A stretch of DNA of 39,009 bases from a virus. The DNA lies in IMG/VR virus record IMGVR_UViG_3300009184_000088, positions 1 to 39,009 of that record; one strand, given 5' to 3'. The position numbers and the translations under genes were made by a program. The notes under the pieces are model-generated. The model saw only the letters and a list, made by a program, of their open reading frames with translations. It was not told where the DNA came from and did no database searches. Positions 1-39,009 of the stretch are shown here, one piece after another (within the stretch, counting starts at the first letter, position 1; each line of letters begins with the position of its first letter).

Positions 1-201
1 AATACCCTTCAGGTCCCATTCCGTTTTTATCCGTGTCTTGCTGCTGGTCTCGCTTACTATATTGCCATGAAGAAGGCCCCCGAGCGGGTTCAACTCCTTA
101 AGGCTGTATATGAAGAAGAGTTTGAGCGCGCAGCGGGTGAGGATCGTGACAGAGCATCTTTGTCACTAACCCCTGTCCAGAACTTCTATCGGGTGGTCTA
201 A
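1..201 (+). CDS. Phage neck/head-completion structural protein, C-terminal fragment
   Basis: The reading frame is open from the first base to the TAA at 199-201 and gives about 66 residues, so the gene starts outside the window. The fragment has the pattern LPFRFYPCLAAGLAYYIAMK (shown as far as allowed), then an acidic helix with EEEFERA and EDRDRAS. From memory this resembles the C-terminal part of short-tailed-phage neck/adaptor-type proteins, which end in an 'aggregate helix, EDR' pattern. It is followed directly by a small zinc-ribbon gene and a second adaptor-like gene, which supports a role at the portal-tail junction. The exact position in the virion cannot be decided from the fragment. 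Translation stops one base before the next ATG at 202. Confidence 0.6.
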   Translation, partial: NTLQVPFRFYPCLAAGLAYYIAMKKAPERVQLLKAVYEEEFERAAGEDRDRASLSLTPVQNFYRVV

Positions 202-513
202 ATGGCGCGTCATGCCACTGGCTATCAGTCAGAAGCCATATGCGACCGATGCGGTCAGATGTACTATTACACGCAGTTGAAGCGTGAATGGCAGGGCTTG
301 CGCACGTGTCCGGAATGCTGGGAGTCAAAGCATCCGCAGCTTGACCCTATCTATCCTCCGACGGAACCTCAGGCTCTGGCCAACCCTCGTCCTGACCGCA
401 TCGAGCCGATGGACGTTCCGGTTGGTCAACAGATCTTCCCGTTTATTGAGAATACCTCTACCCAAGGTGTCACAAGCGTTGGTATTGTGACCGTTACGAT
501 TGGGAGCCCGTGA
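202..513 (+). CDS. Small phage zinc-ribbon protein
   Basis: A 103-residue protein. Two Cys pairs, ICDRCG near residue 14 and CPEC near residue 37, form a CxxC-x(n)-CxxC zinc ribbon; the remainder is proline-rich and probably disordered. Small proteins of this kind sit between neck genes in many uncultured short-tailed phages, but no function is established to my knowledge. The gene begins right after the stop of the preceding gene, and its TGA (511-513) shares its last base with the ATG of the adaptor gene, so the three are likely translated as a unit. It could be a minor virion part or an assembly factor. Confidence 0.75.
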   Translation: MARHATGYQSEAICDRCGQMYYYTQLKREWQGLRTCPECWESKHPQLDPIYPPTEPQALANPRPDRIEPMDVPVGQQIFPFIENTSTQGVTSVGIVTVTIGSP

Positions 514-1148
514 TGGCATGGACATACGCAACTTTGGTGCAGGCGATCAAGGATTGGACGGAATATGATGAGACGACGTTCAACCAGAACATCGACACGT
601 TTATTCGCAACTGCGAAGAACGCATTATTTACGCTGCTCAGATGGAGGTGTTCCGCAAAAACGTCTCCGGATCGTGCTCGTCCGGAAACCAGTATCTGGC
701 TGCGCCGAGCGACTACTTGTCGTCCTACAGTCTCTCGATCACGTCCAGTGGTTCCAAAGTGTTCCTCCTAAATAAGGATGTGGAATACCTTCAAGAGTAC
801 AATCCGACAGGCGCAACAGGCGTTCCAAAATATTATGCCGCCTTTGACGTGGATAACTTCATCCTCGCTCCTGTTCCTGCCTCCAGCTACACGGCCGAGC
901 TTCACTATTACTATCGCCCAGAATCCATTGTCACAGCCGGGACGACGTGGCTCGGAACCTATGCCGAAGAAGCAATGCTTTACGGTTCCTTGTCAGAAGC
1001 TTACACCTACATGAAGGGCGAAAACGACCTTCGCCAGATCTACGAAAGCCGCTTTATTGAATCAGTCAGCCGCCTCAAGAACCTCGGTGAGGGTCGTGAA
1101 AACCTCGACGCTTATCGTGATGGCCTGACAAGAGTGAAGGCCAACTGA
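513..1148 (+). CDS. Phage head-tail adaptor protein
   Basis: A 211-residue protein resembling the adaptor proteins that form the ring between portal and tail in short-tailed phages (SU10-like adaptor family). Visible signatures are the N-terminal TYATLVQAIKDWTEYDE helix, a central beta-rich segment with YLAAPSDYL and a C-terminal all-helical part with WLGTYAEEAMLYGSL, KGE-DL--IYESRF and NLGEGR. An in-frame GTG lies three bases upstream at 510, but the ATG at 513 overlaps the upstream stop as TGATG and has GGGAG in front of it, so it is preferred. The stop at 1146-1148 overlaps the next ATG in the same way. The family call is from motif memory. Confidence 0.75.
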   Translation: MAWTYATLVQAIKDWTEYDETTFNQNIDTFIRNCEERIIYAAQMEVFRKNVSGSCSSGNQYLAAPSDYLSSYSLSITSSGSKVFLLNKDVEYLQEYNPTGATGVPKYYAAFDVDNFILAPVPASSYTAELHYYYRPESIVTAGTTWLGTYAEEAMLYGSLSEAYTYMKGENDLRQIYESRFIESVSRLKNLGEGRENLDAYRDGLTRVKAN

Positions 1149-1441
1149 TGTCGTGGGTTAATCCGGGTCAAGCTGAGGTGATGAAGGTCGATGTGGCCAC
1201 TACCTCTGGCAAAGGTCATCCGCCTGAGTTTTGGGCGCACAGATGCGTTGAGCGTCTGATACAGGTCTCTGAAAACGCCCCTCCCGAAATCCGGGAACAG
1301 GCGCTGGCTTTCAGAGATCAAATGGAACAAGTCATCCTGTTTCACGTGAAACGTGCTATACAGAGTGATAGGACAACGGTTCAAAATGCAGTCTCGGAAG
1401 CAGGGCAACCGCAGCTTGCCGAACTTCTCAGGAGGGTATGA
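1148..1441 (+). CDS. Small helical phage protein, unknown function
   Basis: A 97-residue, mostly helical protein with no cysteines and the pattern PPEFWAHRCVERLI (one Cys within), then a segment with DQMEQVILFHVKRAI. I recognise the arrangement (adaptor gene, short helical gene, beta-rich gene) from many metagenomic phage genomes, but no function is known to me. The ATG overlaps the adaptor stop (TGATG) and the TGA at 1439-1441 overlaps the following start, so expression is tied to the neck module. A minor virion or assembly protein is likely. Confidence 0.7.
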   Translation: MSWVNPGQAEVMKVDVATTSGKGHPPEFWAHRCVERLIQVSENAPPEIREQALAFRDQMEQVILFHVKRAIQSDRTTVQNAVSEAGQPQLAELLRRV

Positions 1442-1893
1442 TGGCTTTTACTGGCAACTTTATGTGCACCTCCTTCAAGCAGCAACTGCTTGAGGGCGCT
1501 CACGATTTCCGCTCTTCGGGCGGCGACGCTTTTTACATTGCGCTGTATACCAACAGTGCCTCGTTTACGGCAGCGACAACGGCCTATACGGTAACGAACG
1601 AAATTACCAACACGTCCGGCTCGGCCTATGTCGCTGGCGGTGGTCTGCTTTCCAACGTCAACCCGACGACAAGTGGCACGACTGCCTTCACCGACTTCGC
1701 CGATGAGACATGGTCGTCCGCGTCCTTCACGGCCCGCGGCGCGATGATCTATAACAGCGCCCCGGCGCACACCTACACGAACCCGTCGGTTGTGATCCTC
1801 GACTTCGGCTCAGACAAGACGGCTTCGGCTGGCGACTTCACTGTCGTTTTCCCGACAGCCAACTCGACCGACGCTATCATCCGCATTGCGTGA
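1441..1893 (+). CDS. Beta-rich phage structural protein
   Basis: A 150-residue protein rich in Thr, Ser, Ala and Gly with alternating beta strands (FYIALYTNSASF, VTNEITNTSGSAYVAGG, FTDFADETWSSASFTARGAMIYN). These are typical of a recurrent family of small virion proteins next to tail fibres. Two adjacent ATGs exist at 1438 and 1441. The AGGAGG at about 1430-1435 is only two bases from the first, so the second, which overlaps the upstream stop as TGATG, is chosen. No catalytic motif is visible. A tail-tip, decoration or fibre-attachment role is likely but not proven. Confidence 0.7.
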   Translation: MAFTGNFMCTSFKQQLLEGAHDFRSSGGDAFYIALYTNSASFTAATTAYTVTNEITNTSGSAYVAGGGLLSNVNPTTSGTTAFTDFADETWSSASFTARGAMIYNSAPAHTYTNPSVVILDFGSDKTASAGDFTVVFPTANSTDAIIRIA

Positions 1894-1899
1894 TGATCC

Positions 1900-2769
1900 G
1901 TGGCCGATGCTGTCGTAGCCTTTGAAGGTTGGAACCGCTCTGCCGGATGGGGTGAACTCCCCTTCGGCAGCGGCGCGGTCACTATTGGGCTTGCGACAGG
2001 ATCGGTTGGTACAGTTACCGTAGCGGCAGGGGCCTCGGCCTCTGTTACGGGGGTCTCGGCAACGGGGGCTGTCGGTACAGTCGCCGTTGCCGTTTCCGCC
2101 ATTGTCAGCGTCACTGGCCTGTCCGCCACAGGTGATGTCGGCAGCGTCTCGGTTACAGGCGTCGCCAATGTTGACGTCACTGGCGTTTCCGGGACGGGTC
2201 AGGTTGGCTCTGTTGCGGCAGCAGCCTCCGCCAATGCTCCTGTCACGGGCGTCTCAGCCACCGGACAAGTCGGCTCTGTCACAGTCATAGGTCTTGCCAA
2301 CGTCACGGTCACAGGTCTCTCAGCCACCGGACAGGTGGGAGACGTCACGACACGTACCGTCAATTACGTTGACGTCACTGGCGTTTCCGGGACGGGTCAG
2401 GTTGGCTCTGCCACCGTTACTGCTGCCGCAAATACCAACGTCACTGGCGTTTCTGCAACTGGAAGCGTTGGTTCTGTCTCGGTTGCTTTGTCTGCTAGTG
2501 CCTCCGTTACCGGAGTTTCTGCAACTGGAAGCGTTGGTTCTGTCTCGGTTGCTTTGTCTGCTTCCGCTAATGTCACCGGGGTTTCGGCGACGGGTCAAGT
2601 TGGTTCTGTCACAACCAACTATAGTGCCAACGTGTTTGTTGCAGGGGTCTCCGCAACAGGGTATGTTGGACAGGTCCTTGTGTGGGGTCAAATAACCCCT
2701 GACCAGAACCCGTCATGGGCCGGAATCGCCCCTGCTCAATCACCCACTTGGACACCGATAGCCGCCTAG
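1900..2769 (+). CDS. 22-residue-repeat virion protein (VTGVSATGxVGSV repeats)
   Basis: A 289-residue protein with a GTG start at 1900, six bases after the previous stop. After a short N-terminal segment (AFEGWNRSAGWGELPFG) it consists of about ten clear copies and one degenerate copy of a 22-residue unit whose core is VTG[VL]S[AG]TGxVGSV. The C-terminus (QITPDQNPSWAGIAP, then a second NPSW-like copy) is a different, proline/tryptophan-rich tail. The regular Val/Thr/Gly periodicity suggests a beta-solenoid or stacked beta-hairpin stalk. No function is assigned, but its position before the tail fibre suggests a fibre, spike or decoration protein. One copy of the same repeat core also ends the protein at 9405-9698. 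Perfect DNA repeats inside make copy-number change by recombination plausible. Confidence 0.75.
   Translation: MADAVVAFEGWNRSAGWGELPFGSGAVTIGLATGSVGTVTVAAGASASVTGVSATGAVGTVAVAVSAIVSVTGLSATGDVGSVSVTGVANVDVTGVSGTGQVGSVAAAASANAPVTGVSATGQVGSVTVIGLANVTVTGLSATGQVGDVTTRTVNYVDVTGVSGTGQVGSATVTAAANTNVTGVSATGSVGSVSVALSASASVTGVSATGSVGSVSVALSASANVTGVSATGQVGSVTTNYSANVFVAGVSATGYVGQVLVWGQITPDQNPSWAGIAPAQSPTWTPIAA
2170..2212 (+). repeat. 43-bp perfect direct repeat, copy 1 (copy 2 at 2368-2410)
   Basis: Forty-three bases beginning GTTGACGTCACTGGCG recur identically at 2368-2410. The 198-bp spacing is exactly three 66-bp (22-codon) units, so recombination between copies would delete three protein repeats without shifting frame. 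Confidence 0.9.
2449..2496 (+). repeat. 48-bp perfect direct repeat, copy 1 (copy 2 at 2515-2562)
   Basis: Forty-eight bases beginning GTTTCTGCAACTGGAAG recur identically at 2515-2562. The spacing is 66 bp, one 22-codon repeat unit. Identity at the DNA level, not only in protein, points to a recent unit duplication. Confidence 0.9.
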
Positions 2770-2779
2770 GAGCCGTTGT

Positions 2780-4450
2780 ATGGCCAGCACCTATTCAACA
2801 AACTTGAAGATTGAATTGATTGGGACCGGAGATCAGTCCGGCACGTGGGGAACCACGACTAACACCAATCTCGGAAGCCTTATCGAAGAGGCGATTGCGG
2901 GCTATGTCACGCAGGCCGTGACCGATGGCGCTGCGACCGTCTTGACGATCCCCAACGGGTCAAGCTCCAATGGCCGCAATTACGTCATCGAGCTCACAGG
3001 CGCGTTGACCGCTGCTCGCACCGTCGAGGTTCCGGCTGTTGATAAGCCATACATCTTCTTCAACAACACGACGGGTGGCTACGCCGTCACCGTGAAGGTC
3101 TCGGGCCAGACGGGCGTGACCATTGCCAACGGCAAGAAGGCCATTGTCTACACCAACAGCACCGACGTCATTGAAGTCGCGAACGCTCCGGTCACGGAAG
3201 CTGGTACGCAGACGCTGACGAACAAGACGCTTACCAGCCCAACAATAAACACTGCGACATTGTCTAGTCCAACAGTTACTGGTGTGGCGACTTTTGCCGC
3301 AGGCACAGTCTCGGCTCCTGCCATCACGACGACGGGCGACACGAACACAGGTATCTTCTTTCCTGCGGCCGACACGATTGCCTTTGCTGAAGGTGGTGCG
3401 GAAGCGATGCGCATCGACTCCTCCGGCAACGTGGGGATTGGCAACTCAATTCCGGGATCATTTGCTGGCACAGTCAAGCTAGTTGTCGGTTCAGCCGCGA
3501 CTACTACAACTCCCGGAGCTGTCACCGTTTATAGCGGTAACGCAACATACGGCGGTCTGTATTTTGCTGACGGTACGGTTGGAGATCAGCTATACCGTGG
3601 AGCGGTTGAATACAACCATTCAACAGACGCGCTTTTGATGTATTCGGCTGGTGCAGAACGCGCCCGCATCGACAGCAGCGGCAACGTGGGGATCGGGACG
3701 AGTTCGCCAACAAGCATTTTGGATGTTCGTACATCAAACCCAACACGCGGAATTATTGCCAGCGTTGTCAACACTGCAACTTCTTCTCAAACTGGTGCGC
3801 AAATTCGCATCACGCAGGGCGGTATTGAAGATTGGGTTATTGGTCAACCCGCAGCAGTAAGTGCTTTTTCTATTTGGTCTGGCCGCAGTGCTAGCTCTGA
3901 TGGAACTGAACGTATGCGCATCGACTCCTCCGGCAACGTGGGGATCGGCACCGCTTCCCCTGCTGCGTCTTTGTCAGTCGTTAAACAGACAACTGCTTTG
4001 TCAGGAACAAGTAATGCCTATGGTGTCTACGTATACCCGACATCAACAGGCGCATCCTACATCGACGCCATCACCAGCAGCACAGGTACGACAACTCTTA
4101 CGCTCCGCACATATAACAACGGAACGTACAACACCTTTGCAATGGATGCCTCTGGCAACGTCACTGCTTCTGGCAACGTCACCGCCTACTCAGACGCCCG
4201 TCTGAAAAAGAACGTCAGCACCATCGACAATGCTCTGGCTCTTGTTGAAAAGATGCGCGGCGTTCGCTACGACCGCATCGACAGCGGCAAGGCTGGTGTT
4301 GGCGTCATCGCGCAAGAAATGCAGGAAGTTGTGCCGGAAGTTGTTCACGAAGGTGAGAACCTGTCGGTCGCATACGGCAACCTTGTCGGCGTCCTGATTG
4401 AAGCCGTGAAAGAACTGTCTGCCCGTGTGAAGGAACTGGAGGCTAAGTAA
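2780..4450 (+). CDS. Tail fibre with C-terminal S74 intramolecular chaperone
   Basis: A 556-residue fibre protein. The N-terminus (residues 1-150, with LIGTGDQSGTWGTTTN and the QTLTNKTLTSPTI segment) is typical of phage fibre shafts. Three copies of R-IDSSGNVGIG follow at about residues 212, 295 and 379. The C-terminal 85 residues are a peptidase S74 domain, starting at SDARLKKN with the catalytic Ser471 and Lys476. In characterised members the chaperone folds the trimeric fibre and then cuts itself off just before this serine. The last residues (VGVLIEAVKELSARVKELEAK, here shortened to its helix) form the terminal coiled coil. It is the likely receptor-binding or receptor-degrading fibre of the virion. 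The glycine-rich tail gene begins one base after its stop. Confidence 0.9.
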   Translation: MASTYSTNLKIELIGTGDQSGTWGTTTNTNLGSLIEEAIAGYVTQAVTDGAATVLTIPNGSSSNGRNYVIELTGALTAARTVEVPAVDKPYIFFNNTTGGYAVTVKVSGQTGVTIANGKKAIVYTNSTDVIEVANAPVTEAGTQTLTNKTLTSPTINTATLSSPTVTGVATFAAGTVSAPAITTTGDTNTGIFFPAADTIAFAEGGAEAMRIDSSGNVGIGNSIPGSFAGTVKLVVGSAATTTTPGAVTVYSGNATYGGLYFADGTVGDQLYRGAVEYNHSTDALLMYSAGAERARIDSSGNVGIGTSSPTSILDVRTSNPTRGIIASVVNTATSSQTGAQIRITQGGIEDWVIGQPAAVSAFSIWSGRSASSDGTERMRIDSSGNVGIGTASPAASLSVVKQTTALSGTSNAYGVYVYPTSTGASYIDAITSSTGTTTLTLRTYNNGTYNTFAMDASGNVTASGNVTAYSDARLKKNVSTIDNALALVEKMRGVRYDRIDSGKAGVGVIAQEMQEVVPEVVHEGENLSVAYGNLVGVLIEAVKELSARVKELEAK

Positions 4451-4451
4451 G

Positions 4452-5417
4452 ATGCCTACCTATCTTCCTTCATCCGGCGCAATTTCCATGAACGATATTA
4501 ACGGGGCCTTTGGCCGCGGTAATAATCTCAATGCATATCGTGGCACGACCTACTACACCTCTACCGCTGGTCCGTTCACCTTCTCGTCCGGAGCCATAGA
4601 CTTTCAAGATTTCTATGGAACAGGGCCGAGTCCAAGCACGACCTACACCGTTGCTACAGGCGGCACTGTTACAACTGATGGAAACTATAAAGTCCACACC
4701 TTTACTGGCTCTGGAACCTTTAGCGTTTCGCAGGTCGGCACAGATTCCAGTGCTACATATCTGATTATCGCTGGTGGCGGTTCTGGAGCTGGTAATGCAG
4801 GCGGCGGGGGTGGTGCTGGTGGTTACAGAACAAGCACAACAACACTTTCAGCCACCAACTATACAATTACAGTTGGCGGCGGCGGTGCTACCACTTATTC
4901 AACAGCGCAAGGTAACAATGGCAGCGACTCCTCTGCTTTTAGTATAACATCTACTGGCGGTGGCGGCGGCGGGACAGGCAACGCTAATGGTAATTCTGGC
5001 GGATCTGGCGGCGGTGCTGGTTCTTCTGGAGTGACTATAAGGAGCGGCGGTGCTGGCACTTCTGGTCAGGGTAACAACGGCGGCAGTGGTTATCTCTCTG
5101 GGAAAGATACAGGTGCTGGCGCTGGCGGCGGGGCTGGCGCAGCAGGTGAAAATGGTAAAGCAGATAGCTCAAATACATCAGCGGCTGGCGGTGCGGGTTC
5201 TGCATCATCAATTACAGGGTCTTCTGTGACACGAGCTGGCGGTGGTGGCGCTTACTTTAATGGTGCTGGCGGCGCTGGCGGCGGCGGTGCTGGCGGTAGC
5301 GGTGCGGGTTCTCCCGGCACAGCAAATACTGGCGGCGGCGGCGGCGGTGCTGGGCCCGGGAATTACTCAGGCGCTGGCGGCTCCGGTGTTGTCATCATCC
5401 GTTATGTATATCAGTGA
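4452..5417 (+). CDS. Glycine-rich phage tail protein
   Basis: A 321-residue protein. Residues 1-57 (LPSSGAISMNDINGAFG and FSSGAIDFQDFYG) match an N-terminal tail-attachment domain common in marine and alphaproteobacterial phages. Residues about 65-105 form a beta domain (YKVHTFTGSGTFSV), and the rest is dominated by Gly tracts (GGGGGAGGY, GGGGGGTG) ending in GSGVVIIRY. This resembles the glycine-rich tail/adhesin domain family, in which Gly runs pack as polyglycine helices and loops carry receptor specificity. It sits right behind the S74 fibre, so it probably forms a second adhesin or fibre tip. The repetitive Gly codons (GGC GGC GGT) favour replication slippage. Confidence 0.8.
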   Translation: MPTYLPSSGAISMNDINGAFGRGNNLNAYRGTTYYTSTAGPFTFSSGAIDFQDFYGTGPSPSTTYTVATGGTVTTDGNYKVHTFTGSGTFSVSQVGTDSSATYLIIAGGGSGAGNAGGGGGAGGYRTSTTTLSATNYTITVGGGGATTYSTAQGNNGSDSSAFSITSTGGGGGGTGNANGNSGGSGGGAGSSGVTIRSGGAGTSGQGNNGGSGYLSGKDTGAGAGGGAGAAGENGKADSSNTSAAGGAGSASSITGSSVTRAGGGGAYFNGAGGAGGGGAGGSGAGSPGTANTGGGGGGAGPGNYSGAGGSGVVIIRYVYQ

Positions 5418-5425
5418 GAGTGAAC

Positions 5426-5815
5426 ATGGCTCATTTTGCTAAACTTGACGATCAAAATGCGGTGCTTGAGGTTGTTGTTATCAACAACAGCGACATTGAT
5501 AATTTGCCGTTTCCAGAGAGTGAGCCTGTAGGAATTGCGTTCTGTCAAAATTTATTTGGTACAGACACGATTTGGAAACAAACCAGTTATAATGGAAATT
5601 TCCGTCGTCAATATGCAGCGATTGGCAGTTCTTACTATGCACCAGCGGATGTTTTTGTAAGTCCACAACCGTATCCGTCTTGGACATTCCAAAGCTCAAC
5701 AGCTAATTGGGAGCCTCCTGTCCCAATGCCATCTGTTCCTGCAAACTATATTGCGGTTTGGAGCGAAGAGTTCGTAGATTGGGATATTGTTCTGGCTCCA
5801 GAGGCTACGATATGA
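5426..5815 (+). CDS. Conserved marine-phage tail-module protein (MAHFAKL family)
   Basis: A 129-residue protein starting MAHFAKLDD with the later signatures AFCQNLFG, WKQTSYNGNFRRQYA and FVSPQPYPSW. I recognise this family from cyanophages and other marine phages, where it lies among tail fibre genes; its function is not known. A GTG at 5414 would add four residues, but the ATG at 5426 aligns with the family start and has GAGAG upstream. Its TGA overlaps the ATG of the next gene as ATGA (5812-5815), implying coupled translation. By eye the stretch 5414-6585 is richer in A and T than the flanking virion genes, suggesting a separate origin. Confidence 0.8.
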   Translation: MAHFAKLDDQNAVLEVVVINNSDIDNLPFPESEPVGIAFCQNLFGTDTIWKQTSYNGNFRRQYAAIGSSYYAPADVFVSPQPYPSWTFQSSTANWEPPVPMPSVPANYIAVWSEEFVDWDIVLAPEATI

Positions 5816-6585
5816 AAACTGTCCTCACTTTTTCTGGCGGCATAGATAGCACTTATGTGCTTTGGAAGCTTTTGTCAGAAACGCAAGACGAAATTACGGC
5901 TGTTTTTGTAAGCACTGACGGAGTAACTCAATCTGAGTTTAACCGCTATGACCTTCGTGCTTTTGGTGCATCTGGTCAGTCTACCGTTGATGCAGCAGCG
6001 CAATGGCTACAATCAAACATCAGGCAGTTTACTTATTCCGTCCAACCATTTGATGCTCAATACACTCCTCGTGGAGTTGAGAACGTCAATAGCCCGCAAA
6101 CTTATTTGGCTCGTTTTGCCGCTCCACGCATTAACTCAGGCGAGTTTGACCGTTTTGTTTGTACAAGCGAGAAAGAAAATGATGGGTGGTCAAATGGTGG
6201 AACAATCAATGTTCGCCGTCCCGGCTCTATGGCTGCGCGTGATATTTTTACTCAAAGTGCCACACGCGGCTCTATTGAGTTTCCTCTCATTGCTGCAAAT
6301 TACACGCAAGCAAATGCTTTGACGGAAATGCCAAGCGATCTTCTTGACATTGTTGATCACTGCACTTTGGAAGATAATTCTTATAAGTGTAAGAAAAAAC
6401 GCTGGTTCCAAAATCTTTTGGATCAAGGAAACACACCAGCTCAATGCTATGATGCTTGGTATGCAAGTTGCACCAATGCTTCTGCTGGTAAATGGTTCAG
6501 CATGAAGTTTTGGATTGAGAACACTCAGCCAACAGATCAATTTACTTGGGCAATCCCAGAGTGGCCGACATCCTATAGCGTGTAA
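5812..6585 (+). CDS. QueC-like PP-loop ATPase (adenine nucleotide alpha-hydrolase fold)
   Basis: A 257-residue protein with a classic N-terminal PP-loop, TFSGGIDST at residues 6-14, used by this superfamily to adenylate a substrate. The arrangement resembles QueC (7-cyano-7-deazaguanine synthase): P-loop, later basic/aromatic segments, and a C-terminal DHC...YKCKKKRW at residues 182-198, where QueC has its zinc-binding cysteines. Only Cys184 and Cys193 fall in that segment; Cys212 and Cys220 might complete a site. An upstream in-frame start would add 35 residues, but the ATG at 5812 overlaps the preceding stop (ATGA) and gives the canonical KTVLTFSGG start. No other deazaguanine genes are in the window, so the substrate is unknown; its place among tail genes is unusual. 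Confidence 0.7.
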   Translation: MKTVLTFSGGIDSTYVLWKLLSETQDEITAVFVSTDGVTQSEFNRYDLRAFGASGQSTVDAAAQWLQSNIRQFTYSVQPFDAQYTPRGVENVNSPQTYLARFAAPRINSGEFDRFVCTSEKENDGWSNGGTINVRRPGSMAARDIFTQSATRGSIEFPLIAANYTQANALTEMPSDLLDIVDHCTLEDNSYKCKKKRWFQNLLDQGNTPAQCYDAWYASCTNASAGKWFSMKFWIENTQPTDQFTWAIPEWPTSYSV

Positions 6586-6594
6586 GAGGACGTT

Positions 6595-7536
6595 ATGATT
6601 TTGAGGGGGATCATAGCGTTAGTAGCACTAGCTACTGCGGCAAGCGCAAACGATCTGAAGATCGTGACACATACAAACACGGGCGGGTTTACAATCCACG
6701 CCCGTGTTTTTGCTCAACATCTGCAAAAACATACGCCGGGACAAACGGTATCTATCAAGATCGTTCCGGGTGCTGCTGGCATTGCTGCGGCCAACTACCT
6801 GTACAATGTTGCGCCAAGGGACGGCTCTGAGTTTGCCACTATCAATACAAAGGTGCTGACGCAGGGCCTCATCAAAAACGATGACGTCAAATACGACCTG
6901 TCCAATTTTGGCTGGCTGGGTTCGTCTGTGGACGGCCGTAGGGAACCTTTTGTGCTTTGGGCCAAAGCAGGATCAGATCGACTTGTTGCGGGATCCGAAG
7001 GCGGGTTTGCAATCAACCATATCAAACTGGTCAATAGCATCCTTCGATGGGACATGCGGGAAGTTGTCGGCTATGCCGAATCCGGTCAGGTCAGGATGGC
7101 TTTTGAGAAGGGTGAAATTAACCTTGTCGCCTACAACCTGACAGGCGTCCGCACGACAGCGCCAGCTTGGTTTAAGGACAGTTCCGTTTTGCCGATGGTC
7201 CAATACGGTGCGGGCCTAACGAGGCATCCTGACCTACCTTTTGTACCAACCGTCTTTGAGCTCTCTTCTTCCAAAGAGGACCAAAACCTTATCTCGACCT
7301 TTGAGCGGGTCTTGGTTTTGGGGAGGGCCTTTGCCGCACCGCCAAATGTTCCAGAGGATAAATTGGCGCGTCTCCGACTCTTGTTTGAGCGTGTTGTCAG
7401 TGACCCGGAATACCAATCGGACGCCGCCAAAATCGGTGTTATCGTCAGCCCAGTTTCTTGGCGGGAAGCCGAAGAACTGGTAAAAGAGGTGTCTATGACG
7501 CCTCTTCAGACGGTGGCTCGTTTGAAGCAGTTCTAA
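6595..7536 (+). CDS. TctC/Bug-family periplasmic solute-binding protein
   Basis: A 313-residue protein with a Sec signal peptide (MILRGIIALVALATAASA, cut expected after Ala18) followed by the family pattern: LKIVTHTNTGGFTIHARVFA, then IKIVPGAAGIAAANYL, then APRDGSEFATIN. This parallels the N-terminal half of TctC/Bug proteins (PF-GG-D--AR, ENRPGAGG, A-PDGYTL). The C-terminal half has the expected FVPTVFEL and PEYQSDAAKIGV segments. Cellular members deliver tricarboxylates or other carboxylates to TctAB transporters. No TctA or TctB gene is present, so it could plug into a host transporter, act as a scavenger, or have been recruited to the virion. It lies nine bases after the PP-loop gene and just before the nozzle gene. 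Confidence 0.8.
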   Translation: MILRGIIALVALATAASANDLKIVTHTNTGGFTIHARVFAQHLQKHTPGQTVSIKIVPGAAGIAAANYLYNVAPRDGSEFATINTKVLTQGLIKNDDVKYDLSNFGWLGSSVDGRREPFVLWAKAGSDRLVAGSEGGFAINHIKLVNSILRWDMREVVGYAESGQVRMAFEKGEINLVAYNLTGVRTTAPAWFKDSSVLPMVQYGAGLTRHPDLPFVPTVFELSSSKEDQNLISTFERVLVLGRAFAAPPNVPEDKLARLRLLFERVVSDPEYQSDAAKIGVIVSPVSWREAEELVKEVSMTPLQTVARLKQF

Positions 7537-7557
7537 AGTCTCTTTAGGAGAACCCTG

Positions 7558-9405
7558 ATGCCGCTTCAAAAGCTCCAATTCCGACCCGGAATTGTCCGTG
7601 ACCTGACAGGGTACACGAATGAGGGCGGCTGGCGTGTCTCCAACCTTATCCGTTTTCGCTACGGGTTTCCGGAAACAATCGGCGGCTGGGCAAAGTACTC
7701 GACCTCCCAGTTTCTCGGCACGTGCCGTTCCATGCTCAACTGGAACACTCTGTCAGGCGACAACCTGTTGGGTATGGGCACGCACCTAAAATACTACATC
7801 GAGCGCGGGGGTCAGTTTAATGACATCACCCCGATCCGCAGCACGGTTGTTCTGTCCAACCCTTTTACGGCTACAAACGGGTCGTCCGTTATCAACGTAA
7901 ATGCCGTTGGCCACGGATGTACGCAAGGTGACTTCGTGACCTTTAGCGGTGCTGTCAGTCTTGGAGGCAACGTCACCGCAGCCGTTCTCAACAAAGAGTA
8001 TCAGGTCACCTTCATTGATAACAACAACTACTCAATTACCGTGGCCGTTGTTGCCAATGCATCTGATTCCGGGAACGGCGGCTCTTCCGTTACAGCCGCC
8101 TACCAGATCAATACGGGTCTCGACACACAGGTTGGCGGCACAGGCTGGGGCGCAGGCGCTTGGGGGCGTGGCGGCTGGGGAAGTGCAACGACGCTTTCCG
8201 CAACGAACACTCTTCGTTTGTGGTCGCAAGACAACTATGGTGAAGACCTGATCTTCAACGTCCGCAGTGGCGGCGTTTATTATTGGGACGCAACTACAGG
8301 TCTCGGTGTTCGGGGTGTCACTCTTGCTTCGCTTTCGTCTGATCCAACAACGCCGACCCTCGCCTCTCAGGTTCTTGTCTCAGACCGAGATCGACACGTC
8401 ATTGCCTTCGGTGCAAACCAAGGTGGGTCCACGGCCCTTGATCCATTGTCCGTTCGCTTCTCTTCTCAGGAAGACCCTTATACATGGACGGCAACTGCAA
8501 CCAACACCGCTGGCGATCTGCGTCTTGGTAGCGGCAGCGCGATTGTAAAGGCTGTTGAGACGAAGCGAGAAATCCTCATTTTTACTGAGGTTTCTCTCTA
8601 CTCCATGCAATATGTCGGCCCTCCATACACTTTTGGTGTGCAGCTTATTTCGAGCAACATTAGCATCAACGGCTACAACAGCGCGGTCGCTATGGACGAC
8701 ACCGTGTTCTGGATGGGTGACAAAGAGTTCTATGTTTATACTGGTAAGACAGACCCGCTGCTCTGCCCGCTGAAGGATTATGTCTTCAACGATTTTAACA
8801 CCAACGAGCGCGACAAAGCTTTTGCTGCGTTGAACTCTGAGTATAACGAGATCACGTGGTTCTATCCGTCAGCCGCCTCTTCTGAAAACGACCGCTATGT
8901 CACATTCAATTACAAGGAACAGGTCTGGACGTATGGGAATCTTGCTCGCACGGCTTGGCTTGACCATGGGGTCCGCGAATATCCTCAGGCCGCAAGTCCG
9001 GACAATTATCTCTACAACCATGAGTTTGGTACGGACGACGGCAGTACGACTCCGGCAACTCCTCTGAACGCCTACATCGAAAGTTCGCCTCTTGATATCG
9101 GAGACGGCAATCAGTTCTCGTTTGTGCGTCGTATCATTCCGGACGTGACGTTCATCAACGCGACAAATGATCCGCGTCTTGATCTCATCATCAAGACGCA
9201 GAACTATCCGGGATCCAATTACCAGAACGGTTCCGACTCGGAGGTTCTTCGCACGGCCACTGTTCCGGTTGAGCAATACACTCAGGTGAAGGACATCCGC
9301 TTGCGCGGCCGCTCGATCATCCTGCGTGTCGAGAGCAATCGCGTCGGAACGTGCTGGAGACTTGGTTCTCCGCGTATCGAGATCCAAGCGGATGGGCGGC
9401 GCTGA
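7558..9405 (+). CDS. Tail nozzle / DNA-stabilisation protein
   Basis: A 615-residue protein. It opens with LQFRPGIVRDLTGYTNEGGW and NLIRFRYGFPETIGGW, and continues with beta-propeller-like segments (LLGMGTHLKYYI, TLRLWSQDNYGEDLIFN, GVYYWDATTGLGVR, SDRDRHVIAFG). This is typical of short-tailed-phage tail tubular/nozzle proteins (P22 gp10-like, T7 gp12-like role) that close the tail and keep DNA inside until ejection. The C-terminus (FVRRIIPDVTF, LRGRSIILRVES, WRLGSPRIEIQADGRR) is also characteristic. A good AGGAGAA ribosome site lies before the ATG. The stop overlaps the next ATG (TGATG at 9403-9407). Confidence 0.85.
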   Translation: MPLQKLQFRPGIVRDLTGYTNEGGWRVSNLIRFRYGFPETIGGWAKYSTSQFLGTCRSMLNWNTLSGDNLLGMGTHLKYYIERGGQFNDITPIRSTVVLSNPFTATNGSSVINVNAVGHGCTQGDFVTFSGAVSLGGNVTAAVLNKEYQVTFIDNNNYSITVAVVANASDSGNGGSSVTAAYQINTGLDTQVGGTGWGAGAWGRGGWGSATTLSATNTLRLWSQDNYGEDLIFNVRSGGVYYWDATTGLGVRGVTLASLSSDPTTPTLASQVLVSDRDRHVIAFGANQGGSTALDPLSVRFSSQEDPYTWTATATNTAGDLRLGSGSAIVKAVETKREILIFTEVSLYSMQYVGPPYTFGVQLISSNISINGYNSAVAMDDTVFWMGDKEFYVYTGKTDPLLCPLKDYVFNDFNTNERDKAFAALNSEYNEITWFYPSAASSENDRYVTFNYKEQVWTYGNLARTAWLDHGVREYPQAASPDNYLYNHEFGTDDGSTTPATPLNAYIESSPLDIGDGNQFSFVRRIIPDVTFINATNDPRLDLIIKTQNYPGSNYQNGSDSEVLRTATVPVEQYTQVKDIRLRGRSIILRVESNRVGTCWRLGSPRIEIQADGRR

Positions 9406-9698
9406 TGGATGTCCGCCTTATCCCGCCGATCTTTACCCGTGCTCCGGCGCAGTATGACCAGCTTTATTTTAATGATCTGGTCCGCGCTCTGATCAGCTTG
9501 ATCACGTATATCCAAGCACCGGGCGAAGGACGGCAGACCACGATTGTGTTGACCAATCTGGCCAGCAATGATTCGGGCCTTGAACCGGGGACCATCTTCC
9601 AAGTGAACGGCGCTCTCCGGGTCTCCGTTCTCTACAGTCCTTATGTGGCTGGACTGTCCGCTACAGGGCGAGTTGGGTCGGTAACAGTAACAGTCTGA
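9405..9698 (+). CDS. Small tail-associated protein ending in the VxGLSATGxVGSV repeat
   Basis: A 97-residue protein beginning MDVRLIPPIFTRAPAQYDQ with a helical segment (YFNDLVRALISLITYIQ). The start at 9405 overlaps the nozzle stop and is preferred over an upstream start inside the nozzle gene. The N-terminal half resembles a small protein often found after nozzle genes. The C-terminal 17 residues (VAGLSATGRVGSVTVTV) are one copy of the 22-residue repeat that makes up the protein at 1900-2769, 7 kb away. That shared module suggests the two proteins are part of the same structure or exchange segments by recombination. Function unknown; probably a virion part. Confidence 0.7.
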   Translation: MDVRLIPPIFTRAPAQYDQLYFNDLVRALISLITYIQAPGEGRQTTIVLTNLASNDSGLEPGTIFQVNGALRVSVLYSPYVAGLSATGRVGSVTVTV

Positions 9699-9803
9699 GG
9701 CTTGTTTTACTGGTCTCAAAAGGGTAGATTTGTCGGCGAACCCTCAGGCTTTGTCCTGCCCCATCGCCGTGTCGGCGCTTAAAAACGCTCATAGGGAAAG
9801 TCT
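9699..9803 (+). promoter_or_regulatory. Intergenic gap with weak promoter-like element and small hairpin
   Basis: This is one of the few gaps in the late module. TTGTTT (9702-9707) and TAGATT (9725-9730) are 17 bp apart and could be a weak sigma70-type promoter. A 5-bp hairpin CGCCG-TGT-CGGCG lies at 9765-9777. No convincing small gene was found. Promoter strength and use are uncertain. Confidence 0.25.
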
Positions 9804-11357
9804 ATGCAGGGTACAGAGCTTCTTCGCGATCCTAGTTTTGCCCAGACGCTGGAACAATCACCGTTCCAAGCGAAGGATTTGCCGGGTCTATCCACAGCCG
9901 TTGCCGACGCTTTTGAAAAACTTTCCCCTGATCAGCGGAAAGAAATGAAGGCTGTCCTCGACGAACTGGACGATTTGTCGGAACAGGAACTGGAATCGTT
10001 CCTTCGTCTGATTGGATACGTTGAACAGGACCCTAGTCAGTACCCTAAACTGGTCAAGCAACTGGTCGAGACAGGCGCTTTCTCTCCTGAGGACGTTCCC
10101 CAACAGTACGACCCCAACTTGATGGCAATCGTAAAAACCCTTGTTGGTCAAGCACTTAGGCGCGTTCGCGCAGTGTCGTCCCCGACCTTTGCAAAGGGCG
10201 GCATTGTTTCCTTGAAGAAGGAAGCGAAGAAGGTGGCCGCTGCTGGCCGCGGTGGTGACACGATCCTTGCCCACATCAATCCGATGGAAGCCGACATGCT
10301 CAAGCGCATGGGCGGCCGTGGAACGATCAACCCAAAGACAGGTCTCCCTGAGTTTGGCTTTTGGAAGTCGCTGGGTAATATTCTTAAGGTTGGCGCACAG
10401 ATTGTTGGAACGATTGCCCTTTCGGTGATGGGTGTCCCCCCTATTTGGGCAGGCGCGATTGCGGGCGGAGCCACCTCTCTTCTTTCGGGCGCAAAACCCA
10501 TTGATGCCTTGAAGAGCGCCCTTTTGGGTGGCGTCACTGCTGGCATTGGTGCAGGCATCAGCAGCAGCATGGCTGGCGGAAGTTTCTTTGACGGCATCAG
10601 CAAAGGCTTTGTGTCCGGAACAGCCCTCCCCGGCTCAGACCTATTCAAGGAGACCTTTGGAATTGGTGGGGCTGGTGGAGCGGAGGCCGCTGCTAGTGGA
10701 GCAGCGGGTGGAGCAGCGGGTGGAGCAGGAGCCGCCACAAACTTTCCTCCTGTTGGAGAGGCGGGGTCTCTTCCTACGTTTGCAAGAGCCGGAACCCCTC
10801 AGCTACCTATTTCCCCCTCTACCCCTCTACCTTCTGCGTCATCCGGAGTATCCGGTCTCTTTAATAGTGCAGCAAACTGGGTTAAAGCAAACCCGCTGAC
10901 CGCTACGTTGGGTGCTGGCGCACTGCTTCTTGGCATGGGTCAGAAAAAAGAAGAGGTTAAGCCGAGCCTTGTCAGCGGCAGGACCGGAACAGACCTTCTT
11001 AGCGAACAGCCTGCGACCTACGGCTTCAGCACAGCAAACTTTGCTCCTCGCACTCCGCAGGCTGGGACCACCGTTTTTCCAAGCGGTGGTTATATCGCCC
11101 CGACGACACCTATCGGCATGGCACCGACCCCCAACTTTGGTCAGGTCCGCTACCCGACGACAGGCATCATGTCCGTTAAGGCTGGTGGCGCGATCCACGG
11201 TCCGGGGTCCGGGACCAGCGATTCCATTCCCGCTCGCCTCAGCGACGGTGAGTTTGTGATGACAGCCAAAGCCGTCCGCGGCGCAGGCAAAGGCGACCGC
11301 ATGAAGGGTGCTCGCAAGATGTACGAGCTCATGCATAAATTTGAACGGATGGCGTAA
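9804..11357 (+). CDS. Internal virion protein with glycine-zipper membrane segments
   Basis: A 517-residue protein. The N-terminus (about 1-130) is acidic and helical (DELDDLSEQELESFLRLIG). A central part (about 190-310) is Gly/Ala-rich and hydrophobic (IVGTIALSVMGVPPIWAGAIA and GVTAGIGAGISS), suggesting membrane insertion. The C-terminus carries GGAIHGPGSGTSDSIPARL-DGEFVMTAKAVRGAG, a signature (shortened here) found at the end of many phage internal or injection proteins. It probably rides in the capsid and enters the cell envelope during DNA ejection. The ATG follows GGGAAAG. Two bases separate its stop from the next gene, which is also predicted to be internal. Confidence 0.7.
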   Translation: MQGTELLRDPSFAQTLEQSPFQAKDLPGLSTAVADAFEKLSPDQRKEMKAVLDELDDLSEQELESFLRLIGYVEQDPSQYPKLVKQLVETGAFSPEDVPQQYDPNLMAIVKTLVGQALRRVRAVSSPTFAKGGIVSLKKEAKKVAAAGRGGDTILAHINPMEADMLKRMGGRGTINPKTGLPEFGFWKSLGNILKVGAQIVGTIALSVMGVPPIWAGAIAGGATSLLSGAKPIDALKSALLGGVTAGIGAGISSSMAGGSFFDGISKGFVSGTALPGSDLFKETFGIGGAGGAEAAASGAAGGAAGGAGAATNFPPVGEAGSLPTFARAGTPQLPISPSTPLPSASSGVSGLFNSAANWVKANPLTATLGAGALLLGMGQKKEEVKPSLVSGRTGTDLLSEQPATYGFSTANFAPRTPQAGTTVFPSGGYIAPTTPIGMAPTPNFGQVRYPTTGIMSVKAGGAIHGPGSGTSDSIPARLSDGEFVMTAKAVRGAGKGDRMKGARKMYELMHKFERMA

Positions 11358-11359
11358 CC

Positions 11360-12397
11360 ATGGCCGAGACTACAGTCCAAGAACAGATAGTCCGCGAAGC
11401 CCCAGAGATCGAAGCCTATAAGCTTGGTCTTCTGAAGCTTGCCAAAGAGCGGGCCGAAATCCCTGTTGATATCCCTGCGATGCGCGCAGCGGAGATGACC
11501 CCCCAACAGATTCGCGCTCTGGAACTGTCGGGTGCTGGTATCGGTTCTTACGCCCCCTATATGCAGGCGGCTGGTCAGGCTTTTACCAAAGCTGCTGAAG
11601 GTTATGGTGGTCTTCCCCACTACGGTCAGGCTGGCATGGAAGCAGCCACTGGCTATGGTAACTTGGCGACCATGCTTGGTACATCCGGAGCACAGGCCTA
11701 TAACCCGCTCCAAGCCCTTGCTTATATGAACCCCTATCAGGAAGCCGTCACTCAGAAGGCCGTCGAGGAGATGGGCCGTCAGGCTCAAATCCAGCAGCAG
11801 TCTCTGTCGGCACAGGCTGTGAAGGCCGGAGCTTTCGGCGGTAGCCGTGAAGGCGTGCAGCGGGCCGAGCTCGGACGTAATCTTGCAGATGTCCAATCCA
11901 AACGCATCTTGGAAGATTACTTCGCCAACTACAGCCAAGCGCAGAACGCTGCGATGAACGCCTTCGCCAACCAGCAAGCACGTGCTCAGTCGGCGGGTAA
12001 CCTTGCTCTTGGTGCAGGCCAACTCGGCTTGCAGGGCGCGACGCAGGCTGGCGGTTTGCAGCAGGCTAGTGCTGCTGGTATCGGCACACTCGGTCAGCAG
12101 ACCGCGGCCCTTGGTCAACTGCAATCAGGTCTTCAGCAGGGCGACGTTTCGTTCCTGTATAACATCGGTTCGCAGCAACAGCAGCAGCGTCAGAAGGAAC
12201 TGGATGCAGCGCGTCAGACCTCTCTGCAACAGGCCTACGAGCCGTTCCAGCGCATCTCGTTTGTGTCCGACATCTACAAGGGCGCACCGTCGTCGCAACA
12301 GACGATCAGCCAGACAACTGCTCCGTCGCCGTCCCTCGTTTCACAGGTCGCTGGTCTCGGCACAGCCGGACTCGCCGCCTACAATCTTGCGAGGTAA
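11360..12397 (+). CDS. Internal virion protein, Gln/Ala-rich helical
   Basis: A 345-residue protein rich in Ala, Gln and Gly with long predicted helices. Features seen are PYMQAAGQAFTKAAEGYGG, a central MNPYQEAVTQKAVEEMGRQAQ segment, AGAFGGSREGVQRAE, and a Gln-rich stretch (NIGSQQQQQRQKELD). The MNPYQ...V segment with following AGAFGGSR is a recurring signature in internal proteins of marine and freshwater short-tailed phages. It lies between two other internal-protein genes with gaps of two to three bases. The likely role is as a channel or scaffold component of the ejection apparatus; no enzymatic motif is visible. Confidence 0.65.
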   Translation: MAETTVQEQIVREAPEIEAYKLGLLKLAKERAEIPVDIPAMRAAEMTPQQIRALELSGAGIGSYAPYMQAAGQAFTKAAEGYGGLPHYGQAGMEAATGYGNLATMLGTSGAQAYNPLQALAYMNPYQEAVTQKAVEEMGRQAQIQQQSLSAQAVKAGAFGGSREGVQRAELGRNLADVQSKRILEDYFANYSQAQNAAMNAFANQQARAQSAGNLALGAGQLGLQGATQAGGLQQASAAGIGTLGQQTAALGQLQSGLQQGDVSFLYNIGSQQQQQRQKELDAARQTSLQQAYEPFQRISFVSDIYKGAPSSQQTISQTTAPSPSLVSQVAGLGTAGLAAYNLAR

Positions 12398-12400
12398 AAC

Positions 12401-13891
12401 ATGGCCAACGATCCCGTCCTTCAACGCTCGATGTTCCAGAAGCAGACGCCTATTGCGCCGTCTGTCGGTCTTGGTATCGATTCCGTCACCACGCCGGATC
12501 AGAATGCCAAAGCACTGAAGAGCATGTTCCAGCCGACGGTGTCGCTCGGCATGCCGACGCAGATGCTTCAGCAGGAACAGCAGCCTGTTCAGTCGTTCCA
12601 AGAAGGCGGTTTTGCTACACCTCTTGTTGCTCAATACGATTTTCGCAATCGTCGGTATCAGAACCCGCCGTCTTATGCGGAGCGTACAGACCCTGCTCAG
12701 TTTGAGGCGGATCGTCCTGCGAGAGAAGCCGCCGCTGAAGCAGAACGTCTTCGTGCGGAAGCCCGTCTTGAAGAACAGCGGGCTCGCTATGCTCCGGAAC
12801 AGGCTCGCTATGCGGCCGAGGCCGACCGTTATCGTATGCTTAACGCCCAGCGTCGTCAGGCTATTGATGACGCGGACGCTCTTGCCCGTTATCCGGCTCC
12901 AAAAAGCCAATTCCGCAGAGACGTCGAATCTGTTCTCCCTTCTCTTCCGACAGAGGAACGAGTCAGGAAAAATGCAGAGGACTTCGCTCGCATAAGAGAA
13001 GCTCGTCAAAACGCTTTGCAGGAACAACAGACCGCCCTTGAAGATTACCGCAAAGGATCTCCGGGATCTGCGGTTGGGGACTATTTCCGTTCACTGACAC
13101 CGGAAGAACTTAAGGCGCGAGCGGAAGAGCGTGCGGCGGCTGAAAGGAAGCTTGAAGCCGAAGGTGCTAGGATAGGGTCAACCTTTACCCGAAGCATGGA
13201 TGCCGTGGCGGCTCCTCGTCGCGGTGTCGCTTCCCTTGATGTTGCCCGGATGCTTGAAAACGACCGTGCACAAGAACCCCGTATGCCAACGTCTCCCGCT
13301 GAACGTAAGCTTGAAGACACCTCTGTTAAAACAAACCTTGATGACATCAAGGCTGACCGTAGGGCCACGGAGGCTGCTCGAACCTCTGCCGAGCGCCGCG
13401 AGAACATGTTGCTTGCTTTGATGCAGGCTGGCTTTGCTATGGCCGCTGGCCGCAGTCCAAACGCCATCAGCAACATTGGCGCAGGCGGTCAGGCTGGTAT
13501 TGCAGCCTTTGCTTCAATGGAACGCGCCCGTCGCGAGGACGAATCTCTGCGTCGTCGCGAACAGTTGCAGCTCGACATTGCCAAGATGCAGTACGACAGG
13601 GATCCGGAAACCATTCGCACCTATGCCGTTCTTGGCGGATGGACTCCGCAAATGGGTCGCGAAGGTTATCAGGATGCCGTTCGCAAAGGCTTCCAGTTCT
13701 TGCAGAGCAAAGAAGCTCCCAAACAAGCTATGGACATGCTTAAACTGTCTCAGACCGACCCGAACATCCTTACACCAGAACAACGAAAGGCCTATTCGGA
13801 CGTGGTCAACATGGGTATCATGTCTTCTCTTGGTAGAGGCAGCGGCTTCCCCGGTTTCTCCGGCACAGCAATACCTTCTCCAACTAAGTAA
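12401..13891 (+). CDS. Internal virion protein with long charged coiled coil
   Basis: A 496-residue protein. Residues about 100-300 are dominated by Arg/Glu/Ala heptads (AEAERLRAEARLEEQRARYA, then ARAEERAAAERKLEAEG), predicting long coiled coils. Residues about 330-385 contain a conserved-looking MLLALMQAGFAMAAGRSPN followed by GAGGQAGIAAFASMERARR, a pattern I associate with phage internal proteins preceding a giant ejection protein. The start has few alternatives; the ATG at 12401 follows the previous stop by three bases. It is likely an ejected structural protein. Confidence 0.65.
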   Translation: MANDPVLQRSMFQKQTPIAPSVGLGIDSVTTPDQNAKALKSMFQPTVSLGMPTQMLQQEQQPVQSFQEGGFATPLVAQYDFRNRRYQNPPSYAERTDPAQFEADRPAREAAAEAERLRAEARLEEQRARYAPEQARYAAEADRYRMLNAQRRQAIDDADALARYPAPKSQFRRDVESVLPSLPTEERVRKNAEDFARIREARQNALQEQQTALEDYRKGSPGSAVGDYFRSLTPEELKARAEERAAAERKLEAEGARIGSTFTRSMDAVAAPRRGVASLDVARMLENDRAQEPRMPTSPAERKLEDTSVKTNLDDIKADRRATEAARTSAERRENMLLALMQAGFAMAAGRSPNAISNIGAGGQAGIAAFASMERARREDESLRRREQLQLDIAKMQYDRDPETIRTYAVLGGWTPQMGREGYQDAVRKGFQFLQSKEAPKQAMDMLKLSQTDPNILTPEQRKAYSDVVNMGIMSSLGRGSGFPGFSGTAIPSPTK

Positions 13892-13915
13892 CACTTCCCT
13901 CTGCGGAGCCAGAGA

Positions 13916-16900
13916 ATGCCTCTTTTTGATGTTACCGCTCCGAATGGTCAGGTCTTTCGCGTCAACGCTCCTGAGGGGTCAGACGTTAATGACGCCATTG
14001 CTTATGTGGCTACGGACCTATACCCAAAGTTTGTTGAAGCCAACAAACCAAAACCAGAACGAGGCATTGGCCAACTCTTCACCGAAGGTTTTGGTCGTGG
14101 CGTAGAGCAGACAAAGGTCTTGCTTGGCGACTACCTTCCGGCCCTCGCTGGTCGTGGTGTTCAACGCGCTGCCGAATCTCTCGGTGCTGAGGGCGTGGCT
14201 GGTGCAGCCGGATCGTTTGCTGATCGTCAGCTCCGCGAAGCCGCTCAAAGCGAATTGGATATTGCCAAGAAATATCCGCGCGAATTTCAGTCTTACGAGG
14301 ACATCACTGGTCCGGTTTCCGCTTTGCGTTATGGCGCAGAGGCATTGGGCGAAGGTCTGCCGTCCATTGTCCCCGGTCTTGTCACAGGTGGTGCGGGTGC
14401 TTTTGCTGCTCGCGGTTTGCAGGCTGGAGCTCGCGCTGCGGCTACGGCTCTGGCCACGGGCGCAGGCTCTGCTGCGCAGACCGTTCCGGAAGCCTATGCC
14501 TCGATCTTGAAAGAGACAGGCAAGGAAGAGATCGGCGCATCTCTTGTTGCTGGCGGTATCAACGCCGCTCTCGAATCCATCCTGCCCGCCTCCGTCATCG
14601 GAAAGATGTCGGGTCCGGCAAAGGACGCTCTTGTTGGCTCCATCAAGAAACGTCTTGGTCTTGGCTTTGCGGAAGGCGCGGCAAAGGAAGGCCTCACTGA
14701 AGGCATGCAGGAAGCCGTTAACCAAGCGGCCATCTCCTTTGTCGATCAGAACAAAGAGTTCTTCACGTCGCAGAACTGGAAAGAGATTCTCGATAGCTCG
14801 ATCCGTGGGGCCATTGTCGGCGGCGTTGTTGGCGGCGTATCAAATGTTGCCCGTGGAAGACGGACCGCGGAACAACCAACTCCGGAAGGCGCTCCACAAG
14901 AAGCCCCCTCCGGAGCGGTTGATTTCACGCCGGAACAAAAAACTTTCATCAGCGAAAACCTTCCTCTGTTGTCCAACCTCGGCTATCAACCGCAGGAAAT
15001 TGACAATATTCCTTTTGATACTCTGAAGGACATTGTTGCCAATAAGATTCTTGCAAACGTTCATTTTGGCAAAGCGCAAGTACAACCGAAAGCAGCGGAG
15101 AAACCAGCCACAGAAGCTCCCGTAGAAGGCGGTCCGGTTGTTGAGGCTGTTCCTCCGGCTGCTACTGAGGTTGCCCCTCCGGCTGCTACTGAGGTTGCCC
15201 CTCCGGCTGCTACTGAGGTTGCCCCTCCGGCTGCTCCCGCTATCGAACTTCCAGTTTTTGATTTGCCAAAGTCTTTGGCTGGAGCAAAACCAAAGTTTAA
15301 TTTTGGAACCACCGAGTTTAATCCTCAATTTGTCAACGACATTGACAAGGCTTTGTACATCACCGCTCAAGACAAGAAGTCTTCAAGTGATGATCTTTAC
15401 CGTCAATTTCTGCAAGACAATGGGTTTACGAACGAACAAATCAACCAGTACGGCACAGGCCTCAAAAAGTTTATGCTGACGCAAGCCCAGACCGCCATCA
15501 ACAATGGCGAGATCGGTGGTCCGTTGCCCATAGACTACATGCGTGTTGTGGTTCCTAACGAATACCGTTCAATTATTGGACTTTCTCAGACACCGACCAA
15601 GTCAGCACAAATAGCACCTGTGCAAACCCCTGAGGGTCCGGGGACCGTTGTCACGACAACACCATCTCCAAAACAAACGCCTGCCGTTCCCGTTGCGGGG
15701 ATTACGGAACAGGGGCCGTCTTCGGACACCGATTTTCAAATAGGAAACTACTCTCGTCAGCAGTTTGAAGGCGCTATACCGGGCGTAGTGGACGTCATCC
15801 GCACGATTCACGCAAACCTTTACCCCGGAACACGACTTAACCTGTCGGTCAACAACAATATTGGTGGCAACACCTTTGGTAGATATACCCCTGATCTTGA
15901 TCTTCAGAAGGTGGTCAGCAAGCCAGAACTGACTATTGAGATAAACCTGTCGGCTATTCGCAAGCAGATGTCGAAGGAGAAGGATCAGCAACGATTTCTT
16001 CTTAAGACCCTGTTCCACGAACTGTCTCATCCTTTGCAATACACATGGCTTAATACGGTCGATAAGAAGACGTTTGAAGCAATCCTTAAGCAGTATATCA
16101 AGGAGCGTAACCCGTCCGCTGCACACCGTGCCGCATTGTACAATATGCTGGCTGACGGTCGTAAGGACATTGACGCAAAATATCGCGCTCAACTTCTTAA
16201 GAGCATTGGTCTGGAGAATGACGCCAATCTTCAGACATTTCTTCTCGACAAAAACAAGGTTGCCCCTATTGGTTCTGGGGACGTCCTCAACGACAACTAT
16301 ATTCGTTCGTTCAACGAATGGGTTGCGGAGCAGGGCGCTAAGTGGATGACGAAGGAGCTTAAGGGCATTGTTCCTCAGACAGTGTTTGAAAAGTTCCAGA
16401 AGAGTGTCCTCGATGGACTGCGTCGTATGTACAAAGCAGTTTCCGAAGCTCTTGGTATTAAGTTCCGCGAAGGCGCTTTTGAAAAGATGCTTCGGGAAGT
16501 TTATGGAAAAAAGACAACTACCCCTCCCGTCAGGTCGTACGAAGAATTTGGCCGTAGCAGCAAAGAATACAAGGACATCATTACTCGCGTTGTTAACGGC
16601 AAGGCCTACAAGAGCCAAGAGCTTAATTCCGTTGGCGTGACGCCTACGGATGTAGACCAGAATGTCAAGGAGCCTCCAGTTCCGACAGGCCCCGCTGCGC
16701 AACAGCCAACAAAGACTTACAACGACCTCAAATACCTTCTTGCCCCAGACGACAAATCCATGACGGGTTTTGTCGGCCGTACATTGCGGAGCATTGTCGG
16801 TGCTGAACCGGGAGAAAGCATTTCTCGCGCTTTCGTTCGTAATGTCGTGAACTCAAACATTCCTTTTCTTGAAAGGGATGACCTTCGTAATCTTGGTAAG

Positions 16901-19363
16901 TTCATTGAAGGTTTGATGAACTCAACGGGACGTGTCATGGGCACGGTCCTTATTTCCCCAATGGGATACAACCGGGCCACCAAGTCTTTCTACTTCCACA
17001 GTGGACCTGACGACAAAGCCCTCAAGGATATCTTTGCTAAGGTTGGAACAAAATACGCCGAACAGTTCCAGCTTGTTGGTCTTGCTGCCCGTGAACTTGC
17101 GCTTCGCAAGGAACGCGGCGTCTATGTCAAAGGCAATAACGGTGAGACCGTTCTTCCTGATGGCATTACCAAACTGAGCAACAAGGATTTGCAGGACGTC
17201 GTCAACAGTGCCAATCCGATTGTCAAAGAAGCTCTTGCCGAGTTTCAAAAGTTTAATGACAAGATGATTGAGATGTCTGTGCAAGCAGGCCTCATTCCAC
17301 GCAATCTTGCCGAACGCTTCAAGACGCTGATGTACACTCCGATGTACCGCGTCCAAGAACAGGCTTTGAAAGATGATCCAAACATCGGGATCTTTGGTGG
17401 AATCATTGACGCTTTGAAAGATCCTCAGGGTGTCACTGCGTATAAAAATAAAGTTGGGTCCCTTGAAACAGGTTCCATCAACGGAAACTTCTACGAAAAC
17501 ATCCTGCGTAACTACAACGCTATTGTTAGCGCAGCGGTACGCAACGTCGCCTATCAAGAGACAGCGAATACTCTCACCAAGATTGCTCGCAACGGTGGCG
17601 ACACGACCATTGCTGAGGTCTTCGACAAACCCTCACAGGGAACAATCCAATATCGTGTAAACGGTGAAGACCGTTACATGAAGATCTATGATCCGTCCAT
17701 GTTCCAAGCCATTGCTGCTTTGTCCCCGCAGCAGAAGAACATGTTTGTCAGATCCATGGGTTGGTTTACGGATTTGTTGCGCAAAGGCGTGACGGCAACA
17801 CCCCCATTCCAACTTCGTAACTTGATCCGCGGTCTGGTAGAGTTGAAGATTAAGACAGGCATGCCGATTACCAGCATCCTCCGCGGTACGTTGGACGGGG
17901 CGCGTGATACGTGGCGCAAGGGCGATGCGTATCGTGAGATCCTTGGTGACACAGGCTTTGGCGGTTTTGGATTTGGCTCTGGGTCCGTGGACCAAGCTGC
18001 TTATTTGCAACGCCTTTATAAGTCTCGCGAACTGTCGTGGACACAGTGGCAAAAATACCCGAACGCCTTCATGCGTCTTTTTGATGTGATGGAGTCTCTC
18101 GGTGAGATTACCGAAATGGCTCCGCGCATCGCTTACTACAACTACCTTCGCCGCAACGGGGTGTCGAAGAACGACGCCACATGGGAATCCGTTAACCTCG
18201 TTAACTACCACCGCCATGGTGCTGGTAACGGTGTGCTTGGTAACGCGGTCTCTAACTTGATCCCCTTGATCCCGTTCTTGACTGCCCGCATTCAAGGTCT
18301 CTACCGCCTTACCGAAAAGGGAACGGAAGGGGGCAAGACAGCATTCGGCCGTAAGCTTGAAAAAGAAGACGTGCTCGGTATTCCGAAAGCCATTCTTTCT
18401 CGCGGCATGATGGTTTTGGCAATTAACGCCATGGTCAACATGATGTATGGCGATGATGATTGGTACAAGAAACTGTCTGTCAAAGACCGCTTGTCTAATA
18501 TGTATGTCAAAGTTGGCGACGCTATCGTCGTGCTTCCACGTGCTTTTGAAGTTGGCGAGCTTTTCGGTGGCATCCCGACACTTGCTTTTGATAGCATGCG
18601 TAAGCAGAACGGGAACGATGTGACGCAGGGGTTCTTGCAGTTCCTCAGCAATACGTTCATGGTGGAGCCTATTCCCCAAGCTTTCAAACCAATCGCTGAA
18701 CTCGTCGCAAACAAAAACTTCTACACGGGTCTGCCTATCGAAAACCTTTCCGATAAACGCAGCCCAAAAGAAGAGCGGTTTGACGAGTACACAAGCAGCC
18801 TTGCAAAGATGGCTGGCCACATCGGAAAGTACGTCGAACTGTCTCCGAAACAGATCGATACGCTTTTGCGTGGCTATCTCGGGACCACGGCTACGTTGTT
18901 CCTTGGTACTTTTGATGCCTTGATGGGGTCTGCTGGCACCAAGCCACAAGGTGTTTTTGGCGACCCGAATACCCTCACAGGGGCCGTGGCTAACCTCACT
19001 GGTGTGGCCTCTATCTTGAAAGACCAGAGCCAGTTGAACAACAAGTTCATCGGTGACTTCTATGAGGTCAAGCAAAAGGTGACCGAAGTTGTTCAGTCTA
19101 TGAATGACGCTGCTACACGAAACGACACCGAGACCATCAAGTCTCGTATTGAACAAATGCCGCAGGCCCGTGGTTTGTTCACCTCGTTCAATGCTGCCGG
19201 AGAACAACTGTCCAAGATCAATAAACAGATGGAAATCATCCGTAGTCGTAACGACATGACGCCAGATCAAAAGACGCAGACGCTTGAGCAGTTGCGCACG
19301 ACTAAAGGTAGAATTGCCGAACAAATGGTTATGGCCGCTGAAAAAGTTGGGGTTACACGATGA
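13916..19363 (+). CDS. Giant polyvalent ejection protein with HExxH metallopeptidase-like motif
   Basis: An 1815-residue protein, the largest in the window. Residues 1-35 (LFDVTAPNGQVFRVNAPEGS) match an N-terminal module common in phage giant proteins. Residues about 130-310 contain Gly/Ala-rich hydrophobic stretches (GLVTGGAGAFAARGLQAG, GAIVGGVVGGVSNVA) suited to membrane insertion. A Pro/Ala linker carries three PPAATEVA repeats (residues about 413-440). Residues 701-705 are HELSH, a zinc-metallopeptidase HExxH motif within KTLFHELSHPLQYTW. Near residue 1447, NLIPLIPFLTARIQGLYRL matches the region I know as LPD38 of polyvalent proteins. Such proteins are injected with DNA and may protect it or modify the envelope. 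Whether the protease cuts itself, peptidoglycan-linked proteins or host targets is unknown. Confidence 0.75.
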   Translation: MPLFDVTAPNGQVFRVNAPEGSDVNDAIAYVATDLYPKFVEANKPKPERGIGQLFTEGFGRGVEQTKVLLGDYLPALAGRGVQRAAESLGAEGVAGAAGSFADRQLREAAQSELDIAKKYPREFQSYEDITGPVSALRYGAEALGEGLPSIVPGLVTGGAGAFAARGLQAGARAAATALATGAGSAAQTVPEAYASILKETGKEEIGASLVAGGINAALESILPASVIGKMSGPAKDALVGSIKKRLGLGFAEGAAKEGLTEGMQEAVNQAAISFVDQNKEFFTSQNWKEILDSSIRGAIVGGVVGGVSNVARGRRTAEQPTPEGAPQEAPSGAVDFTPEQKTFISENLPLLSNLGYQPQEIDNIPFDTLKDIVANKILANVHFGKAQVQPKAAEKPATEAPVEGGPVVEAVPPAATEVAPPAATEVAPPAATEVAPPAAPAIELPVFDLPKSLAGAKPKFNFGTTEFNPQFVNDIDKALYITAQDKKSSSDDLYRQFLQDNGFTNEQINQYGTGLKKFMLTQAQTAINNGEIGGPLPIDYMRVVVPNEYRSIIGLSQTPTKSAQIAPVQTPEGPGTVVTTTPSPKQTPAVPVAGITEQGPSSDTDFQIGNYSRQQFEGAIPGVVDVIRTIHANLYPGTRLNLSVNNNIGGNTFGRYTPDLDLQKVVSKPELTIEINLSAIRKQMSKEKDQQRFLLKTLFHELSHPLQYTWLNTVDKKTFEAILKQYIKERNPSAAHRAALYNMLADGRKDIDAKYRAQLLKSIGLENDANLQTFLLDKNKVAPIGSGDVLNDNYIRSFNEWVAEQGAKWMTKELKGIVPQTVFEKFQKSVLDGLRRMYKAVSEALGIKFREGAFEKMLREVYGKKTTTPPVRSYEEFGRSSKEYKDIITRVVNGKAYKSQELNSVGVTPTDVDQNVKEPPVPTGPAAQQPTKTYNDLKYLLAPDDKSMTGFVGRTLRSIVGAEPGESISRAFVRNVVNSNIPFLERDDLRNLGKFIEGLMNSTGRVMGTVLISPMGYNRATKSFYFHSGPDDKALKDIFAKVGTKYAEQFQLVGLAARELALRKERGVYVKGNNGETVLPDGITKLSNKDLQDVVNSANPIVKEALAEFQKFNDKMIEMSVQAGLIPRNLAERFKTLMYTPMYRVQEQALKDDPNIGIFGGIIDALKDPQGVTAYKNKVGSLETGSINGNFYENILRNYNAIVSAAVRNVAYQETANTLTKIARNGGDTTIAEVFDKPSQGTIQYRVNGEDRYMKIYDPSMFQAIAALSPQQKNMFVRSMGWFTDLLRKGVTATPPFQLRNLIRGLVELKIKTGMPITSILRGTLDGARDTWRKGDAYREILGDTGFGGFGFGSGSVDQAAYLQRLYKSRELSWTQWQKYPNAFMRLFDVMESLGEITEMAPRIAYYNYLRRNGVSKNDATWESVNLVNYHRHGAGNGVLGNAVSNLIPLIPFLTARIQGLYRLTEKGTEGGKTAFGRKLEKEDVLGIPKAILSRGMMVLAINAMVNMMYGDDDWYKKLSVKDRLSNMYVKVGDAIVVLPRAFEVGELFGGIPTLAFDSMRKQNGNDVTQGFLQFLSNTFMVEPIPQAFKPIAELVANKNFYTGLPIENLSDKRSPKEERFDEYTSSLAKMAGHIGKYVELSPKQIDTLLRGYLGTTATLFLGTFDALMGSAGTKPQGVFGDPNTLTGAVANLTGVASILKDQSQLNNKFIGDFYEVKQKVTEVVQSMNDAATRNDTETIKSRIEQMPQARGLFTSFNAAGEQLSKINKQMEIIRSRNDMTPDQKTQTLEQLRTTKGRIAEQMVMAAEKVGVTR
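15152..15223 (+). repeat. Three tandem 24-bp repeats encoding PPAATEVA
   Basis: The unit starts CCTCCGGCTGCTACTGAGG and is repeated without change at 15152-15175, 15176-15199 and 15200-15223, with a partial fourth copy following. It encodes a flexible Pro/Ala linker in the giant ejection protein; slippage would change linker length in frame. Confidence 0.9.
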
Positions 19364-19833
19364 GCACGACAGAAGAGAAGCAAGAAAAGATCGCACTTGA
19401 AATGGCGGCAAACGCCAGCAAAGGCGCACTGGTTGAGAAGATCACGTTTGCTGGTATTCCGATTCTGTTTTCTTGCGTCGTTTATCTTATGAACGCTTTG
19501 TCCACTGCAAACAACGAGATCATTCAACTCAAATCCAAGATCGCTGTGGTGGTGAACGCTGACAACAAAGCGATCCCGCCGCAGGGTACAACCATCGACA
19601 TGGCTCAGATCAGAGAGAACCTCAACGACAAGATCGACAAGGTTGAGCGAGATGCGGCTTTGGCTAGATCTGCGATGACCTTGGACCGTGAACGGTCGAT
19701 GGCGCTTGTTGATAAGAGCCGTCTGGACATGGCGGCCGACGCTGCTCAAGCTCGCGCTGCCATCCGCTATGACATGCTCAAAATGTTTGGTGAGCTTGAT
19801 AAGCGCATCCATTTTCTGGAGCAGAAGAAGTAA
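19360..19833 (+). CDS. Membrane-anchored coiled-coil protein, lysis module (spanin-like topology)
   Basis: A 157-residue protein. Residues about 27-47 (ITFAGIPILFSCVVYLMNAL) form one membrane segment; the following part, after a short linker, is a long charged helix (DKIDKVERDAALARSAM, LDKRIHFLEQKK). One N-terminal membrane anchor plus a periplasmic coiled coil is the layout of inner-membrane spanins (Rz-like), and the gene precedes holin and endolysin genes. No outer-membrane lipoprotein partner with a lipobox was found, so spanin is only a candidate role; a structural or membrane-anchoring role is also possible. The ATG overlaps the preceding stop as ATGA (19360-19363). Confidence 0.55.
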   Translation: MSTTEEKQEKIALEMAANASKGALVEKITFAGIPILFSCVVYLMNALSTANNEIIQLKSKIAVVVNADNKAIPPQGTTIDMAQIRENLNDKIDKVERDAALARSAMTLDRERSMALVDKSRLDMAADAAQARAAIRYDMLKMFGELDKRIHFLEQKK

Positions 19834-20042
19834 TGGACCCGATCACCTTAAAGGTGGTCCTTATTGCTTGGATGCTCGACGTCCAATCAGCAAAGGTCCT
19901 GTACTTCATGCCAATCACAGTTCTTCCGGACGAGGCCACGTGCCAAAAGACGCTGGAGGATTTGAAAGAGACGCACAAAAGAGGCTACGCATACAATCTG
20001 GTTATTCGGGGGGCCTGTCTCCCTGCCAATGTGGGGGGATAA
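19833..20042 (+). CDS. Small protein in the lysis module, unknown function
   Basis: A 69-residue protein with a hydrophobic N-terminal half (LKVVLIAWMLDV, KVLYFMPITVL) and two cysteines (Cys37 and Cys61 region) that could form a disulfide outside the cytoplasm. The ATG shares a base with the previous TAA. A clean lipobox is not present, so an outer-membrane spanin cannot be claimed. I do not recognise the family. Its place between the coiled-coil membrane protein and the holin suggests a lysis or envelope role. Confidence 0.5.
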   Translation: MDPITLKVVLIAWMLDVQSAKVLYFMPITVLPDEATCQKTLEDLKETHKRGYAYNLVIRGACLPANVGG

Positions 20043-20043
20043 A

Positions 20044-20565
20044 ATGGATCTTCTAAAAGCCGCAGGCCCATTGCTTGGGCAACTTGCACCGACACTTGCT
20101 ACCGCTCTCGGCGGTCCTCTGGCAGGACTCGCTACCAAGACACTGGCAAACGTGCTCCTTGGAACAGAGGACGCTTCCCCGGCTGACGTGGCGACAGCCC
20201 TCCAGAACGCAACGCCGCAGCAGCTCGCTGACATCAAGAAAATCGAGGCCGACTTCAAGGTCCGCATGCAGGAACTGGAGATTGATCTTGAACGCATCTC
20301 TGCGGGGGACCGCGACAGCGCCCGCAAGCGGGAGATGGAGATCAAGGATCACATGCCTAAGATACTAGCTGTTGGTATCACTATTGGCTTCTTCGGCTGC
20401 CTGTTCTGGATGTTCGTCTACGGTGTTCCAAAGAATGGCAACGAAGCCTTGCTGCTGATGCTTGGCGCATTGCAGACCGCATTCACTGGCGTGATCGCCT
20501 ACTATTTCGGATCGTCCTCTGGCTCGAAGGCCAAGACCGATCTGATGGCAACCAAGGAAAAGTAA
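20044..20565 (+). CDS. Holin, three-transmembrane GTA type
   Basis: A 173-residue protein starting MDLLKAAGPLLGQLAPTLATALGGPLAGLA, given here as its first segment, which matches the N-terminus of the GTA-type three-membrane-segment holin family. A charged helical middle (TPQQLADIKKIEADFKVRM) follows, then two strong membrane segments (ILAVGITIGFFGCLFWMFVY and LLLMLGALQTAFTGVIAYYF) and a charged tail. An upstream ATG would add five residues, but the start at 20044 fits the family. Holins make the inner-membrane lesions that release endolysin. The endolysin gene starts two bases after its stop. Confidence 0.85.
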   Translation: MDLLKAAGPLLGQLAPTLATALGGPLAGLATKTLANVLLGTEDASPADVATALQNATPQQLADIKKIEADFKVRMQELEIDLERISAGDRDSARKREMEIKDHMPKILAVGITIGFFGCLFWMFVYGVPKNGNEALLLMLGALQTAFTGVIAYYFGSSSGSKAKTDLMATKEK

Positions 20566-20566
20566 G

Positions 20567-21082
20567 ATGAAAGAGAATTGGGAAAAGGCGTTTCAGCTCG
20601 TCCTCAAGCATGAGGGCGGCTACGTGAACCACCCAAAGGATCCGGGCGGCATGACCAATCTCGGCGTCACCAAACGGGCGTGGGAAGAGTATGTCGGCCG
20701 CACTGTTGACGAAGCAGAGATGCGCGCTCTGACGCCTGATGTGGTCAAGCCTTTCTACAAGAAGAACTATTGGGACAAGATCAAGGGCGACGAGCTTCCG
20801 CCGGGCGTGGACTACGCCGCCTATGATCTGGCCGTGAACAGCGGAACGGGTCGCGCTGCCAAATATCTCCAGCAGATTGCTGGTGTTCCGGCAGACGGGG
20901 TCATTGGACCAAAGTCCTTGGAAGCCATCAAATCTTGTAACGCTTCCGAAACGGTTGATGTCCTTTGCGACATGCGTCTCGACTTCCTCCAGAGGCTCCC
21001 GACATGGGGGACCTTTGGCAAAGGCTGGGGCAAGCGCGTTGATGACGTTGCGAAGATCGCAATGGCTATGGCTGAAGGTTAA
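20567..21082 (+). CDS. Endolysin, GH108 N-acetylmuramidase
   Basis: A 171-residue enzyme of glycoside hydrolase family 108. The catalytic glutamate is in LKHEGGYVNHPKDPGG (Glu16), followed by TNLGVTKRAWEEY and the YWDKIKGDELP segment. The C-terminal half (GVPADGVIGPKSLEAI, then LCDMRLDFLQRLPTWGTFGKGW) is the peptidoglycan-binding part usually fused to this family. No signal peptide is present, so it should depend on the holin just upstream for export. The stop overlaps by four bases with the stop region of the convergent helicase gene, so no dedicated terminator exists here. Confidence 0.93.
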   Translation: MKENWEKAFQLVLKHEGGYVNHPKDPGGMTNLGVTKRAWEEYVGRTVDEAEMRALTPDVVKPFYKKNYWDKIKGDELPPGVDYAAYDLAVNSGTGRAAKYLQQIAGVPADGVIGPKSLEAIKSCNASETVDVLCDMRLDFLQRLPTWGTFGKGWGKRVDDVAKIAMAMAEG

Positions 21083-22527
21083 ATCAGCCACTCCTTATAG
21101 CCCTCTTTGAGAACCTCCGTGGCTACGTTGATCTTATCGCGTAGTGCACGGAGGATCTTTTCGTCCACAGTCCCCTCTGTGACAATGTCGATATAGGTCA
21201 CATTGTTGCGTTGACCGATGCGGTGAGCACGATCCTCACTTTGCAAACGCACTTCAAGATCGTAGTTGTTGGAAAAGTAAATCACGGTGTGAGCCTCTGT
21301 GAGAGTCAACCCGTATCCACCTGTTCGTGGTTGTCCAACAAAGAAGCGAAGTGCATGTTCCGGGTTCTGAAAGTCTTTAACCATCTGCTGCCGTTCTTCG
21401 GGGGACGTGTCTCCGTAGTAAGTTCTCACGGTCTCCGCACCGTACTCCTTGGCCAACGCACGTTCGATCATCTTGATATCGTAGGTGTAGCTCGCCCAGA
21501 TGATGACCTTGCCGTCCACTTCTTCGAGAGCAGCGAGCAGTTCGTCAAACTTGTCCGATTTCATCTCTATGACCGTACCGTCGTCGGCCTTGAAATAACC
21601 GGAGCAGATTTGCTGGAGCCGGAGGATTTGCGTCAGCACGTTCTGCGCTGTGAGCGTCTTACCCTCCAGCTCTGCAATCGCGGCCTTCTTGACGCGGCTA
21701 TAGATTCCAGCCTGTTCATCCGTCAGTTGGACCACGCGCTTGGTGTAGACCTTTTCGGGGAGGTCGAGACAGTCCTTCTTCAGAATGCGAAACGCAAACT
21801 TGTCGAGGCGGTCTGACAGCTCGTTCAGATTTTGGTAGCCGACAACCTGATTGAAGGAATGCGTTCCTACGCTGCGCTTCATCAGACGGCAGTACCTGTT
21901 CTGAAACGAATAGAAACTGGAGAAGCCGAGCGCCCACTCATCAAGGAAGGCGCACTGTGTGTACAAATCCATAGGCGTCTTCGTGATGGGCGAACCCGTC
22001 ATGATGCGCCGATGGGTGGCAAGCTTGCCGACCTTGATGATGTTCTTTGTGCGCTTGGCTTTGCCATTCTTGATGGTAGTACTTTCGTCTACCGCCATGA
22101 GAGCCTTGCGTGATTTCAAGAACTTGGAGGCAAAGGCCACGCCCTTGTCTGTGGAAAACGCCTCGACATTCATGACCACAATCTTCAGATTGTCATCGTC
22201 ACGAAACGCCTCGTTCAGAAGTTCTAGGTTCTTCTTGGACGTTGCTGGATTCCAGACAACCACATCGTGAATGATGTGTTCTGGCAAGTGTTTAGGAAGC
22301 TCGATGGTTTCCCAGTTCTTATACACACCCTTAGGTGCGACGACGAGGAAGCCGTCAATGTCACCGCGATCATAAAGGATCGACACGGTGTCAATAAGGA
22401 TCTTTGATTTGCCTGTTCCCATCTCTGCGAACAAAGCAAATTCATTTTTCCCCAGAGATTTTCTAAGCGCGTCAGACTGATGCTTATAAGGCGGCAGTCG
22501 GAATTTGTAACGATCAACGATGTCCAT
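21079..22527 (-). CDS. SNF2-family DNA helicase/translocase
   Basis: A 482-residue superfamily 2 protein. The motifs in order are a Q-motif-like PPYKHQSDAL (12-21), Walker A AEMGTGKSK (34-42), motif Ia VVAPKGVYKNWE, motif II MAVDEST (DEST instead of DEAH), motif III MTGSPI, motif V GGYGLTL and motif VI QSEDRAHRIGQ. This set is diagnostic of compact phage SNF2-like helicases. They remodel protein-DNA complexes or act at forks; the job here is probably replication or recombination. It is transcribed opposite to both flanking blocks, and its 3' end overlaps the endolysin 3' end by four bases. A likely promoter lies in the gap at 22528-22649. Confidence 0.92.
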   Translation of the reverse strand: MDIVDRYKFRLPPYKHQSDALRKSLGKNEFALFAEMGTGKSKILIDTVSILYDRGDIDGFLVVAPKGVYKNWETIELPKHLPEHIIHDVVVWNPATSKKNLELLNEAFRDDDNLKIVVMNVEAFSTDKGVAFASKFLKSRKALMAVDESTTIKNGKAKRTKNIIKVGKLATHRRIMTGSPITKTPMDLYTQCAFLDEWALGFSSFYSFQNRYCRLMKRSVGTHSFNQVVGYQNLNELSDRLDKFAFRILKKDCLDLPEKVYTKRVVQLTDEQAGIYSRVKKAAIAELEGKTLTAQNVLTQILRLQQICSGYFKADDGTVIEMKSDKFDELLAALEEVDGKVIIWASYTYDIKMIERALAKEYGAETVRTYYGDTSPEERQQMVKDFQNPEHALRFFVGQPRTGGYGLTLTEAHTVIYFSNNYDLEVRLQSEDRAHRIGQRNNVTYIDIVTEGTVDEKILRALRDKINVATEVLKEGYKEWLI

Positions 22528-22559
22528 GGTCCATTGCCCTTTCTAGCGGCAGGGGGTAG

Positions 22560-22588
22560 ACATTACAGGAACAAAAAGATTTTTGCAA
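22560..22588 (-). promoter_or_regulatory. Candidate promoter for the SNF2 helicase gene
   Basis: Reading leftward, TTGCAA (22588-22583) and TAATGT (22565-22560) are 17 bp apart, about 33 bp before the helicase ATG. Both boxes are imperfect, so this is a weak prediction. Confidence 0.3.
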
Positions 22589-22594
22589 GCACGC

Positions 22595-22625
22595 TTGACA
22601 GACCCCCGGTGATTCGGAGTAGCAT
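22595..22625 (+). promoter_or_regulatory. Candidate early promoter for the replication module
   Basis: A perfect TTGACA -35 box (22595-22600) lies before the GTG at 22650. A loose -10, TAGCAT (22620-22625), is at 19 bp; alphaproteobacterial -10 boxes are often degenerate. A similar perfect TTGACA precedes the leftward operon at 36010-36005. Confidence 0.45.
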
Positions 22626-22649
22626 GCATGCGTCGAACGGGAGAAAGCC

Positions 22650-22970
22650 GTGACGGTTTACATAACACAAGAAGTTCGTGGTCGTGATCTCTCCGATGCT
22701 TTGGAGTTTGGCGACCTCGATATCCTGATCCCTGCCAAGGAACAGGTTGCTCTTTCGGCTATACCAACGCTCCGTCGGATGGAGCGTAAGCTGGTGAAGT
22801 TTACATCCGACGATTATCTGATGTTGTCCGGTGATCCGGTATGCATTGGTATAGCATGTGCGCTCGCTGCTCTAGCGAACAACGGGCGCTTCAAAGTTCT
22901 CAAATGGGATCGTCTCGAAGAGAAGTACTATCCTATTGAGGTTGATCTTTATCACAGTACGAGGAGATAG
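22650..22970 (+). CDS. Small early protein, unknown function
   Basis: A 106-residue protein with a GTG start preceded by GGGAGAAAG. Visible segments are VRGRDLSDALEFGDLDILIP, LRRMERKLVKFTSDDYLML-GDP and a hydrophobic Ala-rich helix (CIGIACALAALANNG) before WDRLEEKYYPIEVDL. I recognise this arrangement from other phages just upstream of replication genes, with no function assigned. It is the first gene after the predicted early promoter. Confidence 0.7.
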   Translation: MTVYITQEVRGRDLSDALEFGDLDILIPAKEQVALSAIPTLRRMERKLVKFTSDDYLMLSGDPVCIGIACALAALANNGRFKVLKWDRLEEKYYPIEVDLYHSTRR

Positions 22971-22973
22971 AAA

Positions 22974-23519
22974 GTGGACCTCGAAGATGTAGCAATGCAG
23001 TTGTCCTCCGTGGACAACAATGATTTGAAACAGGTGGCTGCGCTTGTGCGTCAGCAGCTTGTTCTCGAACAGCGCGTGGAAGACCTGACCGCCGAACTCA
23101 AACGGGCGCAACTGGATCTCGCACACGTGTCTGGTGAAGCTTTGCCTTCCGCATTGGCGGAGCATGGCCTCACAGAACTGAAGATGGCGGACGGATCAAA
23201 GGTCACTGTAGCGACCGTGATCAGTGCGAACATCTCCAAAGAAAGGTCCGAAGCGGCCCACCAGTGGCTGCGGGACAACGGTTTCGGTGATCTCATCAAG
23301 AACACCGTGGCTGTCAGTTTCGGCAAAGGCGAAGACGATAAGGCTGTCGATCTGGTTCGTGAACTGGATGCGAAGGGTCACAACGTCGATCAGAAAGAAG
23401 CAGTGCACCCCAGTACACTGAAAGCTTTCTGCAAGGAACAGATCGAGAAAGGCACGGGGATTCCTTCGGAACTCTTCGGTATCTTCATCGGTCAAAAATC
23501 AACCATCAAGAAGGGCTAA
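22974..23519 (+). CDS. Conserved phage early protein with N-terminal coiled coil
   Basis: A 181-residue protein with a GTG start at 22974 preceded by GAGGAG. Residues about 25-50 are a coiled coil (LVLEQRVEDLTAELKRAQLD). The conserved core runs through LTELKMADGSKVTVATVISA, RSEAAHQWLRDNGFGDLIK and NTVAVSFGKGEDDKA to AVHPSTLKAFCKEQIEKG-GIP and FGIFIGQKSTI. This family is widespread next to ssDNA-binding and primase genes in phages, but I know no tested function. Its steady pairing with the next gene suggests a role in ssDNA handling or a replication complex. Confidence 0.75.
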   Translation: MDLEDVAMQLSSVDNNDLKQVAALVRQQLVLEQRVEDLTAELKRAQLDLAHVSGEALPSALAEHGLTELKMADGSKVTVATVISANISKERSEAAHQWLRDNGFGDLIKNTVAVSFGKGEDDKAVDLVRELDAKGHNVDQKEAVHPSTLKAFCKEQIEKGTGIPSELFGIFIGQKSTIKKG

Positions 23520-23523
23520 TACC

Positions 23524-24324
23524 ATGGCAAAGAATGCCGTCGCCGTTAAGGCGCAGTCCACCGCAGTTGTTGTTGCGGAAGAGTTTGAAGCGTTTGCCGC
23601 ACTCGGCATGGATCAGGTTCGTTCTGAAGACATGTCGATCCCGTTCCTGCGTATCCTCGCGCAGCTCTCACCTCAGGTGAACAAGCGTGACGGTGCGTAT
23701 GTCGATGGTGCTGAAGCAGGGATGCTTTACAACACCGTTGCGAACGAAGCATACGATGGCGAGAAGGGGGTGCTTGTAATCCCTTGCTACTACAACCGTC
23801 GCTATGTCGAATGGAAGCCACGTGAAAAGGGTGGCGGCTACGTCAACTCCTATGACGTGGACGACAAGATCGTAAACACGACGTACCGTGATGATCGCGG
23901 CAACGACGTGCTTCCGAATGGCAACCTCCTTACCAACACCGCACAGTTCTTTGTGCTGCTGTTGTCAGAAGATGGTATGCCGCAACGCTGCTTGATCACG
24001 ATGACAAGCACCCAGTTGAAGAAGGCTCGCAAGTGGGTCACGCAGATGCAGTCACGCACTGCGATGGGCAAGAACGGAATGTTTGTTCTCCCCATGATGT
24101 CCCAAGTGTACCGTCTTCGCACGGTGGAAGAACGCAATGATAAGGGATCGTGGTTTGGTTGGGAGATCAGCCATGAGCGTTCGCTCGATCTCGCTGATGA
24201 GAAGCCCTTGTTTGATCTCGGTGTCTCGTTCTCCAAGTCAGTTCGTGCTGGTGAAGTGAAGGTGAAGGAAGATCAAGGCGCAGAAAGCTTTGGTTCGTCC
24301 GACAACGAAACAGACATCCTTTAA
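23524..24324 (+). CDS. Predicted phage ssDNA-binding protein
   Basis: A 266-residue protein. The core has IPFLRILAQLSPQVNKRDG, GVLVIPCYYNRRYVEWKPRE, FVLLLSEDGMPQRCLITMTST and MMSQVYRLRTVEERNDKGSW-GWEI, a pattern of phage proteins usually annotated as ssDNA-binding. The acidic, flexible C-terminus (SDNETDIL) resembles the protein-interaction tails of SSB proteins. Location between the early coiled-coil gene and the primase fits. The motif evidence is moderate; a RecT-like annealing function would be the main alternative. A strong terminator follows 10 bp after the stop. Confidence 0.7.
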   Translation: MAKNAVAVKAQSTAVVVAEEFEAFAALGMDQVRSEDMSIPFLRILAQLSPQVNKRDGAYVDGAEAGMLYNTVANEAYDGEKGVLVIPCYYNRRYVEWKPREKGGGYVNSYDVDDKIVNTTYRDDRGNDVLPNGNLLTNTAQFFVLLLSEDGMPQRCLITMTSTQLKKARKWVTQMQSRTAMGKNGMFVLPMMSQVYRLRTVEERNDKGSWFGWEISHERSLDLADEKPLFDLGVSFSKSVRAGEVKVKEDQGAESFGSSDNETDIL

Positions 24325-24334
24325 TGCAAGGTCC

Positions 24335-24364
24335 GGGGGGCTGCTTCGGCGGTCCCCCTTTTTT
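24335..24364 (+). terminator. Rho-independent terminator with UUCG tetraloop
   Basis: GGGGG (24336-24340) pairs with CCCCC (24354-24358), and CTGC (24341-24344) with GCGG (24349-24352), with one bulged T at 24353, capped by TTCG (24345-24348) and followed by TTTTTT (24359-24364). It lies between the ssDNA-binding-like gene and the primase, whose ATG is only 14 bp further on. Confidence 0.9.
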
Positions 24365-24378
24365 GAAAGGCCACAGAA

Positions 24379-25902
24379 ATGGACCTTGCTGCGAGGTTTT
24401 TTGCGCTGCTTGCTGGCAGCAATATTGCGCATGGCACGTTCAACGTGCAGGGAGATCGTCAGAGGGATGGAAAGAAGCAGGGACAAGCCCGCATTCTCCG
24501 TGAACCTCCGACCGTGGAACACTGGCAAAAGCATCTGAAGGGTGACAATGGACTAGGCATCATTCCCATCAAGGCAAACAACCACTGCCATTGGGGTGCC
24601 GTTGATATCGACGTTTATAATCTTGATCACTCCGCACTAATTAAACAGGTCGAGAAGTTTAAGCTTCCCGCTATCGTCTGCCGTTCCAAATCCGGCGGCG
24701 CACACATGTACTTCTTCTTCACGAAGGAGATTGCAGCGGCTGACTTGCAGCCCAAGCTCGTCTCCATCGCAGCCCTGCTTGGCTACGCAGGATCAGAGGT
24801 GTTTCCGAAACAGCAGGAGATCCTCGTTGACCGTGGCGACACAGGCAACTTCCTCAACATGCCGTACTTCGCTGGAGTACGAACAACCCGCTATGCCTAC
24901 AATGACAAGGGAGAAAGCCTTGGACCAGAAGAGTTTCTTGCATTCGCAGAAGGTCGTTGCGTTGATCCGGACACATTCCTCGACCTTGAAACAGAGCCTA
25001 AGAAGGCTGAGGAAATCCTACCAAAAGGACCACCTTGTCTTCAACAGCTCGCTGCCCAAGGTTTCGGTGAAGGTGGCCGTAACAACTCCCTGTTCAATCT
25101 CGGGGTCTATGCTCGCATGGCTGCCCCCGACAAATGGGAAGAGCGTGTCCGTTACTATAACCAGACGCTGATGATCCCTCCGCTTTCCGACAAGGAAGTG
25201 GAACTGATCACCGGACAGCTACAGAAGAAAGAATACTTCTACAAGTGCGATGACCAACCGATTGCCAGCTACTGCAACAAGGACGTTTGCATCGGCCGCA
25301 AGTTTGGCATCGGGCCGGGCCAGAAATCAAACGACCTCGGCTCACTGACCAAGATCAACGGGGATCCTCCGATCTGGATCATGGACGTTGACGGCAAGCG
25401 CGTGGAACTTGGAACAGATAGTCTTGTCTCGCAGAAGCAATTCCAAAAGGACTGCCTCAACCAGATCAACATCTATCCCAAGACGATGAGTGAGAAGGCG
25501 TGGGCGTCCCGAATGCAGGGTCTGCTCACTGCGCTGACGATCATCGATGTTCCGCCGGAAGCTACCACAAAGGGTGAGTTTGAAGAACTCTTCATCTCCT
25601 TCTGCTGCGACAGAGCGCGTGGTGTGGAGAAGGAAGAAATTCTGCAAGGCATTGCCGTATGGGTGGAGGACTGCGTGTTCTTCCAGCTCCGCGATATCCA
25701 GAAGCATCTCAAGGCAAACAACTTCACCCGCTACAGCAACGTGCAGCTTGGCCTGCGGCTGAAGGAGATGAAGGCTGAGAAGGCGCACTGGAAGATAAAG
25801 GGCAAGGCTGTCCATATCTGGTTCATGCCACAGTCGTACTTCGCTGGGTCTGAAGATATCCGCATCGACCTTCCTCCAATGGATATTCCGGACATCCTCT
25901 GA
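24379..25902 (+). CDS. Archaeo-eukaryotic-type primase (TOTE/AEP-like)
   Basis: A 507-residue protein. The primase core has the metal-binding pair Asp76 and Asp78 in WGAVDIDVYN, the second motif SKSGGAHMYFF with His109, and a third acidic segment EILVDRGDTGNFLNMPYF, the pattern of AEP primases such as those in TOTE-type loci. A middle segment (GGRNNSLFNLGVYARM) resembles the PriCT-like helical domain, followed by a small Cys element (SYCNKDVCIGRKFGIG). The C-terminal 200 residues are less familiar. It should make primers for the family A polymerase two genes downstream. The stop overlaps the next ATG (TGATG). Confidence 0.85.
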   Translation: MDLAARFFALLAGSNIAHGTFNVQGDRQRDGKKQGQARILREPPTVEHWQKHLKGDNGLGIIPIKANNHCHWGAVDIDVYNLDHSALIKQVEKFKLPAIVCRSKSGGAHMYFFFTKEIAAADLQPKLVSIAALLGYAGSEVFPKQQEILVDRGDTGNFLNMPYFAGVRTTRYAYNDKGESLGPEEFLAFAEGRCVDPDTFLDLETEPKKAEEILPKGPPCLQQLAAQGFGEGGRNNSLFNLGVYARMAAPDKWEERVRYYNQTLMIPPLSDKEVELITGQLQKKEYFYKCDDQPIASYCNKDVCIGRKFGIGPGQKSNDLGSLTKINGDPPIWIMDVDGKRVELGTDSLVSQKQFQKDCLNQINIYPKTMSEKAWASRMQGLLTALTIIDVPPEATTKGEFEELFISFCCDRARGVEKEEILQGIAVWVEDCVFFQLRDIQKHLKANNFTRYSNVQLGLRLKEMKAEKAHWKIKGKAVHIWFMPQSYFAGSEDIRIDLPPMDIPDIL

Positions 25903-27413
25903 TGCACATCATCCTTGGACCGCCCGGAACTGGCAAGACAACAAAGCTCCTGACGATGGTCGAGGAGGCCATGGATCGTGGCACTCCTCCGGAAAAGATT
26001 GGGTACTTCTCCTTCACCCGTCGCGCTGCGGAAGAAGCAATCCATCGTGCCACCCGTCGCTTTGGACTGACGTTCAAAGACTTGCCCTACTTCAAGACGC
26101 TGCACAGTCTCGCCATGCAACGAGCAGGGATCGACAAGAAGCGTGTCATGCAGTGGGCGCACTATGAGGACTGCGCCAGATGGTTGAAGGTTACACCCTT
26201 CAAAGAAGTGCGCCCTGCTGATGAGGGTCCGTATCAGGAGTACGGTATGGGAGACCGCTTCCTCGAAGTGATCAACATGTCCCGCATCTGTATGCTCCCG
26301 CTGCGCCACGTTTACAACCATTCAACCGTACCGCAGACCACTGACTTCTCGATGGTCGAGTACGTGGACCGTGGTTTACGTGCATACAAAAAAGCGCACG
26401 ACCTATACGACTTCACTGACATGCTTGAAATCTTTATCCAGCAGAAGCTCTCTCCGACATTCGACATCGTCTTCATTGACGAGGTGCAGGACCTGTCTCC
26501 TATCCAGTGGCAGATGGTTCACCAGATCGCGGAGCGCAGCAAGCAAGTGGTGATCGCAGGGGACGACGACCAAGCAATCTATCGCTGGGCCGGAGCCGAC
26601 GTCGAATACTTCATTCGCCTTGATGGGACAACCGAGGTCCTCGGCCAAAGCTATCGCATCCCTGCAAGCCACCACGCCATGAGCCAGAGGCTGATCTCCA
26701 CCGTTCACCATCGCAGGCAGAAGGAATTTCTCCCGCGACCAGAAGACGGCGGCATCCTGTGGCACAGGCACAGTGAAGAAGTAAATCTCGATCAGGCTGA
26801 TTGGCTGCTGCTCGCTCGCACACGCAAGCTTGCAAAGCAGTTGGAAGAAGAGGTGCGTCAACGAGGTCTGCTCTACACATTCAGCCTATCGAAGGAACTC
26901 GATCACAAAACTCTGGAAGCTATCCAGATGTGGGAGGCGCTGCGCAGAGGTGAAGGCCTGATGGCGAAGGATGTCCGATCAGTCTACCGACAGATGCTGC
27001 TCAACAAGCAAGTGCAGCGCGGCCACAAGACGCTGCCTGATGTACCAGAAGATTGCATCCTGACAATCGGTGATCTCACCGCGAACCATGGCCTACTGAC
27101 CACGGCTCCGTGGGATGATGCGCTGGGTGCCATTCCAGACAACGAAGTGGTATACTTCAAAGCATGCCTTAGAAGGGGCGAAGACTTTACAAAAAAGCCA
27201 CGGATTCGGATCTCGACAATCCATTCCGCTAAGGGTGCTGAAGCAACCAATGTCATGTTGGTGACAGACTATCCGCAGAAGATGGCCAGTAGTGTCAGGG
27301 ATATCCATGAGGCTGACGACGAGAAGCGCGTCTTCTACGTCGGTCTCACCAGAGCTAAGAAAGAACTACATCTAATACACCCAATGATATCTAAAGGATT
27401 CCCGCTGATATGA
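25902..27413 (+). CDS. UvrD/Rep-like superfamily 1 helicase
   Basis: A 503-residue SF1A helicase. Walker A is GPPGTGKTT (6-14). Motif Ia is FTRRAAEEA, motif II FIDEVQDLSPIQW, motif III GDDDQAIYRWAGA, motif IV LGQSYRIP, motif V ISTIHSAKGAEA and motif VI FYVGLTRAKKEL. All are intact, so it should be an active ATP-dependent 3'-5' helicase. It is shorter than cellular UvrD (about 720), lacking most accessory subdomains, as is usual in phages. The ATG overlaps the primase stop; the stop overlaps the next small gene (ATGA, 27410-27413). It is the likely replicative or repair helicase. Confidence 0.93.
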   Translation: MHIILGPPGTGKTTKLLTMVEEAMDRGTPPEKIGYFSFTRRAAEEAIHRATRRFGLTFKDLPYFKTLHSLAMQRAGIDKKRVMQWAHYEDCARWLKVTPFKEVRPADEGPYQEYGMGDRFLEVINMSRICMLPLRHVYNHSTVPQTTDFSMVEYVDRGLRAYKKAHDLYDFTDMLEIFIQQKLSPTFDIVFIDEVQDLSPIQWQMVHQIAERSKQVVIAGDDDQAIYRWAGADVEYFIRLDGTTEVLGQSYRIPASHHAMSQRLISTVHHRRQKEFLPRPEDGGILWHRHSEEVNLDQADWLLLARTRKLAKQLEEEVRQRGLLYTFSLSKELDHKTLEAIQMWEALRRGEGLMAKDVRSVYRQMLLNKQVQRGHKTLPDVPEDCILTIGDLTANHGLLTTAPWDDALGAIPDNEVVYFKACLRRGEDFTKKPRIRISTIHSAKGAEATNVMLVTDYPQKMASSVRDIHEADDEKRVFYVGLTRAKKELHLIHPMISKGFPLI

Positions 27414-27634
27414 ACATGGACACAGAAGTTTATGCCGTCTGTGCCTGTGGCAAAGACGAGATGATCGTAACCCTACGGAAGGTCAAGAACGCTTGGCCTT
27501 TCTGTTCCTGCAAGCAGTCAATGAAGGTGACAAATGACGTTCCAGTATCAGCACGAAACCGAATGGGTGATGCCGGAGGTCTACCCGGATTTGTCCGGAG
27601 AAAGCCTGATCGCAATCGACTTGGAGACCTGTGA
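27410..27634 (+). CDS. Small Cys-motif protein overlapping the polymerase start
   Basis: A 74-residue frame that begins as ATGA on the helicase stop. It has CACG near residue 11 and CSC near residue 32, a possible small zinc knuckle. The last third overlaps the polymerase gene by 101 bp in another frame and looks basic and non-globular. The coupled start and Cys pairs favour a real gene, but the long overlap is unusual; part of the C-terminus may be fortuitous. Function unknown. Confidence 0.45.
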   Translation: MNMDTEVYAVCACGKDEMIVTLRKVKNAWPFCSCKQSMKVTNDVPVSARNRMGDAGGLPGFVRRKPDRNRLGDL

Positions 27635-29423
27635 TCCTGATCTGAAAGAGACAGGCGCTGGCTGGGCAACAGGCAAGGGCCACATCATCGGGATCGCTGT
27701 CGCTGTCGAAGGGTCTGCTTGGTACTTCCCGATCCGTCATGCCAACGGGGGCAACCTCGATGCGCGCATGACGCTCGGCTGGCTGCGCGAAGTCTGCTCG
27801 ATGGAAGACTGCACGTTCGTCTTCCACAATGCGATGTACGACGTGGGCTGGCTGAAGCGTGAGGGCGTAGAGATCAAGGGCAAGATCGCCGACACAATGG
27901 TGGCTGCTCCGCTGCTCGATGAGAACCGCTTCAGCTACTCGCTCAACAATCTTGGTTTTGACTATCTCAAAGAGCGCAAGGACGAGCGCGCGCTGCGCGA
28001 CGCTGCCAAAGAGATGGGCCTCGATCCCAAAAGCGAGATGTGGAAGTTGCCCGCCCACTTCGTCGGCCGCTATGCCGAACAGGACGCAGGCCTGACGCTG
28101 CGCCTGTGGAAGCAGATGAGCAGCCTGATCATTGCTGACGAACTGTCGGCCATCTTCGATCTCGAAATGCGTGTCCAGAAGGTCTGCCTCGCCATGCGCG
28201 AGCGCGGGGTCCGCGTCGATCTGGAGAAGGCTGACAAGGTCAAGATCCGTCTTCAGAAAGAGGAGGAGGAAATCCTTCGCCGTATCCATAAGGATACAGG
28301 TGTGGACGTGAACATCTGGGCCGCTGCCTCCGTGGCAAAGGTCTTTGATTCGCTAAACCTGACCTATCCCCGCACTGCAAAGTCTGAGGCTCCGTCCTTC
28401 ACCAAGAACTTCCTTGCCACCCACGACCATCCGATCTCCAAGGACATTGTCCGCGCCCGCGAACTGAACAAGGCCCGCACGACCTTCATCGACAGCATCA
28501 CCAAGCACACGATCAATGGCCGCATCCACGCTGAAATTCATCAACTGCGGTCAGACGATGGCGGTACAGTGACAGGGCGCTTTTCGTATTCCTCACCCAA
28601 TCTCCAGCAAATTCCTGCGCGTGACGCTGGCATCAGCCCGCTGATCCGTGGCCTGTTCCTGCCGGAAGAAGGCGAGATGTGGGGGAGCTTCGACTACTCC
28701 TCCCAAGAACCTCGGATCGTGGTCCACTACTCATCACTCCTCAAGATGCGTGGGGCTGACAAATTCGTCGAGGCGTATCAAGCGGACCCCCGCTCCGACT
28801 TTCACCAACTGGCTGCGGATATCGTCGGTGTTCCAAGAAAGCAGGCCAAGACCATAAATCTGGGCCTGTTCTACGGCATGGGCGTAAACAAGCTCGGTGA
28901 GCAGCTCGGCCTCGATTTCGAGAGCGCGAAGGAGCTTTTCGCTGTGTACCATGACAAGGTCCCCTTCGTTAAGGAGCTCACTTCCCGCGTCTCCTCCATT
29001 GCCGACAACAGGGGTGTCATCCGCACCCTCCTCGGGCGTCGGTGCCGTTTTGATAAATGGGAACCGCGTACTTTCGGTGTTCATAAAGCCTACTCCCATG
29101 ATGAGGCGCGTCAGATTTATGGTGATATGACCCTATTGAAGAGGGCTTACACGTACAAGGCACTCAACAGGTTGATCCAAGGCTCGGCTGCGGACCAAAC
29201 CAAGAAGGCGATGGTCGATCTCTATGACGCTGGCATCCTGCCCATGATCCAAATCCATGACGAACTTGCCATGTCTGTAGCTACAAAAGAACAGGGCGAG
29301 AAGATCATGGACGTCATGCAGAACTGCGTGGCTTTGGAAGTTCCGTCCGTGGTCGATGCGGAACTCGGCCCATCTTGGGGCGAGGCCACCAAAAGTCTGG
29401 ATGAAGTTTTTCCAACCGTCTAA
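27534..29423 (+). CDS. polA: Family A DNA polymerase with 3'-5' exonuclease domain
   Basis: A 629-residue polymerase. Exonuclease motifs are IAIDLET (Asp29, Glu31), FHNAMYDVGWL and YAEQDAGL. Polymerase motif A is SFDYSSQEPRI, motif B is RKQAKTINLGLFYGM (Arg435, Lys439, Leu443, Tyr447) and motif C is QIHDELAM. No 5'-nuclease domain is present, as usual in phages. The residue equivalent to E. coli Phe762 is Leu443, a variant well known in marine virus polymerases. An internal ATG at 27570 is possible, but the ATG at 27534 has GAAGGTGAC upstream. It works with the AEP primase, helicases and ssDNA-binding-like protein just upstream. Confidence 0.96.
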   Translation: MTFQYQHETEWVMPEVYPDLSGESLIAIDLETCDPDLKETGAGWATGKGHIIGIAVAVEGSAWYFPIRHANGGNLDARMTLGWLREVCSMEDCTFVFHNAMYDVGWLKREGVEIKGKIADTMVAAPLLDENRFSYSLNNLGFDYLKERKDERALRDAAKEMGLDPKSEMWKLPAHFVGRYAEQDAGLTLRLWKQMSSLIIADELSAIFDLEMRVQKVCLAMRERGVRVDLEKADKVKIRLQKEEEEILRRIHKDTGVDVNIWAAASVAKVFDSLNLTYPRTAKSEAPSFTKNFLATHDHPISKDIVRARELNKARTTFIDSITKHTINGRIHAEIHQLRSDDGGTVTGRFSYSSPNLQQIPARDAGISPLIRGLFLPEEGEMWGSFDYSSQEPRIVVHYSSLLKMRGADKFVEAYQADPRSDFHQLAADIVGVPRKQAKTINLGLFYGMGVNKLGEQLGLDFESAKELFAVYHDKVPFVKELTSRVSSIADNRGVIRTLLGRRCRFDKWEPRTFGVHKAYSHDEARQIYGDMTLLKRAYTYKALNRLIQGSAADQTKKAMVDLYDAGILPMIQIHDELAMSVATKEQGEKIMDVMQNCVALEVPSVVDAELGPSWGEATKSLDEVFPTV

Positions 29424-29471
29424 TTTTGGTAACATGCTTGTGGTCTTATCCTTTGGGATGAGGGCGCATAA

Positions 29472-30080
29472 ATGCAATCCAGTGGCGAAAACAGAAAATG
29501 CATTACTTGCTCGGGCGTGTTTCCTGTCAGTCACTTTTATTTGTACTCTGATCGTTCCCTCAAAAGCGGCATCCGCTTAAGCTCTAAGTGCCGACCCTGT
29601 TTCCTGAAGTCTCGGAGAGACGCTTGGGCTCTCAAAAAAGGCACGCCTTTTAATGCGCCTTTAAATTCTTACCTCAACCACATCTATCTGAAAGCCACTT
29701 ACCGAAAGAAGGTTTCTTTTCTGAAGGAGGCCTTACTAGACCTTTGGCTTAAGCAGAAAGGCATATGTGCCTTGACGGGTTGGCCGATGACCACTCGCAG
29801 AAACAACGGGCGGGTCAAGACAAATGCCTCCCTTGACCGGATAGATTCGAGCTTGGGTTACGACCTAGATAATGTTCAACTTGTGTGTGCCTCCGCCAAC
29901 AGGGCTAAAATGGAACTGTCGGAAAAGGATTTTGTCGAGTTGTGTAGAGCTGTCTCAAAGAAGCGGGGTGTTCGATATGGCCGACGAAAGCAAACCTCCA
30001 CAGGACCAAAAGCAAAACGTCGTAAAGTTAAAGCTCCCTCAAAAACCCCACCCCGAGGACGAGACAGGCGACCGATCTGA
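29472..30080 (+). CDS. HNH endonuclease (free-standing homing type)
   Basis: A 202-residue protein. The N-terminal zinc finger is CITC...CRPC (residues about 10-42), typical of phage HNH proteins. The nuclease core runs from GICALTGWPM to NASLDRIDSSLGYDLDNVQLVCASANRAK (shortened to motif form). The last 34 residues are a basic tail whose bases also encode the start of the next gene in another frame. By eye the gene is richer in A and T than its neighbours. It probably nicks or cuts DNA at related loci and spreads itself; it follows the polymerase gene, a common target. Confidence 0.85.
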   Translation: MQSSGENRKCITCSGVFPVSHFYLYSDRSLKSGIRLSSKCRPCFLKSRRDAWALKKGTPFNAPLNSYLNHIYLKATYRKKVSFLKEALLDLWLKQKGICALTGWPMTTRRNNGRVKTNASLDRIDSSLGYDLDNVQLVCASANRAKMELSEKDFVELCRAVSKKRGVRYGRRKQTSTGPKAKRRKVKAPSKTPPRGRDRRPI

Positions 30081-30252
30081 CGAGGTCCTCAGAGAGGCTC
30101 TCGGAAAGCTGTCTGGGGTTGTCCTGCTCGGCTACACGGACGAGAAGGACGAGATGGAATACTTCGCCACGTCGATAGAAGACAGCGCAGAAGTCGTCTG
30201 GCTGCTAGAGCGGTTCAAGTATCATCTTGTCTCGGAATCAGGCGACCCCTGA
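29977..30252 (+). CDS. Small conserved phage protein overlapped by the HNH gene
   Basis: A 91-residue protein starting MADESKPPQDQ, with a disordered basic N-terminus and a folded half (LSGVVLLGYTDEKDEMEYFATSIEDSAEVVWLLERF, shown in parts) that I recognise from other phage and proteobacterial genes of unknown role. An in-frame start far upstream exists, but the ATG at 29977 has GCGGGGTG before it and gives a sensible N-terminus. The first 104 bp lie inside the HNH gene in another frame. It converges with the winged-helix gene, with which its 3' end overlaps by 38 bp. Confidence 0.7.
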   Translation: MADESKPPQDQKQNVVKLKLPQKPHPEDETGDRSDEVLREALGKLSGVVLLGYTDEKDEMEYFATSIEDSAEVVWLLERFKYHLVSESGDP

Positions 30253-30523
30253 TCAAAGCCTTGTCTGACGGAGCCATGTAGTAGCCCTCGCCGTATTGCG
30301 AGTGCACGACGTAGCCTTGCTTGAGCAAGCGGGAGCGCAGCCGATAGACCACCATGCGATCAGCATTGTGGTATTGCCGCGTCCCGTAATAGGTCGAGAT
30401 CAAATCAGACAGGTCGTCCTTACGCACAATGCCCTTCGCCAAAAGAAGTTGGAGAAGCTTGGCCAGTTGCGTCGGCAAACCCAAAACCCGTTTGATCTCA
30501 ATGAGTTGCTCACTCTCAGTCAT
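30215..30523 (-). CDS. Winged-helix DNA-binding regulator
   Basis: A 102-residue protein. The C-terminal half (DRMVVYRLRSRLLKQGYVVHSQYGEGYYM, here cited by its parts VVYRLRSRLLKQG and GEGYYM) matches the recognition helix and wing of OmpR-type winged-helix domains. The N-terminal half is helical (LPTQLAKLLQLLLAKGI). There is no receiver domain. No clear Shine-Dalgarno site precedes the ATG, but a perfect 9-bp inverted repeat sits 10 bp upstream (30533-30558), a probable operator. It is the last gene of the leftward operon and a good candidate for the switch regulating early genes. Confidence 0.75.
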   Translation of the reverse strand: MTESEQLIEIKRVLGLPTQLAKLLQLLLAKGIVRKDDLSDLISTYYGTRQYHNADRMVVYRLRSRLLKQGYVVHSQYGEGYYMAPSDKALIRGRLIPRQDDT

Positions 30524-30532
30524 GGTGACATT

Positions 30533-30558
30533 ATTGACAATTACTTTTGATTGTCAAT
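30533..30558. promoter_or_regulatory. Inverted repeat (operator-like) before the winged-helix gene
   Basis: ATTGACAAT (30533-30541) and ATTGTCAAT (30550-30558) are perfect inverted 9-mers with an 8-bp spacer. Reading leftward, the outer arm provides TTGACA (30557-30552) followed at 18 bp by TAATGT, which would place the transcription start at or near the ATG. Confidence 0.6.
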
Positions 30559-30784
30559 CTTTTTCCTCTATGTGAAAGGCCTCCAAGTCACGGATCTCGT
30601 ATTCCAAGTCCTTGATTTCGCTGCGTTGTTCATCGATCTCCAACTGCATGTCTTCGATTTTCAACAGCGCGCGGTGCAAAAGATTGTCCGGATGAAGACG
30701 AGGCATCTTCCTCATGTAGGGAGGCTCTTTGTCTTGAAAATAATCTTGAATGTCGTTGATCAGATTGTCGGTAACATCAACCAT
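30554..30784 (-). CDS. Small coiled-coil protein
   Basis: A 76-residue protein. The ATG at 30784 is preceded by AGGAGAAGAAAG; an upstream in-frame ATG lies within that site and is rejected. The C-terminal half is a strong coiled coil (ALLKIEDMQLEIDEQRSEI and DLEYEIRDLEAFHIEEKD). The N-terminus includes PYMRKMPRLHPDNLL. Function unknown. It overlaps the preceding gene by 8 bp, and its stop codon lies within the inverted repeat before the winged-helix gene. Confidence 0.7.
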   Translation of the reverse strand: MVDVTDNLINDIQDYFQDKEPPYMRKMPRLHPDNLLHRALLKIEDMQLEIDEQRSEIKDLEYEIRDLEAFHIEEKD

Positions 30785-31067
30785 CTTTCTTCTCCTCATA
30801 AGTTGTCTTCCGTTTGACCTGTTTGTTTGCCAGTTCCACTAGACGCGGGTTTTTCATAAACAGGTCGCTCATCTCCTCAAAATCAGGGCCTTCCGTCCAT
30901 TGACCACGGTACTTGTCCCCGTGCTGTGTCAACACCCCGTGAAACTCTGTGAATCCCCAATCCTTCGAGGTTGAGAGGTAGTAGATATAAACAACACCGA
31001 AGAAGGACGTAGTTTCTCCTTGTATCTCAAGCTCTCCAAGGGACATTCGTGGTGCAAGACTAACCAT
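30777..31067 (-). CDS. Small early protein, paralogue B of a duplicated pair
   Basis: A 96-residue protein with the ATG at 31067 after AGGAGAAG. Core: SFFGVVYIYYLS, then FHGVLTQHGDKYRGQWTEGPDFEE, then a C-terminus ending YEEKKDG. It aligns over its length with the upstream gene at 31060-31350, also 96 residues, sharing SFFG-VY-YY, F-GVLT-HGD-YRG-WT-GP-FEE and YEEKKDG. No family recognised. Tandem duplication followed by divergence is clear. It overlaps both neighbours by 8 bp. Confidence 0.75.
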   Translation of the reverse strand: MVSLAPRMSLGELEIQGETTSFFGVVYIYYLSTSKDWGFTEFHGVLTQHGDKYRGQWTEGPDFEEMSDLFMKNPRLVELANKQVKRKTTYEEKKDG

Positions 31068-31083
31068 CTTTCTTCTCCTCATA
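30779..31083 (-). repeat. 22-bp perfect repeat at both gene junctions of the duplicated pair
   Basis: The sequence AACCATCTTTCTTCTCCTCA (first 20 of 22 bases on the plus strand) occurs at 30779-30800 and 31062-31083, 283 bp apart. It encodes the YEEKKDG tail of one gene and, in another frame, the ribosome site and start of the next. It marks the unit of the tandem duplication. Confidence 0.9.
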
Positions 31084-31350
31084 GATGTTCAGTCGTTTAT
31101 GGATCGCGTCTATGGCCGCTGCCCTCAGCGTTTTATCGGCCAAGAACAGGCGCTTGAGTTCCTCGAACTGCGGACCTTGGGTCCACCTCCCACGATACCG
31201 ATCCCCGTGGTTGGTCAGGACACCTTGGAACTCCTTCATCGACCACTCGTCCACCGTATTGTAGTAGACGTAGACGTCGCCAAAGAAGGACACGCTGGGG
31301 CCGGAGAACTCAACCTCTCCGAGGTGTATAAAATCAAACAAGCTCGTCAT
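31060..31350 (-). CDS. Small early protein, paralogue A of a duplicated pair
   Basis: A 96-residue protein (MTSLFDFIHLGEVEFSG at its start) paralogous to the next gene downstream. Two longer in-frame starts exist, at 31386 (with AAGGA upstream) and 31434, but the ATG at 31350 aligns with the paralogue's start and gives equal length. The conserved core is SFFGDVYVYYN and FQGVLTNHGDRYRGRWTQGPQFEE. The aromatic and Gly-rich pattern suggests a small beta-barrel. Function unknown. It overlaps the end of the GcrA-like gene by 17 bp. Confidence 0.7.
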   Translation of the reverse strand: MTSLFDFIHLGEVEFSGPSVSFFGDVYVYYNTVDEWSMKEFQGVLTNHGDRYRGRWTQGPQFEELKRLFLADKTLRAAAIDAIHKRLNIYEEKKDG

Positions 31351-31567
31351 ATCTTCTGCTGCTCCGCTTGACGTAGACGAGGCCATAGTGGTCCTTACAA
31401 TAAGGCCTGTCTGATCTCTCCACAGGGTGACCACAAAAGATGTGGAGACCCGCTAATGTGACATAATCTGTCACCCATCTGCACTCCAATCGACCGATAG
31501 TGAGTACGGTACGAAAGGGTTTACGCATATCTACTGGGGACTCCTCACGCCGCTCTAGGTGGGACAT
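31334..31567 (-). CDS. GcrA-like zinc protein (C-terminal/sigma-interacting part only)
   Basis: A 77-residue protein; the ATG at 31567 follows AGGAGAAGGAC. Residues 29-65 match the conserved C-terminal motif of GcrA, the alphaproteobacterial cell-cycle regulator: CRW at 29-31, then HIFCGHP (42-48), RPYCKDH (54-60) and LVY (63-65), giving a probable Cys29-Cys45-Cys57-His60 zinc site. Cellular GcrA is about 170 residues with an N-terminal DNA-binding helix-turn-helix that is missing here; its C-terminal part contacts sigma70. A standalone C-terminal part could bind host sigma70 and redirect or block transcription. This is inference; a generic zinc finger is the alternative. Confidence 0.7.
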   Translation of the reverse strand: MSHLERREESPVDMRKPFRTVLTIGRLECRWVTDYVTLAGLHIFCGHPVERSDRPYCKDHYGLVYVKRSSRRYDELV

Positions 31568-31592
31568 GTCCTTCTCCTGACGTAAACCCTGC

Positions 31593-31626
31593 TAGTGGGG
31601 CTGCCCATTAAAGGGAAACCCCACTA
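31593..31626 (-). other. Stem-loop between the DUF6378-like and GcrA-like genes
   Basis: TAGTGGGG (31593-31600) pairs perfectly with CCCCACTA (31619-31626), and CCC (31604-31606) with GGG (31613-31615) inside. On the leftward transcript it sits about 26 bp before the GcrA-like ATG. No U-tract follows, so RNA processing, stabilisation or attenuation is more likely than termination. Confidence 0.6.
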
Positions 31627-31641
31627 CTCTTTAATGACAGG

Positions 31642-32043
31642 TCACTTCTTCAGAAGCTGCTCGATGTCGTCTTCCATCTTCTTCAGCAAAAACTCCGGCG
31701 CGTTCAACGGGTCGTCGTTTTCCTGAGGACGGATCGAGACGGGAAGCTTGGCGAACGGAACCTCCGGCTCCTTTGCCCCGCCTGTCTGACCTTCCAGCTC
31801 ATGGATGACGAGGCTGGCGTAGCCAGAGATGTCGCGCCAGTGATCGATTTCGTTGAAGTCGCCGTTCAGAATGCGCGAAATCTTCGTGCAGAACTCTTCC
31901 AGAGACTGCGCTTGGTAGTGGTCGAGGCGGTTCCAGTTGCGGGTCTCGCGCAGCAGCAGCTTCAGTGTCTGCGTCAGCTTGGCCTGTTCACGATAGATAC
32001 CGTGTGTCTGCTCGCGGTTGGCAAGTACTGTTTCGATATGCAT
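31642..32043 (-). CDS. DUF6378-like phage protein
   Basis: A 133-residue protein. The first 90 residues match a family I know as DUF6378: MHIETVLANREQTHGIY, then a helical segment, then FCTKISRILNGDFNEIDHWRDISGYASLVI (shortened). The pattern of TKISRIL-GD and DHWRDI-GYA is diagnostic. The family resembles small nucleotide-pyrophosphohydrolase (MazG-like) helical bundles in outline, but I cannot assign the activity. The C-terminus is acidic and probably disordered. The ATG shares bases with the preceding stop region at 32043. It ends a run of tightly overlapped genes before the stem-loop at 31593-31626. Confidence 0.75.
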   Translation of the reverse strand: MHIETVLANREQTHGIYREQAKLTQTLKLLLRETRNWNRLDHYQAQSLEEFCTKISRILNGDFNEIDHWRDISGYASLVIHELEGQTGGAKEPEVPFAKLPVSIRPQENDDPLNAPEFLLKKMEDDIEQLLKK

Positions 32044-32366
32044 TATTCATTCTCCTCTTTCTTTAGGTACGTCTTGATAGACGGCTTCACACCCACGTCA
32101 CCCTCATCATCGTGGATGTCGTGAAGAACTATGCGCTCGTTCGTAGCTTTAAAGAAAAGCCCTTCAAACAAGGGGAAATCAAAATCCTCTTCGAGGTACA
32201 CACCCTTGTCGTCCGCATTGCTTTGGGTCGAAAACATCGAGGCGTCTATCGACAGAGCGTGCAACACGGACCATGGGACAAACACCCAACCGTGGCACGC
32301 AGTGGTATAGAAATCGAAGATGTGTCTCACCTTGTTCGAGTTTACTGGCTCAGTGGTCGGCAACAT
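32043..32366 (-). CDS. Small early protein, unknown function
   Basis: A 107-residue protein starting MLPTTEPVNSNKVRHIFDFY. The ATG at 32366 is one base past the preceding TGA and has GGAGGG upstream; a longer in-frame start would run through the previous gene and is rejected. It has an aromatic-rich, acidic composition (FVPWSVLHALSID, YLEEDFDFPLFEGLFFKAT, VLHDIHDDEGD) and looks like a small folded domain. No family recognised. Translation is likely coupled to both neighbours. Confidence 0.65.
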   Translation of the reverse strand: MLPTTEPVNSNKVRHIFDFYTTACHGWVFVPWSVLHALSIDASMFSTQSNADDKGVYLEEDFDFPLFEGLFFKATNERIVLHDIHDDEGDVGVKPSIKTYLKKEENE

Positions 32367-32367
32367 G

Positions 32368-32616
32368 TCAGCCCTCCACCGCCCAGAACCGGACGCCTTC
32401 GCCTTCCTCGGTGCTCTGGATGCACTTCCAATGCGCCGGAATTTTTCCGATCTTCTGGTAACGGGCAAAGCTTCCCCGCGCGGCCGCTGCGGCCACTCGT
32501 CCGTGGACCACGAAACTGTCGCCAGCCTTCATCTGCGGCCACGGATAGAGCGGAATGTGCCGCGACCTTTTGTTAGGTGGCGAGACCCCGCTCTCGATTA
32601 CTGGTACGTCTGTCAC
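32368..32616 (-). CDS. DUF7303-like small phage protein
   Basis: An 82-residue protein with a GTG start at 32616 that overlaps the previous stop as GTGA, with GGGGATCAAG upstream. The core, PLYPWPQMKAGDSFVVHGR, then AAAARGSFARYQKIGKI, is a widespread phage/plasmid small-protein pattern (a motif of the type YPW-M--GDSF-V followed by a basic helix). The function is unknown; the basic helix and size suggest a nucleic-acid-binding role. The C-terminus (HWKCIQSTEEGEGVRFW) fits a beta hairpin. Confidence 0.7.
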   Translation of the reverse strand: MTDVPVIESGVSPPNKRSRHIPLYPWPQMKAGDSFVVHGRVAAAAARGSFARYQKIGKIPAHWKCIQSTEEGEGVRFWAVEG

Positions 32617-32819
32617 TTCTTGATCCCCTTTACTTGATTTAAGATCCACTTGCGATTGTTGCGCATCGAGCGGTTGTCAGAAGGTGTATTGGGGACCGTG
32701 AACCACACAGACTGTCCCCCGAAATCTGCGGTCACGACCCAGTGCTTTCCATGCCGGATCGTTTTCATCGCGCCTCCTAAGCTCTTCACATACTCACGAA
32801 CTTCCTTCTGGTTCTTCAC
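32613..32819 (-). CDS. HicA-like small protein
   Basis: A 68-residue protein. A GTG at 32819 with GAGGAGGAGAACC upstream is the likely start. The core, VREYVKSLGGAMKTIRHGKHWVV, then VWFTVPNTPSDNRSMRNNRKWI (cited in parts), resembles the dsRNA-binding-like fold of HicA toxins, with GKHWVV at the place of the catalytic G-SHH of HicA. The His is present (HGKHW), but no HicB antitoxin gene is adjacent. Phages carry many such stand-alone relatives; RNA binding is plausible, toxin activity uncertain. Confidence 0.6.
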   Translation of the reverse strand: MKNQKEVREYVKSLGGAMKTIRHGKHWVVTADFGGQSVWFTVPNTPSDNRSMRNNRKWILNQVKGIKK

Positions 32820-32985
32820 GGTTCTCCTCCTCTGGTGGGAAGGGATTGATGTGCTGAACTTCGACCTCGGACCATTGGCCATTGCGTTTGACCATGATCA
32901 TGTAGGACACAGCGTCCCAGACCATCTCTCCGTTGTCCTTCACTTTCCAATCGTACCGCTGCACGATTTTGATATCTTCAATCAT
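32794..32985 (-). CDS. Small beta-rich early protein
   Basis: A 63-residue protein; the ATG at 32985 follows GGAGAAAG and overlaps the previous stop by 8 bp. It has the pattern IVQRYDWKVKDNGEMVWDAVSYMIMVKRNGQWSEVEV (in short pieces), alternating as three beta strands, and a disordered acidic tail (EEENREEPEGSS). No known family recognised. The stop region overlaps the HicA-like gene start. Confidence 0.65.
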   Translation of the reverse strand: MIEDIKIVQRYDWKVKDNGEMVWDAVSYMIMVKRNGQWSEVEVQHINPFPPEEENREEPEGSS

Positions 32986-33250
32986 TTTCTTTCTCCGCCA
33001 GTTTTGCTTCGAGCATCTCAACGCTCCGGAGCAAGATATTTGTCTGGTTCTGGTACGCCTCGATGTACTTGGCCTGCTTCTCGATGAAGTCGTACAGTTT
33101 TTCGATCAGGTCAGCGGCCGCATGGTTGATATACTCAATTGAGCCGTCCGGCATTTTTATTGTGTGGTCACCAGCGCGCAGCCGTTCAACAAGAATATCA
33201 GGCATTTCTCGCACTTCCCCGCTCTTTGCAAATTGAATGATGTTGGTCAT
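32978..33250 (-). CDS. Small helical early protein
   Basis: A 90-residue protein starting MTNIIQFAKSGEVRE after an excellent AAGGAGAGAGAAG ribosome site. The first 45 residues look folded (HTIKMPDGSIEYINHAA); the rest is a long helix, likely coiled coil (LIEKLYDFIEKQAKYIEAY, then VEMLEAKLAEKE). No function is known to me. Part of the leftward early operon. Confidence 0.7.
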   Translation of the reverse strand: MTNIIQFAKSGEVREMPDILVERLRAGDHTIKMPDGSIEYINHAAADLIEKLYDFIEKQAKYIEAYQNQTNILLRSVEMLEAKLAEKEND

Positions 33251-33262
33251 CTTCTCTCTCCT

Positions 33263-33409
33263 TTATCTACCAGCCAGCATCCACAGTCCGACGTTAGCAA
33301 AAGCGTATCCGGCATAAGCAATCGATAGCCCGTAGTTTCCAAACCACGCTTGCTCTGCCGATACGTAGGCATAGATCAATCCCGTCAGGACAATCAGCCA
33401 CCCGCTCAT
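33263..33409 (-). CDS. Tiny two-helix membrane protein
   Basis: A 48-residue protein, too short for most gene callers. It starts MSGWLIVLTGLIYAYVSAEQ and ends AYAGYAFANVGLWMLAGR; both halves are hydrophobic, giving two membrane helices with a short polar turn (AEQAWFGNYG). The ATG overlaps the stop of the 29-residue gene as ATGA (33409-33406), and AGTCAGG precedes it. Similar short membrane proteins occur in other phage early regions. The role is unknown; superinfection exclusion is a possible function. Confidence 0.7.
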   Translation of the reverse strand: MSGWLIVLTGLIYAYVSAEQAWFGNYGLSIAYAGYAFANVGLWMLAGR

Positions 33410-33495
33410 CCTGACTTACCTTCTATCGCGATCCATCCGATAAAGATCAGGATACACACCAACCCGAACAGGATCAGGGATTCGGCGTCGCTCAT
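33406..33495 (-). CDS. Tiny single-helix membrane protein
   Basis: A 29-residue protein: MSDAESLILF, a hydrophobic helix through GLVCILIFIGWIAI, then EGKSG. It starts as ATGA on the stop of the preceding gene and ends as ATGA on the start of the next membrane protein. The double coupling and clean membrane helix make translation likely despite the length. Function unknown. Confidence 0.6.
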   Translation of the reverse strand: MSDAESLILFGLVCILIFIGWIAIEGKSG

Positions 33496-33716
33496 TTCCG
33501 CGCCTCCATCATGGCATCAGCAATTTCGTAAGCACCTTTCGCATAAGCTTTAATTTTCCACGTTGGATACCTCGACATCGCAGCAGGAAGCGCCGCCATC
33601 GCAAACTGGTCGCGCAGAGACGCAAGAGGGACGATGCAATCTCCAATCTTCTGCCCACGCGCATCAGTCTGTGTTTGCAAAAGGTAGGGCGTGTAGTCTG
33701 TTTTGTAGTCGCTCAT
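33492..33716 (-). CDS. Small conserved phage protein
   Basis: A 74-residue protein, MSDYKTDYTPYLLQTQTDAR at the start, with IGDCIVPLASLRDQFAMAALPA and a C-terminal AYAKGAYEIADAMMEAR. I recognise the combination of LRDQFAMAAL and YEIADAMM from short proteins in many phages and some prophages (often fused to HTH or other domains), without known function. Both ends overlap neighbours as ATGA. Confidence 0.75.
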   Translation of the reverse strand: MSDYKTDYTPYLLQTQTDARGQKIGDCIVPLASLRDQFAMAALPAAMSRYPTWKIKAYAKGAYEIADAMMEARK

Positions 33717-33991
33717 TGTGAACCACCGTTGTAGCTATTCGGCTTGAGCTTGAGACGCTCGCGGATCAGGTTGGCGAAGTAGGCTTCTTCGTTTGGTTCT
33801 TGAACACCATAGTCGCCGTCTTCGAAGTCCTCGTAGTTCTCGAAGTATTCGAGAACCTCAAGCGCAAGACCCTCAAGATACTCCACGCGCTCAACGCATT
33901 TGTGCAAGGCGTTGAGGATTTTGCGCAGATCGTCCTTGCGGATCGGATATGTCGGCCACGGATCGCGGTCCACGTCTTCCATGTCAATCAT
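33713..33991 (-). CDS. Small acidic early protein
   Basis: A 92-residue protein starting MIDMEDVDRDPWPTYPIR; the ATG at 33991 has AAGGAGAAGACC upstream, favouring it over a longer start at 34060. A helical segment (LRKILNALHKCVERVEYL) is followed by a very acidic stretch (YFENYEDFEDGDYG) and LIRERLKLKPN. The acid-rich helix might mimic DNA, a common phage strategy, but there is no direct proof. The stop overlaps the next ATG. Confidence 0.65.
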   Translation of the reverse strand: MIDMEDVDRDPWPTYPIRKDDLRKILNALHKCVERVEYLEGLALEVLEYFENYEDFEDGDYGVQEPNEEAYFANLIRERLKLKPNSYNGGSQ

Positions 33992-34238
33992 CGGTCTTCT
34001 CCTTGTAGAATGGGCGAAACACAGTGACCTTTGGCTCGAAGTCCTTGGCCTGTGGACCACACCAGAGATCCATCTGGCGCATGTCTCGGCAGAGAGGATA
34101 GATCCGATCTCCGGTGACCAAGTCCCATCCTTTCAGTTCAGGGTGGGTGCAGCGATGGCCAGACGGGATCGAGAGTGCTGCTCCGTTGTTGTGGTAGTGG
34201 TGACGGCAATTCACGCAGAACTTCTTTTCTTCAGACAT
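33984..34238 (-). CDS. Small Cys/His-rich zinc-binding protein
   Basis: An 84-residue protein starting MSEEKKFCVNCRHHYH after AAAGGAAG. Cysteines at CVNC, HRCTHPE, PLCRDMR and LWCGP, plus several histidines, make one or two zinc sites. The layout (CVNCRHH near the N-terminus, CRDMR...CGP later) is a recurrent phage and bacterial small-protein pattern of unknown role. The upstream ATG at 34268 would add ten residues with a poorer ribosome site. Confidence 0.75.
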   Translation of the reverse strand: MSEEKKFCVNCRHHYHNNGAALSIPSGHRCTHPELKGWDLVTGDRIYPLCRDMRQMDLWCGPQAKDFEPKVTVFRPFYKEKTDD

Positions 34239-34443
34239 TGCGGCTTCCTTTCGGGCGACCACGGCCACGCTTCTTCACAGGGCGACCGAGTTTCGGTTTC
34301 AGTTCTTGAATTTTTTCCTCAAGTTCTTGGGTGTAGCGCAGATAAAAATCGAGCTTTGTTTTTCCGTGCTCGTAGTTCCCTTCGAGTTCCTTGATCTTCT
34401 CGGCCATCAGTTTGAGGATCAGTTCGTGGTGTTCTTCAATCAT
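34231..34443 (-). CDS. Coiled-coil protein with C-terminal AT-hook
   Basis: A 70-residue protein starting MIEEHHELILKLMAEKI. Residues about 1-50 are a coiled coil (KELEGNYEHGKTKLD, LEEKIQELKPK). The end carries GRPVKKRGRGRPKGSRN, with the RGRP core of an AT-hook and a second GRP, predicting minor-groove binding at A/T-rich DNA. It could dimerise and coat or bend DNA; the AT-rich centre at 36134-36263 is one possible target. The start overlaps the nuclease stop. Confidence 0.7.
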   Translation of the reverse strand: MIEEHHELILKLMAEKIKELEGNYEHGKTKLDFYLRYTQELEEKIQELKPKLGRPVKKRGRGRPKGSRNV

Positions 34444-34838
34444 GCTTTGCTCCTGCAATAAGGTTTCTGGGCCAGCGTTGCGCGGGCCGTTGAGGGTTCA
34501 TATTTGCGGTAGCGTCCACCGGAATAGCGGGCGCAGTCCAAGACAAGGCCTTGGTAGACCAGTAGCTGTGCCACATCCCAGCCTTCAGCCGTGTAACAGG
34601 TGGCGACCACGCGGTTGTACGTGGTGTCGCCTGTTGGTTGACACTTGATGTGGGCGGTGGCCGACACGATCCGGCGCAAACCCTCCGTGGCCTGTGGGCC
34701 ATGTGGCTCGTCGCGTTCTTCTGCATCGATGCCGAACAGGCGCACGGACTGCTTGCCGAACCGGAGGGTGTCGCCATCGACAACGGTCGGCGATCCTTGC
34801 AACGCGGCACACAGGGACAGGACGGTGCAGATACTCAT
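34440..34838 (-). CDS. Staphylococcal-type thermonuclease, predicted secreted
   Basis: A 132-residue SNase-family nuclease. A short hydrophobic N-terminus (MSICTVLSLCAALQG) looks like a signal peptide. The catalytic layout matches SNase closely: DGDT at 21-24, RLFGIDAEE with Arg33, Asp38 and Glu41 (equivalent to Arg35, Asp40, Glu43), and YNR with Arg76 (equivalent to Arg87). LLVYQGLVLDCARYSGGRY is the typical C-terminal signature. Exported members degrade DNA or RNA outside the cytoplasm, perhaps host DNA debris or rival phage DNA in the periplasm. If the signal fails, the enzyme would attack internal DNA, so localisation matters. Confidence 0.85.
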   Translation of the reverse strand: MSICTVLSLCAALQGSPTVVDGDTLRFGKQSVRLFGIDAEERDEPHGPQATEGLRRIVSATAHIKCQPTGDTTYNRVVATCYTAEGWDVAQLLVYQGLVLDCARYSGGRYRKYEPSTARATLAQKPYCRSKA

Positions 34839-35029
34839 GCGGGAGCCTTTCGGCGCGTTTCGATCTCATGCACCTGACGGTGGTAGGCCACCAGAGGCAA
34901 GCGATACAAAAGGACGATCAAGACCTCGTCCAGCAGCACGTCCAGACCCTCGTCGTAGTCTTGCTCGACGAGGTATTCCGACAGACCGATCAGCTTTTCG
35001 GTCGAGATGTATTTGAGGGAGACGCTCAC
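34835..35029 (-). CDS. Small helical early protein
   Basis: A 64-residue protein with a GTG start at 35029 overlapping the preceding stop (GTGA). Two acidic helices (YISTEKLIGLSEYLVEQDYD, GLDVLLDEVLIVLLYRLPLV) are followed by a basic tail. Function and family not recognised. The stop overlaps the nuclease start. Confidence 0.65.
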   Translation of the reverse strand: MSVSLKYISTEKLIGLSEYLVEQDYDEGLDVLLDEVLIVLLYRLPLVAYHRQVHEIETRRKAPA

Positions 35030-35340
35030 CAGAACTCTCCGTGTTCAGCTTCCAACTCGTCGTAGATGTGCCCCTGATCGATATACTCGGCGAGCTGGCG
35101 CAAGACGGTGGTCTTGATGTCCATCTCACCAGAGGCGATCTCGCGCGAACTCTCGTCGTCCTCGAAGAAGAGGGTGACGGACAAGTCGCTGTAGTCCACG
35201 ATCTCAGGGCCTCCACGGAAGCCCACAGATGGGTCAGGACGGGTCAGAATGTATTGGACACAGAATGACCCCTTCGCGAGCGCCGGACGGTCGTCCACGG
35301 TCACTGGGATGTCATCGAAGTGGTAGTCGTAGAACCTCAT
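35026..35340 (-). CDS. Acidic early protein, unknown function
   Basis: A 104-residue protein starting MRFYDYHFDDIPVTVD. It appears beta-rich (CVQYILTRPDPSVGF, YSDLSVTLFFEDDES), then helical (TTVLRQLAEYIDQGHIYDEL), with a high acidic content. No family recognised. The start overlaps the preceding stop (ATGA, 35340-35337) and the stop overlaps the next start. Confidence 0.65.
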   Translation of the reverse strand: MRFYDYHFDDIPVTVDDRPALAKGSFCVQYILTRPDPSVGFRGGPEIVDYSDLSVTLFFEDDESSREIASGEMDIKTTVLRQLAEYIDQGHIYDELEAEHGEFW

Positions 35341-35531
35341 GGCTTGTCCTCCACTTCCTTGAACTCGTACAGTTCCCAGCCGTCGCTCTCGTCGCCCAGA
35401 TGTGCGTCGATCTCCTCCTGCGGGGACAGGGTGTAGAAGTAGTCCATGACCTGTTCTTCGTCGGTCAAAGGCGTTTCGATCTCGTAGGTCTTGTAGACGA
35501 TCTCGCGCATAACGATTCGGTACTTAGGCAT
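35337..35531 (-). CDS. Small acidic early protein
   Basis: A 64-residue protein starting MPKYRIVMREIVYKTYEIE. A beta strand pattern is followed by an acidic helix (TDEEQVMDYFYTLSPQEEID) and WELYEFKEVED. The layout (YRI--REIVY-TYEIE... WEL-E) resembles short phage proteins of unknown function. It overlaps the neighbours at both ends. Confidence 0.65.
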   Translation of the reverse strand: MPKYRIVMREIVYKTYEIETPLTDEEQVMDYFYTLSPQEEIDAHLGDESDGWELYEFKEVEDKP

Positions 35532-35712
35532 GTGATTGCTCCTTTCTGTCGAGCTTTTGTCGGCGGTTGGTTTCGTCGGCTACGGCCTTGCGAATGCGCT
35601 CTACGATTTCGGCGTCAGGGACACCCAACTGGCGATCACGGTCAATGATCAAGGCAAGCGCAAGGTCTAGGGACATCAGTTCTGCGATGGTCTGAGCGTG
35701 GTCCTTGGTCAT
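35524..35712 (-). CDS. Small helical early protein
   Basis: A 62-residue protein if started at 35712, where ATGA overlaps the preceding stop; an in-frame ATG at 35721 would add three residues and has GAGAACGG upstream, so the start is ambiguous. Helical: TKDHAQTIAELMSLDLALALI, VPDAEIVERIRKAVADET. The basic, polar C-terminus suggests nucleic-acid or protein contact. No known function. Confidence 0.65.
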   Translation of the reverse strand: MTKDHAQTIAELMSLDLALALIIDRDRQLGVPDAEIVERIRKAVADETNRRQKLDRKEQSHA

Positions 35713-35939
35713 GGTGTCCATCCGTTCTCATACGACACGGAGCCCGTGTAGTTGCCCTTGGCATCGTAGTTGTGGAGGTTGGGGTAGGAACGCAGCAGCG
35801 CGGCGTAAACGTCGTCGTCGTCGATGCTGTTGGCAAGGCGGCAGACTTCCAAGAAGTCGTCGCGCTCGAACGCCTCGTCGATTTGACAGATCACAGAGTA
35901 AGCAGAGGTACGCACAGGGGTCTTGCGATAATGCTTCAT
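35709..35939 (-). CDS. First gene of the leftward early operon, small conserved protein
   Basis: A 76-residue protein starting MKHYRKTPVRTSAYSVICQI, then DEAFERDDFLEVCRLANSID and YAALLRSYPNLHNYD, ending SVSYENGWTP. The ATG follows AAAGGAC. I see a helical core with no known motif. It is the gene nearest to the predicted promoter at 35982-36010 and would be the first expressed leftward. Confidence 0.65.
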   Translation of the reverse strand: MKHYRKTPVRTSAYSVICQIDEAFERDDFLEVCRLANSIDDDDVYAALLRSYPNLHNYDAKGNYTGSVSYENGWTP

Positions 35940-35981
35940 GACACGTCCTTTCTTTGACGTCGCTCTGGAGTGAGCGGTAGC

Positions 35982-36010
35982 AACATGGCACAGGTAGCGA
36001 AGGGTGTCAA
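35982..36010 (-). promoter_or_regulatory. Candidate promoter of the leftward early operon
   Basis: Reading leftward, a perfect TTGACA (36010-36005) is followed at 17 bp by CATGTT (35987-35982), with the ATG about 43 bp further on. The -10 is loose, as in many alphaproteobacterial promoters; the other perfect TTGACA before the rightward replication block (22595) supports use of host sigma70. Confidence 0.45.
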
Positions 36011-36067
36011 CAGAGGAAATTGGTCCGTGGACCTTGGGACAGGGGTTTTTCCTTAAAGAGGGGGCAA

Positions 36068-36339
36068 GGTTACGGGGTGGTTATGGGGTTGAAGTGACCT
36101 AAGTCATTGAGGTTCTGAGGTTATGGGGTTGAAGTGGATTTTAATACTTTTCCGGCCGCGCGCGCGGAAAGTGTGTATTTATAGTAAGTGTGATAATGTA
36201 ACTAAATATATGTGTTTTAGCCCTATACAGGGAAGTTTTCACTGCTCGATGCTTAAAATCGCGTTCAACCCCCTAACCACAGAACTTCAATGACTTAGCT
36301 GATATCAACCCCATAACCTTTACACCCAACCCCGTAACC
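36068..36339. repeat. Inverted-repeat/iteron region: candidate origin or divergent switch
   Basis: Six copies of GGTTAYGGGGTTG: rightward at 36068-36078 (partial), 36079-36091 and 36119-36131, and inverted at 36266-36278, 36306-36318 and 36327-36339. Two 33-bp arms (36101-36133 and 36264-36296) are inverted repeats with three mismatches. Between them lie a self-complementary CCGCGCGCGCGG (36157-36168), an AT-rich stretch (36177-36220) and CCCTATACAGGG. The block holds no gene and separates the leftward and rightward transcription units. It could be a replication origin, or operators for a repressor controlling both units. Confidence 0.75.
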
Positions 36340-36387
36340 TTTAGGTTGCTTTAGAGCAAAACTCTTATCGGAGAGGAGACTTTCCGC

Positions 36388-36975
36388 ATGGCGCGAGCCA
36401 AACAAACGCACAAGCCCAAGCTTGATATCGTGGTGAACCCCAAGAAAGAAAAAGGGTTGACCGAAAAGCAGGAGAAATTCTGCCGCATCTATGCCACCGA
36501 GGACGTGACCCGCACCGAGGCGGCCAAACTGGCTGGCTATTCGGACACGACTGCACCCATTGCTGGGTCGCGGTTTCTAAACGGTCGAGACTATCCTCAC
36601 ATTCTTGCTCGCATTGGCGAGATCAAAGAAGAGTTGTCGAGGAAGTACGAGGTCTCGTTTGATGGCCACGTGCGGCAGCTTGCCAAGATCAGGGACATGG
36701 CTCTGGAGAAGGGCAACTACACCGCAGCCGTTGCAGCCGAGAAGAGCCGAGGTCAGGTGGCTGGTCTCTACATCAGCCGCAGCGAAATCTTGGTGGGCAA
36801 GATCGACCAGATGAGCCGCGAGGAAGTGCTGGCCGAAATCGCCAAGCTTCAAACCCAGTTCCCGATCCTGATCAACCAGACGGCCCCGACCATCGATATG
36901 ATCTCTGCTCGTAGGGATGCAGAAGAACTTCCCGTTCTGGTGAACGAAGAGATCGAGGCAGAGATCGAGCAATGA
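36388..36975 (+). CDS. terS: Terminase small subunit
   Basis: A 195-residue protein. Residues about 22-62 (LTEKQEKFCRIYATEDVTRT, EAAKLAGYSDTTAPI) form the helix-turn-helix of the Terminase_2-type small subunit that recognises packaging sites. A coiled-coil region for ring assembly follows (IKEELSRKYEVSFDGHVRQL, AAVAAEKSRGQVAGLYI), and the C-terminus (ILINQTAPTIDMI) would contact the large subunit. The large subunit is not in the window and probably lies beyond the right edge. The ATG has GGAGAGGAG upstream. The stop overlaps the next gene as ATGA. Confidence 0.85.
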   Translation: MARAKQTHKPKLDIVVNPKKEKGLTEKQEKFCRIYATEDVTRTEAAKLAGYSDTTAPIAGSRFLNGRDYPHILARIGEIKEELSRKYEVSFDGHVRQLAKIRDMALEKGNYTAAVAAEKSRGQVAGLYISRSEILVGKIDQMSREEVLAEIAKLQTQFPILINQTAPTIDMISARRDAEELPVLVNEEIEAEIEQ

Positions 36976-37439
36976 ACACCGAGACAGCCCTCTGGAAACA
37001 CCTCAAACAAAAGACCTCTTCAGAAGTCCACTGGACGCGCATCGAAGCCCGCGTGGGGGCGGGTATTCCCGACATCAACGGAGCCTACCAGTGGCCAACG
37101 TCGGGCCACCTGAGGGGCATTGAAATCTGGTGCGAACTTAAGGTCTGCAAGACTAAGTCTTATAAAACGGCAGGCCTGTGGCGGCCAGCCCAGATTGCAT
37201 GGCAAACAGCGCGTTCATCACGCATCCGTAACGTCTGGAACTTGGTCAGCCATCCACAGGCAGAGGTCATCAAAATATACAGCGGACACCAAATTGGTGA
37301 ATTGTGGGACGATTTTGATGGAAAAACCCAACCTGAGATGGTGCTCCGATACCACAACCCCTACGATTCTTGGTCCATGTTCCTTGAACTGGCAGCCGAG
37401 CGGGCTTTAGAGCCATGGACCGCGGACCGCGGGCCTTAG
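36972..37439 (+). CDS. PD-(D/E)XK nuclease, Holliday-junction-resolvase/VRR-NUC-like
   Basis: A 155-residue protein. The active-site pattern is GIPDINGAY (Asp34) followed by GIEIWCELKV (Glu55, Lys57) and the supporting RPAQIAWQ, a layout of phage PD-(D/E)XK enzymes near VRR-NUC/resolvase families. An upstream Glu in the first helix region (about Glu18) may complete the site. It may resolve branched replication products before packaging, which fits its coupling to the small terminase. The last codons (RGP and stop) lie inside the first copy of a direct repeat (37428-37458), and an earlier GCGGGCTTTAGAG at 37400 is a degenerate relative. Confidence 0.8.
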   Translation: MNTETALWKHLKQKTSSEVHWTRIEARVGAGIPDINGAYQWPTSGHLRGIEIWCELKVCKTKSYKTAGLWRPAQIAWQTARSSRIRNVWNLVSHPQAEVIKIYSGHQIGELWDDFDGKTQPEMVLRYHNPYDSWSMFLELAAERALEPWTADRGP

Positions 37440-37545
37440 AGATCGCGGGCTTTTGATCCATTTAAACTTGGACCGTGGACAAAGAAAAACCCCCGATCCT
37501 TTCGGACCGAGGGTCGCGGGCCTTAGAGATCGCGGGCTTTTGATC
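37428..37545. repeat. 31-bp direct repeat, two copies flanking a terminator
   Basis: The 31 bases starting CGCGGGCCTTAGAGATCG occur identically at 37428-37458 and 37515-37545, 87 bp apart. The first copy covers the nuclease stop. The repeat contains two GCGGGC hexamers and the end GCGGGCTTTTGAT, which returns three times at the right edge. Confidence 0.9.
37485..37513 (-). terminator. Rho-independent terminator for the leftward right-end genes, GAAA loop
   Basis: On the minus strand a 10-bp stem (37513-37504 with 37499-37490, two G-T wobbles) is capped by GAAA and followed by TTTTT (37489-37485). It sits between the two 31-bp repeats and should end transcription coming from 38796-37549 before it reaches the terminase/nuclease genes. 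Confidence 0.85.
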
Positions 37546-37548
37546 AAA

Positions 37549-37734
37549 TCAGGTATGGCAGTAACCATCGGCCTCGATGGCCAGCCACATCCCCTGCCAG
37601 CGGACCACGACCGCCCCGTCCATGCCGAACGTCGGCTGCACCGTCGCGCGGAAGGCGCGGTATGACATGCCGAGCGGGCCTCGGTGATACACGCGGGCGA
37701 GCGCGGTCCTTTGAGATTTAGTCAGTCTTACCAT
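37549..37734 (-). CDS. Small conserved phage protein
   Basis: A 61-residue protein starting MVRLTKSQRTALARVYHRG, then PLGMSYRAFRATVQPTFGMD and VVVRWQGMWLAIEADGYCHT. I recognise this family from numerous phages and prophages (pattern L---Q---L-RVY-R-PLG-SYR-FR... GMWL-IE-DGY-H); its function is unknown. AAGGAGC precedes the ATG on the minus strand of the 37735-37747 gap (read from its plus-strand complement). The basic helix and compact C-terminal strand pair suggest nucleic-acid binding. Confidence 0.8.
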   Translation of the reverse strand: MVRLTKSQRTALARVYHRGPLGMSYRAFRATVQPTFGMDGAVVVRWQGMWLAIEADGYCHT

Positions 37735-37747
37735 AGGTTTAGCTCCT

Positions 37748-38017
37748 TTATCTGACTAGGCGTTGGTGATAGGCTTCATGCATTGCGCGGACGGCGGAGT
37801 CCGCGACGCGGTGTCCATATTTGAGCGGGCCTTGGTAAATCAAACCTAGCAGGCGGCCGCGCTCGTAATCCCATCTGGTATTGACCTGCCCGCGTTCCTG
37901 ATAGGCGTCGTAATCCATTGCCACGCCGGAGCGGGCCTCGTTAAATCCCCGAACAAAGGCGGCGGAGCGCATAACGCCCCGCAACCCGACCCGTTTTGTT
38001 CCAACCTGTTTTGTCAT
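37748..38017 (-). CDS. Small conserved phage protein (YERGR family)
   Basis: An 89-residue protein starting MTKQVGTKRVGLRGVMRSA. The core (FVRGFNEARSGVAMDYDAY, then TRWDYERGRLLGLIYQGPLK) is a recurrent phage/alphaproteobacterial pattern: a short helix, an acidic loop with YDAY, then W-YERGR. Function unknown. The ATG at 38017 overlaps the preceding stop (TGATG), which favours it over a longer start. IYQGPLKYG parallels VYHRGPLGM of the next gene, maybe by chance. Confidence 0.8.
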   Translation of the reverse strand: MTKQVGTKRVGLRGVMRSAAFVRGFNEARSGVAMDYDAYQERGQVNTRWDYERGRLLGLIYQGPLKYGHRVADSAVRAMHEAYHQRLVR

Positions 38018-38796
38018 CACGCCACCTCTTTGAAGCGGCGGAACGTCGGGCCATGCGAATTGATCACAATGGAAGCGCGCGCCTTGGCAGAGAGCCCACC
38101 ACACGCGCGGCAGTCTTCGCAGCTAGTCTTTTGCCCCGCTTCTTTTGAAGCCGGACACGTCACCTCGCCCGCGAGGCGCGGCGCGTCGGCCGTCTTGACG
38201 CGGAACGTGCGCCATCCGAGCGCGCGGGCCTCGGCCGCGTCGGATTCGGTGTCGGCGCTTGCCATGCAGAGGAGACGGAACGCGGCGAAGCGGGCTTGTT
38301 TCCATTGATGCGAGTAACCATTAACGGCGGCCGCTTTTAGCGTCGCGGCGCGCCAGATCTGAAAAGGCGCGGCCGTCGGATCCCCATACGTTCCAAGGCG
38401 GAATGCATGCCCCGCGAAAAGGTCCGGTATCAGTTTCGGGTCATAGTCCACGTGCGGGCGGGCATAGCGGCCGCGCGTATAAGCCCCATAAACCGACGCA
38501 ACGGAACGTCCAACCTGTACATAACAAGAGCCGAGATTAGCGGGCCTATGGACACAATCCCCGCACACGGCCGCGTCTTGCCCGCTTTTGAGCGCGCTAA
38601 TCGGGTCCACGTCGGCCGCAATAATAAACGTCTGGACCATTGCCCCCGTCTTAGCATTGCTACTTGCCGTCGTAATCCGATTGGCAATGACGACAATCGG
38701 ACGGCCGTCTAGCAGTGACGGGCCTTCGTAAAGAATTACACCGGAGAATTTCGCACGGCGGAGATTGTTGCGCATGTCGCGCGCAGTCTTAATCAT
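38017..38796 (-). CDS. DUF7227-like conserved phage protein
   Basis: A 259-residue protein. Signatures in order are FSGVILYEGPSLLDGRPIVVIA, KTGAMVQTFIIAADVDPI, DAAVCGDCVHR, SCYVQVGRSVASVYGAYTRGRY, GHAFRLGTYGDPTAAP, SHQWKQARF, LCMASADTESDA, GWRTFRV and a C-terminal CPASKEAGQKTSCEDCRACGG. I know this as a broadly distributed phage family (DUF7227-like) with two Cys clusters that probably bind metal. No catalytic role is established to my knowledge. The ATG follows AAAGGG. It is the first gene of a three-gene leftward unit ending at the terminator at 37485. Confidence 0.85.
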   Translation of the reverse strand: MIKTARDMRNNLRRAKFSGVILYEGPSLLDGRPIVVIANRITTASSNAKTGAMVQTFIIAADVDPISALKSGQDAAVCGDCVHRPANLGSCYVQVGRSVASVYGAYTRGRYARPHVDYDPKLIPDLFAGHAFRLGTYGDPTAAPFQIWRAATLKAAAVNGYSHQWKQARFAAFRLLCMASADTESDAAEARALGWRTFRVKTADAPRLAGEVTCPASKEAGQKTSCEDCRACGGLSAKARASIVINSHGPTFRRFKEVA

Positions 38797-39009
38797 GTTC
38801 TGCCCTTTCTATGGCTTGGGAACGAATCAAAACTAGCACGGTCTGCAAGCTTAGGCAAGATATATTTATATCTCGAGCGGGATTTATTGCGGGCCTTTGC
38901 CCGCTGCGCGCGGGCTTTTGATGCAATTAAAACGACGCGCGGGCCTGCGGGCGCGGGCTTTTGATGCAACTTAAGAGTGCTCGCGGGCCTGCGGGCGCGG
39001 GCTTTTGAT
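38797..39009. promoter_or_regulatory. Right-end non-coding segment: operator-like palindrome and repeats
   Basis: Upstream of the leftward unit, AGATATA-TT-TATATCT (38858-38873) is a perfect 7-bp inverted repeat, possibly an operator. GCGGGC-CTTT-GCCCGC (38889-38904) is a perfect hairpin. Leftward promoter boxes are weak (TTGCCT, 17 bp, TAGTTT). No gene is seen here. Confidence 0.5.
38938..39009 (+). repeat. 28-bp direct repeats ending GCGGGCTTTTGAT at the right edge
   Basis: CGCGGGCCTGCGGGCGCGGG plus CTTTTGAT occurs at 38938-38965 and 38982-39009, 44 bp apart; a third GCGGGCTTTTGAT ends a terminator-like stem at 38899-38922. They belong to the same family as the 31-bp repeats at 37428 and 37515, so the three leftward genes are flanked on both sides. 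The array is cut by the window edge. Confidence 0.85.

Follow-up and report, generated by a model that had tools for sequence, protein, structure and literature searches.

The DNA analyzed here is the IMG/VR virus record IMGVR_UViG_3300009184_000088, whose entire length of 39,009 bases we refer to as the window. Based on the sequence, the original prediction had placed two metabolic-looking genes at 5812-7536, between tail fiber genes and a nozzle gene, and our analysis found both ORFs intact and exactly as placed. The first encodes a PP-loop protein (P0001) and the second a binding protein (SBP; P0002). The features of the locus are as follows, with L numbers denoting the fetched loci to which the window was compared:

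2780-4450, + strand: S74 tail fiber gene, encoding a C-terminal S74 chaperone; its 3' end (from ~4392 on) is the left edge of the block common to L001
4392-7532, + strand: exchange block, 76% identical to L001 at the DNA level
4452-5417, + strand: adhesin-like gene, glycine-rich (PF21722), which belongs to the block that is exchanged along with the pair
5426-5815, + strand: phrog_7759 gene, encoding a small fiber-locus protein, a landmark of marine phage fiber loci that usually occurs without the pair
5812-6585, + strand: PP-loop gene (P0001; 257 aa), a predicted QueC-fold PP-loop ATPase with SGGIDS intact and a zinc site reduced to C184/C193
6595-7536, + strand: SBP gene (P0002; 313 aa), a putative TctC-type (Bug-family-like) protein, signal-peptide-like at about residues 1-18
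7558-9405, + strand: gene for a nozzle or DNA-stabilization-type virion protein (phrog_3287), with its first base at the right edge of the cassette

The six genes form an unbroken run on the + strand, with gaps of at most ~21 bp and a Shine-Dalgarno-like sequence at each start. The stop of the phrog_7759 gene and the start of the PP-loop gene overlap in the 4-bp sequence ATGA, both in the window and in several relatives. Promoter- and terminator-like sites within window positions 2600-9600 were no commoner than in shuffled sequences, in line with an operon-like run that includes the structural genes. Cultured homologs of the phrog_3287 product downstream of the pair are annotated as stabilization or tail proteins of the nozzle type. 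The G+C content is 0.44 for the PP-loop gene and 0.43 for the phrog_7759 gene, with values of 0.52-0.57 in the surroundings. Comparison with L001 gave dN/dS values of 0.071/0.645 for the PP-loop gene and 0.069/0.938 for the SBP gene, which indicates that both genes are under purifying selection; because of these values, neither is a chance ORF. Elsewhere in the window, internal repeats at 2100-2420, inside the gene at 1900-2769, differ among the window, L022 and L048. A lysis-like cluster (157, 69 and 178 aa, and a GH108 endolysin) is located at 19360-21082, 12 kb from the pair, while its relatives in L001, L005 and L006 are found directly 3' of the pair.

To characterize the PP-loop protein, relatives were gathered from 41 IMG/VR loci. 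P0001 alone matched PP-loop families only below threshold and mostly over its first 70 residues, and it matched phrog_1550 (QueC-like) at E 9e-7. Among 39 members of the family, 14 matched Pfam QueC (best 2e-9) and 32, including P0001, matched phrog_1550. The AlphaFold model of P0001 had a pLDDT of 92.6, and the best structural matches by VIA-align were QueC, with Z scores of 12.5 (rmsd 3.2, 173 aligned) and 11.9, followed by QatC (11.1), Cap9 (11.0) and, near-equal to these QueC relatives, argininosuccinate synthase (10.8). According to the model, P0001 has a QueC-type fold within the wider PP-loop group, other PP-loop families being only slightly weaker matches. The ATP loop SGGIDS is intact at residues 8-13, as expected from the prediction of a QueC-like ATPase with an intact PP-loop. 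The canonical C(x)8CxxCxxC zinc site is incomplete, with only C184 and C193 left of its four cysteines, which agrees with the partial site noted in the prediction. A four-cysteine motif is kept in 45 of 74 PP-loop family sequences, and the tree places the loss on the well-supported clade of the window. Canonical QueC is defined by the motifs YxQxHxxE, VPxRN and YPDC, which read deazaguanine (PMC13329287, PMC13279940); a motif check over the 39 members found each of them in a single member and none in P0001. Judged by its sequence, P0001 has lost or remodeled its zinc site as well as the motifs that recognize 7-deazaguanine. Because only two of the four zinc cysteines and none of these motifs are present, P0001 does not appear to be a canonical preQ0 synthase, and preQ0 production is unlikely. 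No match to QueD/PTPS or TGT was obtained in 21 records (the window and 20 others, mostly fragments), consistent with the predicted absence of pathway partners, and a defence-family scan returned only QueC/QatC-type echoes. P0001 thus resembles QueC in its Rossmann/PP-loop fold and SGGxDS loop, with many of its relatives keeping a C-x(n)-C-x2-C-x2-C zinc-type motif, but differs in its two remaining zinc cysteines, its missing substrate motifs, the lack of detected pathway genes and its position in a tail locus. PHROGs files phrog_1550 as queuosine biosynthesis, which neither the motifs nor the neighborhood of the window family support.

Further PP-loop arrangements were observed in contigs with T4-like features. 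Five PP-loop paralogs occupy a single T4-like fiber locus (L020, 6707-12400), two of them with TGGYGS/SGGYGS loops that lack the aspartate and are perhaps inactive. In a T4-like group among L033-L077, neck-like genes stand between a PP-loop gene whose loop reads SSSSDS, which comes first, and an SGGINS paralog, which comes after them, as in L059 (5956-6741 and 10213-11010). The binding protein is usually absent from this group but present in L073.

P0002 has no Pfam match, falling below the curated cut-off for PF03401 (TctC). A profile built from 20 SBP relatives aligned over positions 20-306 with the terephthalate-binding protein 8hka (E 1.3e-4), with further structure matches to 7ndr, 2dvz and Bug27. 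TctC was matched by nine of the 20 relatives, and the SBPs of L022, L053 and L073 score above the Pfam TctC cut-off. Based on the family profile and these typical members, P0002 is a divergent TctC-type binding protein that is undetectable from P0002 alone. The AlphaFold model computed for the SBP with six sequences had a low pLDDT of 43.5 and was not used, so that support for the fold comes from sequence profiles. The N-terminus of P0002, judged by eye, contains a hydrophobic stretch followed by an A-S-A cleavage-type site, and a signal-peptide-like start, assessed in the same way, is present in all complete SBP members. The putative export signal suggests a periplasmic location in the infected cell. 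Both the TctC-type assignment and the export of this protein had been predicted, together with an absence of transporter genes; a search that detects the TctA permease (PF01970) in five control genomes indeed found none in the window record and 20 further records, mostly fragments. P0002 shares with TctC/Bug proteins (PF03401) the signal-peptide-like start, the length, the GG and GAxG loops and the full-length profile match. In contrast to them, it lies under Pfam detection, has no TctA in its record and is tied to a PP-loop gene. Since P0001 lacks two of the features that define canonical QueC, and since P0002 scores below the TctC threshold, neither sequence is filed as an ordinary member of its family. 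Another TctC subclass, which is more typical and exceeds the Pfam cut-off, was observed in the same kind of locus (L086, 5054-5974; L053, 8406-9347), and in L086 it occurs without a PP-loop gene. The gene named 'tctA' in SUP05 viruses was considered and set aside, as it is the permease, identified by a domain match only, and not a PP-loop/SBP pair (PMC4164917).

Searching profiles over all fetched loci revealed 21 distinct contigs, counting the window, in which the two genes occur together; one of these contigs is 58 kb long and has L003 and L005 as its ends. L053, in which a Pfam-recognized TctC protein is encoded 1.5 kb from the PP-loop gene, raises the number to 22, and in a 23rd contig (L004) the PP-loop gene is accompanied by an SBP from another family, SBP_bac_6. 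When non-seed contigs were found by the SBP alone, the PP-loop gene was adjacent in three of four (L048, L081 and L082, but not L086). The arrangement of the two genes varies: the PP-loop gene precedes the SBP gene in the window, L017 and L022 and follows it in L019, the pair is divergent in L023, L025 and L026 and convergent in L031, and the two genes alternate twice in L081. The backbones range from podovirus-like, with a nozzle gene, to contigs in which the pair stands beside what we take, from the look of their sequences, to be T4-like neck genes. As a control, fiber loci were fetched by phrog_7759 as a landmark, with up to 5 kb on each side and many loci incomplete; neither gene was present in the best 80 of these 594 loci. 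Phrog_7759 itself was rejected as a specific third partner, since cultured marine phages often have it while lacking the pair, and these best 80 of 594 loci carry neither pair gene. The coupling of the two genes that had been predicted proved stronger and wider than claimed, extending to an exchangeable cassette in several phage types. Many PP-loop contigs, particularly those of the T4-like SSSSDS-loop group, have no binding protein, which suggests that the enzyme can act without it. In L010 the PP-loop gene is kept and the SBP gene is reduced to its first codons, which are fused to the next gene (4769-5038), a remnant that indicates deletion of the SBP.

The proposed search for the pair in other phages thus succeeded among IMG/VR contigs (22, with the window), whereas 50,697 records of cultured phages, searched by tblastn with six PP-loop proteins and three SBPs, gave no match. 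Scans of bacterial and archaeal genomes with the PP-loop and SBP alignments confirmed nothing; the pattern method used reaches close relatives only, which leaves room for a host origin of the pair, and the broad 39-row PP-loop alignment contained no stretch conserved enough for such a scan. The original prediction was to fall if the pair were absent from relatives at this locus or if neither fold were predicted. Relatives do carry the pair here and the QueC fold is predicted with confidence, the TctC-type fold being the part for which the support is of the profile kind.

Comparison of the window with L001 revealed a single block of related DNA (4392-7532), reaching from the end of the S74 fiber gene to the last SBP codons, and no other match within window positions 1-14000. 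The pair is 87-88% identical between these two viruses, while the nozzle protein is only 32% identical. The opposite was observed for L048 and L022, each with a nozzle protein 93% identical to that of the window and with PP-loop/SBP identities of 58/54% and 28/29%, respectively; in both, DNA identity with the window sets in again at 7558, exactly where the nozzle gene starts. From these contrasts it follows that the unit of exchange comprises the adhesin-like gene, phrog_7759, the enzyme and the SBP. Given that the pair is exchanged together between otherwise different viruses, the two proteins probably function jointly. A Gp38-type adhesin occupies the same slot in L002. Gp38-like genes were observed in this slot at L002 3557-4351 (PF05268), L010 5053-5886 and L012 9701-10495; their products start with MGTANML or MGFANML, resembling the N-terminal MGT of QatB, which may be a coincidence.

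The divergence of the two proteins runs largely in parallel, with PP-loop/SBP identities to the window of 88/87, 75/79, 59/62, 57/58, 58/55, 33/35, 34/37, 27/32 and 26/23%; one group departs from this pattern (44-47/60-62%). The Mantel correlation between PP-loop and SBP distances was 0.88 (n = 21); for 13 divergent representatives it was 0.78, and none of 5000 permutations was as high. Because the kinship of the sequences inflates this value, the correlation speaks for a shared history and not, by itself, for interaction, and co-divergence alone could come from shared descent of a linked block.

Our preferred explanation, which we regard as quite possible if just short of probable, is that the pair constitutes a co-inherited accessory module of a tailed-phage adhesin locus, swapped with the adhesin-like genes, whose products would work in a joint scheme of capture and activation. 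Enzymes of the QueC fold adenylate a carboxylate, which is then transferred to ammonia, sulfur or an amine, and TctC proteins commonly bind carboxylates. Both proteins would be produced late, along with the tail genes, and would work in the infected cell: the SBP in its periplasm, the PP-loop enzyme in its cytoplasm, where by analogy with its fold relatives the latter may be an ATP-dependent carboxylate-activating ligase or amidase. The SBP would take a carboxylate-type ligand and hand it to a host TTT permease; the enzyme would then adenylate the captured carboxylate and transfer it to ammonia or an amine. The outcome could be an altered adhesin product or an altered cell surface that the adhesin recognizes, both being suggested as beneficiaries because the pair travels with adhesin-like genes. 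Against this scheme stand the PP-loop contigs that have no SBP, the SBP of L086 that has no PP-loop gene, and the negative search for a phage permease in 21 mostly fragmentary records. A more specific form, in which the QueC-fold ligase and its own exported SBP gather a small carboxylate and conjugate it to the adhesin or host surface, so that receptor recognition is chemically tuned and the tuning swapped with the adhesin, seems improbable in its particulars.

Two rivals remain live. One, which we consider rather unlikely, is superinfection exclusion linked to the adhesin: the exported SBP, aided by the enzyme, would block or alter the receptor of the neighboring adhesin, and the pair must then change with the adhesin. 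The joint transfer of the adhesin-like gene, phrog_7759 and the pair in one block, the Gp38-type adhesin in the same slot of L002 and the putative export signal of the SBP are all compatible with this, but the requirement for an ATP-dependent ligase is left unexplained, a TctC-type precedent was not found in the open-licence literature searched, and the best 80 of the 594 phrog_7759 fiber loci do without either gene.

The other, which we judge unlikely, is protein conjugation of the Cap9/QatC kind, in which the enzyme would join a carboxylate, nucleobase-like or otherwise, to the N-terminus of a neighboring tail protein, such as phrog_7759 (always MA-) or the adhesin. Cap9 and QatC rank near the top of the structural matches to the P0001 model and share with P0001 the intact ATP loop and the coupling to a neighboring gene; their substrates are the protein products of adjacent genes (PMC13279940, PMC13329287), and the 4-bp overlap of the phrog_7759 and PP-loop genes recurs in several relatives of the window. 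QatC also resembles P0001 in having lost the deazaguanine-reading motif. The partner here, however, is an exported TctC-like protein in place of QatB or a CD-NTase, defence genes are absent, and the QatC motifs RxRxxx[FY] and CGxCxxRR were not found in P0001. The deazaguanine-reading YxQxHxxE, VPxRN and YxDC are each missing in 38 of 39 members, and phrog_7759 is common without a PP-loop neighbor. Nor does the N-terminal glycine rule of QatC and Cap9 (MGG/MGT) seem to be generally obeyed: no neighbor in the window starts with MG, although MG- starts occur in some relatives, in the SBP frame or on a Gp38-like gene.

It is more doubtful that the genes are linked but functionally separate, a variable fiber locus collecting morons that side-by-side position alone keeps together. 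Such loci do collect other enzymes, and correlated distances arise from shared descent alone; yet neither gene occurs in the best 80 of 594 control loci, and the two genes stay linked when their order and strand differ (L017, L019, L023, L031, L081) and even when the SBP family changes (L004). Less likely than the two live rivals, and in our estimate very unlikely, is ordinary auxiliary metabolism, with a preQ0 synthase for nucleoside modification and a carboxylate scavenger. Both folds are metabolic, and pathways of deazaguanine modification in phage DNA with a preQ0 intermediate exist (PMC13329287), but the missing QueD and TGT in 21 mostly fragmentary records, the unmet catalytic and zinc signatures of QueC in P0001, the tail-locus position and the co-transfer with adhesin-like genes argue against it. 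The original prediction had doubted ordinary auxiliary metabolism, and it was right insofar as canonical partners and substrate motifs are absent. Its suggestion of a virion role, also less likely than the live rivals, found no support and is highly improbable: the genes lie in the same operon-like run as fiber and nozzle genes, but the SBP carries a putative export signal pointing to the periplasm of the infected cell, the PP-loop protein has an enzyme fold, and neither matches a structural-protein family.

QueC-family proteins were recently found to modify proteins in bacterial anti-phage immunity. The window family places a remodeled QueC fold on the phage side, in an adhesin locus and tied to a putatively exported solute-binding protein, a pair that is undescribed in the open-licence papers searched. 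Labels such as 'queuosine biosynthesis' and 'tricarboxylate uptake' on genes of this kind in virus surveys are probably wrong. The pair also offers a concrete and testable case for why phage fiber loci gather metabolic-looking enzymes. The loci studied here also gather 2OG-Fe(II) oxygenases, glycosyltransferases and fatty-acid-hydroxylase-like genes. The oxygenases and glycosyltransferases of marine phage fiber loci are likewise enzymes inserted beside adhesin genes, but their chemistry is different, and no tie to an exported binding protein is known for them. In L081 (IMGVR_UViG_3300032282_000875), three TctC-like and two PP-loop genes were observed at 4830-10880, a tandem expansion of the pair in which PP-loop and SBP genes alternate on opposite strands, and genes resembling the 2OG-Fe(II) oxygenases of L023 lie in between.
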